A stretch of 64,000 nt of DNA from assembly GCA_001184205.1 (NCBI GenBank), contig LBMP01000006.1, positions 1 to 64,000 on the forward strand, read 5' to 3'. Of the stretch, positions 1 to 64,000 are shown one piece after another (the stretch's first letter is position 1; every line of letters starts with the position of its first letter). Position numbers and translations under genes: made by a program. The DNA is from Desulfocarbo indianensis. GTDB lineage: Bacteria; Desulfobacterota; Desulfarculia; Desulfarculales; Desulfarculaceae. The notes beneath the pieces were generated by a model. That model was given only the letters and a program-made list of their open reading frames with translations, was not told the DNA's origin and did no database searches.

Positions 1-2155
1 CGATCTCTTCAATTTCAAGAGGACCCAGCAGCATGCTAGCTCCCAGATCCTCCCGGTCATCCTTGTCAACCTGGCGAAAAGCCAACTTGGTTCCCGTAGC
101 CTTGACCACTTCCGGAGCAACCGCGCTGGGATGCTGATCGACTATGATCACTCCCACCTCCAAGGCTCGTAATTCCACCAGCATTCGGCAGATGGCTTCG
201 GCCGCGAAGGCCTTGGGGTCGGCCGATTCCTCGGACGATTTGGCCGGTCCCGTTCGTCCCACCAAGTTATGGGCTTCTTCCAACACGAGCACCAGGCGGA
301 GTCCCGTACCGGTTTTGGGAATGCTCAAAAGGCGCTCACGAAGGGACATGAGGAGGAAAAGGGTAAGCAGCGCCGCCTTTTCTGCGGCCAGATGGTCCAG
401 TTCGATGAGGGTGGGCCTGCTCATAAGCCGGTCCATGGAGGGTACGCTGCGACGGCACTGGAAAACCTTGCCCATCACCCCCCTGGTCAATGAGCCCAGC
501 CTCAATTCACTGGCGGCCCTTATGTCTGAAAGGGTTTCTCCGGAGTAACCTTTTTCAGCGATTATCTGCCTGACGGATTCGAGCAATTCCTCCATCAGCG
601 GTGGATTTTCGATCAGGTCGTGATCTTCGTAGCACTTCTCCAAAGACTCTTCCAGGATCATGGGAAGGAACGGTGTGCTGGGCATGGCGCCCATGAAGCA
701 ACCCAAGAGGTTTCCGATGTGCTCTTCCACACCGATGCCGGGAAATGATTCCAGGCAGTTGTACCTGAAAGGCGATATGGACTCGTTCCCAGGGGTGTAG
801 ATTTCCATTTCATGCGCCAGCCGGCGGGCCTGGGCGTCCTCACTGTCTTTCAAGGTTTTCATGAGGCGATGTTCGGTCTTGACCGGTTCGATCACGAGAA
901 CCGGAACGCCATGCCCGCAGAGCTGTAGGACCAGGTTCATGACCTCCGTCGTCTTACCGCATCCCGACACCCCGCAGATGAAAGCGTGCTTTGCGATCCC
1001 GATCAATGACTGCCCAAAAGCCGAGGCCTCGCCTCCCATGGCATTCAAGGCGGGCAGTAACTCCTGATCAAACCCGAACTTCAAATCCACATGATCTGCT
1101 TGTGCCGGAGGATCGGTGTTCTTCCTGATGCACAGAGGCGAGCTATAAGACGCAACCGGGAGCCGAAATGCACCGGATAATTCTTCAACAGTGGCCAATG
1201 ATGGCAGGCGCTCCAAGCCCTTGTATTCAGTAGGGAGGCTTTCGTTGGATGCTAGTCCCAATTTATAGGAGCCGCTTGAGAAAGCCGATTCGGCTACCAC
1301 GGTGGCCACCAGATGAGCCACCGCCTTGCTCTGGGCGCGTACTTGAAAGAAAAAAAATAGATGCGGCTTGCTCAGGCTTTCATGGATCTTCTGCTGAGAG
1401 CGAAGCACGGTATCGGCCAACGGGTCGCTTTTCCGTAACGGTTTAAGCTCCCTTGGACCGCTCTTGAATAATGAATCATCTTGCTTCGATACCAGATGAG
1501 CGCTGGGCCAATCATATTGAAAATCGTCTTGATCCCAGCTCCTATTTATTGATTGCAAGCCTGCCAGGTATTTGGTGTGGGCTGCTTGCTCACCAAGGAG
1601 ATCGACAGGCTGAATGCGAAGGATGATCGCCACTGGCTCTTGAATCGTATTGAGGACCTTGTCCAGAGCCAGATAATCGTTATCCTGCTCTGGTTCAAAG
1701 GGGTTGATCGCGTAATACCAATCAGGTATGCGATCATTGAATTGCTTTGGATGAAGCGGTTTTATTAAATTATAATTTCGATATATATGACAAGCTTCCG
1801 CCTGTTTCATTTCTTCAATAATGGAATTTTTAGTTGGCTCAAAATGATAGTATCCCGACAAAAAACCCTGCTCAATGAGTAAACTAATTTCTTTCCAATA
1901 ATCGATATCATCGCTTTCAGCGGTCAGGTAAAATCTAAGTCTGCTCTGTACGTCACCGGAGGATGGTGAGGGGGAATAAATCGCGAGCAGGGATAACGCC
2001 ATACTGTTCTCTGGGACCTGGCTAACGCCTCTTACTATTGTTTCCCATCCCTTCCAAATGACCTCCCGCACATCTCCGCCGGCCGCGAGTTGGTACCGCG
2101 AGAAATGAGGATCTGGTATTTCGGCTACCAGGTATGTCTTTATGTGGTCGGCCAT
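1..2155 (-). CDS. HerA-like P-loop ATPase, 3' end beyond window
   Basis: This reading frame stays open to the window edge (about 718 residues visible). The last two-thirds resembles a HerA/VirB4-type motor ATPase: Walker A GVSGCGKTT at residues 395-403, Walker B LVLVLEEAH near 622-630, then IIVDQHPS, a segment also found in the HerA-like protein at 17.3-19.2 kb. The first 390 residues match no domain I recognise. HerA-family ATPases are hexameric DNA or substrate motors. The ATG at 2155 lies 10 bp after the E1 stop, so it is the last visible gene of the JAB-E2-E1 operon and is probably co-transcribed. ATPase assignment is firm; a role powering or being modified by the ubiquitin-like module is inference from the operon alone. 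Confidence 0.8.
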   Translation of the reverse strand, partial: MADHIKTYLVAEIPDPHFSRYQLAAGGDVREVIWKGWETIVRGVSQVPENSMALSLLAIYSPSPSSGDVQSRLRFYLTAESDDIDYWKEISLLIEQGFLSGYYHFEPTKNSIIEEMKQAEACHIYRNYNLIKPLHPKQFNDRIPDWYYAINPFEPEQDNDYLALDKVLNTIQEPVAIILRIQPVDLLGEQAAHTKYLAGLQSINRSWDQDDFQYDWPSAHLVSKQDDSLFKSGPRELKPLRKSDPLADTVLRSQQKIHESLSKPHLFFFFQVRAQSKAVAHLVATVVAESAFSSGSYKLGLASNESLPTEYKGLERLPSLATVEELSGAFRLPVASYSSPLCIRKNTDPPAQADHVDLKFGFDQELLPALNAMGGEASAFGQSLIGIAKHAFICGVSGCGKTTEVMNLVLQLCGHGVPVLVIEPVKTEHRLMKTLKDSEDAQARRLAHEMEIYTPGNESISPFRYNCLESFPGIGVEEHIGNLLGCFMGAMPSTPFLPMILEESLEKCYEDHDLIENPPLMEELLESVRQIIAEKGYSGETLSDIRAASELRLGSLTRGVMGKVFQCRRSVPSMDRLMSRPTLIELDHLAAEKAALLTLFLLMSLRERLLSIPKTGTGLRLVLVLEEAHNLVGRTGPAKSSEESADPKAFAAEAICRMLVELRALEVGVIIVDQHPSAVAPEVVKATGTKLAFRQVDKDDREDLGASMLLGPLEIEEI

Positions 2156-2164
2156 CTGACAGCC

Positions 2165-3655
2165 CTACCTAGTGACTCCTTCCGTGGCTTTGAGGGACTG
2201 GAGTACGGCGTTCAGGTTTTCATCGGAATAGTTGGCTTCGAAGTCTCCGCAAATGGGGCAACCCTCGTGGCGGTCTATCTTGATGCCGTACCAGCGCAGG
2301 ATGTGCATGCCATCCACTTCGTATGCCAGGGGCTTGAGGTTTTCGAATTGCGTGCCCGCCTCGCGCCGGTTTAACCACAGGAACCAGTCGGCCACGAGGT
2401 CTTGGTCCAGCGACCGGAAGGTAGTGGGCTTGTCGCGCAGAAGCTCCTGAATGCCGATTTTGGTGGCCATCAGGGCAATCGGGGCTATGTCGGTGGAAAG
2501 GCCGGGCTCAATGGCCACGGGACGGTCCGTGTATGCAAGGCCCTCGGCATGCTCCTCTGAAGAAATCTCCTGATCCTGCACTTGGTCAGGCAGCAACATG
2601 GAAAAACACTGGAAGCAGATGGATTTGCCCGGGCGAACCCTGATGACCTGGCCACCGTGGGCCCTGCGATGGGCTCCGGCGAAAATGCAGGTCTTGCCTT
2701 CTTGCACACAGGCCTGGTTGATGAGCAGCTTGGAGGCATGGCTGTCGGTGGCAGCGAACACCAAGTCTACTTCACGGACGATCTCCAGTACGGTCTCGAA
2801 CTGCTCCCACTCGGCCTTGAGCGGCCACGTTGTCACATCGGCATAGGGGTTTTTACGCTTTATGGCGTCGGCCATGGCCCTGACCTTGAGGCGCCCGATG
2901 TCAGCCAGATCGCATTGATGGCGAGCCACGTTGCAGACCTCAAGCCGATCATGGTCAATCAGGTGGAAACGGCCCACGCCAGACTTGACCAACTCAATCG
3001 CTATATGGGAGCCGCCGGAGCCTTGGCCGAATATGGCCACCTTTGCATCAGCCAGGGCATTGGTCTCAAGGAGGCCGCCAAAGCGAGAGAAAAGCTCCTC
3101 CTTGACCGGGACAAGATCAACCGCCACTTGGACCCATTCGCCACCATCTCTGATCATGCCCAGAGCATTGGCCGCCACAGCTTTGAGGGATTCCTTTTGC
3201 CCCTCAATATCGCTCCACTCCAAAATAAGCCTGACGTCATCCGTTTCAAAACCTATGGTTTGGACCCTGATATGCCCCGGGTCGTCTACCGCGATCAAGG
3301 AACCATGAAAACGGACGCCGTCTACACCACCTCCAAGCAGGTGGAATACGCGTTCGCTGGCATTGCCGCTGAAATGGACCGGTACGGCAACGTCCTTTTC
3401 GAGGTCTTCAAGGATTGCAGTCGTGATCACGATTCGCCCGTCACGCCTCGCCCCTTCCCCAAAAAGGTCAGCATCGGTTTTGGAGATATTCATGGCGCCA
3501 TCCGGATCTGGATATGAATAGGGGGAGGAATAGGACCTGTCTGAGACAGGTTTGACTCTCTTGTCTCTGGGGTCGAATTCCAGTTTATTGCCAATATCCC
3601 GCCCTCTGGCCATGTCAACCATGATGTCTTTCAACCTCTCTCTTTGGCTTACCAT
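2165..3655 (-). CDS. E1-like ThiF-family adenylyltransferase
   Basis: A 496-residue protein whose residues 205-420 form a ThiF/MoeB/E1 fold: nucleotide loop FGQGSGGSH (GxGxxG at 210-215), then DHDRLEVCNVARH, the usual E1 segment that contacts ATP. Two Cys pairs (C347/C350 and C466/C469) fit the structural zinc site of this family. E1 enzymes adenylate the C-terminus of a ubiquitin-like protein and pass it to an E2. The first 200 residues are not recognised. The ATG overlaps the upstream E2 stop and has a strong AGGAGG site. The substrate modifier is not evident in the window. E1 family assignment is firm; the transthiolation Cys cannot be chosen by eye. Confidence 0.85.
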   Translation of the reverse strand: MVSQRERLKDIMVDMARGRDIGNKLEFDPRDKRVKPVSDRSYSSPYSYPDPDGAMNISKTDADLFGEGARRDGRIVITTAILEDLEKDVAVPVHFSGNASERVFHLLGGGVDGVRFHGSLIAVDDPGHIRVQTIGFETDDVRLILEWSDIEGQKESLKAVAANALGMIRDGGEWVQVAVDLVPVKEELFSRFGGLLETNALADAKVAIFGQGSGGSHIAIELVKSGVGRFHLIDHDRLEVCNVARHQCDLADIGRLKVRAMADAIKRKNPYADVTTWPLKAEWEQFETVLEIVREVDLVFAATDSHASKLLINQACVQEGKTCIFAGAHRRAHGGQVIRVRPGKSICFQCFSMLLPDQVQDQEISSEEHAEGLAYTDRPVAIEPGLSTDIAPIALMATKIGIQELLRDKPTTFRSLDQDLVADWFLWLNRREAGTQFENLKPLAYEVDGMHILRWYGIKIDRHEGCPICGDFEANYSDENLNAVLQSLKATEGVTR

Positions 3656-4116
3656 GATATTTTCCTCCTAAAGTTCTCCAGGATTTCCGCTATGGATAGG
3701 CCGGTCGCCAGGTGGCAATCATAGGCCTCACACCACATTATTCCCTTGGACAAAACCCCCGCACAGGTTTGGGATGCGTCCCAGTTTTCAGACTTGAAGT
3801 GGCAAATCTGGACGCAGCCACCAGGGCCGTTGCTGAGGGTATGGTAGGCATGAGACGTTCCTTCATTGTTGATGGAACCGCTGTAGCCGAACTTTCTGAG
3901 CCTGCTGGGTGACACCACATACAAGGACGGCATGTCACTCGGGTACCAGCTGGGAATCGCCACCCTTAACCGATAGCTGTTTCCACCGGAGGTAGTGCGA
4001 TAACCCCCTTCGAAATTCGGGTTTGCCCCATACAAGTTTGCGCGCATAAACGGAAAATGTTTGGCTAAAATTCTTCTCTCGAAATCAAGCCGATTTCGCA
4101 GCGTTGAGTTCATCAT
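3649..4116 (-). CDS. E2-like (UBC-fold) conjugating enzyme
   Basis: About 155 residues. The layout (YRLRVAIP, WYPSDMPSLYVV, HAYHTLSN, CVQICHF, ENWDAS, then GIMWCEAYDCHL) is that of prokaryotic E2-like proteins that sit beside ThiF and JAB genes. C105 in VQIC is the best candidate catalytic cysteine; C101 is an alternative. The start at 4116 is chosen because GGAGG lies 7 bp upstream; a longer frame to 4206 exists but lacks a site. It overlaps the JAB gene end by about 30 bp and the E1 start by 7 bp, so translation is probably coupled. E2 assignment rests on pattern and neighbours, not on alignment. Confidence 0.7.
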   Translation of the reverse strand: MMNSTLRNRLDFERRILAKHFPFMRANLYGANPNFEGGYRTTSGGNSYRLRVAIPSWYPSDMPSLYVVSPSRLRKFGYSGSINNEGTSHAYHTLSNGPGGCVQICHFKSENWDASQTCAGVLSKGIMWCEAYDCHLATGLSIAEILENFRRKISW

Positions 4117-5254
4117 CGCCTTGCCTCCTTTCCTCGGTATTTGAAGTTTCTTTGTCTTGGTTATCTCGGCCGGTATGGTCTTCAGCAGACGCAGGAAAGC
4201 GGTCATGATATTTTGCAGACGCTAGCCTTTCAGCAGAGCGATAAACCGACGTAATACGAGGAATGTAGGAATCAGAAATTGTCTCTTCCGTTATGTCCAT
4301 AGGCTCTTTGTCATGGCTTTGGTTTCCAATCATAACCGATATGATCTGGTAGGGCGGTTCTGTTTCCAAGGCCAATATCAAACTATGACTATCGCCGAGG
4401 GGGATGCGGATTATGCTGGCGTCTACTGATTGCCTGATACTGATGTCGTCCTTTACCTTGGCCGGAAGGTATTTGGTTTGCTCCCTGACGTGGTCTAGAA
4501 AGGCATCGCGAGAACGGTCCTCAGGCTCCTGGCTGGGCGGCTGAACGGGCCGGTCCAGGCTGTCGAACTGAATCTTGCCCAGGGGATAGCTATTCTTCGA
4601 CGCCAGCCCCTTCACCGAATACGCAGAGGAGAGGACCTTCCGCATGGGGCTGACGCCTGGTATCACCTTGAGCGGACAACGAATCGGCTGTCCGGTCATG
4701 GCATCTTCATAAAAAAAGGCATGGACCGTGATGGGACCATGCCGAGACGAAGATTGAGTCATTTTATCTTCATGGCTTGGTTTCCCAAACCACTTCCCCT
4801 GGCGGTTGCCCTCCGCTTGGTGCCTCCAACCGCGACTCGGCGATTCGCCATCGAAGGTGACCAAAATCTGGCACATGTTGCGATAACCGTTTTTGGCGGC
4901 TATGGAATGGGTGCTTCGGATATCGCCGCCGCTCAATCCCTTGATTCCCAAGTTGTGGTGGCTGTGGTGGTTCCCGATATATTGGATGGCATATTGCTGA
5001 CGCAGCATGTTACTGGTCTGCTTGGTGTATTCTATGTCTTGCCGGAAATGTGCATGATCGTGGATGGCCCCGGGGCCTGCCGGCACCGCCAAGGTGATCA
5101 CTGGACGGCGGGCATGCGAGAATAAGCCGTATAGATCCCCGCCGGTTTCGATGGCGCCCGCCGAGGCGGCCAAACCAGCTATTGCTTCAAGCTCACTCTG
5201 AAATATGACCAGGAAGTGATTTGAGGGGCTATGGCCCGTATAATTTGTTTTCAT
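4085..5254 (-). CDS. JAB/MPN (JAMM) metallopeptidase-domain protein
   Basis: A 389-residue protein whose first 140 residues are a JAB/MPN domain: E36 in IETGG, H97-S-H99, then S108 and D111 in SGGD, the JAMM zinc-peptidase residues. The spacing from the second His to the Ser is eight residues rather than the common seven. JAMM enzymes in such operons usually trim or remove ubiquitin-like modifiers. Residues about 190-389 are polar and unrecognised. The start has GGAGACGCGCA ahead of ATG. It is the first gene of the JAB-E2-E1-ATPase operon and is transcribed away from a 290-bp promoter region shared with the plus-strand gene at 5.5 kb. Confidence 0.8.
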   Translation of the reverse strand: MKTNYTGHSPSNHFLVIFQSELEAIAGLAASAGAIETGGDLYGLFSHARRPVITLAVPAGPGAIHDHAHFRQDIEYTKQTSNMLRQQYAIQYIGNHHSHHNLGIKGLSGGDIRSTHSIAAKNGYRNMCQILVTFDGESPSRGWRHQAEGNRQGKWFGKPSHEDKMTQSSSRHGPITVHAFFYEDAMTGQPIRCPLKVIPGVSPMRKVLSSAYSVKGLASKNSYPLGKIQFDSLDRPVQPPSQEPEDRSRDAFLDHVREQTKYLPAKVKDDISIRQSVDASIIRIPLGDSHSLILALETEPPYQIISVMIGNQSHDKEPMDITEETISDSYIPRITSVYRSAERLASAKYHDRFPASAEDHTGRDNQDKETSNTEERRQGDDELNAAKSA

Positions 5255-5382
5255 TGCGCGTCTCCAATCTTCCCTAAGGCCCGCCAGCCCGGTGGAAGAA
5301 TTGCGGTTGACTGGATTCCCCGTGGGCAGTAGTTCTAGCTTAGCCTAGCCCGGACAGTTTCATTGCGCAATAACCTACCGAT

Positions 5383-5434
5383 ATAACTGAATTAAACAGT
5401 TATGTTGACTTGTTTGTGAAAACTTTGGTAAAAA
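5383..5434 (+). promoter_or_regulatory. Inverted repeat beside a sigma70-like promoter
   Basis: ATAACTG (5383-5389) and CAGTTAT (5397-5403) form a 7-bp perfect inverted repeat with a 7-bp spacer, a plausible operator. It touches TTGACT (5405-5410), a good -35 box, with a weaker TAAAAA at 5429-5434 (18-bp spacing). The site lies in the divergent gap between the JAB operon and the plus-strand genes. This promoter looks bacterial, unlike the CGAAA/TATA-type promoters elsewhere. A palindromic ATTGCGCAAT also lies near 5364. The rest of the 5255-5543 gap shows nothing further. Confidence 0.4.
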
Positions 5435-5543
5435 TCGGACGGTTCGACACAAATTAGATGTTGTCGCTCGACGGGCTATCCCATATGTTGGCGCGGAGCT
5501 TGAATTGGAGCGTTTCAGGACTGTCATAAAGGAAAACGTCTTG

Positions 5544-5858
5544 ATGCTAGGCGGTACAACCTACGGTGCCTACTACAAAAGACGGACAACAAATGCAGAC
5601 GGTTATGATCCCGTCGATGGTGTGATCTTCAAGACAGCACGCAAACTTGACAGACGATATTTCAAGATTTTCGGCTTGCTCTATGAATGTCACGACCTCG
5701 AGGAGACCCGCCAACGCCTTGATCAGCGCGGCCACAAAGGAATTGGGAGCGACAGCACCATTGACAGGTATCGGGCGTATGTTGAGAATAGAATCATAGA
5801 ACTTCTCGAATCTTCGCCTGATTTGATGAAGGACTTGAAGGCCGCGGTTGATAAGTAA
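5544..5858 (+). CDS. Hypothetical protein (small, charged)
   Basis: Unrecognised protein of about 104 residues, starting at ATG 5544 with AAAGGA ten bp upstream; the frame can extend to a TTG at 5505. The C-terminal half has a segment GSDSTIDRYRAYVENRIIELLESS that would form helices. It is divergent from the ubiquitin-like operon and is followed 11 bp later by the next gene, so the two form a small operon. No ubiquitin-like Gly-Gly end is present, so it is not an obvious modifier. Confidence 0.6.
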   Translation: MLGGTTYGAYYKRRTTNADGYDPVDGVIFKTARKLDRRYFKIFGLLYECHDLEETRQRLDQRGHKGIGSDSTIDRYRAYVENRIIELLESSPDLMKDLKAAVDK

Positions 5859-5869
5859 AAAGGGGATTT

Positions 5870-6310
5870 ATGCTGGAAACAGAGTACCGCAACCTAACTG
5901 ATTTATTCCTGGACCAGGCCTCAGAGGACATCCGCAACAAGCAATTCAAAGACGCCGCGAATCTCATCGTGATGGCCATTACCGAATTCGATGAGCAAGC
6001 GGACATCGCCAAGTATCTAGCTTATATTTTTAAACAAATTACCTCCGAAGACGTTGAGGGCCTGGTGACCGAGCTATCCAAAGAGATGATGTGGCTCTGT
6101 CCGAAACCCTATGTCTCCCAAGACACGCGTGCCAAGATGCTGGCTTTCAAGCGGCAGGCAGCCCCCCTGCTCGAGTCGTACGGCTTCGAGGTTTGGCCGG
6201 AGGGCGAGTGTCCGCAAATCGTAGATGGCCTCCCGGCACAGGTGCACGCGTATCTCTTTGCTTTGAAAAAGAAAAAAGAAGAGGAACGCTCCGATCAACA
6301 CCCCTACTAG
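5870..6310 (+). CDS. Hypothetical protein
   Basis: A 146-residue protein of unknown family. It starts at ATG with AAGGGG just upstream, 11 bp after the previous gene. It is acidic and helical in its first half and ends in a lysine/glutamate-rich tail (KKKKEEERS). It converges on nrdJ with a gap of about 40 bp. Its place beside the divergent JAB-E2-E1-ATPase operon suggests, without proof, that the two gene pairs belong to one locus. Confidence 0.55.
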   Translation: MLETEYRNLTDLFLDQASEDIRNKQFKDAANLIVMAITEFDEQADIAKYLAYIFKQITSEDVEGLVTELSKEMMWLCPKPYVSQDTRAKMLAFKRQAAPLLESYGFEVWPEGECPQIVDGLPAQVHAYLFALKKKKEEERSDQHPY

Positions 6311-6349
6311 CCAACCGCCATCGGACAAGGGGAAAAGGCTCCTTCGGGG

Positions 6350-8074
6350 TCAGCCGCACACCGCGCAAGTTCCTTGAACTCCCACCTCCTGCATGAAATG
6401 GCTTGAGTCCCTTTGAAGGACTTGGGCCTTTTTGCTTCCATCCCTGAAGACGGTCACACCCTTGCAGCCGAGTCCACGCGCCACGGAGAGCGCCCGGGAG
6501 ACGTCTCGGTGAGTTGAGCTGGCCGGCAGGTTCACGGTCTTGCTTACCCCGTTGTCCACGTGTTTCTGGAAGGAGGCGAGGACCCTTACCTGCCACTCGG
6601 CCGAAACATCATGGGCTTGGCGCAGATGATCGGCACGCTGCCTTCTTGCTGGCAGGGTCTGATCAAGTGAGCTGGGCGCCGAAGTCTTGCAAGTCTGCCT
6701 CCTCGCCAGTTCATCTGCCCCGGGGTGGATTAACAACCTTTCCCTCCCCTCTAGAAACCGCCGCGTCTGCAAAAATGAAAAAATCGGCTCGATGCTTTGG
6801 GAGCAGCCTGCGATCAGGCTAATGGAGCCGGTGGGCGCTATAGAGGTGACGGTGGCATTGCGCATCTGGGACCAGGTGTGGGCCAAAGTGGATTGGGGGT
6901 AGTTGGGAAAGCTGCCCCGGCGCGTGGCCAGCCGGGACGACTCCCTTTTAGCCTCGGCTTGAACGAAGCCCATCACCCGGTCAGCCATCGCGACCGCTGC
7001 CCGGCTGTCGTAGGGGATGCGCAATTCGATCAAAAGGTCGGCGAACCCCATCACCCCGAGGCCGATTTTCCGGTTTGCCAAGGTGACCTGTTTGATTTGC
7101 GGCATAGGGAAGCAGTTGACCTCGATCACATCATCCAGAAAACGAACCGCCAAGCGCACGACCTCGGCCAGACGCACCCAATCGACCTTTCCATTCTTCA
7201 CCATCCTGGCGAGATTTACGGATCCCAAGTTGCAGGACTCCCAGGGCAGCAAGGGTTGCTCGCCACAGGGGTTGGTGGCCTGAATCGGCCCCAGGGCCGG
7301 CGTCGGGTTGGCCTCATTAATGCGGTCGATGAACAGAAGCCCCGGCTCGCCACATTCCAAAGCAGACTCGACAATGGCGTCCATAAGCTTTTTAGCAGGC
7401 ATCCGTTCGGTCACCTGACCGGTTCTCGGATTGCGCAGGGGGAAGTCGCCTTTTTCATCCAGGGCCCTGAAGAACTCGTCCGTCACTGCGACGCTAAGAT
7501 TGAAATTGCTCAGCAGGCCATCGGTCCGCTTGGCAGCGATGAAGTCCATGATGTCGGGATGGTCCACCCGCAGCACCGCCATGTTGGCTCCCCGGCGGCG
7601 GCCGCCCTGGTTCACCGCATCGGTGGCGGCGTCGAAGGCCTTGATGAAGGGCATGGGGCCGCTGGCAGCCATTTGGGTGGACTTGACCACATCTCCCTTG
7701 GGACGAATGGGTGAGAAGTCGTAGCCCACGCCGCCACCGGTCTTCTGGATCAAGGCGGCGTCTCTCACCGCTCCGAAGATGCCCTCCAGGGAATCCTCCA
7801 GCGGTATGACGAAGCAGGCGGACAACTGGCCTAAAGAGGTCCCCGCGTTCATAAGGGTGGGACTGTTGGGCAGGAACAGCATGCCCCGCATGATCCGGAA
7901 GAAGGCCTCGGCGCGCTCGGTTTCGTGTTTCGGGTCGTACATCCGTTCCGCTTGAGCCACGTGCCTGGCCACGCGCCAAAAGAGTTCGTCAACCGACTCG
8001 CCCGGCATGAGGTAGCGCGCCTCGAGCAGTTCCAGGGCCAAGGGGCTCAATTTGGGGAAATCCACCAGGCTCAT
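6350..8074 (-). CDS. nrdJ: Class II (B12-dependent) ribonucleotide reductase
   Basis: The protein carries class II RNR landmarks in order: LSACFVIPLEDS with the first reactive Cys, GGGVGYDFS, the active-site segment NPCGEQPLLPWESCNLGS, APTGSISLIAGCSQSIEP, FQKHVDNGVSKTVNLP and GCKGVTVFRDGS, and ends in a CxxC pair (CAVCG). It makes deoxynucleotides from ribonucleotides with adenosylcobalamin. ATG 8074 is chosen for GGAGGTGATC just before it. At about 574 residues it is shorter than many NrdJ. The stretch encoded at about 6610-6735 does not read like NrdJ although flanks on both sides do, so compensating frameshifts or a local rearrangement are likely and activity is uncertain. I saw no cobalamin riboswitch. 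Confidence 0.85.
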   Translation of the reverse strand: MSLVDFPKLSPLALELLEARYLMPGESVDELFWRVARHVAQAERMYDPKHETERAEAFFRIMRGMLFLPNSPTLMNAGTSLGQLSACFVIPLEDSLEGIFGAVRDAALIQKTGGGVGYDFSPIRPKGDVVKSTQMAASGPMPFIKAFDAATDAVNQGGRRRGANMAVLRVDHPDIMDFIAAKRTDGLLSNFNLSVAVTDEFFRALDEKGDFPLRNPRTGQVTERMPAKKLMDAIVESALECGEPGLLFIDRINEANPTPALGPIQATNPCGEQPLLPWESCNLGSVNLARMVKNGKVDWVRLAEVVRLAVRFLDDVIEVNCFPMPQIKQVTLANRKIGLGVMGFADLLIELRIPYDSRAAVAMADRVMGFVQAEAKRESSRLATRRGSFPNYPQSTLAHTWSQMRNATVTSIAPTGSISLIAGCSQSIEPIFSFLQTRRFLEGRERLLIHPGADELARRQTCKTSAPSSLDQTLPARRQRADHLRQAHDVSAEWQVRVLASFQKHVDNGVSKTVNLPASSTHRDVSRALSVARGLGCKGVTVFRDGSKKAQVLQRDSSHFMQEVGVQGTCAVCG

Positions 8075-8186
8075 GATCACCTCCAACCGTATGGATGCAG
8101 AGTCCGAAGGGACTGACGCATTTCCATAGCGGCAGGAGACAGGCACCGGTTTCAGATTGATCAAATCAAGCAGCCCATGGCCAGAG

Positions 8187-8209
8187 CGAAAAATATTTAA
8201 ACAGGTCCC
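8187..8209 (+). promoter_or_regulatory. CGAAA/TATA-type promoter with GGTCCC half-site
   Basis: CGAAAA directly followed by ATATTTAAA (8193-8201), centred about 28 bp before the ATG at 8225, then GGTCCC at 8204. This matches an archaeal BRE plus TATA box with a leaderless start; no ribosome site is present. The GGTCCC is half of the palindrome that recurs at similar promoters in the window. Confidence 0.55.
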
Positions 8210-8224
8210 GCCAGATAGTTCGCT

Positions 8225-9409
8225 ATGCGCGGCGACCTACTACTCTCCCCCTTGGAAGCGATCAAGCCACAGGAGATTCTGGCCAGATACTCGGATTGGA
8301 TTTACTTCGCCCTGGTGCTTATATTCTTTATCGCCGTGGCGGGGATTGCCCTGCGAAAACATTTCGAACGGCCCTATGTCAGGCCACTGATCGTGGTGGT
8401 GGGCCTGATGCTCACCTTGGCCGTATTCAGGAACCGGCGGGTGCTCGGCCTGATCTTCGAGGGTTGGGGCACGGTGGGGTCCATCTTGCTGGTAATGGTG
8501 GTGGCCGTGATCCCCTTCGGATTGGCCCGGGGATTCGGCCTTTCCAAACCCCGCGCCTTCTGGCTGACCTTTGCGCTCTTTTACCTCTTGGCCTGGGCTC
8601 ACTTCCCAGGGTTCTTCGCAGCCTTGTCGGCCCATGGCCTGGGGCTGCTCAACCTGGTTCTGCTGGTGCTGTTCATCGTCTCGCTCTGGCGGATATTCCG
8701 CTTCAACTTCAAGGGCAAGTCGGCATCCCCGGAGGCGCTGCGTGAATGGGCCTCGGAAACCCAACACCGGCCGGAACTGGAACGGGAGGAGCAGCTAGAG
8801 GAGAGAGAAGCCAGAGCAGTCAAGAAGGAGGCCATCCCCATAACCATTGGGGAACTGCGCTCCATAGAGGATATCGAAAAGGCCCTGGTCGAAATCCAGG
8901 GCGTTATCAAGCGGCGACCGCAATCACTGGAGCGCGATGATCGCCAGAGGATTGCCGCCCTCCTGGAAGCAGCCCTGAACAAAGAGAGGCTCTTCAAGGC
9001 TAACGCTGAGAAGCTCAAGAAGGTGATTCAACGGCTGGGGGTGGTTGATCGCAATCAGTTGCAGGAAAAAAAGAACAGGCTGCGCGGTATCAAAGGCAAG
9101 GAGAAGGAACTATTAAAGGCGGAGATCAAACGGGAAGAAGAAAGGATTGTGATAGAAGAAACCATTGCTGAATTGGAATCGAGGCTGGGAAATAATATTC
9201 AGAATTTCGACAAGCAAATTGCCGCTGTGATAGAGGCGTTACGGAGCTCACCATATGCTGGGGACGCTCTTCCTTTCATGGAAAGGGCCAGAAGGACGCT
9301 TCGGGATATTCGCACCATAACCTTGGCCCTCAAGGATCTGGAGCCGCGCCTGGTGGGCCTACTCAATGAGGAAAGGCGCCTTCTGGCCAAGGAGCGCCAG
9401 GCGGCTTGA
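8225..9409 (+). CDS. Membrane protein with cytoplasmic coiled coil
   Basis: A 394-residue protein with about five hydrophobic segments in residues 25-160, followed by a long charged coiled-coil region (170-330) and a conserved-looking tail (FDKQIAAVIEALRSSPY, then DALPFMERARRTLRDI). The second half matches the 224-residue protein at 58.7-59.3 kb in order and wording, so the two are paralogues; that one lacks the membrane part. No family name recognised. The ATG lies about 28 bp from a TATA-like box with no ribosome site, consistent with a leaderless message. A strong hairpin follows the gene. Confidence 0.75.
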   Translation: MRGDLLLSPLEAIKPQEILARYSDWIYFALVLIFFIAVAGIALRKHFERPYVRPLIVVVGLMLTLAVFRNRRVLGLIFEGWGTVGSILLVMVVAVIPFGLARGFGLSKPRAFWLTFALFYLLAWAHFPGFFAALSAHGLGLLNLVLLVLFIVSLWRIFRFNFKGKSASPEALREWASETQHRPELEREEQLEEREARAVKKEAIPITIGELRSIEDIEKALVEIQGVIKRRPQSLERDDRQRIAALLEAALNKERLFKANAEKLKKVIQRLGVVDRNQLQEKKNRLRGIKGKEKELLKAEIKREEERIVIEETIAELESRLGNNIQNFDKQIAAVIEALRSSPYAGDALPFMERARRTLRDIRTITLALKDLEPRLVGLLNEERRLLAKERQAA

Positions 9410-9433
9410 GGTTAATGATTCCCAGTTGTCGAC

Positions 9434-9458
9434 GGGAGCCCCCAGTGCGGGGGCTCCC
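9434..9458. terminator. Bidirectional hairpin terminator
   Basis: GGGAGCCCCC (9434-9443) and GGGGGCTCCC (9449-9458) form a perfect 10-bp stem with a 5-base loop. It lies between the convergent ends of the membrane coiled-coil gene and the helicase gene and could serve both; a short T-rich stretch follows on the plus strand. Confidence 0.7.
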
Positions 9459-9464
9459 ATCTGT

Positions 9465-11747
9465 TTAGAACAGGGAGAACTGAATGTTGACCTGCCCGTC
9501 GTTCTGGGCCAGGAATTGGTCAAGCTCGGCGGCCTTGACCTCCACGTGGGTGACCTTTTTCTTGCGGGGGCTGGCGTACTCGATGAACTCCACCTTGATG
9601 ACCCGGTCTCCCACCTGCTCGGCCTGCAGCGAAAACGCCGAGACCCCATGGGCAGGAGATGACGGAGCTGAGGATTCAGCGCCCGAAATAGGCACCACCT
9701 CGGCCAGGGGCGTCTCAGCCTTCAATTCCTTCTTGCGGTATCCGGCCCAGAGGTCTTTGAGGTCGCGATTGTCTTGGGATCGATCCACCAGCATCTTGGC
9801 CAGTTCCTTGGCCAGAGAGTCTCCGGATTCGGATGTGGCCGCCAAACCCTGGTCCGAGAGTTCCCCTTCCAGGGCCAGGGAGTGGGTCAGCTTATCGGCC
9901 ATCAGTTTCATGGCCCTGGTCTGCATGGTGCCAGCATAGGCCAGGAAGAATACCTTCACCGGCTTTTTCTGGGGAATCCGCCAGGACCGCCGCGCCGCCT
10001 GGCGCAGGGTGTAGGTGGAGTAACCGGTCTGATAGAAGACCACGGTGGGGAAATCCAGCAGGTCCAGCCCGGTCTCCACCAGGCGCGGGTTGCATATGAG
10101 CACGTCCAAGCCCTGGACCACCCATTTTCTGATCTTGGCTTCCCGTCCCTCGCTGTCGCCCGAGCGCAGGACTCTGGTCTTCAGCCCTTTCTCCTCCAGC
10201 AAAGACACCAAGCGGGGGCTTATATCCGTGGTCAGCGAGTTTTGGATATACACCAGGCACCGCCTGCCTGAGGCCGCCTCTTGGCTCACCAGGTCCACCA
10301 GTTCGCTTTCCTTGGGCTTCACGCCCTGCAAAGGAGGCCCCTCGGCCACCAGCTCCCGGGTATGGGGGTGGAAGACCTTGACCCCATCGTGCATGCGATC
10401 CGGATAGCTCAGGAGGGCGTTGAGGTAGCTTCCCAGCAGGGAATGATCCCCCATGGCCAGAGTCTGGAGCAGCGCCTGGCGCATCTCTTCCTCGAAGCGG
10501 CGATACAGAAGGGCCTGGCGTTCATCCATGGCCAGCTCCACCACGTCCTCATCGTAGGGCGCCAGATTGGCCGTGCAGTCGGCCAGGCGCAGGAACACCG
10601 CATTGGGCAGCAAGAGGTTCCCCAAGATCATGGGGCTGATGCCCGGCCGGGCCCTTACCATGGTCAGTTTCTTGGCCTTGGTGGTCAGGCCATCCTCCTC
10701 ATCGAATACGGTGATGCGCTCCAGCACGCCGTAGCGCTCCATGAAGCCGGTGGGGTTGCGCCAGTTGCAGCCGTCCTGCTTCATGAGTTCGGGATGGGTG
10801 CGAAAGAGCAGGTAGAAGACATCCGAGGCGTAGCCGCCGGCCAGGGTGCCGGTGAGGCACAGGGTGTAGGCGCAGGCGCGGGACAGGGCGGCAAAGGCCC
10901 AGCCCTGGCCGGTCTGGTTTTTATAATGCTGCACCTCATCGGCGATCAGCAGATCGAAGAAACCCCGCAGGCGGTTCTTGATGAAGTGAGCGGGCATGGC
11001 CTTGCGGTATTTACGCCGCGAGAGGTCCGGTTGCCAGAGCTGTTCGCCGCAAGTCACCTTCAATAGCCGATGCCTGGCCAACTCGCCATCCCAAACCCAC
11101 TTGTCCACCAGGTTGGGGCAGCAGTGCTTCTTGCGATAGCGGCCGCTAGCGTTACGATCGAACACGGGCAGTGGCACCCCGTCCTGGTCCAGCAGGCTTT
11201 GTCCGCAACGGGGGCAGATATACTCCGCGCCCTTGGTGAGCACCGCCGGCCGCCACATGTAACCGGTCTTGGCCCGCTCCCTGCCGATGACGTAGAACTC
11301 TGGCGTCCGAGGATCGTTGGCCTTGGTCAGCTTGTCCAAATGAGCCAGGCAGTGCCTCCCGTTGAGGTTGAGGGCCTTGCAGGCCGGCCAGACCTTTCTG
11401 ACCTCGGCGATCCACTTCCGCACCAGATGGGGAGGGCACAAGACCAGGACCCGGATATTTCTCTTCAGCAGCAGGGCCACGGCTATGGACATCAGGGTCT
11501 TGCCGGTGCCCATCTCCGCCGTGACGTAAAGGCCGCGCCGCCTGTCCCGCAAGGCTTTGACCACGGCCTTGATGATCTCCCGCTGGCTGGGGAAGGGTTT
11601 GATGCCCAGCCGGTCAAGAAACGTCTCCATCTCCAGCTCTGGATGAGCACCTGGTTGATGCACCACCTCTAGCTCGCGGGTTACCTGTCGGGCAAGGGAC
11701 TCGCCGTAGTCATCCAGGAACTGCTTCAGTTTCATGGTTGTTTCCAT
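9465..11747 (-). CDS. SNF2/DEAD-like helicase with zinc module
   Basis: A 760-residue superfamily 2 helicase. Motif I is AEMGTGKTLMS, motif II DEVQH, motif III LTGTLAGG; the C-terminal lobe has the motif V/VI region (NPRLVETGLDLLDF, QAARRSWRI). Between the motifs lies a Cys-rich insertion (CPRCGQSLL, then KKHCCPN), probably a zinc module. Such helicases are common beside DUF6094 methyltransferases and ArdC on conjugative elements and phage-plasmids and may remodel or protect element DNA. The start has GGAGGGACCA before ATG. It lies 14 bp downstream of the preceding minus-strand gene, so it is probably the last gene of that transcript. Confidence 0.85.
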   Translation of the reverse strand: METTMKLKQFLDDYGESLARQVTRELEVVHQPGAHPELEMETFLDRLGIKPFPSQREIIKAVVKALRDRRRGLYVTAEMGTGKTLMSIAVALLLKRNIRVLVLCPPHLVRKWIAEVRKVWPACKALNLNGRHCLAHLDKLTKANDPRTPEFYVIGRERAKTGYMWRPAVLTKGAEYICPRCGQSLLDQDGVPLPVFDRNASGRYRKKHCCPNLVDKWVWDGELARHRLLKVTCGEQLWQPDLSRRKYRKAMPAHFIKNRLRGFFDLLIADEVQHYKNQTGQGWAFAALSRACAYTLCLTGTLAGGYASDVFYLLFRTHPELMKQDGCNWRNPTGFMERYGVLERITVFDEEDGLTTKAKKLTMVRARPGISPMILGNLLLPNAVFLRLADCTANLAPYDEDVVELAMDERQALLYRRFEEEMRQALLQTLAMGDHSLLGSYLNALLSYPDRMHDGVKVFHPHTRELVAEGPPLQGVKPKESELVDLVSQEAASGRRCLVYIQNSLTTDISPRLVSLLEEKGLKTRVLRSGDSEGREAKIRKWVVQGLDVLICNPRLVETGLDLLDFPTVVFYQTGYSTYTLRQAARRSWRIPQKKPVKVFFLAYAGTMQTRAMKLMADKLTHSLALEGELSDQGLAATSESGDSLAKELAKMLVDRSQDNRDLKDLWAGYRKKELKAETPLAEVVPISGAESSAPSSPAHGVSAFSLQAEQVGDRVIKVEFIEYASPRKKKVTHVEVKAAELDQFLAQNDGQVNIQFSLF

Positions 11748-11761
11748 TGGTCCCTCCAGAC

Positions 11762-12343
11762 TCAGGCTGTCGCGAAGCAGCGGCTAAGCTCCTGGTCGCG
11801 TCCACTCAGGCCTTCCGAAATGGCTTCGTGAAGGGCCTGGGGCCTCAATTCCACCATGAAGCCATGGAACTGGCCGGCCAGAGTAACCGAGGGAAGCAGC
11901 CAGCCGCGATCCTGGTGAAGCCGCCACAGCCACCCAGCCCAGTCTTGGTGCAGGGGTATTTCGGCCAGCCTGGCCTGGAGCTGATGGAATAGCTGAAGGT
12001 GGTTCTGATTGGGATCGTGGCTCAGCATGAGAAAGCGCCCCTTGTTTGCTTCCTCGGTTTCGTTCTGCAGGGCGCTCTGCAGAAAGACCGCCCCCTGGCA
12101 GCAACCGGAGGGGAGCTTCTTGAAGAGCATGCGGTAGCTTTCCTCTGCCTTGGCCAGGCAATGGCTGGCGCCGTCGATTTCGATCCAGGCGTACTCCCCT
12201 TCCAAGAGGGCAGCAAGGATGCCCTTGACCGGACCTTGATGGCCTGCCAGGGACAGGTAATGGACTTGATCCTTGTGTTCTCCGTCCACTATGAGATCAG
12301 AGCAGTGGGCGAACATCCCCCCGCTGTTTATGACATGGAGCAT
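11762..12343 (-). CDS. Hypothetical protein
   Basis: Unrecognised protein of about 193 residues. ATG 12343 is chosen because AAAGGAGAG lies at the right distance; the frame extends seven codons further upstream. It sits between the DUF6094 methyltransferase and the helicase with short gaps, so it belongs to their operon. No motif or membrane segment is evident. Confidence 0.65.
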   Translation of the reverse strand: MLHVINSGGMFAHCSDLIVDGEHKDQVHYLSLAGHQGPVKGILAALLEGEYAWIEIDGASHCLAKAEESYRMLFKKLPSGCCQGAVFLQSALQNETEEANKGRFLMLSHDPNQNHLQLFHQLQARLAEIPLHQDWAGWLWRLHQDRGWLLPSVTLAGQFHGFMVELRPQALHEAISEGLSGRDQELSRCFATA

Positions 12344-12367
12344 GAGGCTCTCCTTTCTATTCAAAGA

Positions 12368-13402
12368 TCATTGGATGGTGATCAAGCAGCCGTCGCGGTC
12401 ATAGGCGTTGACCGTAATAACGAAGCGCTCGGTCTCGATGTGGCGTTCCTTGCCCTTCTCGTGCTCGATCCGGCGATCCACTTCCTTTTTGGTGGTCCCT
12501 TTGACCAGGAGCGGCCTGAGGCCATCCCGGTCGCGGACCACGCCGCCGACCAGACCGCAGGCTATGAGTTGGGCCAGGTGACCGCTCCTGAGGGGCATGA
12601 TCGCCTCCAACTTCCGAGCGTTTCTTGAGGGAGACCACATTTCCAGCAGGCGATCATGCAGTCCCTGGGACGCGAGCTCCTTTTCCAGCTCTTCCGGGTC
12701 GATTTCATTGGTGCGAAACACCAAGGGCTTCACCTTTAGAGAGGGCGGCACCGAGTAAACGAAATCCGGCTCTTCCGGCAAGGGAGGGACCACCGCCCTA
12801 CCGGCGCCGGCGTCAACTAGATAGCGGTGGACCGCTTCATCCGGTTTCAGCTTGGCCCGGGCCACCCCGAATACCACCACTTGATGGAAACGCCGGTACA
12901 GCTCATCAGGCAGACGAAAGAGCCTGATCTCCTCAAATCGGTGCGACAGCATCCGGGCCACCTTGCGGTCCAGACGCCGCAGGGGGATCAGATAGATCAA
13001 CACCCCTCCTGGCCTGAGTGCCTTTACCGTGTCACGCAGGAAGGTCCGTTCATATCGTTCGGACTTATCCAGGGCGCCTACTGCGGCTGACCAGTCGTAA
13101 GGAGGGTTGAGCAGCAGCAGGCTGGCGAAGTGGCGGCTGACCATGGCGGTCTGGCAGTCACCGATGAGGCACTCGTAAAGGTTTCTCTGGGCCGTGATTC
13201 CCCGCTCACGGTCCAGCTCGATGCCGTAGGTGATGGCATCCAGGTGCTCGCCCAGCGCCTTGACGGCATGGCCCTCGCCGGCGCATGGGTCGAATATGCG
13301 AAGCAGGCCCGCTCCGCCACGTTGCAGGCATTTGCATAGCAAGGGCAGCAGTGCGGGCGGGGTCGGATAGTAGCCCATCTTGGCTTGTCCGGCCAAACGC
13401 AT
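12368..13402 (-). CDS. DUF6094-type SAM methyltransferase
   Basis: A 344-residue class I methyltransferase-like protein. Residues 8-30 read MGYYPTPPALL, the start typical of this mobile-element family; then FDPCAGEGHAVKAL (SAM motif I) and LLLNPPYDWS (NPPY, the amino-methylating motif IV of N6-adenine or N4-cytosine enzymes). Such genes are frequent on integrative elements and are thought to modify element DNA, which would resist restriction. The second half has no clear target-recognition domain that I can name. AAAGGAGC precedes the ATG; a terminator hairpin separates it from the gene upstream. Confidence 0.8.
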   Translation of the reverse strand: MRLAGQAKMGYYPTPPALLPLLCKCLQRGGAGLLRIFDPCAGEGHAVKALGEHLDAITYGIELDRERGITAQRNLYECLIGDCQTAMVSRHFASLLLLNPPYDWSAAVGALDKSERYERTFLRDTVKALRPGGVLIYLIPLRRLDRKVARMLSHRFEEIRLFRLPDELYRRFHQVVVFGVARAKLKPDEAVHRYLVDAGAGRAVVPPLPEEPDFVYSVPPSLKVKPLVFRTNEIDPEELEKELASQGLHDRLLEMWSPSRNARKLEAIMPLRSGHLAQLIACGLVGGVVRDRDGLRPLLVKGTTKKEVDRRIEHEKGKERHIETERFVITVNAYDRDGCLITIQ

Positions 13403-13421
13403 AGTTGTGCTCCTTTCAAAA

Positions 13422-13463
13422 AAGACAGGCGACGACTCCCGCGAGGAAGCCGCCGCCTGTCTT
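13422..13463 (-). terminator. Hairpin terminator with T run
   Basis: AAGACAGGCG (13422-13431) pairs with CGCCTGTCTT (13454-13463); on the minus strand the stem is followed by six T. It lies after the gene at 13484-14239 and before the methyltransferase start. Confidence 0.7.
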
Positions 13464-13483
13464 GGTTTGCTTATGTGGGATGG

Positions 13484-14239
13484 TCAGAGATTTGAGCTAA
13501 GGAAGTCCACCACTCTGCCCGCGAATTCGCATTCCGGGCAGTTGCAGGCGCTCTCCGCTCCCCAGGCGGGGTCGCAGTCGGTGTCTACCGAGGCGCCGTA
13601 CGGTTCCCAGTCGGCCCAGTGATAGACCTCCATGCGGAGATGATCCGAATGGCCGCACTGGGGGCACTTCAATCCAGTGGGGTTAAGGGGGTGCTTGTCA
13701 TCGAGCAGGCGTTGGGCCTCCTCTATGATCTCTATCAACTCCACGGGGCCTAGAGATGCCAGCGACTTGAGTAGGCACCCTTTGCCGGCTAATTTGTCAT
13801 CGGGAGCAAAAGCCCACACCAGGAGCCGCTCAAACATGGTCTCCGCCCATAACAGGCAAGCCGGCCAGTCATGAATCCCCTGTCGCATCCGATCCCAGGC
13901 CAGGCATTCCAGGGTGCGGTCTATGGCTCTATCGACCGCGATGATGGGCGAATCATGCAGGGCGGCGGCGATGGCCTGTTGGGCGGCACGGAGCAGATTG
14001 TCCAGCCCGAAGTAATCTGGCTGGTTCACCACTTGCCAGGCAGACGCCATGGCCAAGGCATCGCGCCCGCCCAGGGCCGCTTGCCATGCCGTCGCGAGTG
14101 GTTTCTCCCAGCCATGGACGGCAGCGATATCCTCGGACAAGCCGTCCCGTTCAGCTGATTTCAGGGCGGTCTCCAATGCCAAAGACGCGGCCCCAGCCGC
14201 TATGAGCGGACTTTTTGCGTTGTGTATGGAAAGTTTCAT
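13484..14239 (-). CDS. Hypothetical protein with C-terminal zinc motifs
   Basis: A 251-residue protein, function unknown. The first 170 residues are helix-rich. The last 70 hold two Cys pairs, CPQCGHSDHL and CNCPECEF, most likely zinc ribbons. The upstream gap has GGAGG ahead of the ATG. Hairpin terminators on both sides suggest its own transcription unit or an attenuated operon. Confidence 0.65.
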   Translation of the reverse strand: MKLSIHNAKSPLIAAGAASLALETALKSAERDGLSEDIAAVHGWEKPLATAWQAALGGRDALAMASAWQVVNQPDYFGLDNLLRAAQQAIAAALHDSPIIAVDRAIDRTLECLAWDRMRQGIHDWPACLLWAETMFERLLVWAFAPDDKLAGKGCLLKSLASLGPVELIEIIEEAQRLLDDKHPLNPTGLKCPQCGHSDHLRMEVYHWADWEPYGASVDTDCDPAWGAESACNCPECEFAGRVVDFLSSNL

Positions 14240-14281
14240 GGCTCCTCCAATTTTTCTTAATCTGGGGCAGACGAGAAAAAC

Positions 14282-14311
14282 GAGGCCCGCTCCGTAAGGG
14301 GAGCGAGCCTC
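14282..14311 (-). terminator. Hairpin terminator with T run
   Basis: GAGGCCCGCTCC and GGGAGCGAGCCTC form a stem with one or two mismatches; on the minus strand it is followed by five T. It ends the ArdC gene. Confidence 0.7.
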
Positions 14312-14332
14312 TTGCTTCCAGTTCGAGCCTGT

Positions 14333-15211
14333 TCAGGCTGCCTCTTCCATCTTTTGTGGTTCGGACGCCTTGGGAGCGTGACCGCCCTGGATGTAATCAG
14401 CCGCCTTCTGGGCCTGGGCCGCCGCGTGCACCACCAGCTTGTTGTCCTTTTTGAGCTTCTTGAGCCAGCCGTTCAGGTAGGCCGCCGAATTGTCGATGGT
14501 GACGTTATCGATGCCCGTAGCCCCGCACAGGAAAGCCGCGGTCATCTCCGCCACTAGCTCTTCCTTGGAGTAATTGGTGCTGCCAAAGGGGGCCATGTCG
14601 GTCAGGGTCGGCCGCTTCAGACGGGACTCGTGACCGGTGGCGTGTGCCAGCTCGTGGAACAGGGTGCTGTAGTATTCCTCGCTGCTCTCGAAGCTCTCCG
14701 GCTTGGGCAGATTGACCAGGTCCTGGGAGGGCCGATACCAGGCTGACTGGCGCACATGCTGCAACCCGGGCGGGTTGGGCATGCCGGCCACCAGCAGCTC
14801 GCAGCGCTCGATGGGCGTGAACTCCTGCTCTTCCAGTTCCTCGGTCGGTGGCCCCTCGATGTCCTCGGTCTGCTCCAGGTTGAAGACCCGGTAATAGCGC
14901 AGCACGGGCAGTTCCTTCTTTTCGCCGGTTTTTTCGTCTTCCTTCTCCAGAAGCTTCCAGAAGACCACTGGCGTGGACTTGGAGCCTTTCTTGATCTTGC
15001 CCCCCAGCTTGTTGGCCTGGTTCAGGGTCAGCCAGTAGGGGGTTGCGTATCCGGCCACGTTGAGCAAAAAGCGGTTGATGCCGCGATAGGGTCGCTTGGA
15101 GACCAAATTCATGGCTTCCCCGCCGCCGCTCCACGGTTTGTGCCAGGGCACGGTGCCTTGCTCCAAGAGTTCCATGATCCGGTCGGTTATTACCTGATAT
15201 GCCTTGCTCAT
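14333..15211 (-). CDS. ardC: ArdC-like antirestriction protein (zincin)
   Basis: A protein of about 292 residues. The N-terminal half, with VPWHKPWSGG, YRGINRFLL and TLNQANKLGG, is the ssDNA-binding ArdC domain (DUF1738). The C-terminal half has the zinc-peptidase motif HELAHATGH and the downstream ELVAEMTAAFL with a third ligand Glu. ArdC proteins on plasmids protect incoming DNA, partly against restriction. ATG 15211 is taken for GGAGGTGAAGAAG upstream; the open frame extends 23 codons further. Flanked by hairpins on both sides. Confidence 0.88.
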   Translation of the reverse strand: MSKAYQVITDRIMELLEQGTVPWHKPWSGGGEAMNLVSKRPYRGINRFLLNVAGYATPYWLTLNQANKLGGKIKKGSKSTPVVFWKLLEKEDEKTGEKKELPVLRYYRVFNLEQTEDIEGPPTEELEEQEFTPIERCELLVAGMPNPPGLQHVRQSAWYRPSQDLVNLPKPESFESSEEYYSTLFHELAHATGHESRLKRPTLTDMAPFGSTNYSKEELVAEMTAAFLCGATGIDNVTIDNSAAYLNGWLKKLKKDNKLVVHAAAQAQKAADYIQGGHAPKASEPQKMEEAA

Positions 15212-15238
15212 CTTCTTCACCTCCATTGCGGAAAGGCG

Positions 15239-15270
15239 AAACCCGCCTCCCAGAGGGGAGAGGCGGGTTT
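15239..15270. terminator. Perfect 11-bp hairpin
   Basis: AAACCCGCCTC (15239-15249) pairs with GAGGCGGGTTT (15260-15270). It lies between the 15.35-kb gene and ardC. There is no long T run on the minus strand, so it may be a weak terminator, an attenuator or an mRNA-processing element. Confidence 0.55.
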
Positions 15271-15348
15271 GCCGGGACAAAAAAATCCACCCGATCCCTC
15301 TTGGACCGGATGGCCGATATTGGTAGCTAGGTTTTGGTCAGGGGCGAA

Positions 15349-15588
15349 TTAGAAGCCCACCGCTTCTCCGGGCAGGCCCAGCATCCATAGCTGGTCGCCT
15401 CGTTGCGGTTCCACCCGGCTCATGTCATGGTCCCGGATATGAACCTTCACCGGAAAAGGCAGCCGCTTCAGGGCGCGCACGCTCTGTATGATGCCGCCGT
15501 TGATCTCCACCATGATTTCGGCGCCCACCTCGGGGATCGCGCCGGGTTCCGGGTTCCCTGGCAATGAAAAGGCCACTTCACTGGTCAT
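15349..15588 (-). CDS. Hypothetical protein
   Basis: A 79-residue protein, proline and glycine rich at the start, otherwise beta-rich (VEINGGIIQSVRALKRL). No family recognised. It is one of a run of small genes with tight spacing (15.3-17.0 kb) on the minus strand, typical of plasmid or ICE accessory genes. Confidence 0.5.
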   Translation of the reverse strand: MTSEVAFSLPGNPEPGAIPEVGAEIMVEINGGIIQSVRALKRLPFPVKVHIRDHDMSRVEPQRGDQLWMLGLPGEAVGF

Positions 15589-15607
15589 TGATCAGCTCCT
15601 TTCTTGT

Positions 15608-15847
15608 TTAAGCCGCGAAGCGTTGCTCCAGCTCCGCGTACAGGCCCTTGGCCTGCTCCAGACTCAAGACCTGTCCGGGGCCGAATTCGCTGTCGCGCAG
15701 GGCGGCCAGGAAGCCGGCCTTGTATCCCTGCTTGAAAGACACGTCCGGCAGGCCGCGCAATTCCAGCTCCTCGCACACCCGTCCGGCCATTTGCAGCAGG
15801 GTGGCATCGTCCAGTTGGCCGATAAGGCAAAATCCCTTCTGTCCCAT
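15608..15847 (-). CDS. Hypothetical protein
   Basis: A 79-residue protein; ATG 15847 has AAAGGAG upstream. It has a short helical layout (DDATLLQMAGRVCEELELRG). Unrecognised. Part of the small-gene run with overlapping or nearly overlapping ends. Confidence 0.5.
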   Translation of the reverse strand: MGQKGFCLIGQLDDATLLQMAGRVCEELELRGLPDVSFKQGYKAGFLAALRDSEFGPGQVLSLEQAKGLYAELEQRFAA

Positions 15848-15861
15848 GCTTCGTTCTCCTT

Positions 15862-16146
15862 TCAGACCAGGAGCCATTCGGCGTCCTGGTAGTCATCCGG
15901 GTCGGTCTTGAAGTTGTCGTAGTCGCGCACCAGCACCAACACCGGCTGGACGCTTTGGTTGAGCAGAGTGACGTTCTGCACCAGGCCACCTTCCACCTCG
16001 ACCAACACCAGGGTGTTGCTTCGCTCTGAATCCTGATAGCGGCTGCTCGGCGAGGCCGCATCGCCGGTTGCCAGCAGTTCCGGCCGGCGGGTGAGCCGGT
16101 CATAACGCTCCCGGGAGCTCTCTTTAAAACAGGTCCTGGCCCTCAT
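15862..16146 (-). CDS. Hypothetical protein
   Basis: A 94-residue protein of unknown function whose last 60 residues alternate hydrophobic strands (NTLVLVEVEGGLVQNV, VLVLVRDYD) and end in DYQDAEWLLV. This strand pattern recalls the 79-residue protein at 15.35 kb, which may be a distant relative. It overlaps the gene upstream by 23 bp. Confidence 0.5.
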   Translation of the reverse strand: MRARTCFKESSRERYDRLTRRPELLATGDAASPSSRYQDSERSNTLVLVEVEGGLVQNVTLLNQSVQPVLVLVRDYDNFKTDPDDYQDAEWLLV

Positions 16147-16306
16147 GCTTGCTCACTTCCCCCTTCTCGGTATCCATCGCCTGGTAGCACCACCTGGCTG
16201 GTTCCTTGGGCTCCAGCCACTTCACCGCCAACCTGACGGCATCCTCGGAAGAAGAGGCGGTGACCTCTATGTCCCAGGACACCCGGAACTCCCTTTGCTC
16301 AGTCAT
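16124..16306 (-). CDS. Hypothetical small protein
   Basis: A 60-residue protein starting MTEQREFRVSWDIEV with a segment ASSSEDAVRLAVKWL that resembles the small beta-alpha proteins often found on integrative elements. It overlaps its neighbours on both sides, supporting translation coupling. Function unknown. Confidence 0.5.
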   Translation of the reverse strand: MTEQREFRVSWDIEVTASSSEDAVRLAVKWLEPKEPARWCYQAMDTEKGEVSKHEGQDLF

Positions 16307-16619
16307 AGGTCTTCACCTCCTTGATCTCCGAAGCCTTGCGCGGCCTCCAGTGCAGGTCGCGTTCGACCTCCAATCCTGGCGGCGCCACCAGCTCCTTCAG
16401 TTCCTTGAAGCTGATGTAGCCCCATTCAGCGTTGTCACGGTCGCCGTTGAGCATGGCGAACCCCCATAAAAGGTCCTCGCCGTCGTACTCCGCGATCCAC
16501 CAATCGCATCCGCCCAGGAAGAAGTGCATGTGCAGCACCTTGTCCTTCAAGGGTACGGATTCGGTTTCACCCAGCTTGGGCAGCTGGGCCAGCTGGTTCT
16601 GTGTCGGTTGGTTCCACAT
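16299..16619 (-). CDS. DUF2958 family protein
   Basis: A 106-residue protein with the pattern of DUF2958: LPKLGETESVPLKDKVLHMHFF near the start, WWIAEYDGEDLLWGFAMLNG in the middle, EWGYISFKELKEL and VERDLHW at the end. DUF2958 proteins are carried by plasmids and ICEs of proteobacteria; their role is unknown. ATG 16619 is chosen for GGAGGTGAACGCA upstream. Confidence 0.8.
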   Translation of the reverse strand: MWNQPTQNQLAQLPKLGETESVPLKDKVLHMHFFLGGCDWWIAEYDGEDLLWGFAMLNGDRDNAEWGYISFKELKELVAPPGLEVERDLHWRPRKASEIKEVKTYD

Positions 16620-16992
16620 TGCGTTCACCTCCATTTTCAAAGTGAGGAAGACCCTTCACCTCAAAGGGAAGGTGAAGGGGCTCCGCCAAAAGCCGGCCAC
16701 CCCAACGGGCGGCCTTTCGGGCTTGCTCGGCCGATATTCCGGCCTTGGTTTCCCAGAGGAGTTGAAGCCCTTGCCGGATCACCTCCACTCCGTGCAGGAA
16801 CTCCTTGGTGAGACTCCGGCGCTCCTCCAGGTCTCGGGACCCGGGCAACCGCTTCAGGGTCAACTCCAAAGAAATGACCCCCAGCATCAACTCCGCATGG
16901 AATTGCTTGCTGGGCAGGGTGTTCTGGAAGCAAAGACAGACGTCCGCCTCCAGGGCACGCATTTCAGCCTTGAGGTCTCGGGACCTCTCCAT
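16567..16992 (-). CDS. Hypothetical protein
   Basis: A 141-residue, helix-rich protein of unknown family. AAAGGAGGTGTCAT precedes its ATG, a strong ribosome site. It is the first gene of the small-gene run and overlaps the DUF2958 gene by about 50 bp, so the true stop region of one of them may be less reliable. Upstream lie a terminator and a 267-bp gap. Confidence 0.5.
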   Translation of the reverse strand: MERSRDLKAEMRALEADVCLCFQNTLPSKQFHAELMLGVISLELTLKRLPGSRDLEERRSLTKEFLHGVEVIRQGLQLLWETKAGISAEQARKAARWGGRLLAEPLHLPFEVKGLPHFENGGERNVEPTDTEPAGPAAQAG

Positions 16993-17089
16993 ATGACACC
17001 TCCTTTCTTGGTTTGGAATCGATGGCTGGTTATAGAAACAGGGCCTTGGTCGGGGCCTTTTCGACTGGCAGGCCTTCGGCTAAAGAAAA

Positions 17090-17111
17090 CCCGTCTCCTG
17101 AGGGAGACGGG
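17090..17111 (-). terminator. Hairpin terminator with T run
   Basis: CCCGTCTCC and GGAGACGGG form a perfect 9-bp stem with a 4-base loop, followed on the minus strand by TTTTCTTT. It closes the HerA-ATPase operon. The rest of 16993-17259 shows no gene; one CGAAAA occurs near 17060 (minus strand) without a clear TATA box. Confidence 0.75.
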
Positions 17112-17259
17112 CGATACAGACGGCTTCAATGTCGCTGTGAAGGTCTTCAGCCGATGGGTTTTGGTTTGGGTGATAGATGTCCCGCGCGCGCCTGTCGCTG
17201 CAAATCAATCTGCGTGCGGCACACCTTTTCGGTGAGTAGGAATGATTGGTTTTGGTTGG

Positions 17260-19194
17260 TTATAGGGAGGGAGGGTTGGCGAGGAAGTCTTTGACAAAGG
17301 CCACCTGGATAGCTTCCCGATCCGGGACCAGCAGGTCCCGTAGCAGTTTTTTCAGGCGGGTCTCGGTGGAGCGGTTGGTGGCCAGGATGAATTTTAGATC
17401 GGCCCGGTAGCGGCCCAGCTTCATGATATTGCCCTGCAGATCGGACTTGCCGGTCTCCATCTGAATGGCCAGCCGCTTCTCATAGGACTCGACCACCAGG
17501 TCCAGGTCATCCTTTTCGATAAAGGTGAAGCCTTCCTCCTTGAGGTAATGGGCCTTGACCGCCTCCACCCAGTAACGGTGCTCCACTCCTCCGCGTCCGG
17601 TCTGGCTGAGCCTGAGGCCCAGAGCATTTCGTCCGGCGGTGGTAAGGCCGTAAAGCCGCTTGCCGTCAACCGTGCTCGGCGTGATCAGCCCTTTGTCTTC
17701 CAGTTCGCGTAGGACCTTGTAGCCTTCGGCGGTCTTGAGGCCAAGCTTGCGGAAGCGTTGCACTAGGCCCAGCACCGGCTCCAGGGCGATGTTTTCCAGC
17801 AAAATCCGGCCCAGGGGGGTGGGGGTTTCATCCTTCTGAATATCGCGAATAGGGCTCTTCCGGGGTATTCCAGGGTTTTCCGGGCGCGCCAGGTCTGAAT
17901 ACTTGCTCATATGCGTTTTTAGGTCTTCATCGGTCACCGCGCCCTTTTTCAGGGGAAATGGCGGGATTCTTAGCAACAGGGGTTGCACTATGCGGTCGGT
18001 CCTACAGATGCTGTGCCCCAGGGTGAGCATGGCCAGATAGCGGCGCTGGTCGGTTTCCAGCAGCATGGAGTTGGCCACCGCCTGTACGTCCTGGTTCAGG
18101 GACAGGCTCAGACAAAACTTGGTGGCCAGGTTGCCCAGGGCGGAAACGCTCATCTTGGAGGGGTGCTGGTCGATTATGACCATGGCCTCCCCCAGTTCTC
18201 TTATCTCCCTCATGATCACGTCGGCGATGTCCTCCTCCTGTCTGGTCTTCAGGAACAGGTGGTGAGCCTCCTCGATGATTATGAAGTGCTTCAGCACCTC
18301 CCTTTCCGGCTGGCGCATGCGGTAGTGGTAGATCCACAGCAGCAGGGCGCCTATGACAAAGGCCTGATCCGAAGCGGACAGTCCGTCCAGCTCGAGGATC
18401 ACCTTTTTGCCCAGCAGGCCGGGAATGGAATGGCCCTCGCTGCAGTTGACCATCTCGCCCAGGCCCGGGTAGTTGATGGCGTTCAAGGTCCTCTTGACCG
18501 AGGCCCACCACAACAGCTCCCTGGCTTTTTTCTTCTGTTTGACCACGCGGTCCTTCATTTCGCCAAAGGTGTCGAAATGGGCTGACTCCATGAACACATC
18601 ATTGGCCCCGGGACCCAGGAGGTAGACCTTCTCTATTATCTCGGCCAACTGCTTGATCCAGACATGCTCCTCTACGCCTGGGGGACGTAGCTTGGGGTTG
18701 AAGAAGAAAGGGACTACGTCATTGCGCCCCACGGTGAATATGAGGATGTCCTGATCCTTGAAGTCGGGGTGTTGCAGGAGGTCCCGGTAGTTTCGCTTGT
18801 AGTCGAAGATCAGGAATGGCTTGCCGTGGCGGCAAATCTCCCTGATGAGGTTCATGGTGAGAGTGGTCTTGCCGGAGCCGGTTTTGCCGAATATGCCGCA
18901 GTGCCTGATCCATTCCGACTCCCTGACCCCGAAGAGTCCCTTTGGCTGGTCCGGGTATAGGGCTTGCCCCACCTGGTAGTCGCCGGCCAACTCTCCGGCC
19001 TCGGGCGTGGGCAGGAGGATTTGCTCTCGCTGCAGGCCCGGCAGATGCTTGGCCAGCAGCATATCCATCATGGCCTCCAGCTCCTGCCGCTTGCGCCAGT
19101 CCTTCTCGAAGAGATACTGAACCCTAAGAAAATCCCACTGCCGTAAGGGCAACAGGGGCTTCAACAGTCTCAGCTTCTCCTCGATGCGGTCCAT
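17260..19194 (-). CDS. HerA-like ATPase (DUF87 type) with winged helix
   Basis: About 644 residues. Walker A FGKTGSGKTT at 102-111, Walker B FIIIEEAHHLF near the middle, then VIIDQHPSKM. The C-terminal third, from about residue 430, contains a winged-helix-like stretch (GYKVLRELEDKGLITP, GLTTAGRNAL). HerA family motors act on double-stranded DNA ends or during conjugative or packaging events. It follows a Cas4-like nuclease directly, recalling archaeal HerA-NurA style pairing of motor and nuclease, although the nuclease here is Cas4-like rather than NurA. Start 19194 lies just after the nuclease stop; 19224 is an alternative. Confidence 0.85.
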   Translation of the reverse strand: MDRIEEKLRLLKPLLPLRQWDFLRVQYLFEKDWRKRQELEAMMDMLLAKHLPGLQREQILLPTPEAGELAGDYQVGQALYPDQPKGLFGVRESEWIRHCGIFGKTGSGKTTLTMNLIREICRHGKPFLIFDYKRNYRDLLQHPDFKDQDILIFTVGRNDVVPFFFNPKLRPPGVEEHVWIKQLAEIIEKVYLLGPGANDVFMESAHFDTFGEMKDRVVKQKKKARELLWWASVKRTLNAINYPGLGEMVNCSEGHSIPGLLGKKVILELDGLSASDQAFVIGALLLWIYHYRMRQPEREVLKHFIIIEEAHHLFLKTRQEEDIADVIMREIRELGEAMVIIDQHPSKMSVSALGNLATKFCLSLSLNQDVQAVANSMLLETDQRRYLAMLTLGHSICRTDRIVQPLLLRIPPFPLKKGAVTDEDLKTHMSKYSDLARPENPGIPRKSPIRDIQKDETPTPLGRILLENIALEPVLGLVQRFRKLGLKTAEGYKVLRELEDKGLITPSTVDGKRLYGLTTAGRNALGLRLSQTGRGGVEHRYWVEAVKAHYLKEEGFTFIEKDDLDLVVESYEKRLAIQMETGKSDLQGNIMKLGRYRADLKFILATNRSTETRLKKLLRDLLVPDREAIQVAFVKDFLANPPSL

Positions 19195-19196
19195 TT

Positions 19197-19949
19197 TCAG
19201 CTCATGGCGAAATCCCTCTCGCACCGCCCGCCACAGGTGCAGGGGTAATCCTTTTCATCGAAGGTTTTGGTCTTGGCCCGGATCGACTCCACCAGGATCT
19301 CCCCATACTGGATCAGGTGTTCGTCCACCTGGATTACCTCCGGGCCGCGATCCTGGGCCACGAAGTGTATCCAAATCTCTGACGGCGGCTTTCCACGGAA
19401 GTCCTGGTAAAGCAGCGCATAGATGGCCGCCTGGCGCTGTATGTCCGGGGTGATCTCCGGCCGGCGGGAGGTCTTGTAGTCCACCAGGATCGGCTCGCCG
19501 CCTACTTCGTGGATGGCATCCACGATACCCATCAGGCCCAGCTTCTTGGAGAACATCTTGACCTCGGCCCTTTGAGCCGGAGATAGGCCGCACCTTTCCA
19601 GCCAGAAGCCGAAGTTGATGACCATCAGCTGGCTTTCATCGCGGAAGTCCTGCAGGCGAGTCTCTTCCATGCCCAGGGAGGCGAGGCTGTCCCCGGCTTT
19701 CTCCCACTCCTCCTCAAACAGGCCCAGCAGGGTCCGCTGTAATTCCAGGGGAGTCATTTCCAGGCTGGGCTTTGCCTGGAGCTGGTTGAAGCGGCAAAAC
19801 ACCCTGTGCACGATGCTTCCCCGCACCAGGTAGATCGATGGCTTGGTCTTCAGTTTTTTGATGTATCTGAGGTAAAACTTGCGCGGGCAGCTAAGGTAGG
19901 TGTTGATGGATGTGGGGCTAAGGAAACGGAGCGGGGCGATTCTGATCAC
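19197..19949 (-). CDS. Cas4-like PD-(D/E)XK nuclease with Fe-S cysteines
   Basis: About 250 residues. Core motifs GIVDAIHEVGG, PILVDYKTSRR and QAAIYALLY are the D, (D/E)XK and Q-Y signature of the RecB/Cas4 nuclease family. C21 (SCPRKF) and the C-terminal CTCGGRC supply four cysteines placed as in Cas4/AddB-type iron-sulfur clusters. The GTG at 19949 gives a GTGA overlap with the small gene upstream; 19982 is possible. There is no CRISPR-cas locus in the window, so a role with the adjacent HerA ATPase in end processing is the likelier inference. Confidence 0.8.
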   Translation of the reverse strand: MIRIAPLRFLSPTSINTYLSCPRKFYLRYIKKLKTKPSIYLVRGSIVHRVFCRFNQLQAKPSLEMTPLELQRTLLGLFEEEWEKAGDSLASLGMEETRLQDFRDESQLMVINFGFWLERCGLSPAQRAEVKMFSKKLGLMGIVDAIHEVGGEPILVDYKTSRRPEITPDIQRQAAIYALLYQDFRGKPPSEIWIHFVAQDRGPEVIQVDEHLIQYGEILVESIRAKTKTFDEKDYPCTCGGRCERDFAMS

Positions 19950-20101
19950 CCCCTGCCTCGTTTTCGCTTGTTCAGCACGCACACGAATCTGGCGATGACC
20001 TCTTCCAGGTCCTCATCGCTCATCATCATGGCGAAATATAGGGGGTCGGCCACCAGGGCGGCCACCTCCCAGTCGGTTATGGGTTTTTTTCTTTGATTCA
20101 T
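19946..20101 (-). CDS. Hypothetical small protein
   Basis: A 51-residue reading frame with GGAGGTGCATTC before its ATG and a GTGA overlap with the Cas4-like gene. The protein is acidic in the middle (MMMSDEDLEEVI) and basic at the end (NKRKRGRG). Unknown function; the tight coupling and strong ribosome site support it. Confidence 0.55.
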   Translation of the reverse strand: MNQRKKPITDWEVAALVADPLYFAMMMSDEDLEEVIARFVCVLNKRKRGRG

Positions 20102-20115
20102 GAATGCACCTCCAT

Positions 20116-20619
20116 TCAGTATTTCAACATGGCGGCTTTCTGCCGCTCTTCCACTCCTTCCACCAAGAGCTCCCTCAGTTCCTTCTTCAGGAAAAACACG
20201 TCACGGAAATAGGCGGACTCCTCTTTGCGCTTTTCTCCCTCCAAATCCAGGATAGACTGCTCCAGCTTGAAGCGGTAACGGTCCCAGATGTCCTCGCCCC
20301 GCAGGAAAGCCATATTCTTGAACTCGCATTGGTCCCGGTTGATCCGGTACAGGCTGTAATCCAAAAGTCGGCGTCGTTCGGTCAGCTCGGCGGTCAGGAG
20401 TTCAAGCTTGGTCCGCATCACCTCTTGGCGGTTTGTCAGCAGGAAGTCCAAACCCGAGTCGCCGGCCGGCGAGTAGCCCGAGGCCGGAGCGGCTCCATAT
20501 AGGCCTTTGGTCAGTTGGGTTCCGGGGCTGTACAGATAGTAGTAGACGGGACCGAAGGGGCCGTAGGGCATGGGCGGGATAGGGTTCATGTATCCGATGT
20601 TTTGTGGCGGGATTGTCAT
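20116..20619 (-). CDS. Hypothetical protein with coiled coil
   Basis: About 167 residues. The first 60 are rich in Pro, Tyr and Gly (PIPPMPYGPFGPVYYYLY); the rest is charged and helical (ELTERRRLLDYSLYRINRD, EKRKEESAYF). No known family. It heads the minus-strand set leading to the Cas4-like and HerA genes, 14 bp upstream of the small gene. ATG 20619 is chosen because the alternative GTG at 20661 falls inside the promoter's TATA-like box. Confidence 0.6.
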   Translation of the reverse strand: MTIPPQNIGYMNPIPPMPYGPFGPVYYYLYSPGTQLTKGLYGAAPASGYSPAGDSGLDFLLTNRQEVMRTKLELLTAELTERRRLLDYSLYRINRDQCEFKNMAFLRGEDIWDRYRFKLEQSILDLEGEKRKEESAYFRDVFFLKKELRELLVEGVEERQKAAMLKY

Positions 20620-20659
20620 GGTGAAGGGTTGTTTGGTACTTTTTCTACTGGTAAGTGGC

Positions 20660-20682
20660 ACTCCTATTTATGTTTTTCGGTT
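20660..20682 (-). promoter_or_regulatory. CGAAA/TATA-type promoter
   Basis: On the minus strand ACCGAAAAAC is followed at once by ATAAATAGG, centred near 20667. This is the same arrangement as the other archaeal-like promoters in the window. It would start transcription near 20641, about 22 bases before the ATG at 20619. Confidence 0.45.
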
Positions 20683-20761
20683 TTTGTTACTATCTGGTGG
20701 TTGCGGGCGGCTGTGGGCTTGCTGAGAAAATCGGGTGCAACGGTGAGGTTGTAGGCCGCAC

Positions 20762-20796
20762 TTGACTGTCGGACCAAATACAGTCTATATTTGGTC
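20762..20796 (+). promoter_or_regulatory. Toxin-antitoxin promoter and operator
   Basis: TTGACT (20762-20767) and TATATT (20786-20791) form a sigma70-like promoter with an 18-bp spacer. Over the -10 box lies a perfect inverted repeat, GACCAAATA (20772-20780) and TATTTGGTC (20788-20796) with a 7-bp spacer. This is the expected binding site for the antitoxin, giving autoregulation. The promoter is bacterial in type. Confidence 0.65.
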
Positions 20797-20815
20797 ATAT
20801 AAGGTGGAGGTAGGT

Positions 20816-21091
20816 ATGAAACTATCCAGTCAAATAAAGCCCATAAGCTTCCTCAAAGCTCATGCGGCCGAGATCGTGCGCAAGCTGGGTGAGCAGCGTG
20901 AGCCCCTGATCATCACCCAGAACGGTGAGGCCAAGGTGGTGATCCAGGACATCGCCAGCTACGAGCAAACCCAAGAGACCTTGGCCATGTTGAAGATCCT
21001 CGCCCTGGGCAACCGCCAGATCGAGGAGGGCAAAGTCCAGCCCGCTGCGGATGTGGTCAAACGAATACGCCAGAGCCGGCAGGCCAGGTGA
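20816..21091 (+). CDS. Phd/YefM-type antitoxin
   Basis: A 91-residue protein starting at ATG 20816 after GGAGGTAGGT. The first 60 residues (IKPISFLKAHAAEIVRKL, LIITQNGEAKVVIQD, SYEQTQETLAMLKIL) follow the Phd/YefM antitoxin pattern, a DNA-binding fold with a C-terminal toxin-neutralising tail. It overlaps the toxin start. It would repress its own promoter at the palindrome just upstream. Confidence 0.88.
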   Translation: MKLSSQIKPISFLKAHAAEIVRKLGEQREPLIITQNGEAKVVIQDIASYEQTQETLAMLKILALGNRQIEEGKVQPAADVVKRIRQSRQAR

Positions 21092-21414
21092 TGCCCTACG
21101 CGGTCCTTTTGACCGATGATGCTGCCAAGGATCTGGAGCAGCTATACGATTACATCGCCGAGAACGACGCCCCGGACAAGGCCGAGTATGTGTTGGGGAA
21201 GATCGAGAAGGCCTTTGGCAGCTTGAGCACCTCACCGAACCGGGGAGCCTACCCTGATGAGTTACTGGCGCTGGGGATCAAGGAATATCGAGAAATCTTC
21301 TTCAAGCCCTACCGCATTATTTACCGTGTCATCAACGATAATGTTTACATCCTGCTCATATCGGATGGCAGAAGGGATATGCAGACTTTGTTGGAGCAAA
21401 GATTATTAATCTGA
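21091..21414 (+). CDS. RelE/ParE-family toxin
   Basis: A 107-residue protein beginning MPYAVLLTDDAAKDLEQLYDYI and continuing with SLSTSPNRGAYPDEL and FKPYRIIYRVINDNVYILLISDGRRDM, the RelE/ParE toxin fold. RelE types cut mRNA on ribosomes, ParE types poison gyrase; sequence alone does not choose. The ATG overlaps the antitoxin stop (TGATG). Confidence 0.88.
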   Translation: MPYAVLLTDDAAKDLEQLYDYIAENDAPDKAEYVLGKIEKAFGSLSTSPNRGAYPDELLALGIKEYREIFFKPYRIIYRVINDNVYILLISDGRRDMQTLLEQRLLI

Positions 21415-21447
21415 TTCACAGTATTGCCGGTGCCATTTTGGGAGATT

Positions 21448-22191
21448 TTATATTGACAAACCAGTAGAGCTTAACAATTTCATCAAGTTCAAGTTCAGTT
21501 GCTCATCAGCATTAGCGTCTGTCATATTCCAAGCGACTGCCAAATGTTTCACGATTGTTGTCGCCTCCCAAGGCATATAGGGTAGGGATCCATTTCTTGC
21601 GAATGGCCCATCCGTCTCAGGTAAGACTTTTTCTCTCGGCAACTCCTCCAAAATTCTCTTCCCTTTTGCTCCACGGAGCATCGCTGGCCCAATACTGAAC
21701 CAGCATCCCATTGCTACGGCACGGCGTGTCTCTTTAATCGTGCCTGAAAACCAGTGCAAAACCGGTATGTTGTCCCGGCAGTATTGTTGGATGTAGTCAA
21801 GTACCCATCCGGCCGCATTACGCGAATGAACACTAAGAATTTTACCGCCACACTGTTCACACTCCATTAGTACGGCCTTAAAAATGGATTCCTGAAGTTT
21901 ACGGGAGTGGCGGTGTTGTGCTGAACCGTCTAATCCAACTTCTCCAATAAATCCGGCTCGGGAGACGCACGAAATTAATAGGTCAAGCTCAGAGGATTTC
22001 TGTGCAGCAATTTCGGGATGTAGGCCCAGTGCGACCTTGATCCTGTCATATCCGGCGAATACTTTGGAAGTTTTCAACCACGCTCGCGGACTAGTGGTAA
22101 CTACGAGTGTGAAGCGGTTCCTTGCGGCAACTTCATCGATAAGTTGCCGCGCGTTAGGATAGAGATCAAGGTGGCAGTGGAAATCGATCAT
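21448..22191 (-). CDS. qatD: QatD, TatD-family nuclease
   Basis: A 247-residue TatD-like metal-dependent hydrolase: FHCHLDL (HxH) at the start, GEVGLDGS, SVHSRNAA and PVLHWFSG, ending near PETDGPF. It is the fourth gene of a QatABCD set, in which TatD-like DNase is required for anti-phage defence. Overlaps the QatC gene by 4 bp. Confidence 0.85.
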   Translation of the reverse strand: MIDFHCHLDLYPNARQLIDEVAARNRFTLVVTTSPRAWLKTSKVFAGYDRIKVALGLHPEIAAQKSSELDLLISCVSRAGFIGEVGLDGSAQHRHSRKLQESIFKAVLMECEQCGGKILSVHSRNAAGWVLDYIQQYCRDNIPVLHWFSGTIKETRRAVAMGCWFSIGPAMLRGAKGKRILEELPREKVLPETDGPFARNGSLPYMPWEATTIVKHLAVAWNMTDANADEQLNLNLMKLLSSTGLSI

Positions 22192-23456
22192 ATAACTCCA
22201 TGGAGAGTTAAAAGTTGTCCTAATTCATCTAGACCTCGCGCAACAACACCTTCATACTTGGCCCGTTCAGCGGGAGGTGCAAACGCAAGCGCACCTCCTG
22301 TAAAACGCCGGACTCCTTCATCTTGATATCGGAGATAAGCTGCTGCGGCTGCTGCAACATCCTTTGACTCAGAGTAAGATAGCTTATCACGGAGGTAACC
22401 CTTAACTGTTGTATCATGCAACTTAGCTTTTAGAAATGCGGCACGTCTTACAAGGCAAGGAATGCACTCACCACAATGTGTAAGATTATGCCGCTGATAC
22501 TTACCGCAGCTGGTGGAAATACCTACTAGGCTCACGAGTTTTTTGCTATCAGCGCAGCTGCGCATCAATTCTCCCTTTGTTTTATCCCGGTATGGAAAAA
22601 CAAGCCGCGCCTGGACACCTACCGCGTCCCAAATATCTTGAAGGTCCGTCATGAAGACTGGATGCGTCGTTTTTGTGCTAAGGCTCCCGAGACGTCCCGG
22701 CCCAAGCGGCACATTCAGACTAATGAAACCGTTCTCTGGAACGACAATTTCGACAGGGCTTTTCTTGCTTGACGACAATGCTGACGCTGCCAGCGCAGCA
22801 AAAGCGAAGAAGAGGATGGATCTAGCCCGGGTCGATTTCTCGGAAGCGCCTGGATGCTGTACCGCAAAGCTCCATTGCAGGTGACTGTCCTCGCCTCCAA
22901 GTGCAGTGGCGAACTTCCTTTGCGTTTCTTTGTCACCCCGCACTACCTGAGAGACAAAGAGTGATTTCTTACCGTCAGTTGTGAGGTCAATAGCACCGAC
23001 TAGACTATCTATACCGCCTGACAACAGACACACGCAATCGGCATCAATTTTTCGCGGTTTTTCCGCCCTAGGAGGCTTCATACCACCGGATTGAAAACGC
23101 AGTGACCAGAAGTCGCCGGTGAGAAACCGAAACATGTTCTCAAGTTCAGAGCGTTTGGCATTCCATACAGATGGGACAGCAAGGGAGACACTCAGATTTA
23201 TCATTCGAGTCCATCCATCAGGACTGCCATTTCGCTGAATGGCCTTATCGGCTGCAGAAACAGCTGAAGCGATTACAGCGAAATCCCAAGCTTCTACGGT
23301 GGGAGCAAGGTTTGCCCTACGGATAGCAGTTGGCAACTGCAATGCGACATGCCCGATCTCATCACGTCCTGTGGCCGAGAACATGGAAAGGTAGAGCGCT
23401 TCAGGATCAAAACGCTTAGGCAGACTTTCCTTCGGGCAACATATCACTTTTTTCAT
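22188..23456 (-). CDS. qatC: QatC, QueC-like PP-loop protein
   Basis: A 422-residue protein with a PP-loop LLSGGIDSLVGA near residue 145, as in QueC 7-cyano-7-deazaguanine synthase, and a late Cys-rich stretch (CGKYQRHNLTHCGECIPC) that fits the QueC zinc site. In Qat defence systems this protein is essential, but its substrate is unknown. The ATG overlaps the end of QatB by 4 bp. Confidence 0.88.
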   Translation of the reverse strand: MKKVICCPKESLPKRFDPEALYLSMFSATGRDEIGHVALQLPTAIRRANLAPTVEAWDFAVIASAVSAADKAIQRNGSPDGWTRMINLSVSLAVPSVWNAKRSELENMFRFLTGDFWSLRFQSGGMKPPRAEKPRKIDADCVCLLSGGIDSLVGAIDLTTDGKKSLFVSQVVRGDKETQRKFATALGGEDSHLQWSFAVQHPGASEKSTRARSILFFAFAALAASALSSSKKSPVEIVVPENGFISLNVPLGPGRLGSLSTKTTHPVFMTDLQDIWDAVGVQARLVFPYRDKTKGELMRSCADSKKLVSLVGISTSCGKYQRHNLTHCGECIPCLVRRAAFLKAKLHDTTVKGYLRDKLSYSESKDVAAAAAAYLRYQDEGVRRFTGGALAFAPPAERAKYEGVVARGLDELGQLLTLHGVI

Positions 23457-24313
23457 AGCGCCCCCTCGTAGACGATGAACGTATTTTCAATCGCGGCTTG
23501 TAAGACAGACTGTAGCTGACTTGATGTGGCATGGGGTTTCCCTCTCCGCAATGCATCAACCTGTGCGCTCAGTTCAGCCTTCAAATAGTCTCTCATTTCT
23601 TTCATGCGTGTTACACGTATACGAGGACTAATCGACGATTTTTCAAACACTTGTCCTATATCCAAGGACAGTCGGTAAAATGCTTCATAACCCAAATATG
23701 ACTCTATAAGCTCCCAAATGTTGTTATCGTTCAGATTCAAGAGATCTATGTTGGGATATTTCGCAAGAAGGTCTTCAGTGGCTTGCGCCATGGACTGCTG
23801 GGATGCCACCTCGTCTTGGCTACCGCCAGTCGGAGTCGTGTGTTTCAGGATTTCGTCGGCAATCTCTTGTGCGCTGGCATTCCGCGCAGTAAGGGATTCA
23901 ACCCAGTTCTTAATAGCTGAGTCTGTCTTTTCGCGAGCAGCTTGTAAAAAACCAAACGCATTAGCGGCAATTCGCGCAGACGTCCGCATGCGAGTTGCTG
24001 CGTTTCTCGAACCTCCCATGCCGGTGCGGGAGTAGTGACCGACCGCCCTTCTGAATGCATCCTCGCTGCCCGTGCGTACAAAATCTCGCAGTGCCCTGCG
24101 AGCGTTTGCAAAACGTCGCGGTGGTGCGACCTCTTGGGGCATGCCAGGTGGTTCTGCGGGGGGCTGCTGACCATCCCCAGTCCCGGTGTCGTCTGGTCTC
24201 TGATCATTTTGGGCCTGCTCGTCCCCGGCTTGTTCCGACTCTATATCGTCAAGCCATGGAGGGTCGAAAGGGACGCCGGGGCCGGGGCCGTTACTTGATC
24301 CTGAAGTTCCCAT
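23453..24313 (-). CDS. qatB: QatB
   Basis: A 286-residue protein with a Pro/Gly/Asp-rich disordered first 80 residues, then helices (FANARRALRDFVRTGSEDAF, RRAVGHYSRTGMGGSRNAATR) characteristic of QatB proteins. Its role in defence is unknown. It starts immediately after the QatA stop and overlaps QatC, so the four genes are one transcript. Confidence 0.85.
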   Translation of the reverse strand: MGTSGSSNGPGPGVPFDPPWLDDIESEQAGDEQAQNDQRPDDTGTGDGQQPPAEPPGMPQEVAPPRRFANARRALRDFVRTGSEDAFRRAVGHYSRTGMGGSRNAATRMRTSARIAANAFGFLQAAREKTDSAIKNWVESLTARNASAQEIADEILKHTTPTGGSQDEVASQQSMAQATEDLLAKYPNIDLLNLNDNNIWELIESYLGYEAFYRLSLDIGQVFEKSSISPRIRVTRMKEMRDYLKAELSAQVDALRRGKPHATSSQLQSVLQAAIENTFIVYEGAL

Positions 24314-26185
24314 CTATGACTTCCCCCCCAGATTGGTGATTGCATTCCTTACTTGCATGGGCGATTTTTCGTCGGCACCCCACCGCTCCAATAGGTCTTT
24401 TGCCCATTCTTCATGCCTTATCAACGGAATCAGCGGTGCGAGCCGATTTGTTGCGGGAATCTCGTTTAGCATATTGACATACGCAGGTCCTAAGGTGGGA
24501 AAGGCTTTGGGGACGTGTAGTGCCTGAACAAGTGACAATCGATCCCACTGGTTTGATCGAGCCTTGCGCCGGATACGGCTCAGTATCCTGTCCGCTTCAG
24601 CTTCACCCAGCGTTTTTAGTTGATCAACAAGCGGCGTCATGATTGTGTCGGCCTCTAAAAGCCCCTCCAAAAGGGCTCGCCCTTCAGGTGAGAGCTCATC
24701 AAAACTGGCTAAGGATAGAGCTCGATCGCGACTCAGATACAGCAGCGGACGTAAATCAACATCACCGAGTCTTGGATTTAGCTTCAACCAATCAGAGATG
24801 AACGGCCCATTCCAGCTCGCGTCGGGCATTACTGGGTTATCGCCCTTAGCCAGCGCTTCTTCAATTTTCGCGATGAAGTTGGCCTTTCCGTCCTCACGAT
24901 CCATCACTTGTTTTGCAAGGTACTCAAACGCAGCCGGCGATGCGCAGCGCTCGAATAACTGAATCTTAATTAGTTGATCGAAGGCTATACTGAGGCCTTG
25001 GGATTTTGCGACGACATCCCGAATCATTAGGTTGTTTAGAAAGCGCTTAATAAGGCGTGGATTGCCATCAATTCCGTGAGCAGAAACCATCAGGCTAGCG
25101 ACCTGGTCCGCAATATCTATCTCTAGATTCAGCTTGCCTGCATTTGTGCCATAGGCTTCTTCCATCTTCTTGCGAGTAAGACCGCCCGCCCAGGATTGAC
25201 GTACTGCTTCAAGAATAGTGGACTGTGCTGCTAATCGTTCCTCCCTAGAGATTTCTCCCTTACGCTCGACAAGTTCCGCAAGGAGAAGTAGCAAGTAGCC
25301 TTTAACTTCCGTGACACCCAACCTCGGCACTTTGAGCGGGACCTGTATCAGCTTGTCGAAGTAGCTTGTGACAAGTTCATCGTTCAGATCAACGTTCCCA
25401 AAGTGTGCGCGAACAGCTCCCCGTATCATCTGTTCGTCAGCAGCAATGATGAAAGCAGTTCGAGGGAGGAAAAGCAGCAATCGCATCGCTTCTAGCGTTG
25501 AAATTGCAGTATCAGGAAGACAACGGTCAAGGTCATCCACCAGAACAACGAGTGTTACCTTTAAGGACGCAAGTAGGTCTTCAAAAACACCACGTAGCTC
25601 TTGTATCTCTTGCGGAAGAGATTTGTTCTCCTTCTCTTTGAGCATCCCGGCGAGTTCTGGTTGAAGAGATGCATACGCCTCTTGAACTTTCTCGATATCA
25701 TTTACGCTCGCGTCTGGGCCTGCTTTACAGAGTCCACCAACTGCGCCGATGACAGCGCCTAGTGGGCCGCCAATTGTTCCACCTAGGAGCGCACCAGAGG
25801 CGATGGGGGTAAGTAGCTTTCCAACGCGGAGCCAGTTCACACGTTTAAGGAAGTCTATAGCCTTATCCACTTGGGACTTGCGCGTATTGGCTTCCACAAC
25901 CAATCTGTCTGCTACGGATTGAAGCAGCGCCATACGTGCGTCATCGTAACCTTGATATAGCCACGCATTGAATTCTAGAAAGACATATTCTTGTTTATCG
26001 GTATCCGTTTCCTTCAGCGATGCCCCTATCATTTTTACCAAGGAGGATTTCCCCGCCCCCCAGCTTCCTGACACACCAATAGAAAGGGGCTGACCAGCGG
26101 ATTCGCGTACGAGCTGGGCGGCAGTGTCCGCAATAACAGTGAAGTTGAGCAGATCTTCGATTGTCTCTATGTCATGCCACATCAT
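24314..26185 (-). CDS. qatA: QatA, KAP-family P-loop NTPase
   Basis: About 623 residues. Walker A GSWGAGKSSLVK near residue 50, a hydrophobic hairpin (LLTPIASGALLGGTIGGPLGAV) at about 125-150 typical of KAP NTPases, and Walker B VVLVDDLDRCLP near 215. It is the first gene of the QatABCD operon. The set looks like a cargo block with lower GC-rich codon bias than its neighbours, sitting between a toxin-antitoxin pair and the element backbone. Start uncertain between 26194, 26185 and 26182. Confidence 0.9.
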   Translation of the reverse strand: MMWHDIETIEDLLNFTVIADTAAQLVRESAGQPLSIGVSGSWGAGKSSLVKMIGASLKETDTDKQEYVFLEFNAWLYQGYDDARMALLQSVADRLVVEANTRKSQVDKAIDFLKRVNWLRVGKLLTPIASGALLGGTIGGPLGAVIGAVGGLCKAGPDASVNDIEKVQEAYASLQPELAGMLKEKENKSLPQEIQELRGVFEDLLASLKVTLVVLVDDLDRCLPDTAISTLEAMRLLLFLPRTAFIIAADEQMIRGAVRAHFGNVDLNDELVTSYFDKLIQVPLKVPRLGVTEVKGYLLLLLAELVERKGEISREERLAAQSTILEAVRQSWAGGLTRKKMEEAYGTNAGKLNLEIDIADQVASLMVSAHGIDGNPRLIKRFLNNLMIRDVVAKSQGLSIAFDQLIKIQLFERCASPAAFEYLAKQVMDREDGKANFIAKIEEALAKGDNPVMPDASWNGPFISDWLKLNPRLGDVDLRPLLYLSRDRALSLASFDELSPEGRALLEGLLEADTIMTPLVDQLKTLGEAEADRILSRIRRKARSNQWDRLSLVQALHVPKAFPTLGPAYVNMLNEIPATNRLAPLIPLIRHEEWAKDLLERWGADEKSPMQVRNAITNLGGKS

Positions 26186-26221
26186 TCCGTCCACTTTTAC
26201 GGTTGCAGAAGGATTATTAAT

Positions 26222-26677
26222 TCACGTTTTATCTGGCTCTTTAGTAAGCACACCCTGTACCAAATACCTATCCTTACCTTTGTACTGTGGCCTCGCCTTT
26301 TTGAACTCCTCATCCACAGGCACCAATTGAATGAAAAACTCTTTCCCTTTCAGGGGCGCATGCTTCTTCAACTCCAGGAGCAGGCTGATCTGGCTTATGG
26401 TCCAAGTCATAAGCCTGCCCTGGTATTCTATATCAAACCACAGCTCCATGGAACGGCTGTCGAAGGCGCTTGGGGTTTCCTTCCTTGGCTTATCGGTCAA
26501 GAACTTCACGGTGAAGCCTTGGCGCTTCAATTCCTCTCTGGGGCTGAAGAAAGGCGGTAGATCAGTTCCGCCTCCCAGGTTGTCCCATGTTGGACATCCA
26601 GAATTACCATCTACTGTTGGGTTGCTGCTACCGGTGCCTGCCCCGGCTGCCACGTTTTGGTTTTCCTCTGCCATGAT
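26222..26677 (-). CDS. Hypothetical protein
   Basis: About 151 residues; ATG 26677 has AGAGGTG upstream, while a GTG at 26722 lies at the expected +1 of the TATA-type promoter. The first 45 residues are low-complexity; the rest (ELWFDIEYQGRLMTWTIS, KGKEFFIQLVPVDEEFKK) is beta-rich. Function unknown. Confidence 0.55.
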   Translation of the reverse strand: MMAEENQNVAAGAGTGSSNPTVDGNSGCPTWDNLGGGTDLPPFFSPREELKRQGFTVKFLTDKPRKETPSAFDSRSMELWFDIEYQGRLMTWTISQISLLLELKKHAPLKGKEFFIQLVPVDEEFKKARPQYKGKDRYLVQGVLTKEPDKT

Positions 26678-26740
26678 TTGCACCTCTGGGTCTTCCGCGT
26701 CTTTGGCGGCGACCTCACGCACCTGTGGTGAGGTGGCGTG

Positions 26741-26773
26741 CTTAATAAACTTTTCGGATCAGGCCCCGGGACC
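26741..26773 (-). promoter_or_regulatory. CGAAA/TATA-type promoter and palindrome
   Basis: On the minus strand GGTCCCGGGGCC (26762-26773) is followed by TGATCCGAAAAG and TTTATTAAG (centred near 26745). The palindrome is one base from perfect GGTCCCGGGACC. It lies between the divergent genes at 26677 and 26838 and could control both; I see no TATA-like box facing the plus-strand gene. Confidence 0.55.
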
Positions 26774-26837
26774 AAGGATCTGTCAGGTGTTACGTGATAG
26801 GATGCCCTGATGTCTGGCTGAATGCTGCAAAGCATCA

Positions 26838-28079
26838 ATGGAAAAGGATGTGACCGAAAAGCCAACTAAATACAAATGGAGCTTTCCCGCTCGTTTTCGC
26901 GCCCGCAGTTTTGGTTGGCGTTCTTCACGGCTGGCTTGCCAACGGCTACGGGAGGCGGTTTCGGAGATCAAGAAGGTTGCCCGCAAGGACTCGGTGCTCG
27001 GAGGTGAGGGCGCGGTCAAACTGATGGAGAAGATTTGGCCGGCACTCGAGCAAGTGGACTCATCCTCCGGGGCCTTGGGCACTGCCGTCAACAAAGCCCT
27101 TGATGCCTTGGTCCCTCTGGTCATCGAGGCCCCGGCGGGGGATAAGATCAGGGCTCGTTGGCTGGAGCGACTCTGGCAGGCCATACAAGAGGACGGCGTG
27201 GATTACCTGGCCCCTCTTTGTGAGCGCTGGGGGGAGGTGTGCGGCACCCCTGAAAGGGCTTCCACCTGGGCTGACGAGCTCATATCCACGGTCAAGTTGG
27301 CCTGGAGCCATGAGCATCGCGGCTATTTCGTGGGCACAACCGCCTGCCTGTCTTGCCTGCTCACGGCGGGGCGCAACCAGGAGGTCCTGGACCTGTTGGA
27401 GCTGGCTCCCTTCACTTCGTGGCACTACCGGGTTTACGGAATGAAGGCTTTGCTGGCTATGGGGAAAAAGGCAGAGGCCCTGAAGTATGCGCGGGCCTCT
27501 GGTGGGTTGAACGATGACCCCACCGCCATCGCCCTGGCCTGCGAGGAGATACTGCGGTCATCCGGATTAGAAGAAGAGGCCTACCAGAAATATGCCCTGC
27601 CCGCCTACACCGGTTCTCCGGGGCTGGCCACTTTCCGGGCAGTGCTAAAGCGATTTCCGGAACGTGACCCCAACGAGGTCTTCGCTGATCTGGTGGAACA
27701 GACACCTCCGAGCCAAAAGGGGAAATGGTTCGCCACAGCCAAGCATCTTGGACTCTATGATCAGGCTTTACGCCTCGTGCAAGATGGTCCCACCGATCCC
27801 CGCACCCTGAATCGCGCGGCCCGGGACTTCCTTGACGAAAGGCCGGACTTCGCCTTGGGTGCCGCTTTGGCCTCGCTGACTTGGATGGCCCGAGGATACG
27901 GGTATGACATCACCATATCGGATGCCGAGTTCGCGGCTTCCCGTGCCTTGAGCGCGGCTGAGAAGATAGGGGTGGCGGGTGGGGTTCGAGAAAAGCTGCG
28001 GGCGCTGGGCGCCCAAGACCAATCCATGCACGGCATCGTCCGGTTGGCCTTGGCTAAGGTCTTGCCGCCAACCGATTGA
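26838..28079 (+). CDS. Uncharacterised helical-repeat protein
   Basis: A 413-residue protein, helix-rich throughout, with repeated helix pairs (YRVYGMKALLAMGKKAEALK, ATFRAVLKRFPERDPNEVF) like TPR or HEAT-type arrays. The first 130 residues are a distinct domain (FPARFRARSFGWRSSRLAC, GEVCGTPERASTWADEL). Similar proteins occur in mobile elements but I cannot name the family. It is separated from the divergent gene by the palindrome at 26.76 kb. Confidence 0.65.
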   Translation: MEKDVTEKPTKYKWSFPARFRARSFGWRSSRLACQRLREAVSEIKKVARKDSVLGGEGAVKLMEKIWPALEQVDSSSGALGTAVNKALDALVPLVIEAPAGDKIRARWLERLWQAIQEDGVDYLAPLCERWGEVCGTPERASTWADELISTVKLAWSHEHRGYFVGTTACLSCLLTAGRNQEVLDLLELAPFTSWHYRVYGMKALLAMGKKAEALKYARASGGLNDDPTAIALACEEILRSSGLEEEAYQKYALPAYTGSPGLATFRAVLKRFPERDPNEVFADLVEQTPPSQKGKWFATAKHLGLYDQALRLVQDGPTDPRTLNRAARDFLDERPDFALGAALASLTWMARGYGYDITISDAEFAASRALSAAEKIGVAGGVREKLRALGAQDQSMHGIVRLALAKVLPPTD

Positions 28080-28139
28080 GGAACTTTAGGAAGCGTTTGC
28101 CGGCGCTTTGGAATGGGGAGGCGAGGCATCCCCTCCCCA

Positions 28140-28337
28140 TTAGAAGTCAATGTAGTCGCTGGGATCGACCACGTTGCGTAGTTGCTTCAAACGCTCGTCC
28201 ACAAAGTAGCGCTTGCCATCGATGTCGATGACCGGCAGCATTCGCGGTCCGGCGCCTGAGTTCTTTGCTGATTCAGCTAGGAACGCCTCAAGGGCTTTTT
28301 CCCTTTTCTCGGTTTCCAATATTCCAGTGTCTTTCAT
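28140..28337 (-). CDS. Hypothetical small protein
   Basis: A 65-residue protein, ATG 28337 with GAGGTGATGCGC upstream. Ends LPVIDIDGKRYFVDERLKQL, then NVVDPSDYIDF, a compact hydrophobic block often seen in small mobile-element proteins. It follows the gene at 28348-28992 by 10 bp in the same operon. Function unknown. Confidence 0.55.
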   Translation of the reverse strand: MKDTGILETEKREKALEAFLAESAKNSGAGPRMLPVIDIDGKRYFVDERLKQLRNVVDPSDYIDF

Positions 28338-28347
28338 GCGCATCACC

Positions 28348-28992
28348 TCATATCTCCCCTCCAGGGGCTTCCTTCTCAGCGGGGGGAAGGAAGGCCCCGG
28401 GGCCGAGGCCCCTGAGGTTGGCATCCACCGGGTAGGAGAATGGCAAGCTGTAAGTGGTGGCTCTTTGCCCGCGCTCGTGGCTGGCCTGCCGGAAATGCAC
28501 CTCGCCGTAGTCCTCCGGAAATAGTTCATGCACCTTGCGCTGCGCTTCCCTCATCTCGGTCTGCCGCGCCAGTTCCATCATTTCTGCTTGCAGCAGGTCC
28601 GCCTCTCCAGGAGACAGTGCCATCTCGAGATCGAAGTATTCCACCATGACCAGCTCAGGCCCCAGTTCGGCCACCTCGTCCGACTCCAGCGGGAAGCCCC
28701 TGGATTTCATGTACTCCACCAGGCAATGAATCTTGAAGGATGGCTGGCCGTCCTTCATTTCCACCTCCCGGTGGGTGTCGTGGGAGTGCCCGTAATGGGC
28801 ATCCACGAACTGGCCAAGCGCTTCCATCAGAGACTCGATGTCTCCGAATCTTGGCCGAAGAAATGGGATCGGCTTCCATCCGCCGTCACGGCCGCGAAAT
28901 GTTTTCTGGATGGTGATGGCCATGTCACCGTCCTGGTCCTTGTACACATTCACCCAGATGCGCCCTTTCCTAATGCTGGTTATTTTTTCCAT
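28348..28992 (-). CDS. Protein with PC4/'IRAG'-like N-terminal domain
   Basis: A 214-residue protein. Its first 60 residues (IRKGRIWVNVYKDQDG, ITIQKTFRGRDGGWK, FGDIESLMEALGQFV) follow a small beta-sheet pattern found in many plasmid-borne proteins that resemble PC4 ssDNA-binding domains. The rest is acidic and unrecognised. A degenerate copy of the start of this gene lies in inverted orientation at 29144-29238, so this promoter-plus-gene was once duplicated. ssDNA binding is inference. Confidence 0.6.
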   Translation of the reverse strand: MEKITSIRKGRIWVNVYKDQDGDMAITIQKTFRGRDGGWKPIPFLRPRFGDIESLMEALGQFVDAHYGHSHDTHREVEMKDGQPSFKIHCLVEYMKSRGFPLESDEVAELGPELVMVEYFDLEMALSPGEADLLQAEMMELARQTEMREAQRKVHELFPEDYGEVHFRQASHERGQRATTYSLPFSYPVDANLRGLGPGAFLPPAEKEAPGGEI

Positions 28993-28996
28993 GTTC

Positions 28997-29136
28997 TCAC
29001 CTTGTTAAGTTATTGCGCTCCCAATGAAGCCGGGAAATCCATAAATCTTTAGGGCCTCCGGACCGACCCTCTCTACAGAGAGGGGAAAGATTTAGGAAGG
29101 TTCCCGGCGGCGCAATGACCTAACTTAACAAGGTGA
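28997..29136. repeat. Large inverted repeat near the origin
   Basis: The left arm starts TCACCTTGTTAAGTTATTGCGC (28997 on) and the right arm ends GCAATGACCTAACTTAACAAGGTGA (to 29136), with further matches inward (CCCGG, AAATCTTTAGG against GAAAGATTTAGG). Arms of about 50 bp enclose GGCCTCCGGACC (29053-29064) and a small CCCTCTCTacAGAGAGGG hairpin. It holds the promoter of the minus-strand gene and a mirror-image copy facing the origin. Confidence 0.7.
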
Positions 29137-29143
29137 AGAAGAA

Positions 29144-29238
29144 CTGGAAAAATTCCAGCCAATCCGGGCGCATTATTGTTTACAAGGACCACATTTCATA
29201 CATGGCCATTACCATCCCATTATCTCCCATCGCGGCGG
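29144..29238 (+). pseudogene. Degenerate copy of the 28.35-kb gene start
   Basis: The sequence matches the opening of the 214-residue gene in blocks: CTGGAAAAA (ATGGAAAAA in the gene), GGGCGCAT, TACAAGGACCA, ACATGGCCAT, ACCATCC and CGCGGC, in the same order. The start codon has become CTG and the frame is not kept. It is the remnant of the mirror-image gene implied by the inverted repeat. Confidence 0.6.
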
Positions 29239-29299
29239 GGTCTATATAGCGCCTAATGATCGTGAGGCCTCGGGCGTAAATATGATTGTATCTGGGGGA

Positions 29300-29522
29300 G
29301 TAAATGTCCCGTGGAAGTTGCTAGCCATTATTGTATTTATATTTATTATTTATTTTCTATATAGCAATAAATAATAAATAGGATGTTGAAACAGTCAAAC
29401 AAATCTCCACAGGAAAACTACTCCCACGCTGAACTCAATGTTGCCACTGGCTAATGAAGAGAAAAGGATAAATACACATTGGCTTCCAGTGGAAATAGGG
29501 CTAGTAAATGTCCTGTGGAAAA
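29300..29522. other. Putative Orc1/Cdc6 origin with ORB-like repeats
   Basis: Four sites resemble archaeal origin recognition boxes: TCCCGTGGAA (29307-29316), TCCTGTGGAG on the minus strand within 29405-29417, TTCCAGTGGAAA followed by TAGGG (29484-29500), and TCCTGTGGAAAA (29511-29522). Between the first and second lies an AT-only stretch with a perfect 15-bp inverted repeat, TATTTATTATTTATT (29340-29354) and its complement (29366-29380), a likely unwinding element. Location beside the orc1/cdc6-type gene matches archaeal origins. Activity is inferred. Confidence 0.65.
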
Positions 29523-30766
29523 TGGCGACACAACAAGAGACAAGCTCGCAGAGCACGGAAAACCTCATAGAAGCCCTTCACGTGGATCGTAAGAGAAGAT
29601 CTCTGATCACCAACCATATCTACCTGGATGACGAAAAGTTGCCGGAGGACGAGCGTACGGCCGTTTTACGGGAGATTTTCAATCGCAACATACGGGAGAA
29701 GCAGTTGAGCCGGATCATATCCCATCTGACGCCCGTATTGGATGGAGATCATCCTCCATCCGCTTTGGTATACGGGCCCACCGGCTCGGGTAAGACCGTG
29801 ACCCTGATGCACGTGCTTTCTTCTTTTCAGCAGGTCGCCGGCAAACATGGCGTGGCTTTTCGCTACGCCTATATCGATCTATCCTCTCCCAAGACCTACT
29901 TCGGGGCCTTGAATGAATTGGCCATAGCCCTGGACGGCTCCAACCGCAGATATCGTAAGGGCATACCCATCGAGTACATGCAGGCGCGCATCGTGGAAGC
30001 CTTGGATGGCGTGCAAGGCTTCATGTGCCTGCTCATAGACGAGGCTGACAACATCAAACCCAACGTGGATTCTTTTCTCACCTTTCTGGGCAAGACCCTG
30101 CCACGAAAGGTGTCCTGTCGATTGATCCTGGTCTTGCTCACCAACCGGCTGGACTGGGAAAAGGCCTTGGACCCGCGCATACTGAGCTTCTTCAAGAAGA
30201 CCGACATAATCTTCGAGCCATACGATGCCATGGACCTTCTGGAAATACTCAAGATCAGGGTCGAGAAGGCGCTGAATAAAGACAAGGTGGAAGAAGCGGC
30301 TATTAAGAAGGTGGCCGCCTGTGCATCTCGGGAAACCGGCGACGCCCGCAAGGCGGTGGAGCTGTTGGCCAAGGCGGTGATCGTGGCCGAGGAAAGCACG
30401 GGGCGCCTTACCGAGGCGGAGGTCGACTTGGCCGAGGAGCGCTTGGAGATGGACAAAACCGAGGCCCTCATTCGCGCCCTCGCCACCCAGCAACGCCTGG
30501 CCTTGGAGGCCTGTTATCTCTCCGTGGGTCAGAACAACCGGCGCTCAGCCACCGGGCAAGTCTATGAGGTCTACCGCAGAGTCTCTATGCAGGAAGGGGT
30601 GAGTCCTCTGACCCAGAGACGTTTCTCGGATATGATCAGCTTCCTGGATCTCTATGGGTTAGTTACGGCGAGGGCCATCTCCAAGGGGCGTTATGGCTAC
30701 ACCAGGGAGATAACCGGGTGCTTGCCCAGGGAGCTTGTCAAAAGGGCCCTGAGCCATGCCCGCTAG
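29522..30766 (+). CDS. cdc6: Orc1/Cdc6-family replication initiator
   Basis: About 414 residues. AAA+ domain with Walker A YGPTGSGKT (84-92) and Walker B CLLIDEADNI (169-178), then a lid region (SRETGDARKAVELLAKAV) and a C-terminal winged helix (TQRRFSDMISFLDLYGLV). The GDARKA sensor-2 segment and the domain order are those of archaeal Orc1/Cdc6, which bind ORB sites at origins and load MCM. No MCM gene is in the window. ATG 29522 overlaps an ORB-like site; 29438 is the longest frame but has no ribosome site. Such a protein is unusual in a bacterial setting. Confidence 0.85.
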   Translation: MATQQETSSQSTENLIEALHVDRKRRSLITNHIYLDDEKLPEDERTAVLREIFNRNIREKQLSRIISHLTPVLDGDHPPSALVYGPTGSGKTVTLMHVLSSFQQVAGKHGVAFRYAYIDLSSPKTYFGALNELAIALDGSNRRYRKGIPIEYMQARIVEALDGVQGFMCLLIDEADNIKPNVDSFLTFLGKTLPRKVSCRLILVLLTNRLDWEKALDPRILSFFKKTDIIFEPYDAMDLLEILKIRVEKALNKDKVEEAAIKKVAACASRETGDARKAVELLAKAVIVAEESTGRLTEAEVDLAEERLEMDKTEALIRALATQQRLALEACYLSVGQNNRRSATGQVYEVYRRVSMQEGVSPLTQRRFSDMISFLDLYGLVTARAISKGRYGYTREITGCLPRELVKRALSHAR

Positions 30767-31011
30767 AGCAGATCGAATTCTCGCAGAAATATACGCCGTT
30801 CTTTACGAAGGATTTCTTGTTGGGTGGCAGCCAGGAAGGCACTTTCCATGGTTATGGCTTCCAATTCCCTTGGGGAACCACCCTCGAGCCTTTCCAACTC
30901 ACGGCGGGACTGACGAGCCATCAGACTAAGGTCCCGCAAACGCTGCGATTCAAAAAGGGTGTCGGCACCAGACTCGGATAGAAGGTGGGTGCGGGGTAAC
31001 TCCCGTTCCAT
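30763..31011 (-). CDS. Small helical protein (paralogue of 59.4-kb gene)
   Basis: An 82-residue helical, charged protein whose core SQRLRDLSLMARQSRRELERL and tail ILRKERRIFLREFDLL correspond to DIHRLRDLRLMLRNSHREIVRL and LERRILESEMGF of the protein at 59396-59632. Its ATG directly follows the stop of the zinc-ribbon gene (TGAATG). The pair arrangement zinc ribbon then small helical protein is repeated at 59.4-59.8 kb. It converges on the Orc1/Cdc6 gene, overlapping by 4 bp. Function unknown. Confidence 0.65.
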   Translation of the reverse strand: MERELPRTHLLSESGADTLFESQRLRDLSLMARQSRRELERLEGGSPRELEAITMESAFLAATQQEILRKERRIFLREFDLL

Positions 31012-31155
31012 TCAGATCACCATCTTGCGCGTCTTGAATTTGCGTCCACAGTCTTTGCATTTTCGCAGGCGCACTTTGCCTTGCTGTAACGGTCTGAATC
31101 CTTTCCAGATGGTGCGGGTGCCGCCGCAATAGGGGCATTTGAATGGTCTCGCCAT
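31012..31155 (-). CDS. Small zinc-ribbon protein
   Basis: A 47-residue protein: MARPFKCPYCGG, then a helix-turn region (WKGFRPLQQGKVRLRK) and CKDCGRKF. Two CxxC pairs make a classic zinc ribbon, as in the N-terminus of some IS1 InsA-like or transcription factor proteins. GAGGTGATGACTG precedes the ATG. Likely nucleic-acid binding. A paralogue occurs at 59629-59775. It is expressed divergently from a lipoprotein gene across a promoter with the GGTCC palindrome. Confidence 0.7.
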   Translation of the reverse strand: MARPFKCPYCGGTRTIWKGFRPLQQGKVRLRKCKDCGRKFKTRKMVI

Positions 31156-31189
31156 CAGTCATCACCTCGGATTTTCGAATGAGGCCCCT

Positions 31190-31246
31190 CCTTAATATAT
31201 TTTTCGGTCCGGTTGGCCCCGGCCGGGGACCGAAAAGCATATAAAC
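31190..31246. promoter_or_regulatory. Divergent CGAAA/TATA promoters around a palindrome
   Basis: Minus strand: GGACCGAAAAATATATTAAGG (box centred near 31197) for the zinc-ribbon gene. Plus strand: GGACCGAAAAGCATATAAAC (box near 31242) about 26 bp from the lipoprotein ATG at 31268. Between them lies GGCCCCGGCCGGGGACC (31215-31231) and GGTCCGG at 31206. Each promoter is a purine-rich CGAAA element abutting a TATA-like box, as in archaea. Confidence 0.6.
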
Positions 31247-31267
31247 CTGCTTTGCCTGTGAATCCAC

Positions 31268-31792
31268 ATGACCCGAAAAGCTTTTGCAGCGGCTTATCTG
31301 CTCGGACTCTGTTTACTTCTAGCCGCATGCGGACATACCGACACTCACGCGGCCCAGGAACCTGGTTCCGGCGTCGCGATACAGGAGCGGCTGAAAGCCT
31401 TGGACCAATGGATGGAGAGCAACCCCTGTGGGGTGTTGCGGATGCGCCAACCGTTTTTCAATGTGAGCGGTGAGGTGACCGCCAAGGTCGAGCCCGGTAG
31501 CCATGTGTACCTCTACACGGCCCATAACACATCCTTGGCGGGAGCGATCTATGTGACCGAGCATTGCCACGCCATCACCAGGATGCCGATCAACGAAGAT
31601 AATTCCTTCTCGATCAACAGTCTTCCCTTGGGAACTTATGTACTCTCCGTCCCCATCGACTCATTCGGGCCCGCACAAGGATTCCCGGTGGTGAGGGAAT
31701 TCAATCGAAGCGGGCATTCCCTGCAGGTGGCCTTTCATGGCGGCGACAATAGGCATTCTTTGTGCGCCTTCACCGTAACGGCCACCTCTTGA
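31268..31792 (+). CDS. Predicted lipoprotein (paralogue of 59.9-kb gene)
   Basis: A 174-residue protein with a signal peptide and lipobox LLAAC (Cys21), so it should be lipid-anchored outside the cytoplasmic membrane. The mature part (EVTAKVEPGSHVYLYTAHN, LPLGTYVLSVPIDSF, QGFPVVREFNRSG, HGGDNRHSL) is a beta-rich domain shared with the protein at 59878-60393. Domain not recognised. The start has no ribosome site and lies about 26 bp from a TATA-like box, a leaderless arrangement. Confidence 0.75.
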   Translation: MTRKAFAAAYLLGLCLLLAACGHTDTHAAQEPGSGVAIQERLKALDQWMESNPCGVLRMRQPFFNVSGEVTAKVEPGSHVYLYTAHNTSLAGAIYVTEHCHAITRMPINEDNSFSINSLPLGTYVLSVPIDSFGPAQGFPVVREFNRSGHSLQVAFHGGDNRHSLCAFTVTATS

Positions 31793-31795
31793 ATT

Positions 31796-31839
31796 GGTCC
31801 CGGGACCTGGAACCGAAGGTTTTATATAGGTCCTGGACC
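31796..31839 (+). promoter_or_regulatory. Promoter between two GGTCC palindromes
   Basis: A perfect GGTCCCGGGACC (31796-31807), then ACCGAAGG and TTTATATA (31821-31828), then GGTCCTGGACC (31829-31839). The start at 31852 is about 27 bp from the TATA-like box. The second palindrome lies between box and start, where a bound regulator would block transcription. Confidence 0.6.
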
Positions 31840-31851
31840 ATTGACATGACC

Positions 31852-32697
31852 ATGGAATGCGAACAGGCCCCAGCCATCACCATGCAGAGCCCGGTCTATG
31901 TCAATACGGAGAAGCCAGATATCTCACGGTCGAAAGACCGCCCGCTCGAACAGCAAACCAATCCATTACTCGTGGCCTTGGCGCGGGTGGAGAAAAGAAT
32001 CGAGCGATTCAAGGCAGAGGCTAGGGACTTCTATCTGAAGGTGATGCTATCCGTCCATACCTGTGAGCAATGCGGTGGGGGCCTTGAGATGATCGGTCGT
32101 AGCCTGTGTGTTTGCAGGGCTTGCGCGGCACGGATCGATCCGACCACGGCATTCCAACGCAGCCTTTGCTGCGGGGCGGTGCTGGTTAGTAAGCGGACCC
32201 ACTATGCCTGCTCCGGCTGCGGCCGGATAGCGCCATCCCGCTTTCTCTTCAACGAACGCCTCTTCGATGAGGACTATTTCAGGGAAATGATGCGATCATC
32301 CCGGGAAAGGGCTCGGCGCAAGAAGGAAGCCCTCCGGCAGGCGGTACTGGAAAACAGGTCCGAACACCTTGTCCTGGACCAGGAGCCTGATTTGGAGGCC
32401 GTCCCTGGCCTGGCCGAAGCCTTGAACGCGTTTCTGAACTCCTCTTCACTCGACTTGGAGGCTATGGAGGAGGTGACAAGAAGCTTTAACTTAGGCGCCT
32501 ACCGGCGCCACATCCTGGAATGTCTCGGCTGGGGCGCGACACCATTCGCGTCCATCCCGCAGCTGCAAGGGCAAGTCAGGTTGGACCGGGTGTTCAGATT
32601 CGTGACCCTGGTTTTCATGGATCAAGCCGGGGAGGTGGAGTTGGACCAGGAACAAGGCGAACTGCTGGTCCAGAGGGTTTTCCATGAAGCTGACTAA
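31852..32697 (+). CDS. Hypothetical zinc-motif protein
   Basis: About 281 residues. After a helical segment comes a Cys cluster, CEQCGGGLEM, CVCRACAA, LCCGA and CSGCGRI (residues about 66-125), which looks like two zinc ribbons. The rest is charged and helical. Unknown family. ATG 31852 fits the spacing from the TATA-like box; 31846 is an in-frame alternative. Overlaps the next gene by 14 bp. Nucleic-acid binding is plausible only. Confidence 0.6.
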   Translation: MECEQAPAITMQSPVYVNTEKPDISRSKDRPLEQQTNPLLVALARVEKRIERFKAEARDFYLKVMLSVHTCEQCGGGLEMIGRSLCVCRACAARIDPTTAFQRSLCCGAVLVSKRTHYACSGCGRIAPSRFLFNERLFDEDYFREMMRSSRERARRKKEALRQAVLENRSEHLVLDQEPDLEAVPGLAEALNAFLNSSSLDLEAMEEVTRSFNLGAYRRHILECLGWGATPFASIPQLQGQVRLDRVFRFVTLVFMDQAGEVELDQEQGELLVQRVFHEAD

Positions 32698-33046
32698 CAA
32701 GGACAAGGAGTTCCTGGAGCGGCTCCACCGCCTCCTGGAGCAAAAGGAGCTTTCGGTGGACCTCGTGGATCGAGGCCTGAAGCAGATGGTGCTGCGGGGC
32801 AATTACGGTGATCGTATTGACCAGAGCTTTGGCATGACCCGGCAGGGAGTCAGATGGCGCTTCCAGCGCCTTTTCAACGATGTCTATGTCTCTGCCTATG
32901 AAACGATCTATTTCCTTGAAAGCCTGATAGGCCCGGAGCTCAGGGCCTATGCCCTGGAGATCGCCAAGGAGCGCGTGGCCCTGAGAAAAAAAGCCCAAAA
33001 AACCACTGATCCAGGTTTTTACCGTCGAGAAGACCGGTCCGTATAG
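32684..33046 (+). CDS. Hypothetical helix-turn-helix-like protein
   Basis: A 120-residue protein with a stretch YGDRIDQSFGMTRQGVRWRF that reads like a helix-turn-helix (the turn at the Gly, then TRQGVRWRF as recognition helix). Otherwise charged and helical. It overlaps the previous gene and is likely co-transcribed. No family assigned. Confidence 0.5.
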   Translation: MKLTNKDKEFLERLHRLLEQKELSVDLVDRGLKQMVLRGNYGDRIDQSFGMTRQGVRWRFQRLFNDVYVSAYETIYFLESLIGPELRAYALEIAKERVALRKKAQKTTDPGFYRREDRSV

Positions 33047-33301
33047 CCCGTTCCTGGGCTATCCAAATTGTAAAGGGATTTGCCCTCCGGTGATCGAGGA
33101 CCAAATCCGCCCACGATACAGAGGGCGGAGATGCCTCAATCCATCAAGCACCCCTCCCGCGCACCACGGCCACCGAATCGCGCGGTTTTCGGTGGGATGG
33201 GGTCTGGTGCTGTAGGGTGGGCGGAGGGGAAAGAATTTTTTTAACATGGCCTTCAGGCCTATCCGCTCAAAGAAGGCCGCATTTGAATCAAAAAGGCAGG
33301 G
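33047..33301. other. Intergenic region with small inverted repeats
   Basis: No gene seen. It contains CCACCGAA (33170-33177) and TTCGGTGG (33188-33195) as an inverted repeat, a possible terminator or operator before the next gene, and a GGATTTG / CAAATCC pair near 33078-33112. No clear TATA-type box with CGAAA was found. Confidence 0.35.
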
Positions 33302-33724
33302 GTGAAAAAAACGCCAAGCACCAAGATCGAACTCAACGCCAACAAGGTTGCCCGCATTCAGGACATGGAAGAGCTAGCCAGGCTGCTGTTCCCGGGCAAC
33401 CGAAACCATCAGCGGATATTCCTGGCTGTCTTCATAGAGCTCAAATACGCTCCCGGACAATACATGCCTAGCCTGGACCATCTCTGCCAAGAATACGATT
33501 TTACCAAACGCATCCTGGAGACAGTCCGAAGCAAGATGCGTCGCATGGGTCTGATTGATCACGTCTCCAGATTCAACCCACACCATGGCTACAGAGAGGG
33601 ATGGGTATTCTCCAGCCGATTCAACAGAACACTCGGAAGGCTCTCCAATTTACTTTCTGACTTCAAGGATCGGAAGGGAACCAACCAGGAGAAGAAGGAC
33701 CGCGACTTGTTTAGGTATCTGTGA
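33302..33724 (+). CDS. Winged-helix-like protein
   Basis: A 140-residue protein starting at a GTG after AGGG. The middle (NHQRIFLAVFIELKYAPG, then LDHLCQEYDFTKRILETV, SKMRRMGLIDHVSRF) has the layout of a winged helix with a wing near HHGYREGWVF. A DNA-binding role in plasmid regulation or replication is likely. Unknown family. Confidence 0.55.
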   Translation: MKKTPSTKIELNANKVARIQDMEELARLLFPGNRNHQRIFLAVFIELKYAPGQYMPSLDHLCQEYDFTKRILETVRSKMRRMGLIDHVSRFNPHHGYREGWVFSSRFNRTLGRLSNLLSDFKDRKGTNQEKKDRDLFRYL

Positions 33725-33819
33725 CCGATCCACAAGGACCAACGCCCTCGCACGATGCGAGGACGTTGCTATCCTGCTCTGATGACAGCTGCTGCTGGCC
33801 CGCCGTAGGTGGGCCAGCT

Positions 33820-33866
33820 CAATTCCCCATCCCCCTTTGGGGGAGGGGGCTAGGGGGTGGGGGGAA
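33820..33866. repeat. G-rich repeat, quadruplex-capable
   Basis: Between 33839 and 33864 runs of 5, 5, 5 and 6 G are separated by A, CTA and T, preceded by CCCCATCCCCC. The plus-strand repeat can form a G-quadruplex. It lies between convergent genes. The full stretch looks like a short interspersed repeat known from many genomes. The rest of 33725-33890 has no gene. Confidence 0.5.
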
Positions 33867-33890
33867 TAAAAAAACACCCTTTCGGGCGCT

Positions 33891-34223
33891 TCAAAAATCA
33901 AAACAACCACCCATGGGAATCCACAAATCAGGTGTCTCGATTCTCGCCAATCTCCGAGGCTTTTTACGAACACATTTGATTACAACAGCTGGACCGGACA
34001 ACCCATCAGGCCTGTAATAAACACGTCTCTCAGGAAAATAATAACCCCTGCAAGAATCACAAACCGCAAATCCAGCATCGACCTCCAATCTCGACAACTC
34101 TTCACCACACAGCAAACACACATACCTCCCCTGGCAAGCATCGCAAATCACAGACCCGCCAGATACCTCGCAACTACAAACCAAACACAACTCCTTAACT
34201 ACTTTTTCAGCTTCGGGTTCCAT
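33891..34223 (-). CDS. Zinc-finger-like protein
   Basis: About 110 residues with three Cys pairs in a row: CLVCSCE, CDACQGRYVCLLCGEEL and CDSCRGYYF. The last 40 residues are basic. ATG 34223 has GGAGGTGATTTAT upstream. In the leader lies an IR (34238-34268) and further up a divergent promoter region. Probably a zinc-dependent nucleic-acid or protein binder; unknown family. Its DNA is visibly less GC-rich than most neighbours. Confidence 0.6.
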   Translation of the reverse strand: MEPEAEKVVKELCLVCSCEVSGGSVICDACQGRYVCLLCGEELSRLEVDAGFAVCDSCRGYYFPERRVYYRPDGLSGPAVVIKCVRKKPRRLARIETPDLWIPMGGCFDF

Positions 34224-34237
34224 ATAAATCACCTCCA

Positions 34238-34268
34238 TCAAACCCTTCTATTTTTTGAAGGGTTTGAT
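34238..34268 (-). promoter_or_regulatory. Leader hairpin of the zinc-finger gene
   Basis: ATCAAACCCTTC (34238-34249) pairs perfectly with GAAGGGTTTGAT (34257-34268) with an AT loop. In the minus-strand message the hairpin ends about 15 bases before the start codon and covers the approach to the ribosome site, so it may tune translation. Confidence 0.4.
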
Positions 34269-34280
34269 GCGGCCGCCCGA

Positions 34281-34385
34281 GGTTTGGGACACGTTAAGCG
34301 GACCCCTCGATAAAGCTTTCGGTCCCCGTCAGGACTAATCGGGACCGAAAGATTTACGATAAGGGGTCTGCGTGTGGCCCAAACC
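34281..34385. repeat. Long inverted repeat with mirror-image promoters
   Basis: Arms of about 50 bp: GGTTTGGG, then GACCCCT, TCG/ATAAAGCTTTCGGTCCC on the left, and GGGACCGAAAGATTTACGATAAGGGGTC, then GGCCCAAACC on the right. Each arm reads outward as GGGACCGAAAG followed by a TTTA-type box, so the palindrome contains two divergent CGAAA/TATA promoters around GGTCCCCG...CGGGACC (34321-34346). The left promoter would serve the zinc-finger gene; no gene is seen in front of the right one. Confidence 0.55.
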
Positions 34386-34521
34386 GGTAGTAGGTCTGGA
34401 TTCGCATACAGGTAATTGCCCTGCTCACGCCGTTCGCATGGAGATTTTAAAATATTCTTTCTTTGTCAGTTTTTTCAACACCAGATAACATGCAGAAATA
34501 ATTAAGTTAAATACCTTTGAT

Positions 34522-34639
34522 GGTGTGGTTTTAAAGCTCGCCATTAATCGCATTTTCCCCTCGGAAATGAGATTAAAACCACACCTGCAGGGGAATAAAT
34601 CCACAATGCCAGGGCATTAAATCCACACTCTTCATTACC
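34522..34639. repeat. Iteron-like repeats, 22-bp spacing
   Basis: TAAAACCACA (34574), TAAATCCACA (34596) and TAAATCCACA (34618) are direct repeats exactly 22 bp apart, two turns of the helix. An inverted TGTGGTTTTA (34524-34533) completes a hairpin with the first: GGTGTGGTTTTAA and TTAAAACCACACC are 13-bp perfect arms, with an inner stem at 34546-34574. Regular iterons of this kind bind initiator or partition proteins on plasmids. No gene covers 34242-34761. Confidence 0.55.
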
Positions 34640-34714
34640 AGCAATTTCTGCCTCGGTAATAGGCAACGTCAGGGGTGGACAGTTCGATCATCTTTTGACT
34701 ACCGGCAAGTGGGA

Positions 34715-34758
34715 AGCAATTTATTTAAACATAAGAGACCCACCCAGGACCCGGGACC
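34715..34758 (+). promoter_or_regulatory. TATA-type promoter and GGNCCCGGGACC palindrome
   Basis: TTTATTTAAA is centred near 34725 and GGACCCGGGACC (34747-34758, one base off the perfect palindrome) lies over the predicted start of transcription and directly before the ATG at 34762. No ribosome site is present. Confidence 0.5.
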
Positions 34759-34761
34759 AAA

Positions 34762-35241
34762 ATGATCAATTCAGGGCTTGAGTATAGGGTAGGCTATCAG
34801 CGGAACAGGGAATACCGTTCCGAGGGGGAGCGGCGGATCGCTCGCTTCCTACAGGACAACCACATCAGATACCAATATGAACCGGCCGTGCTGGTCAATG
34901 CACCGGAGGGGAAACCACGAATATGGTATCCCGATTTTCATTTGCCGGAGTTCAGCGCCTACATAGAATATTTCGGTTTGGCCGGTCGTCGCTCATACGA
35001 TGCAGGCGTGAAAAGAAAGCTGAAGACCTACGAGTCCATGGGCTACCAGGTCATCCCCATTTTCCCTTGGACCTTTGCCGAAGATTGGAAGGGCTACACC
35101 ATGTCTGAATTGAAGCGGGTGGCTCGCGGGAGATATGAAAATCTCATGTCTAAACCGTATTGGAGCAGTGCCCGCAAACAAACTTATGGATCAAGTAAGG
35201 CACGGGCACCCTACGGATCACGGCGAGGCGGATATCGGTAG
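34762..35241 (+). CDS. PD-(D/E)XK nuclease-like protein
   Basis: A 159-residue protein with SEGERRIARFLQDN, IRYQYEP, then WYPDFHLPEFSAYIEYFG: the Glu, PD and (D/E)X-hydrophobic pattern of PD-(D/E)XK nucleases akin to Vsr or archaeal resolvase-type enzymes. The last 30 residues are basic (ARKQTYGSSKARAPYGSRRG). It likely cuts or binds DNA; substrate unknown. It converges on the replication-relaxation gene. Confidence 0.7.
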   Translation: MINSGLEYRVGYQRNREYRSEGERRIARFLQDNHIRYQYEPAVLVNAPEGKPRIWYPDFHLPEFSAYIEYFGLAGRRSYDAGVKRKLKTYESMGYQVIPIFPWTFAEDWKGYTMSELKRVARGRYENLMSKPYWSSARKQTYGSSKARAPYGSRRGGYR

Positions 35242-35256
35242 GGCCGTCTGAGCTAA

Positions 35257-36189
35257 TCAGGCAGGTGATGCAGGCAAAGGAGATTCGTAGACCAGCGAGG
35301 GGCCCAAAATGGAGTGAGGGGGCGTTTGGTCTTTTCCGCCTCTGGCCCAGATGGCAGCGCCCAATCCTTTCTCGAAAACACGTTCTTGATCGGTAATCCA
35401 GATGAAGTCCGATGGCACCATCTCCTGTACCAGTCGGCATATGACAGCCATTCGCCCGGCGGTGTTGGCCAGGAATAGAAGGCGAAAGCCGTTGAACCTG
35501 CATCCCCAGAGTTCTTCATACCGCCTATAACGATTTGTACGAAAGTAGGCCTGGTAGTTTAGGATCTTCTGCCGAAGGTCCCTGCCTCCCGCGGTTGGGC
35601 TGGCCAAGGGCTCGGTGCCCATATCCACTTCCAAGAAGAACAATAGCGATTTCCGCTGACCCTGGTCGCCATTATTGATCGTGAAGACGCCATCAGGGAT
35701 GAAGTCCATCCACTTGTCCGCGGCAGAATCGACCACAACCCTATCCAGAACAGGCGATGAACCGTCAGGCAGCTGGGGTAGGAATGGCGAGTTGGAGGCT
35801 AGGAAGACGGTGTTCAGCGAAGGGTTGTGGTCTGTGATGCCCTGGAGGCCTATGCGAAACCAGTTGATCAAGAGCGTGTGATCGATGTCCCCGGTGGGCG
35901 AACCGGCTAAGGTATCCACGGAGAAGCCCCCCGAATCACCAAGGTGCTCCAGGAGTAGTTCTGCCCCGCTGGGGGTTAAAAGGAGCACATTTTCGGGTCT
36001 GCCGCGTTTGCGCCCCAATGGCCTGGGTAGCGTCTGGATCAGCCCATCCCCACAAAGTTCTCGCACGCGTCTTCCCAAAGATTTGGGGTTCCGGGCAGTC
36101 ACCAGGGCCAGCTGCTGCGTAGTCAAAGCAGAGTGATCTGCCAAGGCAGCAAAGATTTGTATATCTTGATCGGATGGTTTGCGTAGCAT
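35257..36189 (-). CDS. Replication-relaxation-family protein
   Basis: A 310-residue protein. The N-terminal winged helix (IQIFAALADHSALTTQQL, SLGRRVRELCGDGLIQTLPR, RKRGRPENVLLLTPSG) is that of replication-relaxation proteins, which on plasmids act in replication or mobilisation. The C-terminal half has a nuclease-like core (FFLEVDMGTEPLA, RRYEELWGCRFNGFRLLFLANT) and may be a PD-(D/E)XK domain. Found beside the iteron-like array, consistent with a replication role. Gap 36190-36394 holds no gene. Confidence 0.75.
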   Translation of the reverse strand: MLRKPSDQDIQIFAALADHSALTTQQLALVTARNPKSLGRRVRELCGDGLIQTLPRPLGRKRGRPENVLLLTPSGAELLLEHLGDSGGFSVDTLAGSPTGDIDHTLLINWFRIGLQGITDHNPSLNTVFLASNSPFLPQLPDGSSPVLDRVVVDSAADKWMDFIPDGVFTINNGDQGQRKSLLFFLEVDMGTEPLASPTAGGRDLRQKILNYQAYFRTNRYRRYEELWGCRFNGFRLLFLANTAGRMAVICRLVQEMVPSDFIWITDQERVFEKGLGAAIWARGGKDQTPPHSILGPSLVYESPLPASPA

Positions 36190-36394
36190 AGGCCATCACT
36201 GCTAGGGGCTTGTCGAATAAGCGGCAGGGGGGAAAGCGTGGTTTCACATTTAACCGTTCCGCGCCAGTATCAATGGATTTTTCTAGTTGTTTTTAATGAT
36301 CGAAAAATGCAGATGATCGCTAAACTGGCCGAAAGTAGCTTTGAGCCTGGACTATCCCTCGTAAATTCCTGTTTGCTGTGGAAATGTTCAACAT

Positions 36395-37114
36395 TTATTC
36401 GGTGGTTACTTTTACGATCTCAAGATCCTTTTTCACGTCTCGTCGATCTAAAGCTGACCATTTTTCTGCCACTAGCGGTAAATGGCAGTCCCGTAACTTC
36501 TTCCCACTGCCGCAAGGGCAAGGGTGGTGCCCTTTGGGCGTTTTTTTCATTGCAAGAAGCTCCATGAAGGCTTTTGTCTGAAATGCTCCCGGCAGCGGCT
36601 GGCCCCACTGTTCACGGTAAAAGTCAAAAATCCCCTCTCGTCCATGATCGCGGGCTCCCCAGGGTGGTGGCTCGTCATGGGCATCGTAATAGGCTTGCCA
36701 GACTATCCAGGGGTCAACAAGCCTTTCCAGAAACTTCACCAAGGTTGAGCCGGGTGGCCAGTGCAACTGGATTTCTGCATTGACCGCCAGGCAGGCTTGT
36801 CCTTGCCCAAAAACATGGCGGTCAGGGTTATGGCGCCAGGGCAATTTGGGGTCGTCACAGAACATTACTGGAGGACGGTCTGGAAAATTTGGCGGCGTTA
36901 GTAACGCAATTTTGTATTCAAGATGACTGTGGCTATTAGGGATTGCTACCTGATGCGTGCCATGAGCAACTACCGCTTCGGTTTCAAGTTTTGTATAACG
37001 GTTCAAAGGAAAGCCCGGTCTCATGATGCTGAGCCCCATAAGTGGGCTGGCCTTAGCCAATTCCCGCCGCTCCTTCTCGAAAAACTCGGGGTTCTTTTTG
37101 TACCAGGCGGTCAA
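36395..37114 (-). CDS. CBASS E2-like protein with SEC-C tail
   Basis: About 239 residues. The E2-like region has EYKIALLTPPNFPDRPPVMF, HVFGQGQACLAVN (candidate Cys) and STLVKFLERLVDPW. The tail HPCPCGSGKKLRDCH is a SEC-C zinc motif. E2-only proteins accompany the nucleotidyltransferase in short type II CBASS, where they link the enzyme to targets. The TTG at 37114 gives a TTGA overlap with the cyclase stop and has GGAG upstream; a longer frame to 37246 exists in a shadow. Confidence 0.8.
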   Translation of the reverse strand: MTAWYKKNPEFFEKERRELAKASPLMGLSIMRPGFPLNRYTKLETEAVVAHGTHQVAIPNSHSHLEYKIALLTPPNFPDRPPVMFCDDPKLPWRHNPDRHVFGQGQACLAVNAEIQLHWPPGSTLVKFLERLVDPWIVWQAYYDAHDEPPPWGARDHGREGIFDFYREQWGQPLPGAFQTKAFMELLAMKKTPKGHHPCPCGSGKKLRDCHLPLVAEKWSALDRRDVKKDLEIVKVTTE

Positions 37115-38100
37115 CTCTTGGGGCTCCAGGGTTTGGGCGCTCGCCCGCCAATTGCGGCAGCGGCCGCCGCCGTGTGCCTCTTTGCGTTGCCTTCCTTTTC
37201 CTTGGGATCCACTTTGGGGAAGCGGTCGCCGAATTGCCCACGCCACAAGTCCGAGGCCTCAGCTGCGTCTTCAGCGTCCAAGGCTTTCTGCGCTTGGCTT
37301 GCCAGGTCCGCGATAGCCGCCTGGAAGCGCTCCTTTTGCTGGGGGCTCAGGCGTTCGGTCAGCTTCTCGCTGGGGTCCACCGGGTTATAAACGATGAAGG
37401 CGTTTTGCACCTTTCCAGAGATGACCGAAGCAGTTTCCGCCAAGGCTACATCATCCCGTTCGTGGCCCCCGAAGTTTTCGGCCGCCAGCACAGTGAGGAT
37501 AAGGCCGCTGGGCATCTTGCCCCGCCTACTGGACTGAAAATCCGCCCAGGCTTTGAGATATCTGACCAAGCGCCTGAGCTGGCCGTCGTTCCCGCATTTG
37601 CAAACTTCATCTTTAAACCAGTCGGTGATAGCGAGGGGATCGCTTTCATGCCAGCCCTTATCACCTTTTTCCGCCAGAAGGTACTTACCGCGAAACTCGC
37701 CGTAGCTGGGCAAATCAACGTGGTACTGACCGGCATAGCGAACGCGGACACAGGTGTTTTTATCCATGGGCTTTTCATTGGTGTGGCCGTCGGTGGCCTT
37801 GACGAGCCAGCCATGAACGGTGGCTGGCGTTGGCCATTCACTGTCATCCTCGTTATCCAGGTGGAGAAGATACACGCCGTCGTCGATGTCGTACTCGCCG
37901 TCTAGCGGGTTGACTGTCGTGTCCATGCTGTAGGAACCCTGGCCCCTAAATTTGGGTACCGGCAGCTCTAGGTCGTTCTTTAAGTAGTTACGTATGCGAG
38001 TCCGCAGCGCGTCACGGGAGGTGCGCAAACTAGCTTTCTTCGTGGCGCTCAAAGCGATATTGCCGTGGAATGTGGAAAACTCCTTTGCCATATCAGCCAT
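37111..38100 (-). CDS. CBASS CD-NTase (cyclic nucleotide synthase)
   Basis: About 329 residues. The nucleotidyltransferase core shows GSYSMDTTV (GS at 55-56), then YDIDDGVYL (D71, D73) and a third Asp in QYHVDLPSY. This family makes cyclic oligonucleotides on phage infection to activate an effector. The last residues (AAAAAAIGGRAPKPW) form the flexible tail where type II systems attach targets. ATG 38100 overlaps the effector stop. Confidence 0.85.
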   Translation of the reverse strand: MADMAKEFSTFHGNIALSATKKASLRTSRDALRTRIRNYLKNDLELPVPKFRGQGSYSMDTTVNPLDGEYDIDDGVYLLHLDNEDDSEWPTPATVHGWLVKATDGHTNEKPMDKNTCVRVRYAGQYHVDLPSYGEFRGKYLLAEKGDKGWHESDPLAITDWFKDEVCKCGNDGQLRRLVRYLKAWADFQSSRRGKMPSGLILTVLAAENFGGHERDDVALAETASVISGKVQNAFIVYNPVDPSEKLTERLSPQQKERFQAAIADLASQAQKALDAEDAAEASDLWRGQFGDRFPKVDPKEKEGNAKRHTAAAAAAIGGRAPKPWSPKS

Positions 38101-38728
38101 CAGTTTTAGCTCCCTTGTAGAGTTGTTCAATTTTTACATGGGGCGTTTGGTTGGCCTGCTCGTAGGGGGTTAGCCAGACCAAGCTACCCAGGGCAAGACC
38201 GATCAAAGCCAGCAAGACCATTAGGGTGTTGAAATGGTCGCTCCAGCGCTTTTTTGCATTGCGGTATTCCGAGGGCAAAATTGACCTTTGGCCAGGGAAT
38301 AAACCCTCAGAATGAAGCCCGAGAGCACTTTCAGTTCGGATCATCGCCTGACGGTTTTTGTGGAATCCTTTGGCCAAGCCGGACAGAAAGTAAATCGCGC
38401 CTGTAGCCAGGATTGCTGCCAACCCAGATATTGTTAACTTTTGCCCTAATGGCAAAAAACCCTTGCTCACGATGATCCAGCACAGGGCAATAGCCATGCC
38501 TGATATCCAAAGCGTGAACTGAACTCCTCTCGCCCGCATCTTGTGTGCAGCGTTGTAGCGCTCCTGGAGCTGCATTAGGAGGACCTGTAATTTTTGCTCA
38601 GGTCCCAGAGGCATTGCTCCGGGGCCACCGTCCGCGATAGTCGAAGCGTTTGCCCTAACTTGGCCAGACGCGGTCAGACTTTCACCAGGAGTTGGGATCG
38701 GTGATGGTTGATGTGGATTTTCATTCAT
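38093..38728 (-). CDS. CBASS membrane effector (predicted)
   Basis: A 211-residue protein with an N-terminal Pro-rich tail and three hydrophobic segments (ISGMAIALCWIIVS, ISGLAAILATGAIYFL, LMVLLALIGLALGSLVWL). Operon order effector, cyclase, E2 is usual for CBASS; the effector would permeabilise the membrane after activation. No catalytic motif seen. ATG 38728 is chosen; the frame extends to 38788. Confidence 0.7.
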   Translation of the reverse strand: MNENPHQPSPIPTPGESLTASGQVRANASTIADGGPGAMPLGPEQKLQVLLMQLQERYNAAHKMRARGVQFTLWISGMAIALCWIIVSKGFLPLGQKLTISGLAAILATGAIYFLSGLAKGFHKNRQAMIRTESALGLHSEGLFPGQRSILPSEYRNAKKRWSDHFNTLMVLLALIGLALGSLVWLTPYEQANQTPHVKIEQLYKGAKTDG

Positions 38729-38870
38729 AGGGAAACGCCTCGTTTGCAGGGTATTGAAAATACCAAGCCACCGCGCAAATAATACCATATGTAGGTGTTA
38801 TTCCCATGGCAACCACTATATTTAGTTGCCAGTCTGCATATGAAAAGAGTTTCCAGACAGCCTGCCTTTT

Positions 38871-39104
38871 TTAGCCCCTCGGTGGATACGGATCGTTACC
38901 ATGGCTGTCGCTTTGGCCGATTTTCCCGTCTTTGTTGTGTATTCGTAGCTCCGTGCCTTGATTGCGGCTGATCTCCCTGCCACGATCTATGGCGTCTTGT
39001 TTGGTGTCATGGTGGCTGCTGGCGCGCTTGCCACCACCCTTTTTGACATCCCAGCCACCATTCGGGTTGGGGACAACATGATGGCTCTTGGGTCCCTTTG
39101 GCAT
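38871..39104 (-). CDS. DUF2188-family protein
   Basis: A 77-residue protein with the pattern SHHVVPNPNGGWDVKKGGGKRASSHHDTKQDAID, that of DUF2188 proteins of unknown function, common near mobile elements. AAGGAG precedes the ATG. It is divergent from the XRE regulator. Confidence 0.75.
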   Translation of the reverse strand: MPKGPKSHHVVPNPNGGWDVKKGGGKRASSHHDTKQDAIDRGREISRNQGTELRIHNKDGKIGQSDSHGNDPYPPRG

Positions 39105-39144
39105 TGAAAAACTCCTTGTCTTTGACACTTTCGCAGTGTAGTCT

Positions 39145-39230
39145 ATGACGAACTCGTCAACAGCCTGGGCAAATAGAAGCCGCCCATGCAAATGGCGGTA
39201 TCGTCATAAATCAATATACGGATTCGTCAT
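39145..39230. promoter_or_regulatory. Repeated TCGTCAT operator-like sites
   Basis: ATGACGA (39145-39151), TCGTCA (39154-39159), TCGTCAT (39201-39207) and TCGTCAT (39224-39230) lie in the divergent gap between the DUF2188 gene and the XRE gene. The last copy touches the XRE start codon. They fit binding sites of the XRE repressor and thus autoregulation. Confidence 0.45.
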
Positions 39231-39603
39231 GCCAAAGTCAAGTCCTCCGGCAGAAATTTTTCCTGCCCGGTTAAGAGAGGCTAGGGAAGCCAGGCAATTG
39301 AGCCAAGGCGACCTCGCTAAAAGGGCCTCCTTGCAAGTGTCTGCGATTTCGCACTTCGAGACAGGAGGGAGAAAGCCCTCATTCGATAACCTCAGAAAGC
39401 TGGCCGAAGCCTTAACCGTTTCAACCGACTATCTCCTAGGCCGGGTATCTGACATGAACGCAGTTAGTTCCTCAGCGGATAAGCTGCACAGGCAATATGC
39501 CGGATTACCCTCCGAACTACAGGAGATGGCAGACGGCTTCATGGAAATGCTGGCCAAGAAAGCAAAAGCGAAAAGGCAGGGGGGAAATGAGGAAGATCGA
39601 TGA
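39229..39603 (+). CDS. XRE-family transcriptional regulator
   Basis: A 124-residue protein with an XRE helix-turn-helix (LREAREARQLSQGDLAKRA, VSAISHFETGGRKPSF, LRKLAEALTVSTDYLLGR). ATG 39229; an overlapping longer frame starts at 39145. It overlaps the ImmA/IrrE-like gene, the classic XRE plus metallopeptidase pair that controls a prophage or restriction locus. Confidence 0.85.
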   Translation: MPKSSPPAEIFPARLREAREARQLSQGDLAKRASLQVSAISHFETGGRKPSFDNLRKLAEALTVSTDYLLGRVSDMNAVSSSADKLHRQYAGLPSELQEMADGFMEMLAKKAKAKRQGGNEEDR

Positions 39604-40447
39604 CTTCACACAGGCGGAGATTGAGGCGGAAAGCCTATTGAGCGAACTAGGGATTAACTCGCTGCCAATTGATCCGTTCGATATTGCCAGACAGCTTGGA
39701 ATCGAGCTTATGCCCATGCCTTCGGTTCCCAATGGTGCATCGGGCATGTTCCTTCACGTAAACGGAGAATGCGGCATAGGCTACCCGACCCATGTAGATA
39801 ACAACGGATTTGTGCGTTTCTCGGTCGCCCATGAAATTGGCCACTACCGGCTCCCCGGCCACCCTGAGGCGGTAGTGGATGAGAAAGGAAAGCATCATTC
39901 TTGCGCAGGGGCGTCAAATGGCGATCGATATGAAAAAGAGGCAGACAGCTTTGCGGCTGCTCTCTTAATGCCCACAGGTTTATTTACCACAGCCATGCGT
40001 CACGCCGGTGAAGGACTGGCTGCAATTGAAAAATTGGGGGAATTGTGCGGGACTTCAATTGAAGCGACAGCTATTCGATATAAAGACTGCACTTCCGAAC
40101 CGTTCGCGGTAATCCGAAGCGAAGGCGACACCATTGAATATGCGTCCATGTCCTCCGCTTTAAGGGAATTCCCAAAATTAACTTGGATAAAAAAGGGAAC
40201 ACGGCTACCTGCCGACACACTTACGGCGCAGTTCAACAGGGATTCTAGTCGGGTTCAGGCGGCGGAAAATGATTCGGACACTTGCGATTTGGACACATGG
40301 TTTGGTGGGTGTAGCCAGGAAATTACTGAAGAGGTGATTGGGCTTGGAGAATATGGAAAAACCCTTACCATTCTCAGGGAAATGGTAAACCCGGACGAGA
40401 ATGAGGATGACAGTGAGCTGGGAGCTTGGAACCCCACATTTCGATGA
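39587..40447 (+). CDS. ImmA/IrrE-like metallopeptidase
   Basis: A 286-residue protein. The N-terminal half has VAHEIGHYRLPGH, the HExxH zinc motif, and KEADSFAAALLMP with the third ligand Glu. ImmA cleaves the partner XRE repressor to switch on genes. The C-terminal half is unrecognised. It overlaps the regulator by 17 bp. Confidence 0.82.
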   Translation: MRKIDDFTQAEIEAESLLSELGINSLPIDPFDIARQLGIELMPMPSVPNGASGMFLHVNGECGIGYPTHVDNNGFVRFSVAHEIGHYRLPGHPEAVVDEKGKHHSCAGASNGDRYEKEADSFAAALLMPTGLFTTAMRHAGEGLAAIEKLGELCGTSIEATAIRYKDCTSEPFAVIRSEGDTIEYASMSSALREFPKLTWIKKGTRLPADTLTAQFNRDSSRVQAAENDSDTCDLDTWFGGCSQEITEEVIGLGEYGKTLTILREMVNPDENEDDSELGAWNPTFR

Positions 40448-40529
40448 TCAGCAAAATATCTGAATTGGGACGCGGTGTGTTGCGATTCAAGTTGTTGCTC
40501 GATCACGCGCTAATACCAGGATCAATGGC

Positions 40530-42662
40530 ATGAACTACCAAATCCACAACAGCATAGCCAACTTCATTTGGGGAATCGCGGACGACGTACTCCGAGACGT
40601 CTATGTTCGTGGCAAATACCGCGACGTCATCCTGCCCATGACTGTTATCCGTCGCCTTGATGCCATATTGGAACCCAGCAAGCAGACCTTACTGCAAATG
40701 AAGGATCAACTAGATGCGGCCGGCATAGCCAATCAGCACGCCGCCCTGTGCCAGGCATCGGGTGAAGCCTTTTACAATGTCTCGCCATTCACCCTGCGTG
40801 ATCTAAAGTCCCGCGCCAAGCAACAGCAGCTAAAGGCGGATTTTGAGGCCTACCTAGACGGCTTTTCGCCCAACGTCCAGGAGATTCTGGACAAGTTCAA
40901 ATTCCGCAATCAGATTCCAACCCTCATCGAAGCCGATATTCTCGGTTACCTCATTGAAAAGTTCCTGGACTCCCGCATCAACCTTAGTCCCAAGCCAATC
41001 CTGGATGTTGACGGAAACGAATTGTTCCCCGCCTTGGACAACCATGCCATGGGGACCATTTTTGAGGAGTTGATCCGCCGCTTCAACGAGGAGAACAACG
41101 AAGAGGCCGGTGAACACTTCACACCGCGTGATGTGGTCAAGCTTATGGCCGATCTCATTTTCCTGCCCGTGGCCGATGAGATTGAATCGGGGACCTACCT
41201 AGTCTATGACGGCGCTTGCGGCACCGGCGGCATGCTGACCGTGGCGGAAGAACGCCTGCTGGAGCTGGCGGAGAGCAATGGGAAAGACGTCTCCATCCAT
41301 CTATACGGCCAAGAGGTGCAACCTGAAACTTATGCCATCTCCAAGGCCGACCTGCTGCTGAAAGGCGAAGGCGAAGAAGCCGACAATATGAAATACGGTT
41401 CCACGCTTTCGAGCGATGCCTTTCCCTCTCAGGAGTTCGACTTCATGCTGTCCAATCCGCCGTATGGCAAGAGTTGGAAAACCGACTTGGAGCGCCTCGG
41501 CGGTAAAAGTGACATTAAAGACCCTCGCTTCGTGACTCTGCACGCTGGTGACCCGGAATACAAGATGATCACCCGCTCCAGCGATGGTCAGCTGATGTTC
41601 CTGGTCAACAAGCTGTCCAAGATGAAGCACACTACGCGTCTCGGCAGCCGGATTGCCGAGGTGCATAACGGTTCCTCGCTGTTTACGGGGGACGCGGGGC
41701 AGGGCGAGAGCAACATCCGCCGCTGGATAATAGAAAACGATTGGCTGGAAGCCATCATCGCCTTGCCGTTAAACATGTTCTATAACACCGGCATCGCCAC
41801 ATACATATGGGTGTTGACCAATCGAAAAGCGACTGAACGTAAGGGGAAGGTCCAGCTGATTGACGCCACGGAATGGTTCGTGCCCCTGCGCAGAAACTTG
41901 GGCAAGAAGAACTGTGAGCTTTCAGAGAAACATATCCACACCATTTGCGACTTGGTTGTAAACCCTGCCGAAAACGCGAAGTGCAAGATTTTTCCCAACG
42001 AGGCCTTTGGGTACTGGAAAGTGACTGTGGATCGCCCGCTACGGCTGGCCGTGGACTTAAGCCAGGCTAAATTGGAGCAGTTCGACAACATATGCGCCAA
42101 GGCCAAGGAAAAACCGTTGGCCAAGCTGGTGCGCCGTGTGGCGGAACGCATGGGCCCGGGCCCGCACCTGGATTTCAACACCTTCTTGGAAGCCTGCCAG
42201 GCCGACGCAGACGAGCATGGCGTAAAGCTGACCGCCAAACGCAAAAAACAGCTTCAAAACGACTTGGCCTTTACCAGCGAAGAAGCCGCACCAGTCATCA
42301 AAAAAATTTACAAGCGGGGCAAGGCCGATCCCGATCCCCTTCACGGACTCTATGGAACGGAAATCAAAGCCAGGCCTTGTGTGGTCGAATATGAAACTGA
42401 CGTTGCTCTTAGGGACACCGAACAGGTTCCCTTGCTTGAGGAAGGTGGTATCCAGGCGTTTATCACGCGCGAGGTGTTGCCTTACACTCCAGATGCCTGG
42501 GTCGATGACTCCAAGACCCAGATAGGTTATGAGATCTCCTTCACCAGGCACTTCTACAAACCAGCCCCCATGCGGACCCTTGATGAAATCAAGGCGGACA
42601 TCTATGCCCTTGAACAGGAGACCGAGGGACTGCTGGAGCAGATAGTCGGAGAGCCCGAGTGA
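40530..42662 (+). CDS. hsdM: Type I restriction methyltransferase HsdM
   Basis: A 710-residue N6-adenine methyltransferase. Motif I is YDGACGTGGM, motif IV LSNPPYGKSWK. The N-terminal 200 residues carry the usual helical domain (ISNFIWGIADD-like), and the C-terminus has extra helices for HsdS binding. It modifies host DNA and, with HsdS and HsdR, forms the restriction complex. It leads the operon hsdM-rhuM-hsdS-hsdR, with start-stop overlaps. Confidence 0.95.
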   Translation: MNYQIHNSIANFIWGIADDVLRDVYVRGKYRDVILPMTVIRRLDAILEPSKQTLLQMKDQLDAAGIANQHAALCQASGEAFYNVSPFTLRDLKSRAKQQQLKADFEAYLDGFSPNVQEILDKFKFRNQIPTLIEADILGYLIEKFLDSRINLSPKPILDVDGNELFPALDNHAMGTIFEELIRRFNEENNEEAGEHFTPRDVVKLMADLIFLPVADEIESGTYLVYDGACGTGGMLTVAEERLLELAESNGKDVSIHLYGQEVQPETYAISKADLLLKGEGEEADNMKYGSTLSSDAFPSQEFDFMLSNPPYGKSWKTDLERLGGKSDIKDPRFVTLHAGDPEYKMITRSSDGQLMFLVNKLSKMKHTTRLGSRIAEVHNGSSLFTGDAGQGESNIRRWIIENDWLEAIIALPLNMFYNTGIATYIWVLTNRKATERKGKVQLIDATEWFVPLRRNLGKKNCELSEKHIHTICDLVVNPAENAKCKIFPNEAFGYWKVTVDRPLRLAVDLSQAKLEQFDNICAKAKEKPLAKLVRRVAERMGPGPHLDFNTFLEACQADADEHGVKLTAKRKKQLQNDLAFTSEEAAPVIKKIYKRGKADPDPLHGLYGTEIKARPCVVEYETDVALRDTEQVPLLEEGGIQAFITREVLPYTPDAWVDDSKTQIGYEISFTRHFYKPAPMRTLDEIKADIYALEQETEGLLEQIVGEPE

Positions 42663-43726
42663 GTAAAGAGCAATACACCGAGCCTCCCAGCGGTGGCGAG
42701 CTGCTTGTCTACCAAACCGAGGATGGGCGGGTAAAACTGGACGTCCGCCTGGAGGATGAAACCGTCTGGCTGACCCAACAACTGATGGCGGAGTTGTTCC
42801 AGACCAGCAAGCAGAACATAAACCAGCACATTCAGGCCATTTACAAGGAAAGGGAATTGGAGCCGGAGGCAACTGTCAAGAAATTCTTGACAGTTCGCCA
42901 GGAGGGCAAGAGAGAGGTCCGCCGCAACCTGGACTACTACAATCTAGACATGATCATCTCGGTTGGCTACCGGGTCAAGAGCGCGGTGGCCACCCGTTTT
43001 CGCATCTGGGCCACCCAACGTCTCAAGGAGTACATAGTCAAGGGCTTCGTCATGGACGATGAGCGGCTCAAGAACCCGCCAGTGCGTGGTTCGGCCGTTC
43101 CAGACTATTTCGACGAGATGCTGGAACGCATCCGCGACATCCGCGCCAGCGAGCGGAGGATGTACCTGCGGGTCAAAGAAATTTTCGCCATGGCCGGGGA
43201 CTATGACCCATCCTGGAGCGAGACCACCAAGTTCTTCAGCGTCATCCAGAACAAGCTTCATTTTGCCGCCACCGGCATGACGGCTGCCGAGCTGATCCAG
43301 AGCCGAGCCGACCACCTGTTGCCCAACATGGGGCTGACCAATTGGAAAGGAGCAGAAGTCCGCAAGACCGACGTGACCACGGCCAAGAATTACCTCAAGG
43401 AAGAGGAGATCGACGAGCTTAATCGCATCGTGGTCATGTGGCTGGATTTTGCCGAAGATCAGGCCAGGCGCCGCAAACAGGTTTTCATGATGGACTGGGA
43501 GCAGAAGCTGGACGAATTTCTGCGGTTCAACGAACGGCAGGTGCTGTCCAATGCCGGGAAGGTGAGCAAGCGATCCGCTGACGAACGCGCCCGGTCCGAA
43601 TATGACAAGTTTGCTGTGCGCCGCCGGGAATACAAAGAAGCGCTGGGTGAACAGGACTACGTGAAAGAATTGGAGAAGGTGGCCAAGAGCCTACCAGAGA
43701 ATGGTAATGGTGGGGAAAAATTATGA
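42659..43726 (+). CDS. rhuM: RhuM-family protein
   Basis: A 355-residue protein with the RhuM pattern: VRLEDETVWLTQQLMAELF, TSKQNINQHIQAIY, EVRRNLDYYNLDMIISVGYRV, then RFRIWATQRLKEYI. Its N-terminus resembles a Bro/KilA-N-like DNA-binding fold. RhuM proteins often lie inside type I restriction operons, where they may regulate the system. GTG start in a GTGA overlap with hsdM, and its stop overlaps hsdS (ATGA). Confidence 0.85.
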   Translation: MSKEQYTEPPSGGELLVYQTEDGRVKLDVRLEDETVWLTQQLMAELFQTSKQNINQHIQAIYKERELEPEATVKKFLTVRQEGKREVRRNLDYYNLDMIISVGYRVKSAVATRFRIWATQRLKEYIVKGFVMDDERLKNPPVRGSAVPDYFDEMLERIRDIRASERRMYLRVKEIFAMAGDYDPSWSETTKFFSVIQNKLHFAATGMTAAELIQSRADHLLPNMGLTNWKGAEVRKTDVTTAKNYLKEEEIDELNRIVVMWLDFAEDQARRRKQVFMMDWEQKLDEFLRFNERQVLSNAGKVSKRSADERARSEYDKFAVRRREYKEALGEQDYVKELEKVAKSLPENGNGGEKL

Positions 43727-45135
43727 AGCCGTTTCCAGAATATAGAAATACAGATTTGAAATGGCTTGAGTCATTGCCAGTCTCATGGCGACTATCTCGT
43801 GCCAAACAAGTTTTTCGTCTTAGAACAGATAAAGCTCCTAACAACAATCAAATGGAACTACTTTCTATATACACTCACATTGGTGTAAAGCCCAGAAAAG
43901 ATCTTGAACAGCGAGGGAATAAGGCCTCCACAACTGATGGGTACTGGATTGTCAAGTATGGGGATATAATTTCAAACAAATTATTGGCATGGATGGGCGC
44001 GATTGGTGTTTCGCATTATGAAGGTGTAACGAGTCCTGCCTACGATATTTTAATGCCGAGACAACAATGTAATACCGATTTTTATCATTATCTTTTTCGG
44101 ACACCAATATATTTACAGCAATTCAAGATTAGATCTCGGGGCATAATGGATATGCGCCTCAGACTATATTTTGACCAATTAGGACAAATACCTATACCTA
44201 TTCCTCCTATCGACGACCAAAACCACATCGTCGGCTATCTTAATTGGAAAACATATCAGATCAATAAATTCATCCGCAACAAACGTCGGCTCATCGAATT
44301 GCTCTGGGAGCAAAAGCAGAACATCATTAACCAGGCCGTGACCCGGGGCCTTGATTTCGGCGTGAAGCTGAAGCCCAGCGGCGTGGAATGGATCGGGGAG
44401 ATTCCGGAGCATTGGGAGGTCAGGCGGCTTAGAACCCTGGCGACTGTCAGAGCCAGCGGTGTAGATAAAAATACTAACGATAATGAACTTCCTGTCAACC
44501 TTTGTAATTATGTAGACGTATACAAAAATGACAAAATAACCGCTGAGATTGATTTCATGAAGGCAACAGCAATGCCGGAAGAAATCCGTACATTCGGGCT
44601 GCAGGCGGGAGATGTAATCATCACTAAGGATTCGGAAACCTGGGAAGATATCGCCATACCAGCCTTTGTGCCCGAAACCTTGCCTGGCGTTATCTGTGCC
44701 TATCACCTGACCCTGGTTAGACCTTTTACAGGGGAAATCAACGGTGAATTCATGCACAGAGCCTTTTCCTCTGATCCCGTGGCGAAACAATTTCGCGTTT
44801 CAGCCAATGGGGTGACTAGGTTTGGCCTCTCACAAGGAGCGATCAAAGGAGCTTTTTTCCCTGTTCCTCCGCTGGAGGAGCAACTGCGGATTGTTAACCA
44901 CATAAATGAGAGATGCGACGAGATCAAACAGGCAACGGCCCGCGCTCAACGCGAAATTGAACTCATGCGCGAGTACCGCACCCGCTTGATTTCCGATGTG
45001 GTTACCGGCAAGGTGGACGTGCGCGGCATTGAGATGCCGGAAGTAACGGAAGAAGAATTGCTGGAACCAGATGAAGATGAGACCGCCACGGACGAGTTGA
45101 TCGAGGATGGGGGGAGCATGGATGACGCCGACTGA
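43723..45135 (+). CDS. hsdS: Type I specificity subunit HsdS
   Basis: A 470-residue protein with two target-recognition domains (about 1-180 and 220-400), each ended by a conserved helix: QIPIPPIDDQNHIVGYLNWK and KGAFFPVPPLEEQLRIVNHI. A central linker (WIGEIPEHWEVRRLRTLA) starts the second. Parts of the first domain are visibly AT-richer than neighbours, as is common for swappable domains. It sets the DNA site of the complex. Confidence 0.93.
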   Translation: MKPFPEYRNTDLKWLESLPVSWRLSRAKQVFRLRTDKAPNNNQMELLSIYTHIGVKPRKDLEQRGNKASTTDGYWIVKYGDIISNKLLAWMGAIGVSHYEGVTSPAYDILMPRQQCNTDFYHYLFRTPIYLQQFKIRSRGIMDMRLRLYFDQLGQIPIPIPPIDDQNHIVGYLNWKTYQINKFIRNKRRLIELLWEQKQNIINQAVTRGLDFGVKLKPSGVEWIGEIPEHWEVRRLRTLATVRASGVDKNTNDNELPVNLCNYVDVYKNDKITAEIDFMKATAMPEEIRTFGLQAGDVIITKDSETWEDIAIPAFVPETLPGVICAYHLTLVRPFTGEINGEFMHRAFSSDPVAKQFRVSANGVTRFGLSQGAIKGAFFPVPPLEEQLRIVNHINERCDEIKQATARAQREIELMREYRTRLISDVVTGKVDVRGIEMPEVTEEELLEPDEDETATDELIEDGGSMDDAD

Positions 45136-48073
45136 TACCAGCGAAAAGGGCCTCGAGTCCCTCATTGTAACCTCCCTTGTGCAAGAGGCGGGATACGTCC
45201 AAGGCGACTCCAAGGATTACGACCGCGACCACGCCGTGGACCTGGCTAAGCTCCTTCAATTTCTGTCCGCAACCCAGCCCGAAACCCTGGAGCAGCTTGG
45301 CATAGACCAGGAAGGCCCCAAACGAACCCAATTCTTGCACCGGCTGCAGGGAGAGATCGCCAAACGGGGTGTGATTGATGTATTGCGGGGAGGCATCAAA
45401 CACGGCCCAGCCACTATCGACCTGTTTTACGGCACCCCCACCCTAGGCAACGTGAAGGCTGCCGAACGGTTCGCGGCCAATATCTTCAGCGTCACACGCC
45501 AACTTCATTACAGCAAGGTGGAGTCGGCGCTCGCCCTGGACATGGCCATATTCATTAACGGCCTGCCAATCGCCACCTTTGAGCTAAAGAACAAACTGAC
45601 CAAACAGACCGTAGACGATGCCGTCCAGCAGTACAAGCGCGACCGCGACGAGAAGGAGCTGCTGTTCCAGTTCGCACGCTGCGTGGTCCACTTTGCGGTG
45701 GATGACCACGAAGTGAGGATGTGCACCCATCTGAAGGGCAAGCATTCCTGGTTCCTGCCCTTTAACAAAGGCCAAAAAGACGGCGCCGGCAACCCTCCCA
45801 ACCCTTCGGGTATTGCCACCGACTATCTTTGGAAGGAGATTCTGACCCAGCAGGGGCTTACCGACATCCTGGAAAACTACGCCCAGGTGGTGGAGGAGAA
45901 GGACGAGAAGACCGGCAAGAAAAGATACAAACAAATTTTCCCGCGCTATCACCAACTGTCCGTGGTGCGAATGCTCCTGGCCGATGTCCACGCGGTTGGC
46001 GTTGGCAAGCGTTATCTGATTCAGCACTCGGCCGGCAGCGGGAAAAGCAACTCCATAGCTTGGCTGGCGCACCAACTGGTGGGATTAGAGCATGATCGCA
46101 AGGTCGCTTTTGATACCGTCATTGTGGTCACGGACCGGCGTGTGCTGGACAAGCAAATAAAGGACACCATCAAGCAATTCGCCCAGGTGTCCGCCACGAT
46201 GGGCCATGCCGAGCGTAGCGGAGATCTTCGCAGATTCCTTAAGGCCGGAAAGAAGATCATCATCACCACGGTGCAGAAGTTCCCCTTCATTTTAGATGAG
46301 ATTGGAGATGAACACCGGGGCAACAAGTTCGCCATCATCATTGACGAGGCTCATTCCAGCCAGGGGGGGCGGACCGCCGCCAAAATGAATATGGCCCTGG
46401 CCGAGGGCCAAGAAGGCGTTCCGGACGAAGAGGAAACTTTTGAAGACAAAATCAACAAAATCATGGAAGGCAGGAAGATGCTGGCCAATGCCAGCTACTT
46501 CGCCTTCACCGCCACGCCTAAGAACAAAACCCTGGAGATTTTCGGCCGGCCTTCCCCACAACCTGATGGGACAGTCCAGCACTACCCTTTCCACAGCTAC
46601 ACCATGAAACAGGCCATCCAGGAAGGCTTCATCCTGGATGTGTTGAAGAACTACACCCCGGTGGAAAGCTATTACCGCCTGGCAAAAACCGTGGAGGATG
46701 ATCCACTGTTCGATGTGAAAAAGGCCCAGAGGAAACTCCGGCGCTATGTGGAATCACACGAACAGGCCATCCGCGACAAGGCGGAGATCATGGTGGACCA
46801 TTTCCACGCACAGGTGATTGGCCACAGTAAGCTTGGTGGCAAGGCCCGGGCCATGGTCATCACCGGAGGCATCGAGAGGGCCATCCAGTACTACCATGCC
46901 TTTCTGGAATACCTAAAGGAACGCAAAAGTCCCTATCTCCCCATCGTGGCCTTTTCCGGAGAGCATGAATATGGTGGACAGAAAGTAACCGAGGCTAGCC
47001 TCAACAAGTTCCCCAGCAGCCAAATCCCGGATAAAATCCAGCAAGACCCCTATCGCTTCTTGATCGTGGCGGACAAGTTTCAAACCGGCTATGACGAGCC
47101 GCTCCTGCACACCATGTATGTGGACAAGGCGCTTTCCGGCGTCAAGGCAGTGCAGACTCTGTCCAGGCTCAACCGATCTCATCCTCAGAAGCACGACACC
47201 TTTGTGCTGGATTTCTATAACGACTCGGAAACCATTCAGAGGTCGTTCGACCCCTATTACCGAACCACCATTCTCAGCGACGAGACCGATCCCAACAAGT
47301 TGCACGATCTCAAGTCTGATCTGGACGGCTACCAGGTTTACAGCCAGGACCAAATAGACGATCTGGTGTCGTTATACCTTGATGGAGCGGACCGCGATAA
47401 GCTCGACCCCATCCTGGACGCCTGTGTGGCAACCTACAACGCAGACCTGGATGAAGACGGACAGGTTGATTTCAAGGGCAAAGCCAAGACGTTCGTGCGC
47501 ACCTATGGCTTCTTGGCCTCCATCCTGCCGTATTCAAATGCCGAATGGGAAAAGCTCTCCATTTTTCTGAACTTCCTCATTCCCAAGCTTCCGGCGCCCA
47601 AAGAGGAGGATTTGTCCCGGGGCATATTGGAAGCGATAGACATGGATAGCTACCGCGTCGAAGTTAAATCTTCGATGAGCATAGACTTGGCCGACCAGGA
47701 TGCGGAGATTGAACCGGTTCCCACCAAGGGGGGTGGGCGTAAGCCAGAGCCCGAACTGGACCAGCTCAGCAATATCATCAAAGCCTTCAATGATCAGTTC
47801 GGCAACATCGAATGGAAGGATGGCGACAAGATTCGCAAGGTCATCGCCGAGGATATCCCAGCCAAGGTGGCAGCAGACGCAGCCTACCAGAATGCCATGA
47901 AGAACAATGACAAGAAGACCGCCCGGATAGAACACGACGCCGCGCTGCAGCGGGTTATGATCGACCTTTTGTCCGACCACACTGAGCTTTTCAAGCAGTT
48001 CAGCGACAACCCGTCATTTAAAAAATGGCTTGGCGATACAATTTTTGGGGTGACTTATCGGGCTCCAGCGTAA
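45122..48073 (+). CDS. hsdR: Type I restriction subunit HsdR
   Basis: About 983 residues. N-terminal nuclease region with GLPIATFELKNKL (the ExK of PD-(D/E)XK) near 150, then helicase motifs SAGSGKSNSIAWLA (motif I), DEAHSSQ (II), FTATPKNKT (III) and a late domain with QTLSRLNRSHP (VI). It translocates and cuts unmodified DNA. ATG 45122 has GGGGGGAG upstream and overlaps the end of hsdS. Confidence 0.95.
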   Translation: MTPTDTSEKGLESLIVTSLVQEAGYVQGDSKDYDRDHAVDLAKLLQFLSATQPETLEQLGIDQEGPKRTQFLHRLQGEIAKRGVIDVLRGGIKHGPATIDLFYGTPTLGNVKAAERFAANIFSVTRQLHYSKVESALALDMAIFINGLPIATFELKNKLTKQTVDDAVQQYKRDRDEKELLFQFARCVVHFAVDDHEVRMCTHLKGKHSWFLPFNKGQKDGAGNPPNPSGIATDYLWKEILTQQGLTDILENYAQVVEEKDEKTGKKRYKQIFPRYHQLSVVRMLLADVHAVGVGKRYLIQHSAGSGKSNSIAWLAHQLVGLEHDRKVAFDTVIVVTDRRVLDKQIKDTIKQFAQVSATMGHAERSGDLRRFLKAGKKIIITTVQKFPFILDEIGDEHRGNKFAIIIDEAHSSQGGRTAAKMNMALAEGQEGVPDEEETFEDKINKIMEGRKMLANASYFAFTATPKNKTLEIFGRPSPQPDGTVQHYPFHSYTMKQAIQEGFILDVLKNYTPVESYYRLAKTVEDDPLFDVKKAQRKLRRYVESHEQAIRDKAEIMVDHFHAQVIGHSKLGGKARAMVITGGIERAIQYYHAFLEYLKERKSPYLPIVAFSGEHEYGGQKVTEASLNKFPSSQIPDKIQQDPYRFLIVADKFQTGYDEPLLHTMYVDKALSGVKAVQTLSRLNRSHPQKHDTFVLDFYNDSETIQRSFDPYYRTTILSDETDPNKLHDLKSDLDGYQVYSQDQIDDLVSLYLDGADRDKLDPILDACVATYNADLDEDGQVDFKGKAKTFVRTYGFLASILPYSNAEWEKLSIFLNFLIPKLPAPKEEDLSRGILEAIDMDSYRVEVKSSMSIDLADQDAEIEPVPTKGGGRKPEPELDQLSNIIKAFNDQFGNIEWKDGDKIRKVIAEDIPAKVAADAAYQNAMKNNDKKTARIEHDAALQRVMIDLLSDHTELFKQFSDNPSFKKWLGDTIFGVTYRAPA

Positions 48074-48124
48074 CGACTGCTTATTGCCAACATTATCCAG
48101 ATTCGCCAACCAACGATTGTGTTG

Positions 48125-48358
48125 TGGACGTAGGGCTGGACGTAGGCAGCCTTGTCGAGGGCGGCCGGTCGGTTTTTACCGCGTCCGATAGTCGCAGCTA
48201 AGTGGCTGAAAAGGGTGGGGTGCGAATCTTCCATGTATTCTGCGGTCAACGGCATGTATCATGTGAATGCTAATAATATCAATGACTAAAGATTTAATGC
48301 GGTTCACACTTGGCTTTTTGCTGTTGCCGCGGCTTCTGGACGTAGGATTGGACGTAGG
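48125..48358. repeat. Paired TGGACGTAGG repeats
   Basis: TGGACGTAGG occurs at 48125, 48137, 48337 and 48349, in two pairs with 12-bp spacing. A diverged pair, GTGACGTAGG and TTGACGTAGC, lies at 52873-52892. Such pairs are typical of integrase arm-type sites. No gene covers 48074-48560; the AT-richer stretch near 48260 holds nothing I can identify. Confidence 0.55.
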
Positions 48359-48560
48359 GAGACACCGACTCAGGCGGCTGGTTTGGCCATCCGGGCCTAG
48401 AATCAAGCTTTAAGTCCCTGAAAATTGGCCTTCACGGTGATGCCCTCCGGCGAAACGCGCCGGAGGCGGGATGATTTTGCCCTTAGCAGCCTCCTATTGA
48501 GATCAACATTTTTGCTAGAGTTTAAAATCACACATCTAAAGTATGACCACAGGTCAATTC

Positions 48561-49361
48561 TCAATACCCGCCTCGATCCCAATGCCGTTTCAACCATTGA
48601 AATAGAACGGCCAAGCCCTTGGACAGATGTCGGCTCCATGATTTTGTCATTTTCCATGCTATATTAGCTGAATCGTGGATACGACGCCCCTTGACTATCT
48701 CGGAGGCATGCAGGGATGGTGCATCTTTTTCACCAATCGATTTCTGACAATCCCTGAGCATTGTCTGCGTAACGAAATAATTCGTAGCTATCCACTGTGG
48801 TAAGAGTTCGAGACGGTTTAAGAATTCTTCCCTCCCTCTGGGAAAAGGCTTCTGCAGGCCAGGCTCCAAAAATAATAAATCTCCCAAGATAAATGCCATG
48901 CCCGCCTTAATGCTGCGAGAGCCTGGGAGGCCTTGCCAACGCAGTGAGCCGTCTTCATCTTTTATAACCTCATGCTTCCCTAGGCGATAGTTGCCCGTTT
49001 GGGGTATTTCACAGTGAATTGCCAGCTTTTCACCGGAATAGCAGTCTGTTGCTGAGACGGCCGCTAGGGCGGCGACCTCTTCCCAAGTCAGACGCTGTCC
49101 GTTGCTGCATCGCGAAAGGCGCGCATTGACGCAATAGAATCTAGTTCTCTCCCAAGCGGGAAGGCACTTGAGGCTATCAAGGAAGTCACCCTTGAAACCT
49201 CCTGGTTCCTCCATGAGTGGGGGACCTATGAAAAGAACATCGCCCAATTTATAGCATCGCCCCTCCACAACGGCGGCGAACCCGGCGTGGGCCTGCCAGC
49301 GCAATTCGGATCCGCCGATGTCGCTCAGTTGGTACTCATCCATTTGATAATAGTGCGGCAA
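48561..49361 (-). CDS. Hypothetical protein with two internal repeats
   Basis: A 266-residue protein made of two similar halves: LRWQAHAGFAAVVEGRCYKLGDVLFIGPPL and the later LRWQGLPGSRSIKAGMAFILGDLLFLEPGL, each followed by FL..L..LP.W and a Cys-containing strand. Unrecognised. A plus-strand frame at 48425-48667 overlaps its 3' end and is rejected. Confidence 0.5.
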   Translation of the reverse strand: MPHYYQMDEYQLSDIGGSELRWQAHAGFAAVVEGRCYKLGDVLFIGPPLMEEPGGFKGDFLDSLKCLPAWERTRFYCVNARLSRCSNGQRLTWEEVAALAAVSATDCYSGEKLAIHCEIPQTGNYRLGKHEVIKDEDGSLRWQGLPGSRSIKAGMAFILGDLLFLEPGLQKPFPRGREEFLNRLELLPQWIATNYFVTQTMLRDCQKSIGEKDAPSLHASEIVKGRRIHDSANIAWKMTKSWSRHLSKGLAVLFQWLKRHWDRGGY

Positions 49362-49437
49362 CTTACCTGTATTCTCCAGGCCATTACCCGGCGAATGGGG
49401 CTAAAAGCCTTGTGCTGGAAGCTGGGACAGCAACGGT

Positions 49438-49977
49438 TCACTGGGCCGGAATCTTTACATCGTCATCGTCAAAATCACCGTCGGCGGCCCTGGGGTGGCA
49501 TGCTCCGCAGTTGGCGAATGAACCCACTGATTTTCGCTGGAAGGCCCCCTTTGGAACGTCGTCGTCCTTGTGTTTATGGATGATGTAAGGAATCTCGGTT
49601 ATACGGAGAGGGGCTTGACCTCTCAAGCTCTTCATTATCTTGCGGGAGATCTTGCTGGAAGACTTATCAGCGGCATTGGCATCTAAATATGTCAGCAACT
49701 CCTGCCGCTCCAGTTGGCCTAGGGATAGATCTTCACCAAAATGATCCGATTGCCCAGTCAGTATCCGCCGCCAAGAGGCGGATGGAAGCAATACGGTAGG
49801 ATAGGCCAGATGACAGCCGCCGCACCTTTCGGTGTAAAGCTTATTTGCCGGCGCGGCTAATTCGCGGGCCTTGTGAGTTTTTTTGTCGCGATGGTCATCC
49901 GCAATAGCCTGCAATAAGAAGGGCCCCATCAGCAAGCTGATACCCAATGCCAACACTGTCGTCGCGCCATTGTTCAT
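49438..49977 (-). CDS. Diheme cytochrome c-like protein
   Basis: A protein of about 179 residues, with a signal peptide (TTVLALGISLLMGPFLLQ) and two heme-binding motifs, CGGCH and CGACH. This fits the DHC diheme family, periplasmic electron carriers. ATG 49977 has GGAG upstream. Diheme c-type proteins are common in Desulfobacterota and other Proteobacteria. Confidence 0.8.
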   Translation of the reverse strand: MNNGATTVLALGISLLMGPFLLQAIADDHRDKKTHKARELAAPANKLYTERCGGCHLAYPTVLLPSASWRRILTGQSDHFGEDLSLGQLERQELLTYLDANAADKSSSKISRKIMKSLRGQAPLRITEIPYIIHKHKDDDVPKGAFQRKSVGSFANCGACHPRAADGDFDDDDVKIPAQ

Positions 49978-50085
49978 TGCAACTAACTCCATAGCGTTAA
50001 TAGTGCTTACCTGGAAAAATCATACTCTATTAAACACGACTAATTAATATAAATACGAACTAGCATTCCCAAGAACCTATTTGGT

Positions 50086-52659
50086 TTATTTCACATCGTT
50101 ACCCTCAGTACGGCGTCCTTTGAACAGCTTGAAAACCTCGAACCAAGAAATTCCAAGAATCCCCGCCAAAAGGCAAATCACCAAGTCGTGCATGTGCAGC
50201 ACATAGAAATGGAAGAGATTTCGCAAGCCGGGCAAAAATAGGATCAAGGCAAGGAACACCACGGCTCCGCCCAGAACCCACCTCAGGGCAGAGTTGGGCC
50301 TTCTTGCCATATGCCAGATGGAAACGGACCAGGAGCGGTTGCTCAGGATCAGGCCCAAATTGGCGATCACCAAGCTGGTGAAAGTCAGGGCCCGGGCCTC
50401 GTCCTCGCCGTGGCCTCGATAATAAGAAACCAGATAGACTGTGAGCAGTATGGCCAACACTGAGGCCCCCTGCAAAAGGCTGATGGAAAGGGTTTGCCAA
50501 TTGAACAGAGGTTCCGAAGGATCACGCGGTGGCCGCTCCATCAGGTCCGGCTCTCCTTCGTCCGCCTCGAAAATCAGAGTGCAAGCCGGGTCAATGATCA
50601 TTTCCAGAAAAACTATGTGCACCGGCAGTAGGATCAAAGGCCAGCCCATAATAACAGGGGCCAGGGAAAGACCGGCGATGGGAACATGTACAGCCAGCAC
50701 GTAGGCCATAGCCTTTTTAAGGTTGTCGAAAATGCGCCGGCCCATGCGCACTGCGGCTACGATGGAGGCGAAGTCGTCATCCATGAGCACCAAGTCGGCC
50801 GCTTCTCGGGCCACATCCGTTCCTCGCGCTCCCATTGCTACGCCAATATGGGCCGCCTTCAAGGCCGGGGCGTCGTTGATCCCATCCCCGGTCATGGCCA
50901 CAACCTCGCCTTGCTCCTTCAGTGTTTTCACCAAAAGGAGCTTCTGATCTGGAGTCACTCGGGCGAAAACATTGACTTCACGAAGGCGTCGCCCCAGGGA
51001 TTCCTGATCCAAGGCGGCCATCTCAGGCCCTGAGAGTACCTCCTGTGGGTTATGTAGCCCGGCTTGGGCGGCGATACAGCGGGCGGTGGTGGGATGATCT
51101 CCGGTGATCATGATCACCCGGATGCCAGCCCCATAGCATTCGGCAATGGCCTGGGGAGCAGAAACCCGCAAAGGGTCTCGGAGGCCCAATATCCCCAGGA
51201 ATTCGAAGTTGAATTCGTGCTGCCCCTGGGGCAGATTGGCCTGGCCCAAACGAGCGGCGGCAACGCCCAGGGTGCGAAGCCCCTCGCGCCCCATCCGTTG
51301 GACCAGATCTTCCACCTCATCTGCGGCTTGCTTGTCCAGGTGGCAAAGGTCGGCCACCGCCTCGGGAGCACCCTTGGCGGCGATCACGAACTCATTGCTG
51401 CGACTGGACCGCCAGACATGGGAGATGGCCAGCAACTCTCGGCTGAGGGGATACTCGCGCACCAGCTCCCAGTCGTCGTGCCAGTGGTCGCTTTGCCCTA
51501 GCCACTTCTCCCCGGCCTCGCGGATGGCCATATCCATGGGATCGACAGGGTCCCGCTGGCTGGCCAGTACGGCAAATTCCAGCAGGTGGTGAAAGTTCTC
51601 TGGCAGACGGTCGAAGCATCCGGTGGAAAGTTCGCAGGTTTCTTGGTTGGCCTGCATCATGGCCAGGGCCATACGGTTTTCGGTGAGGGTGCCGGTCTTG
51701 TCGGTGCACAACACAGTGGCGGAGCCAAGGGTCTCCACCGCCGGCAAGCGCCGGGTCAGCACTCGATTCTGGGAGATGCGCCAAGCGCCTAGAGCCAGGA
51801 AGATGGCCAGGACGACGGGAAATTCCTCGGGAAGCATGGCCATGGCCAGGGTCAGCCCGGCCAGGAAGCCACCTAGCCAGTCCTTGTGGGTGAGACTGTA
51901 AAGGACAACCACCACGCTGCAAAGCAGTATCCCTGCCAGGGCCAGCCTGCGTACCAGACGGGAGGTTTCGGTCTGTAAAGGGGTGGGTTCCTGCTCCAGC
52001 TCCGCCAAGGAGCGGCCAATGCGACCCATCTCGGTGTGCTCACCAACTGCATCGACCCGGGCCAGCCCCAAGCCGCCCACCACCATGCTCCCGGAATAAA
52101 TGGCCGAAGAGTTGCGGTCTCCAACACCGGTCGAGATGTCGGAGACGTCCTGACAAGGATGTTTGCCCACCGCCTCTGATTCGCCAGTGAGAAGGGATTC
52201 ATCTAGGAAGAGGTTACGCGCGGAAAGCAATGTGGCATCGGCGGCAACCCGATCTCCTTCCGTGATCAGCATCAGGTCGCCCACAACCACTTCCCGGCCT
52301 GGTATGCGCTGTTGACGTCCATCCCGTATAACAAGGGCCCGAGGGCTGGCTAACTGGCGCAGGGCGGCCACTGCTCTTTCAGTCTTGCGCTCTTGATAGA
52401 GGGTTATCCCCATGACCAAAAGCACAAACCCCATGAGCATGATGGCCTCGCGCAGGTCCCCTAAGAGGAAATAGATGCTGCCCGCCCCTAAGAGTAGAAG
52501 CAGCATCGGCTCGCGGGCCACCCCCAGAGCTATGGTCCAGACTGAGCGCGGTTTGGCTGTGGGCAGTTCGTTGTAGCCATCCGAAGCGAGACGGGCTGCC
52601 ACTTGCTGTGAGGAGAGTCCGGAAAGTTCATCTTTGCAAATGTCAGACAAAGATGGCAT
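50086..52659 (-). CDS. P-type cation-transporting ATPase
   Basis: An 857-residue P2-type ATPase: SLLTGESEAV (actuator TGES), LCTDKTGTLTENRM (phosphorylated Asp), VIMITGDHPTTAR and MTGDGINDAPALK, with about ten membrane segments. LPEEFPVV in the transport region replaces the PEGL of Ca pumps, as in many bacterial P2A enzymes. It may pump calcium, protons or other cations. This gene looks like ordinary bacterial chromosomal content. Confidence 0.92.
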   Translation of the reverse strand: MPSLSDICKDELSGLSSQQVAARLASDGYNELPTAKPRSVWTIALGVAREPMLLLLLGAGSIYFLLGDLREAIMLMGFVLLVMGITLYQERKTERAVAALRQLASPRALVIRDGRQQRIPGREVVVGDLMLITEGDRVAADATLLSARNLFLDESLLTGESEAVGKHPCQDVSDISTGVGDRNSSAIYSGSMVVGGLGLARVDAVGEHTEMGRIGRSLAELEQEPTPLQTETSRLVRRLALAGILLCSVVVVLYSLTHKDWLGGFLAGLTLAMAMLPEEFPVVLAIFLALGAWRISQNRVLTRRLPAVETLGSATVLCTDKTGTLTENRMALAMMQANQETCELSTGCFDRLPENFHHLLEFAVLASQRDPVDPMDMAIREAGEKWLGQSDHWHDDWELVREYPLSRELLAISHVWRSSRSNEFVIAAKGAPEAVADLCHLDKQAADEVEDLVQRMGREGLRTLGVAAARLGQANLPQGQHEFNFEFLGILGLRDPLRVSAPQAIAECYGAGIRVIMITGDHPTTARCIAAQAGLHNPQEVLSGPEMAALDQESLGRRLREVNVFARVTPDQKLLLVKTLKEQGEVVAMTGDGINDAPALKAAHIGVAMGARGTDVAREAADLVLMDDDFASIVAAVRMGRRIFDNLKKAMAYVLAVHVPIAGLSLAPVIMGWPLILLPVHIVFLEMIIDPACTLIFEADEGEPDLMERPPRDPSEPLFNWQTLSISLLQGASVLAILLTVYLVSYYRGHGEDEARALTFTSLVIANLGLILSNRSWSVSIWHMARRPNSALRWVLGGAVVFLALILFLPGLRNLFHFYVLHMHDLVICLLAGILGISWFEVFKLFKGRRTEGNDVK

Positions 52660-52872
52660 TTAGCCTGTCTTTCTGCCTAAAGAACAGTGAGCTTAATGCA
52701 CCAATAAACCATTTGAACGCTAGTATATCACAAGCCAGGGGTCTCCTCTTCCCAAAATCCTAAGACGGAAGCACATATGACGTAATGTGCCATAGGTGCC
52801 TGAGTTCCTGGCCCCGGGGCTTACCGCTCAACTTTTATGCAGTATATTGCCACAGCAACTGAAGGTATTGCG
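52660..52872. other. Intergenic upstream of the P-type ATPase
   Basis: No gene seen. A short AT-rich stretch (52720-52730) upstream of the ATPase may hold its promoter, but I cannot define boxes confidently. Confidence 0.3.
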
Positions 52873-52892
52873 TGACGTAGGATTTGACGTAG
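52873..52892. repeat. Diverged paired TGACGTAG repeats
   Basis: TGACGTAGG at 52873 and TTGACGTAG at 52884-52892, 12 bp apart, match the pairs at 48.1-48.4 kb. They lie about 100 bp before the tRNA-Asp fragment. Confidence 0.5.
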
Positions 52893-52985
52893 CGCGCCAT
52901 GCATTTTGCTGCAGAATGCTGCGTTTTGGTGCTTTGCGATGCAGTTAAGTGCTTGAAAACAGGAGGGGTGCGTACTTGCAGGCGT

Positions 52986-53032
52986 CCTGTCACGCCGGAG
53001 GTCGCGAGTTCGAGTCTCGTCGTCCCCGCCAA
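52986..53032 (+). other. tRNA-Asp(GTC) 3' fragment, att core
   Basis: From about 52990 the sequence is the 3' half of a tRNA: loop CTGTCAC with anticodon GTC, variable region, T arm GCGAG-TTCGAGT-CTCGT, then CGTCCCC, G and an encoded CCA. Upstream bases no longer pair as an anticodon stem, so the 5' half is missing. This is the form of an attachment core left by integration into tRNA-Asp. Encoded CCA and this variable region are bacterial in style. Confidence 0.75.
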
Positions 53033-53041
53033 TAATTACAG

Positions 53042-53067
53042 GGGGTTAGCCGATTTCGGCTAGCCCC
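53042..53067 (+). terminator. Hairpin terminator after the tRNA fragment
   Basis: GGGGTTAGCC and GGCTAGCCCC form a stem with a short loop followed by ATTTTTCTTT. It would have ended the original tRNA transcript or serves as the integration-site flank. Confidence 0.7.
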
Positions 53068-53080
53068 ATTTTTCTTTCAG

Positions 53081-53252
53081 GGAGTAGATATGGAGTAGAC
53101 AAAATCCCGTATTTCCCATGCTCTGTCTCTCAAATCACTGCCAAGGTCTTAAAAGCGAGTCTGCCTTAAGACACCCGCACCGTTTTTTTCCCAGAATCAG
53201 TCAAAGGTAATGAGGCGTTCACCAGACCGAAATGGAGTAGATATGGAGTAGA
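53081..53252. repeat. Paired GGAGTAGA repeats
   Basis: GGAGTAGA at 53081, 53092, 53234 and 53245, two pairs with 11-bp spacing, between the tRNA fragment and the integrase. They are probable arm-type sites of the adjacent integrase and differ from the TGGACGTAGG family on the other side. No gene covers 53033-53280. Confidence 0.55.
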
Positions 53253-53280
53253 TGACTTCGCATGTTCCACGGTCTGCCCT

Positions 53281-54375
53281 CTAAGCTTTGGCTTCTCGTC
53301 TTTTAGTTTCCAGCATCTCGCCCAGGCGTTCCATAGCCGATTCTGACTGCTCCCGATCCAAGTGGCTATACCGCAGGAACATGGCCATGGTCTTATGCCC
53401 GGTGAGCTTCATTATGACGGTCCGGCTGACTCCCGCCTTCTGGCAGTTGGTGGCAAAAGTATGCCTGAGGTCGTGGAACCGCCTATGCCCCACTTTTGCC
53501 TTTTCTGCCGCCCTGCTGAAGCTCCTGCCCACTGTGTACTTGCAGATGGTGCTTCCGTCGTTTTGGGTAAAGACCTTTTTCTGACCGCGCTTCTTTCTGA
53601 GCTTGGCCTCAACAAATACACGTCTCAGCTCAGGTATGCTGCTGAGATAGATCACTCTGGGCTCACCGGTTTTGGTATCTTCCGGTGAGAGGTCGAGTGT
53701 CCCATCCTCAAGGTCAACCTGACTCCACTCCAGGTTAAGTATCTCACCCCGCCTCATGCCGGTCAGGTAGCCGGTCATTGCCACGGGCTTCAGGTAATCG
53801 GCCAAATGGTCCAAGATCGCCCTGAATTCCTGATCTGAGATGGTCTGGCCCTTGGGAGGTTCCTTGTACATGCCGCGCCTAGCGAAGGGATTGCTGGTTA
53901 CCATGCCCTGGTCCATGTAGACCCTTCTGCCCAGGGTGACCAGCTTGTTCACCGTTGTTCCAGAGTAAGGTCTCCCGGTCTTCTCTGAGACCGTGCTCTT
54001 CATTCTGATTCTGAAGTTGTCAACCATTAACGGTGTCACTTGATCAGCTTTGTAACCTTCGAAAAAGGCTTTGAGCTGTAGGGACCGGCGCCTGTCATCC
54101 GATGCAGAGGCCTTTGCCTTCATCACCTCCTGGCTGAGTGCCCAGTCCATTAGCTCCGCAAAGGTCATGTCCCGGTTCTGGATGCCCAATTTATCTCGCT
54201 CCAGAAACTCTTCCTGCTTCCTCCTGAGCAGGTCCTGGGCCTTTTTCTTGCTCCAGGATGCCTTTACGGTTTTGTACTTCACCTTGCCGTTAATATCGCG
54301 TTTGTAAGGGTGCTGCACGTACCAAGGGCCCGTGGGCTTGCCATAGTCGTCTTTGTTTTTTCTGAATACACCCAT
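53281..54375 (-). CDS. Tyrosine-family integrase
   Basis: About 364 residues. An SAM-like N-terminal domain (FFEGYKADQVTPLMVDNF) precedes a catalytic domain with TGMRRGEILNLEW (Arg), HDLRHTFATN (HxxR), GHKTMAMFLRYSHLD (His and the Tyr nucleophile). It would integrate an element into the tRNA-Asp site just downstream. ATG 54375 with AAAGGA upstream is chosen; the frame runs on into the IS21 end. Confidence 0.92.
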   Translation of the reverse strand: MGVFRKNKDDYGKPTGPWYVQHPYKRDINGKVKYKTVKASWSKKKAQDLLRRKQEEFLERDKLGIQNRDMTFAELMDWALSQEVMKAKASASDDRRRSLQLKAFFEGYKADQVTPLMVDNFRIRMKSTVSEKTGRPYSGTTVNKLVTLGRRVYMDQGMVTSNPFARRGMYKEPPKGQTISDQEFRAILDHLADYLKPVAMTGYLTGMRRGEILNLEWSQVDLEDGTLDLSPEDTKTGEPRVIYLSSIPELRRVFVEAKLRKKRGQKKVFTQNDGSTICKYTVGRSFSRAAEKAKVGHRRFHDLRHTFATNCQKAGVSRTVIMKLTGHKTMAMFLRYSHLDREQSESAMERLGEMLETKRREAKA

Positions 54376-54597
54376 AAGGCGTTCCTTTCTGTGGAACGCT
54401 AACATGCGTATTCCGCACCAACCCGCCCTTCGAATCCGGAGCAAGGCGCCATTGGATTCCGCTTGAATCCGCCCCTTGAATCCGGAGCATTCCGCCCACC
54501 GATTCCGGAGTAATCCGGCCACATAGTGCATATGTGAAAGCGGCGCTGGTTAACAGCCGGCAGTTAAGCTGCCCTCTATTGATTTGTACTGATGATC

Positions 54598-56045
54598 ATG
54601 GAGGGGCAGATGGCGGCCAAGAGGTTATCCATGCGCAAGATTCGGGAAGTATTGAGACTACGGCACGAGTTGGGGCTAACTCAGGACAAGATAGCCAAGT
54701 CCTGCGGGATAGGCCGTACCACCAGTATTGCGAGCTTTTCCGGCGCTGGCGGGGCCTTTTGAAGGTCTGGATGCGCCAGGATCACCGGGCGGGTGAGAAG
54801 CTGTTTGTGGACTACGCCGGCCAGACGGTGGATGTGATCAACGCCAATACCGGTGAGGTCAAAGAGGCACAGATCTTCGTGGCGGTGCTGGGGGACAGCA
54901 ATTATACCTTCAGCGAAGCCACTTGGAGCCAGAGCCTGACTAACTGGATAGGCTCCCATGAGAGGGCCTTTGCTTTCTTCGGCGGCGTGCCGGAGCTGGT
55001 GATTCCCGACAATCTTAAAAGCGGCGTAAACAAGACTTGCCGCTACGAGCCCGACCTCAATCCCACCTACCAGGACTTTGCCAATCACTACGCAACCGCC
55101 GTGATCCCTGCCCGGGTGCGAAAACCCAAGGACAAGGCCAAGGTGGAGGGTGGGGTTTTGGTGGTGGAGCGCTGGATACTGGCCCGCTTAAGGAAACGGA
55201 CCTTCTTCAGCCTGGACGAATTGAACCAAGCCATAAAAGAGCTTTTGGAGAAGCTCAATAACCAGCCCATGCAACAGCTTAAGCGCAGCAGGCGGGAGCT
55301 GTTTGAAAAGCTGGACCGTCCCGCCATGGGTCCCTTGCCCCTGTTTCCCTTCCCATACGCAGAATGGAAAAAGGCCAAGGTAAACATCGACTATCACATT
55401 GAGCTGGACCGCCACTACTACTCCGTGCCCTATCAGCTGGCCGGCAAACAGCTGGATGTCCGCTTCAGCTCACGAATTGTGGAGTGCTTCCACAAGGGCA
55501 AGAGAGTGGCCAGCCACAGGCGGAGTTTCAAAAAGGGACGCCACACCACCATAGCCGAGCACATGCCCAGGTCCCACAGAGAGTACCTCAAGTGGACCCC
55601 CGAAAGGCTGCTTAACTGGGCTGCCAAGACAGGGCCTGGCTGTGAAGCCCTGTCCAAGTCCATCATGGAAAGCCGGGCCCACCCCCAGCAGGGCTTCAGG
55701 TCGGTGCTGGGCATCATGCGGCTGGCCAAGACCTACGGCGATGACCGCCTGGAGGCGGCGTGTCAGCGGGCTCTGGACATCAATGCCAAGAGCTTTACCA
55801 GCGTTAAATCCATCTTAAAAAACAACAAGGACAAAGAGCTGACCCCTCAAATCATTCAGCCCATGCTGCTCATAGAGCATCAAAATATCAGGGGAAAGGA
55901 CTACTACTCCCCCAAAGAAAAAGGAGAAACCATTCATGCTGACCAATCCAATCATGGACAAGCTGACCGCCATGAGGCTCACCGGAATGGCCAAGGCCTT
56001 GGACGAGCAAGCTCAGATGAACGACAAAGAAAGCCTGTCCTTTGA
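54598..56045 (+). pseudogene. istA: IS21 transposase IstA, frameshifted
   Basis: The N-terminal helix-turn-helix ([19 protein letters not shown], then [17 protein letters not shown]) is in one frame to about 54725. The catalytic part ([43 protein letters not shown]-like DDE core, [14 protein letters not shown]) continues in another frame, with the roughly 75 residues between them absent. A deletion with frameshift has therefore joined the two parts, so full-length transposase is not made. Confidence 0.75.
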
Positions 56046-56691
56046 GGAGCGCCTGGGCCTCATGGCGGACCGAGAGATGACCGAGCGAGAGGACCGACGC
56101 CTGGCCACCAGGCTGAGAAAAGCCAAGCTCAGGGTGTCCGCATCAGTGGAAGACATTGATTCCAGGCATAGACGCGGCCTGGACAAGTCCCTGGTTATGT
56201 CCCTGGCCGCATGTGAATGGATCAAGGGCCGACAGAACCTGATCATCACCGGCCCCACCGGCGTGGGAAAGACATACCTGGCCTGCGCCATGGTCCACAA
56301 GGCCCGCCTCATGGGACACTCCGCCATCTACCGGCGGCTGCCAAACCTGCTCGGGGAAATCTCCATAGCCAAAGCCGACGGCAGCTATCCTAAAAAAATG
56401 GCCGCCTACGCCAAGGCCAGGCTCATCGCCCTGGACGACTGGGGACTTGACCGTCTCACCAGGGAGCAAAGTTTAGATCTTTTAGAATTACTGGAAGACC
56501 GCCATGGCCTCAAATCAACCCTGGTGGCCGCCCAGGTCCCAGTAGAGCACTGGCACGAAATCATAGGTGATCCCACCCTGGCCGACGCCATCCTAGACCG
56601 CCTAGTCCACAGTGCTCACAGGATACAATTTAAAGGAGAATCCATGAGGAAAAAGTACTCGACCTTGACCAAAGAGGATCAAAAAGCGTAA
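55936..56691 (+). CDS. istB: IS21 helper ATPase IstB
   Basis: A 251-residue AAA+ helper: [18 protein letters not shown] (Walker A), [12 protein letters not shown] (Walker B), and a DnaC-like fold ([18 protein letters not shown]). It appears intact, overlapping the end of istA, and would deliver target DNA to the transposase. Confidence 0.9.
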
Positions 56692-56749
56692 ATCAAAATA
56701 CCAGCGTCGCTTCGCTCCGATTAAGTGGCCCCCTTGCCCCGGATTGCCA

Positions 56750-57054
56750 CGACGCCTTGGAACGGATCAGGGAGGCGGAATCAGCGGAATACGCAACTGT
56801 GGAAGCTCTGCAAAGAATGGGGTTTATCCGTAATCGCCGATGTACATGTGCACCCCGGAAGCTCACAACAAAGTGAATTAGATAAAGCTTACCCCATGAT
56901 TGCCCGTGCCGGGCACTTGGCATTAATTTTACCTAATTTTGCAGCCCCGCCTGTACACCGCTTTGAAATGGGAATATACCGTTATGAAGGTGCCAAGCGC
57001 TGGCATGCCGTACCGGTACGCGACCGTCAGGCATTTTTTTATATTGGCCTATAG
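56750..57054 (+). pseudogene. JAB-domain remnant cut by IS21
   Basis: The reading frame ends in LWKLCKEWGLSVIADVHVHPGSSQQSELDKAYPMIARAGH, where HVHPGSSQQSELD fits the JAMM motif H-x-H-x7-S-x2-D. The upstream part was lost to the IS21 insertion or a frameshift near 56800. A JAB/MPN peptidase of a second ubiquitin-like locus, no longer complete. Confidence 0.6.
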
Positions 57055-57062
57055 GAGGAGTC

Positions 57063-58248
57063 ATGCCTGATTTCGCAATCGAAGAAACAGTAAATCGCCT
57101 AGCTAAACGGGCTCTTGATACGGGGGAAGCCGCTAGCATCCCCGAGGCGGATGCATTGCTGCACAGTTATCGCTTGGCCTTTGTGATTGGAGAGCAAGAG
57201 GCCAGCCAGGCACAACACCAGGCCGCGTTGCTAACCGGGGTCAACCTGGCACGAAGGTCGTTTCTCGGTGGGGTGTCAGTACAAGGGAACTTGATGTTCC
57301 CCTGCTGGTGCCGATGCCTCTGGGGAAAACCCTTAACGAAGCGGTACGTGCTCTGCAAGGCGGCCCTGGACTTGCCCCGGAAGGGGTGCCCCTTGTAGCG
57401 ATAGGAGGAAGTCCAAGGCCAAGAAGGGAGGCTTTCCAGATAAGAACCGAATACTCTGGTTGGCGAGGCGGTGTGCTTCCCGCCCACTCAGATTTTCCGG
57501 TGAAGGGTGGGACCGGAACTCCTTTGGCCGCCATGTTGGCTGCCGCCGTCGCGGTCAACGAGGCATTCATGCACGTATCCGACGGCACTCCTGTAGCTGG
57601 AAAACGCTCGGTGAGCCTTTCCTTGTGGGAGCCTGCGCCGAATGTGGACTGGCTTGAGGAAGATGACCGCGAACCAGAAATCGCTTACCTGCCCAATCAA
57701 CTTTGGCTGATTGGTCTTGGACACCTTGGGCAAGCTTACCTATGGGGGCTTGGCTTACTGTCCTTTTCCGACGACAAAATAACGAACCCTCGGTCGCGCT
57801 CTGTGGGCTCGACAATGCCCTGGGCCGCAAAGCTCTTGATCAAGTGGGGTTTGATTTAGTGGTCGAGGCCGGGCTTGGACATGGCCACAATGATTTCCGA
57901 ACCATGCGGCTCCACACACTGCCAGCCCAACGAAAAGCATCCGAAATCTGGAAGAGCAGCAAGCCCAAAACAATAATTGCTGAACAAACGGCTTACAAAA
58001 AGCTTTTGGCTGATGGTGACCTGGATCGCTGCGGCGTTACGGTATTGGCAGGTAAGGCCGTTGGCGCCCATCTCGTAGGAGCTATCGCGGCTACGCTGGC
58101 TTTGGCAGAAGTCCTGCGGCTCCTGCATGGTGGCCCCCTACACCAACTGATCGATATAGATCTACAAAGTATGGATCGTCGAGCGGTGGTTCGTCAATCA
58201 AGGGATTTCAGCAGCTTTAACCCAGGATTTACGTTATCTGACAACTAA
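57063..58248 (+). pseudogene. E1/ThiF-like gene, frameshifted
   Basis: E1 content is spread over three frames. 57063-57300 gives FAIEETVNRLAKRALDTG and a Cys-poor lead; 57308-57740 gives LPNQLWLIGLGHLGQAYLWGLGLL with the GxGxxG nucleotide loop; 57740-58248 gives LTVLFRRQNNEPS through GRKALDQVGFDLVVEAGLGH and VGAHLVGAIAATLALAEVLRLL. At least two frameshifts break it. It follows the JAB remnant by 8 bp, so the pair was once an operon. Confidence 0.65.
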
Positions 58249-58262
58249 TGCATGCTTAGATA

Positions 58263-58724
58263 ATGTTGACAGTCTGCTCACTGCAACCGTGCACCTATCT
58301 ATGGTTAGAATCAGAAGGCAGCACATCGCCTATCAGTGAGCAGGTTACGGCACTTCATGTGCTACAGAATTTGGTCTGGACCGAGGCGGTGAATGTGCGC
58401 GGCAAATCCCGGGCCAAAACCCGTGAGGCTTTGAAGGTGGTGGGCCTCCCCAAAGACGCCCGGCTGCTGGCCGAAGTCATGAGAGACCGTGATACGTGGC
58501 AACGTTGCTGCATGGACCTCTTCTTGGGCCTGAAAAAAGAAATGGACAGTCGCGGCCAGTTAAAAAAGCTTCGCTTTCTCCAATACACCATGGGGCAGGA
58601 GATTGTCTTTGACTCGTTTTTCAGGTCGGCCGAAGGAACAGTGTGTCTAGGATGGGGTAGCTCCAGGCAGGGCGGCATCACACCGCCTTGTCCTCTTTGG
58701 GAAAGAGACCCTGTTCCAGCTTGA
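58263..58724 (+). CDS. Hypothetical protein
   Basis: A 153-residue protein, start uncertain (GTG and ATG choices in the first 40 codons). The core LLAEVMRDRDTWQRCCMDLFLGLKKEMD and KLRFLQYTMGQEIVF is helical. Unrecognised. Its last 45 bp overlap the convergent gene at 58678, so its true end may be earlier in the protein. Confidence 0.4.
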   Translation: MLTVCSLQPCTYLWLESEGSTSPISEQVTALHVLQNLVWTEAVNVRGKSRAKTREALKVVGLPKDARLLAEVMRDRDTWQRCCMDLFLGLKKEMDSRGQLKKLRFLQYTMGQEIVFDSFFRSAEGTVCLGWGSSRQGGITPPCPLWERDPVPA

Positions 58725-59349
58725 TGAGATGAACCAGGCGTTTTCCCCGGCCCTTAATTGAGGCCGTAATGTTGATCGTGTTTCTTAAATCACGCCGGGC
58801 CCTGGACACAAAGGGGACCGCATCGCGCATGTAGGGAGAACGTCTCAGAAAATGGGCAGCCTCAGCCAGGTTTTTGTTAAACGATCTTAAGTTGAGGCCC
58901 ATTTTACGTTCCAGGTTTCGCACGGCGTGCTCTGTGAGGACGATCTGTTCCTGTAATTGAAGCTCGGCCCTATGGCCCTTTTGTTCCTTGCATTGGTTTT
59001 TCTTAAAAGGAGCTTTTTCTGCCTGCAATTGGTGTTGGGCAAGTATCGTGATGCGCTTGAAAACCGTGTCCAATTTGACCATATTACCTCTGAAAAGATT
59101 TTCCGTGCCCATCATGGCCTCAAAATGCCTGGCCATATCCTCGTGGCTTGGCTGGGAGACTCGAAATATGCCGGTTTTTAGGCTGGTTTCCAACTCGGCC
59201 AGATATCGGACTATCTCTTCCAGGATGGTGACTTCGGTCATGGTGAGAGGAATGGTTTTCCATGTCAGTATGCGGTCTTCGGCTTTGTCCAAGGAGGCCT
59301 CCTGCTTGATAGCCTTGTCGTCTATGGAGTGCAGTATGGCGATTCCCAT
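58678..59349 (-). CDS. Coiled-coil protein (paralogue of 8.2-kb gene)
   Basis: A 223-residue helical protein. The sequence NLFRGNMVKLDTVFKRITIL, LNLRSFNKNLAEAAHFLRRSPY and DAVPFVSRARRDLRNTINITA matches the same-ordered motifs in the coiled-coil half of the protein at 8225-9409, without membrane segments. ATG 59349 lies about 26 bp from a TATA-like box and has no ribosome site, suggesting a leaderless message. Function unknown. Confidence 0.65.
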   Translation of the reverse strand: MGIAILHSIDDKAIKQEASLDKAEDRILTWKTIPLTMTEVTILEEIVRYLAELETSLKTGIFRVSQPSHEDMARHFEAMMGTENLFRGNMVKLDTVFKRITILAQHQLQAEKAPFKKNQCKEQKGHRAELQLQEQIVLTEHAVRNLERKMGLNLRSFNKNLAEAAHFLRRSPYMRDAVPFVSRARRDLRNTINITASIKGRGKRLVHLIKLEQGLFPKEDKAV

Positions 59350-59370
59350 GAGCAACCGTGAGCAATCCCG

Positions 59371-59390
59371 ATATTAATAGCTTTCGTTTT
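59371..59390 (-). promoter_or_regulatory. CGAAA/TATA-type promoter
   Basis: Minus strand: AACGAAAGC followed by TATTAATATCGG, box centred near 59375 and 26 bp before the ATG at 59349. Confidence 0.5.
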
Positions 59391-59395
59391 ATGCC

Positions 59396-59632
59396 TCACG
59401 ATATGGTCTCATGAGGTTCATTCCGTTCATGAAAGCCCATCTCCGATTCCAGAATACGGCGCTCAAGGTCCCGAGCCTCCTGCCTAATTTTTTCTGCAAT
59501 CATTGTTTCCTCTTCCTGGTCTCCTCGGAGAAATGCGGGCAGCTTTTTCAGACGGACAATTTCGCGGTGGGAGTTACGCAGCATGAGCCTCAGATCGCGT
59601 AGCCGATGGATGTCTGTGAGGGTAACTTTCAC
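59396..59632 (-). CDS. Small helical protein (paralogue of 30.8-kb gene)
   Basis: A 78-residue protein starting at GTG in a GTGA overlap with the zinc-ribbon gene stop. The core DIHRLRDLRLMLRNSHREI parallels that of the 82-residue protein at 30763-31011. Highly charged, probably an alpha-helical hairpin. Its role is unknown. Confidence 0.6.
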   Translation of the reverse strand: MKVTLTDIHRLRDLRLMLRNSHREIVRLKKLPAFLRGDQEEETMIAEKIRQEARDLERRILESEMGFHERNEPHETIS

Positions 59633-59775
59633 AGGATCACCTTTTTGCGCGTAACGTATTTCCGGTCGCACATGCAGCATCGGCGCAGCCGCACCTTGCC
59701 GTCTTTCAAAATTCGATATCCTTTCCAGATCGATTTGACGCCGCCATAGTAGGGGCATTTGTATGGACGAGCCAT
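59629..59775 (-). CDS. Zinc-ribbon-like protein with altered Cys
   Basis: A 48-residue protein closely related to the one at 31012-31155 (MARPYKCPYYGG, then WKGYRILKDGKVRLRRCC and CDRKY). The second Cys of the first pair has become Tyr (CPYY), so the zinc site may be lost or rearranged. SD-like GAGGT lies upstream of its ATG at 59775. It is divergent from a lipoprotein gene, as in the first copy. Confidence 0.65.
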   Translation of the reverse strand: MARPYKCPYYGGVKSIWKGYRILKDGKVRLRRCCMCDRKYVTRKKVIL

Positions 59776-59807
59776 TTGAAATTACCTCGCAAGAGATAAG
59801 GTGAGAC

Positions 59808-59858
59808 CAATATAAAAAGCTTTCGTTTGGTCCCGGGACCGGAAAATATTTAAACAAG
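59808..59858. promoter_or_regulatory. Divergent promoters around GGTCCCGGGACC
   Basis: A perfect palindrome GGTCCCGGGACC (59829-59840) lies between two CGAAA/TATA-type promoters: minus AAACGAAAGCTTTTTATATTGG (box near 59813) and plus GGAAAATATTTAAAC (box near 59850), the latter about 28 bp before the ATG at 59878. The layout equals the 31.2-kb intergenic region. Confidence 0.65.
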
Positions 59859-59877
59859 AGGGGCTTCACTTCACCTC

Positions 59878-60393
59878 ATGAAATATGAAACTTGGTGGAA
59901 TACCGCCACGATGCTGGCTTGTTTGCTGGCTGGGGGCTGTGAGCAAAGCCATAGCCCGGACGGCACTGACCCGGGCTTGGCTATCCAGCACCAGGAGGTC
60001 TCCAGCCTCACTGGGCAGGGCAATGGCGGCGCTCCCCGGACGGGCGGGCTGCTGTTCAACCTTTCGGGCTTTATGACCGCCGCTGTTCGTCCCAATAGCA
60101 GCGTGTTTTTATTCTCGCTCAACAACCTGTCATTCAATGAGACACTGGTTGCCATTCGCCTAAACCAGCCCATGAATCGGGCCTCAATCACATCGGCAAG
60201 CACCTTTTCGTTTGCCAATATATCTGCTGGCTCCTATGCTATCGCGACTCTGGCCACACACTTTTCACGTGACCAACAAGGCTTTCCCGTGATTAACGAA
60301 TTCAATCACAGTGGCCAAGTAGGCCGCCAAATGTGGCACGGCGGCGACAGCAAGTTTTCAGTGGCCGTCTTCTCAATCACGCCTATGTCCTGA
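59878..60393 (+). CDS. Predicted lipoprotein (paralogue of 31.3-kb gene)
   Basis: A 171-residue protein with signal and lipobox LLAGGC (Cys21). The mature region (SSVFLFSLNNLSFNETL, GSYAIATLATHF, QGFPVINEFNHSG, WHGGDSKFSV) corresponds to the lipoprotein at 31268-31792. It has no ribosome site and a TATA-like box about 28 bp before its ATG. Role unknown; probably an envelope protein of the element. Confidence 0.75.
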   Translation: MKYETWWNTATMLACLLAGGCEQSHSPDGTDPGLAIQHQEVSSLTGQGNGGAPRTGGLLFNLSGFMTAAVRPNSSVFLFSLNNLSFNETLVAIRLNQPMNRASITSASTFSFANISAGSYAIATLATHFSRDQQGFPVINEFNHSGQVGRQMWHGGDSKFSVAVFSITPMS

Positions 60394-60479
60394 CCTGAAT
60401 GATGACTTTTCCGCTTAAGATTTCTCAGAAGAAATTGACATTGTGGGTGAAAGCAATAAAACCACGGAAAGGAACGAAC

Positions 60480-60779
60480 ATGCGTTTCAATACCTTTTAT
60501 GAGCCTGATTTCGACCCCACCGAGAGAATCTGGAAGGAAACGCTTTCGGAGAAGCGCCGGGAGCATGAGGACATTGAGCAGAGCCTCCTAGAGCAACGGG
60601 ACCTGGAGCAGCTGCATGAGGCCGGCCCCGAATACCCTGATGAGCGCGCTGAGATAGAAATGGCCATATTAAGCATTCAGGAACCGGACGCGGAAGACGA
60701 GATGCGCGAGGTGGAGGAAGCCATTCGGGAGCAGCAAGTTGACGACCTGTCTGACCTGCTGCCCGAGCGGATTCTGTGA
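60480..60779 (+). CDS. Hypothetical acidic protein
   Basis: About 99 residues, with many Glu/Asp (DIEQSLLEQRDLEQL, EIEMAILSIQEPDAEDEM). Start at ATG 60480, preceded by AAGGAACGAAC; longer frames reach 60399. Helical coiled-coil-like. No family. Confidence 0.5.
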   Translation: MRFNTFYEPDFDPTERIWKETLSEKRREHEDIEQSLLEQRDLEQLHEAGPEYPDERAEIEMAILSIQEPDAEDEMREVEEAIREQQVDDLSDLLPERIL

Positions 60780-60794
60780 GTCAGGAGCGAATGC

Positions 60795-61184
60795 TCATTT
60801 CCCATGGGCCGGGCTGACGTGGATTTCCCGCTCCATGGAATCGGCGATCTCGGTGAACAGGTTGTAAGTGGCGACCACCCGCTTCTTAAAAGCCTCCCGG
60901 TTGTCGTGCCAGACATCGTGGCCTCTACTGGTCCAAAGCCGAAAGCACACCTTCATGGCCAAGCCCAGGCGTACATGGTTGACCCGGCTGGCGTTGGTGC
61001 GGTTGCCGGGGACAAATTCCGAATTACGTTTTTGCGCCAGCAGCTCACCGATCATGCATGAAGCCTGCCAGTTGGTCAAATCCTGGGGCAAATCGCCTTC
61101 CACTACTCCGGTTTCTGCCTGGAGTCTGCGGATGTAGCCTATCTGCTGGCTGGACGCCGGCCGGTCGTGGGTTTGGGAAGTCAT
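60795..61184 (-). CDS. Hypothetical protein
   Basis: A 129-residue protein. The first 45 residues (SSQQIGYIRRLQAETGV, LPQDLTNWQASCMIGELL) resemble a small helical domain found near plasmid topoisomerase or ssDNA-binding proteins; the rest is unrecognised. The gene is preceded by a strong hairpin. Function not assigned. Confidence 0.5.
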   Translation of the reverse strand: MTSQTHDRPASSQQIGYIRRLQAETGVVEGDLPQDLTNWQASCMIGELLAQKRNSEFVPGNRTNASRVNHVRLGLAMKVCFRLWTSRGHDVWHDNREAFKKRVVATYNLFTEIADSMEREIHVSPAHGK

Positions 61185-61214
61185 ATTGTTTCACCTCTGG
61201 GTCCACCTTTTTCG

Positions 61215-61248
61215 GCAGACCTCTTCTCGCTACAAGGAAGAGGTCTGC
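61215..61248. promoter_or_regulatory. Perfect 12-bp hairpin in leader region
   Basis: GCAGACCTCTTC (61215-61226) and GAAGAGGTCTGC (61237-61248) form a perfect stem with a 10-base loop, in the leader of the gene ending at 61184. It could be an operator or an attenuator; it has no T run typical of a terminator on the minus strand. Confidence 0.4.
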
Positions 61249-61285
61249 AAAACAAAATTCCATTTCCTGCTTAAGATTCGCCTGC

Positions 61286-61303
61286 TAATCGGGACCTATA
61301 AAA
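61286..61303. promoter_or_regulatory. TATA-type box with GGGACC
   Basis: CGGGACCTATAAAAC lies near 61285-61300. The GGGACC half-site and a TATA-like box recall the other promoters; it could serve the plus gene at 61341, whose ribosome site (AAAGGAGACTCAG) lies further downstream, or the minus gene. Confidence 0.4.
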
Positions 61304-61340
61304 CAAAGCCAGAAAATGGACACCGCGAAAGGAGACTCAG

Positions 61341-61550
61341 ATGCCCAGAAAGAAGGTTTTTGACAAGGAGCCGTTGGTGCGCGCCATTGAGGAAATCGAA
61401 ATGGAGATGAAAAAGCCAATCGACAATCCTTGGGTGGTAAAGGGCAAGTACCGAGCCATAGGATACTTGAAGGACGAACTGTTCCAGGCTTGCCGAAACG
61501 AAATGCCGCAGCAAAAGTCTCTGCTCAGGCCTGCCGGGGAACAGGGTTGA
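61341..61550 (+). CDS. Hypothetical small protein
   Basis: A 69-residue protein with strong AAAGGAG site, rich in Lys and Glu at the start (KKVFDKEPLVRAIEEIEMEMKK). Function unknown. It precedes the RemA-like gene by 4 bp, so they are probably an operon. Confidence 0.55.
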   Translation: MPRKKVFDKEPLVRAIEEIEMEMKKPIDNPWVVKGKYRAIGYLKDELFQACRNEMPQQKSLLRPAGEQG

Positions 61551-61554
61551 GGCC

Positions 61555-61809
61555 ATGCTGGTAAACATCGGCCATGAGAGCTCCATCGAGCGGAATCTGG
61601 TGGTGTGTGTGCTGCCACCGGGCTCCGCCCCAAACAAGCGCATGCGAGAGGCCGCCGCCAAAGAGGGAAATCTCATCGACGCCACAGCCGGGCGCCAAAC
61701 CAGGAGCTTGGTGGTGATGAGCACCGGACATCTGGTGGCAAGCTTTCTTCAGCCCGACACCATACGGGCAAGGTTGGACGCGCCTGAAAAACAGGGATGC
61801 TTAAATTAG
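61555..61809 (+). CDS. RemA/DUF370-family DNA-binding protein
   Basis: An 84-residue protein matching RemA/DUF370: MLVNIGHESSIERNLVVCVL, then PNKRMREAAAKEGNLIDATAGRQTRSLVVMSTGHLV and FLQPDTIRARL. RemA is a bacterial DNA-binding protein that assembles on repeated sites and activates matrix genes in Bacillus. Its presence in an element with archaeal-type genes is unusual. Coupled to the preceding small gene. Confidence 0.8.
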   Translation: MLVNIGHESSIERNLVVCVLPPGSAPNKRMREAAAKEGNLIDATAGRQTRSLVVMSTGHLVASFLQPDTIRARLDAPEKQGCLN

Positions 61810-61882
61810 GTATGCTGGCGGCAGACTTATTCCAAAGTCATCTTACGCTGAATTTTGCCCAATTCCTCAAGGCCATGCCCCC

Positions 61883-62137
61883 TTACAGCCCCAACTCAGC
61901 CTTGACGTCGGTCCAGTTGGCAAAGCCTTTTCCCCGGCCTTCCTGTAAAGCAGAAAGGGCATCGCGTACATCGACAACGTCCTCAATGGCCTCGAGCAAT
62001 TCCAGATCCTCCAAAGACATCAGAGCCGCGCCCCTGTGGCCCTTGCGGGTGATGCGTATACGTTCTTTGCCATAAGTGACGCGATTCATAAGGTCGGCGA
62101 TTTCCTTTTTTACCTGAGAGACGCCTACTTCAGCCAT
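61883..62137 (-). CDS. Phd/YefM-type antitoxin, toxin apparently lost
   Basis: An 84-residue protein (VSQVKKEIADLMNRVTYG, RIRITRKGHRGAALMSLEDLELL) of the Phd/YefM family. Downstream on the same strand a toxin would be expected; only a short degenerate stretch (LEELGKIQRKMTLE in one frame, 61827-61870) remains, so the toxin is probably decayed. The stop is the only boundary I am sure of. Confidence 0.8.
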   Translation of the reverse strand: MAEVGVSQVKKEIADLMNRVTYGKERIRITRKGHRGAALMSLEDLELLEAIEDVVDVRDALSALQEGRGKGFANWTDVKAELGL

Positions 62138-62220
62138 GTGACACCTCTCTGGTACAAGTTGTCCTACTTAGCTATCTTGATCAAATAATAACAAGACGGT
62201 GGCGTTGTGGCATAAGTATA

Positions 62221-63720
62221 ATGGGAAACAATGTGGTCCCGGCTGGGAAAGAGCGATACTTCTCGACCGTCAATTCGGGCTATATTAATCAATTACTGAA
62301 CATAGTTGGTGATAAAAAGGAGCCCGGCTTGAAACCGTCTCTGGCATTCGACCGTGGGACCTTGTGCCTGACAGGCATCGGGCAGACAAGGCTGCCCCAA
62401 GGCCTGGGAAGTGATTTGTGGCAATGGGACAAAAGGTCATTGTTGTGGCGCTGTGATGCCCTGCACTACACCGAGGTCTTGGAGCGGATCGGAAAAGCCG
62501 GTTTGGGTGTCATCGACACCGTGCCCCGTTGGCGGGATGTGCGTTGGGGCCGGATAAACCTCCCCGTGCTGCGGACTGAGCAGAATGAGGCCGTGGACGC
62601 CTGGCTGGGCAGCGGAGCGGGCCTGGTGATCATGCCTACCGGCACGGGCAAGACCGAGGTGGCCCTGGCCATAATGAAACAGACTGCGGTGTCGACCCTG
62701 GTGGTGGCTCCGGTGCGTGATCTCATGTATCAGTGGCACCAGCGCATCCTGCGCGGCCTCAACTACGATGCCGGCATTATCGGCGATAATATCTACGATC
62801 TCAAAGCGGTCTCTGTAACCACCTACGATAGTGCCTACATCCATATGGATAAGCTGGGCGACCATTTCGGCATGATCGTGTTCGACGAGTGCCACCACCT
62901 GCCTGGACGCCTGCGGCGTGACGCCGCCGTGATGTGCGCCGCTCCCATGCGTCTGGGGTTGACCGCAACTCCCGAGCGCTCGGACGGCAGGCACGTTGAC
63001 CTGGAATGGCTCATTGGGCCCAAGCTGTACGAGATGCCTCTGGCAAAGGCGAGGGGACGCACCCTGGCCGAGTATGAGGTGGTGAGAATACCTGTGCACC
63101 TCAACCCTGAGGAGCGGGCCAGGTACGATTCGCTTTCCCGGCATGTGCGCGGTTTCATGTATGAGCGGCGAAAGGATCAGGATGGCTACTCCTGGGAAGA
63201 CCTGTGCGCGGAGACGTGCAAGGACCCGGGGGCACGCAGGGCGCAGAAGGCATACTTCGCCAAACAAGCCATCGAGGACCGGGCCGAAGAAAAACTACGG
63301 GTGCTGGAAGACCTCTTTCGCCTGCATGCCGACGCCATGGTAATAGTCTTTACCGGCTCCAATGCCATGGCCCGTGACGTGAGCCTCAGGTTCCTCATCC
63401 CTTGCCTGCTCAACCACTCCAAGAAGCACGAGAGGCGGGACATCCTGGAGGGCTTTGCCCGGGGAGATTACCCGGCAATCGTGGCCAACCAGGTGCTGGA
63501 CGAGGGGGTGGACGTGCCCAAGGCCAAGGTGGCGGTGGTTTTGGGCGGCAAATCATCCAGCCGGCAAGCCATACAACGTTTGGGCCGGGTGTTGCGCAAG
63601 TCCGGTTCGGACAAGGCGGTGCTGTATGAAGTAGTGTGCGAAGAAACCAAGGAGGAGATGCGCTCCCGGCGGCGCAGGAGAAACGATGCTTACCAGGGAA
63701 CACGGCATCGCCGAATATAA
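62221..63720 (+). CDS. xpb: XPB-like DNA helicase
   Basis: A 499-residue superfamily 2 helicase: an N-terminal damage-recognition-like region (FDRGTLCLTGIGQTRL), Walker A IMPTGTGKTEVAL, DECHH (motif II), LTATPERSDGRH (III), and LDEGVDVPKAKVAVVL with QRLGRVLRKS (V, VI). XPB opens DNA in archaeal and eukaryotic repair. It overlaps a Bax1-like gene, the known archaeal partner. The ATG start has no strong ribosome site. Confidence 0.85.
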   Translation: MGNNVVPAGKERYFSTVNSGYINQLLNIVGDKKEPGLKPSLAFDRGTLCLTGIGQTRLPQGLGSDLWQWDKRSLLWRCDALHYTEVLERIGKAGLGVIDTVPRWRDVRWGRINLPVLRTEQNEAVDAWLGSGAGLVIMPTGTGKTEVALAIMKQTAVSTLVVAPVRDLMYQWHQRILRGLNYDAGIIGDNIYDLKAVSVTTYDSAYIHMDKLGDHFGMIVFDECHHLPGRLRRDAAVMCAAPMRLGLTATPERSDGRHVDLEWLIGPKLYEMPLAKARGRTLAEYEVVRIPVHLNPEERARYDSLSRHVRGFMYERRKDQDGYSWEDLCAETCKDPGARRAQKAYFAKQAIEDRAEEKLRVLEDLFRLHADAMVIVFTGSNAMARDVSLRFLIPCLLNHSKKHERRDILEGFARGDYPAIVANQVLDEGVDVPKAKVAVVLGGKSSSRQAIQRLGRVLRKSGSDKAVLYEVVCEETKEEMRSRRRRRNDAYQGTRHRRI

Positions 63721-64000
63721 AGATGGCCGCATAATACCGGACAGGCTGACCACCGGGCGGCATGGTCACTACCGGGACTATGCCCAGGCCATGTTGGAGG
63801 CGTACCGGCAAGGCCGGGGCAACACCCGCAGAAATCTGCATCGTCAGGTGGCCTTAATCTTTATCGAGGAGGACGATTGCCCATCCCGCCGCATTGAGGC
63901 CTTTTGCAAGCTTTTGGACGACGCAAGCACCTTTTCCCGCGATCCCAAGGGAGAGGCGGCCAAGCTGCGGCGAAAAGTCTTCCGACTGTCAGCACCGAGT
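63686..64000 (+). CDS. bax1: Bax1/DUF790-like nuclease, partial
   Basis: From ATG 63686 (GGAG upstream, 35 bp overlap with the helicase gene) the frame is open to the window edge (105 residues): LTREHGIAEYKDGRIIPDRL, then RIEAFCKLLDDASTF, which fits the N-terminal part of Bax1, the XPB partner that forms a helicase-nuclease in archaea. The catalytic part lies outside the window. Confidence 0.7.
   Translation, partial: MLTREHGIAEYKDGRIIPDRLTTGRHGHYRDYAQAMLEAYRQGRGNTRRNLHRQVALIFIEEDDCPSRRIEAFCKLLDDASTFSRDPKGEAAKLRRKVFRLSAPS

Follow-up and report, generated by a model that had tools for sequence, protein, structure and literature searches.

Replication initiators and helicases are thought to be split by domain, with DnaA and DnaB in bacteria and Orc1/Cdc6 and MCM in archaea and eukaryotes. 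Bacterial integrative elements that reside in tRNA genes and carry DnaA-independent replication initiators also exist. Inverted ORBs around an AT-rich stretch, beside the initiator gene, make up the anatomy of archaeal origins (PMC4010727, PMC5333045), for which the consensus ORB is CTTCCAGTGGAAACGAAAGGGGT (PMC4153887, Table 2). In Sulfolobus, both flanking boxes are required for origin activity (PMC12141716). We found no report of Orc1/Cdc6 origins in bacteria in the literature; only open-licence papers were covered, so one may have been missed.

Here, we analysed a stretch of 64,000 nucleotides from Desulfocarbo indianensis (hereafter the window), which is part of a 363-kb contig (C290) in a genome of 5.1 Mb that is 98.65% complete. 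The original prediction was an Orc1/Cdc6-driven replicon in a bacterium. The protein, the bacterial host and the boxes with their AT-rich stretch held, the latter in eight loci; the replicon was refined to an integrative element, and its replication is inferred. The initiator gene and the sequence upstream of it comprise the following features.

29290 to 29317, plus strand: ORB-like box 1 (ATCTGGGGGAGTAAA-TGTCCCGTGGAAG), the best site in 363 kb (27.3 bits) with a matrix trained on other genomes
29318 to 29403, no strand: AT-rich, DUE-like stretch between the inverted boxes, 80% AT (maximum 93% in 40 bp), containing a 15-bp AT inverted repeat
29404 to 29431, minus strand: ORB-like box 2, inverted relative to box 1, the second-best site in 363 kb (24.2 bits)
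29459 to 29476, plus strand: promoter-like GAGAAAAGG-ATAAATACA upstream of orc1, with a resemblance to archaeal BRE/TATA that is strong in 4 to 5 of 8 loci and weak in the others
29483 to 29495, no strand: extra ORB core CTTCCAGTGGAAA that lacks the G-rich extension and does not rank with the top sites when the extended matrix is used
29494 to 29521, plus strand: ORB-like box 3, which reaches up to the start codon of orc1, the third-best site in 363 kb (22.3 bits)
29522 to 30766, plus strand: orc1, an Orc1/Cdc6-family initiator of 414 aa with AAA+ ATPase, lid and C-terminal winged helix (Pfam, TIGR02928, Foldseek)

An Orc1/Cdc6 protein in a bacterial host

The product of the open frame from 29438 to 30766 matches Cdc6_C (75.8 bits), Cdc6_lid (45.6 bits) and AAA_22 in Pfam, and its score of 252.6 bits against TIGR02928, “orc1/cdc6 family replication initiation protein”, exceeds the cut-off of 181.3. 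Walker A and B, a Cdc6-type lid and a C-terminal winged helix were all found, which meets the criteria of the family and bears out the full AAA+ initiator that had been proposed. A Foldseek search with the predicted structure, which is of moderate confidence (pLDDT 66.5), returned 2qby_A (E=2.6e-21) as the best match, followed by 2v1u_A (E=6e-20), with 2qby_B also among the top matches; 2qby_A and 2v1u_A are archaeal Orc1 structures bound to origin DNA. The recognition helix and wing (TQRR...GRYGKTREI) are kept, from which binding to ORBs is inferred. Membership of a bacterial AAA+ family would have refuted the original prediction. Judged by profile and predicted fold, the window protein is a genuine Orc1/Cdc6 and not a member of such a family.

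The start of orc1 is probably the ATG at 29522 rather than 29438, because the relatives start near there and the boxes then fall outside the coding region. With the relatives' starts near this internal ATG, it is most likely that neither the box at 29485 nor that at 29511 is coding.

At least seven other bacterial genomes, from two phyla, contain relatives of orc1, with identities of 54-77% and, in the most distant case, 43%. Identity to the window protein is about 70% in G331, G333 and G511, 54-59% in Hydrogenedentota and 43% in G517. A maximum-likelihood tree placed nine bacterial Orc1 sequences in one clade (100/100), beside and apart from the 12 archaeal sequences sampled. This tree contained only Orc1/Cdc6 sequences, without other AAA+ families, and its four longest branches had been removed. 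The donor lineage is unidentified because the archaeal sampling was narrow.

A far more divergent Orc1/Cdc6-like protein lies on a 3.4-kb contig (C355, locus L051) of genome G421 in the Hydrogenedentota set. It groups among the archaeal rows with weak support when the long branches are kept, and it may represent a second bacterial type or contamination; it was excluded from the conclusions. Other sources of orc1 were considered. Scans of IMG/VR and a search of a phage collection gave no relative of orc1 or p140 (a neighbour of orc1, listed below), and a viral origin was rejected on this ground. A bacterial-plasmid source was also rejected: among the matches listed from about 410 plasmid records, all came from archaea and none exceeded about 32% identity.

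The host is a bacterium. Its genome encodes DnaA (227 bits) and, 4.5 kb further on in that contig, DnaN, as well as a single full-length DnaB (380 bits). No TBP was detected in the host or in four other orc1-bearing genomes, while archaeal controls were positive. The lack of MCM, noted originally for the window alone, extends genome-wide to five orc1-carrying genomes, in which PF00493 gave only weak AAA+ cross-matches (at most 33 bits in the window host) of the sort seen in every bacterial control. Besides the main dnaA, the host has a second DnaA-like gene (160 bits) at G000:C301:143137.

Could archaeal plasmid contigs have been mis-binned into bacterial genomes? Several of the genomes are MAGs, and the Orc1, the ORB-like boxes and a few BRE/TATA-like sequences look archaeal. 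However, GC content along contig C290, taken in 5-kb steps, stays at 50-63% until it shifts near 104 kb, and the contig runs on into 259 kb of mostly 59-69% GC with a tRNA-Gln; therefore, the window belongs to an island within a bacterial chromosome. Moreover, genome G331 is a single 4.8-Mb contig with its element inserted in tRNA-Asp, TBP was found in none of five genomes, and the bacterial copies form a single clade apart from the archaeal proteins sampled. Mis-binning was rejected on the strength of the single-contig genome, the GC-continuous chromosome and the lack of TBP; it is largely refuted and retains almost no credibility.

The relatives are patchily distributed. Cdc6_C scored above the cut-off in 3 of 395 genomes of a phylum-wide sample, 3 of 85 in the class of G331 (two of them new), 2 of 389 in the class of G333 (one new, a fragment), 1 of 63 in the window's own class and 5 of 68 in the Hydrogenedentota set. 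Such patchiness, most evident in the phylum-wide sample, together with the fragments in some genomes, would suit a relic, the decaying and now functionless trace of an earlier transfer. The same genome has a second orc1 copy, on contig C24, with 99% protein identity. Against a relic, the two copies differ by 39 synonymous and 3 nonsynonymous changes (dN/dS 0.022), with higher values of 0.09-0.31 in neighbouring genes, so that orc1 is under strong purifying selection. DNA similarity between the C24 copy and the window spans window positions 26795-36251. Within the 232-base origin, about 10 positions differ, none of them in the box cores or the AT inverted repeat. That all eight loci have intact frames and share the same origin also speaks against a relic, which we regard as very improbable.

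The integrative element and its genes

In the single-contig genome G331, orc1 lies in a 68.2-kb element (approximately C1:4254489-4322772) with a complete tRNA-Asp at one boundary; at the other, the 3' end of this tRNA is repeated over 48 bp (92% identity), and a tyrosine integrase adjoins this distal repeat. G331 thus shows both hallmarks of an integrative element in a tRNA gene, an integrase and directly repeated tRNA 3' ends. The tRNA-Asp fragment proposed in the window proved to be real (about 52986-53031), and its last 40 bases match the 3' end of this complete tRNA-Asp. Therefore, we place the end of the window element at 53031; inferred from this match, the element extends there from beyond the contig start, and the complete tRNA-Asp would lie off the contig. 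The contig end cuts the element, which shows only one end. Another, different tRNA-Asp fragment ends at 67580, which suggests a further element in tandem. Thus, orc1 is part of an integrative element and not of the host's main replication system, and the host keeps DnaA and DnaN. The genes of the element and its end are as follows.

14333 to 15280, minus strand: ArdC-like anti-restriction protein (PF08401, PF18818)
17260 to 19224, minus strand: HerA/TraG-like DNA-translocating ATPase, common to elements (PF01935; best NCBIfam CedD, 86.8 bits; homologues in G331, G333, G442)
19197 to 19982, minus strand: PD-(D/E)XK / Dna2-like nuclease (PF12705, 81.7 bits; homologues in G331, G333)
31762 to 32697, plus strand: p311, cysteine-rich (zinc-finger-like) conserved partner (homologues beside orc1 in G511, G517, G442, G395)
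32684 to 33046, plus strand: p120, small conserved partner with HTH-like helices (four other genomes have homologues next to orc1, at 53-62% identity)
33302 to 33724, plus strand: p140, small, probably DNA-binding conserved partner (homologues in all other orc1 elements examined; a short fragment only in locus L004)
34762 to 35241, plus strand: 159-aa protein with a weak match to phage Holliday-junction resolvases (phrog_9019, E=1.1e-7; homologues in G331, G333)
35257 to 36189, minus strand: Replic_Relax (replication-relaxation) protein (PF13814, 63 bits; homologue in G333)
52986 to 53031, plus strand: tRNA-Asp 3' end, which is the right-hand attachment site of the element with orc1 (no mismatch to the G331 tRNA-Asp 3' end in the final 40 bases)

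Of these partners, p311 and p120 are each present in five loci. PDB searches with p311, p120 and p140 gave no significant match, and a fold search with p120 gave no usable one. Subsets of the elements have in common the HerA/TraG-like ATPase, the PD-(D/E)XK nuclease, the ArdC-like protein, Replic_Relax and a DUF6094 methyltransferase with an SNF2-type helicase. Replic_Relax and the HerA/TraG-like ATPase bear on conjugation; no mating-pair or type IV secretion genes were recognised among the proteins scanned, which did not include all genes.

Replication and partition genes accompany orc1 in two relatives. The element of G331 has genes for a complete bacterial sliding clamp and a RepB-type primase, neither of which was found on any other element; apart from G331, each genome has at most one clamp gene. 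A conserved 125-aa protein adjoins orc1 in G331, and a single-strand-binding role for it is only a guess. In G517, and only there, a ParA ATPase gene (137 bits) lies directly downstream of orc1 and overlaps it. No strong DnaB match was found near any orc1 locus, and on the elements we recognised neither a dedicated helicase nor, Orc1 aside, a helicase loader.

Several defence-like and other operons were also observed in the window. At 21448-26194 lies a Qat-type defence operon, which encodes QatA (402.7 bits), QatC (327.3 bits) and a TatD-like nuclease, with a fourth gene between QatA and QatC. At 36395-38788, a CBASS-like operon encodes a CD-NTase (368.8 bits) and an E2-like protein; its third gene is unidentified and may be that of the effector. 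In a ubiquitin-like operon at 2165-5254, genes for ThiF/E1 and JAB proteins stand on either side of a gene whose family is unknown, and the same three-gene set occurs beside the G333 element. The Type I restriction-modification locus at 40530-48073 has a RhuM-family gene between its M and S genes. A small zinc-ribbon-like gene (31015-31169 and 59635-59789) and the lipoprotein-like gene next to it (31268 and 59878) are each present as two diverged paralogues.

Origin anatomy upstream of orc1

Four ORB-like sites in both orientations and a perfect 15-bp AT-only inverted repeat had been described beside the gene, and both descriptions are accurate. Exact copies of TCCNGTGGAA lie at 29307, 29485 and 29511, and a minus-strand copy at 29406 has one mismatch; the arms of the repeat lie at 29340-29354 and 29366-29380. 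The window contains five exact matches to TCCNGTGGAA, three of them within 214 bases at the origin, against 0.57 expected, and none of 100 shuffles reached five. For the 17-base AGTADNTKTCCYGTGGA there are three exact matches, at 29299(+), 29406(-) and 29503(+), with 0.19 expected when two mismatches are allowed. This pattern was derived from these very sites; therefore, the independent test is a leave-one-genome-out scan, in which a weight matrix built from the two flanking boxes of the other genomes was run on each held-out locus. The sites had first been located by eye with a similar consensus, and the held-out genome never entered its own matrix.

Across the 363-kb contig (about 727,000 positions), the top three sites were 29305(+), 29404(-) and 29509(+), the boxes listed above, and the next site scored 11.0 bits. 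The flanking pair ranked first and second in all eight loci. Each of these eight independent loci has an inverted ORB-like pair around an AT-rich stretch upstream of orc1, in the order plus-strand box, 86-168 bases, inverted box, and the best 40 bases are 70-97% AT. Most relatives have a third box at or near the orc1 start. A motif like the Sulfolobus ucm was matched within the AT-rich stretch in some loci only, and we do not claim that it is conserved.

The bacterial box reads approximately GGTGGGTGAGTAGA-TTTCCNRTGGAAA. Tested against the archaeal consensus, its core matched; the 3' G-tract was not met, and a G-rich tract lies 5' of the core instead. As the G-rich extension is on the opposite side of the core, recognition of the box, to judge from its sequence, must differ partly from that in archaea.

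The same boxes could be read as operators. Orc1 would then be a transcription regulator of its own gene and its neighbours, like Orc1-2 of Sulfolobus, a known non-initiator regulator (PMC9738581). One box does lie at the orc1 start, and the cognate helicase is absent. However, what is conserved is an inverted pair around an AT-rich stretch, present once per locus and always beside orc1; no further high-scoring boxes occur across the 363-kb contig, and two elements carry replication or partition genes (clamp and primase in one, parA in the other). A role in regulation only is the main rival, yet we think it unlikely, and the once-per-locus inverted pair with the par, primase and clamp genes fits a replicon better.

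To the left of the origin (28997-29136) lies a perfect 16-bp inverted repeat, TCACCTTGTTAAGTTA, whose arms are 108 bases apart and which is kept in the C24 copy. BRE/TATA-like sequences (e.g. CCGAAAAGCATATAAAC) were observed at window positions 31206-31245, 59817-59850, 26756, 8187 and 59386. They lie about 20-50 bases ahead of several start codons of the island, with leaderless spacing at 31268 and 26722. We do not claim archaeal-type promoters on the element: relative to shuffles, the host chromosome shows about the same enrichment of the motif, which is only partly conserved ahead of orc1.

Proposed mechanism and relation to known systems

Our data establish the protein family, the anatomy and conservation of the origin, the purifying selection, the bacterial host and the integrative element. 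We consider it probable that these constitute the replication module of an integrative element, in which an archaeal-type origin and the adjacent Orc1/Cdc6 work in a bacterium without MCM; DNA binding, melting, helicase recruitment, replication and autorepression are inferred. Under the proposed mechanism, Orc1-ATP would use its winged helix and AAA+ domain to bind the inverted boxes and would distort or open the AT-rich stretch between them. Upon excision of the element, a helicase would be brought to the opened stretch, and the host polymerase would then copy the element DNA. Through box 3 at the orc1 start, Orc1 may repress its own gene. The helicase could be host DnaB, recruited directly or perhaps via p311, p120 or p140, or one encoded by the element. 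Because MCM is absent from the tested genomes, host DnaB is the most likely candidate, an inference that remains the weakest step of the mechanism. A point against the mechanism is that, while integrated, the elements could simply be replicated passively by their host.

A broader reading is a cross-domain replicon, wherein Orc1/Cdc6 at an ORB origin loads a non-MCM helicase (that of the host, DnaB, or one of the element), works with a bacterial-type clamp and polymerase, and resides on elements shared between bacterial phyla; towards this we lean only slightly. A conserved and selected Orc1/ORB origin without MCM in bacteria implies that Orc1 is able to feed a bacterial replisome or else that it serves mobile DNA in some other important way, and either alternative makes the interchangeability of initiators and helicases directly testable. 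Beyond the chromosome-borne mobile element of the window host, the Orc1-ORB arrangement recurs in seven other, diverse bacterial genomes, and such elements are a possible route for origins to cross domains.

Bacterial integrative elements in tRNA genes resemble the present ones in the tyrosine integrase, the direct repeats of the tRNA 3' end, the anti-restriction and defence cargo and, in one case, parA beside the initiator. They differ in that the initiator here is Orc1/Cdc6 and not of the RepA, RepC, TrfA or relaxase type, and in that no type IV secretion genes were recognised here among the proteins scanned. Orc/Cdc6 origins of haloarchaeal plasmids and megaplasmids likewise have an element-borne orc1 beside ORB repeats with G-rich tracts, whereas their proteins are at most about 32% identical to ours and their hosts are archaea with MCM.

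The archaeal oriC1 with Orc1-1/Cdc6-1 (Sulfolobus, Aeropyrum) shares with the bacterial loci the initiator family, including the best structural matches 2qby_A and 2v1u_A, an origin directly upstream of the initiator gene with an inverted ORB pair flanking an AT-rich stretch, and the ORB core TTCCANTGGAAA. In contrast, its boxes read core-GAAAGGGGT, whereas those of the bacterial loci read GGTGGGTGAGTAGA-core, and the bacterial loci lie on an integrative element, in hosts without MCM or TBP, and encode a separate protein clade. Taken together, the protein and the origin are of a known kind, and what is new is their residence in bacteria, the absence of MCM and the altered box.
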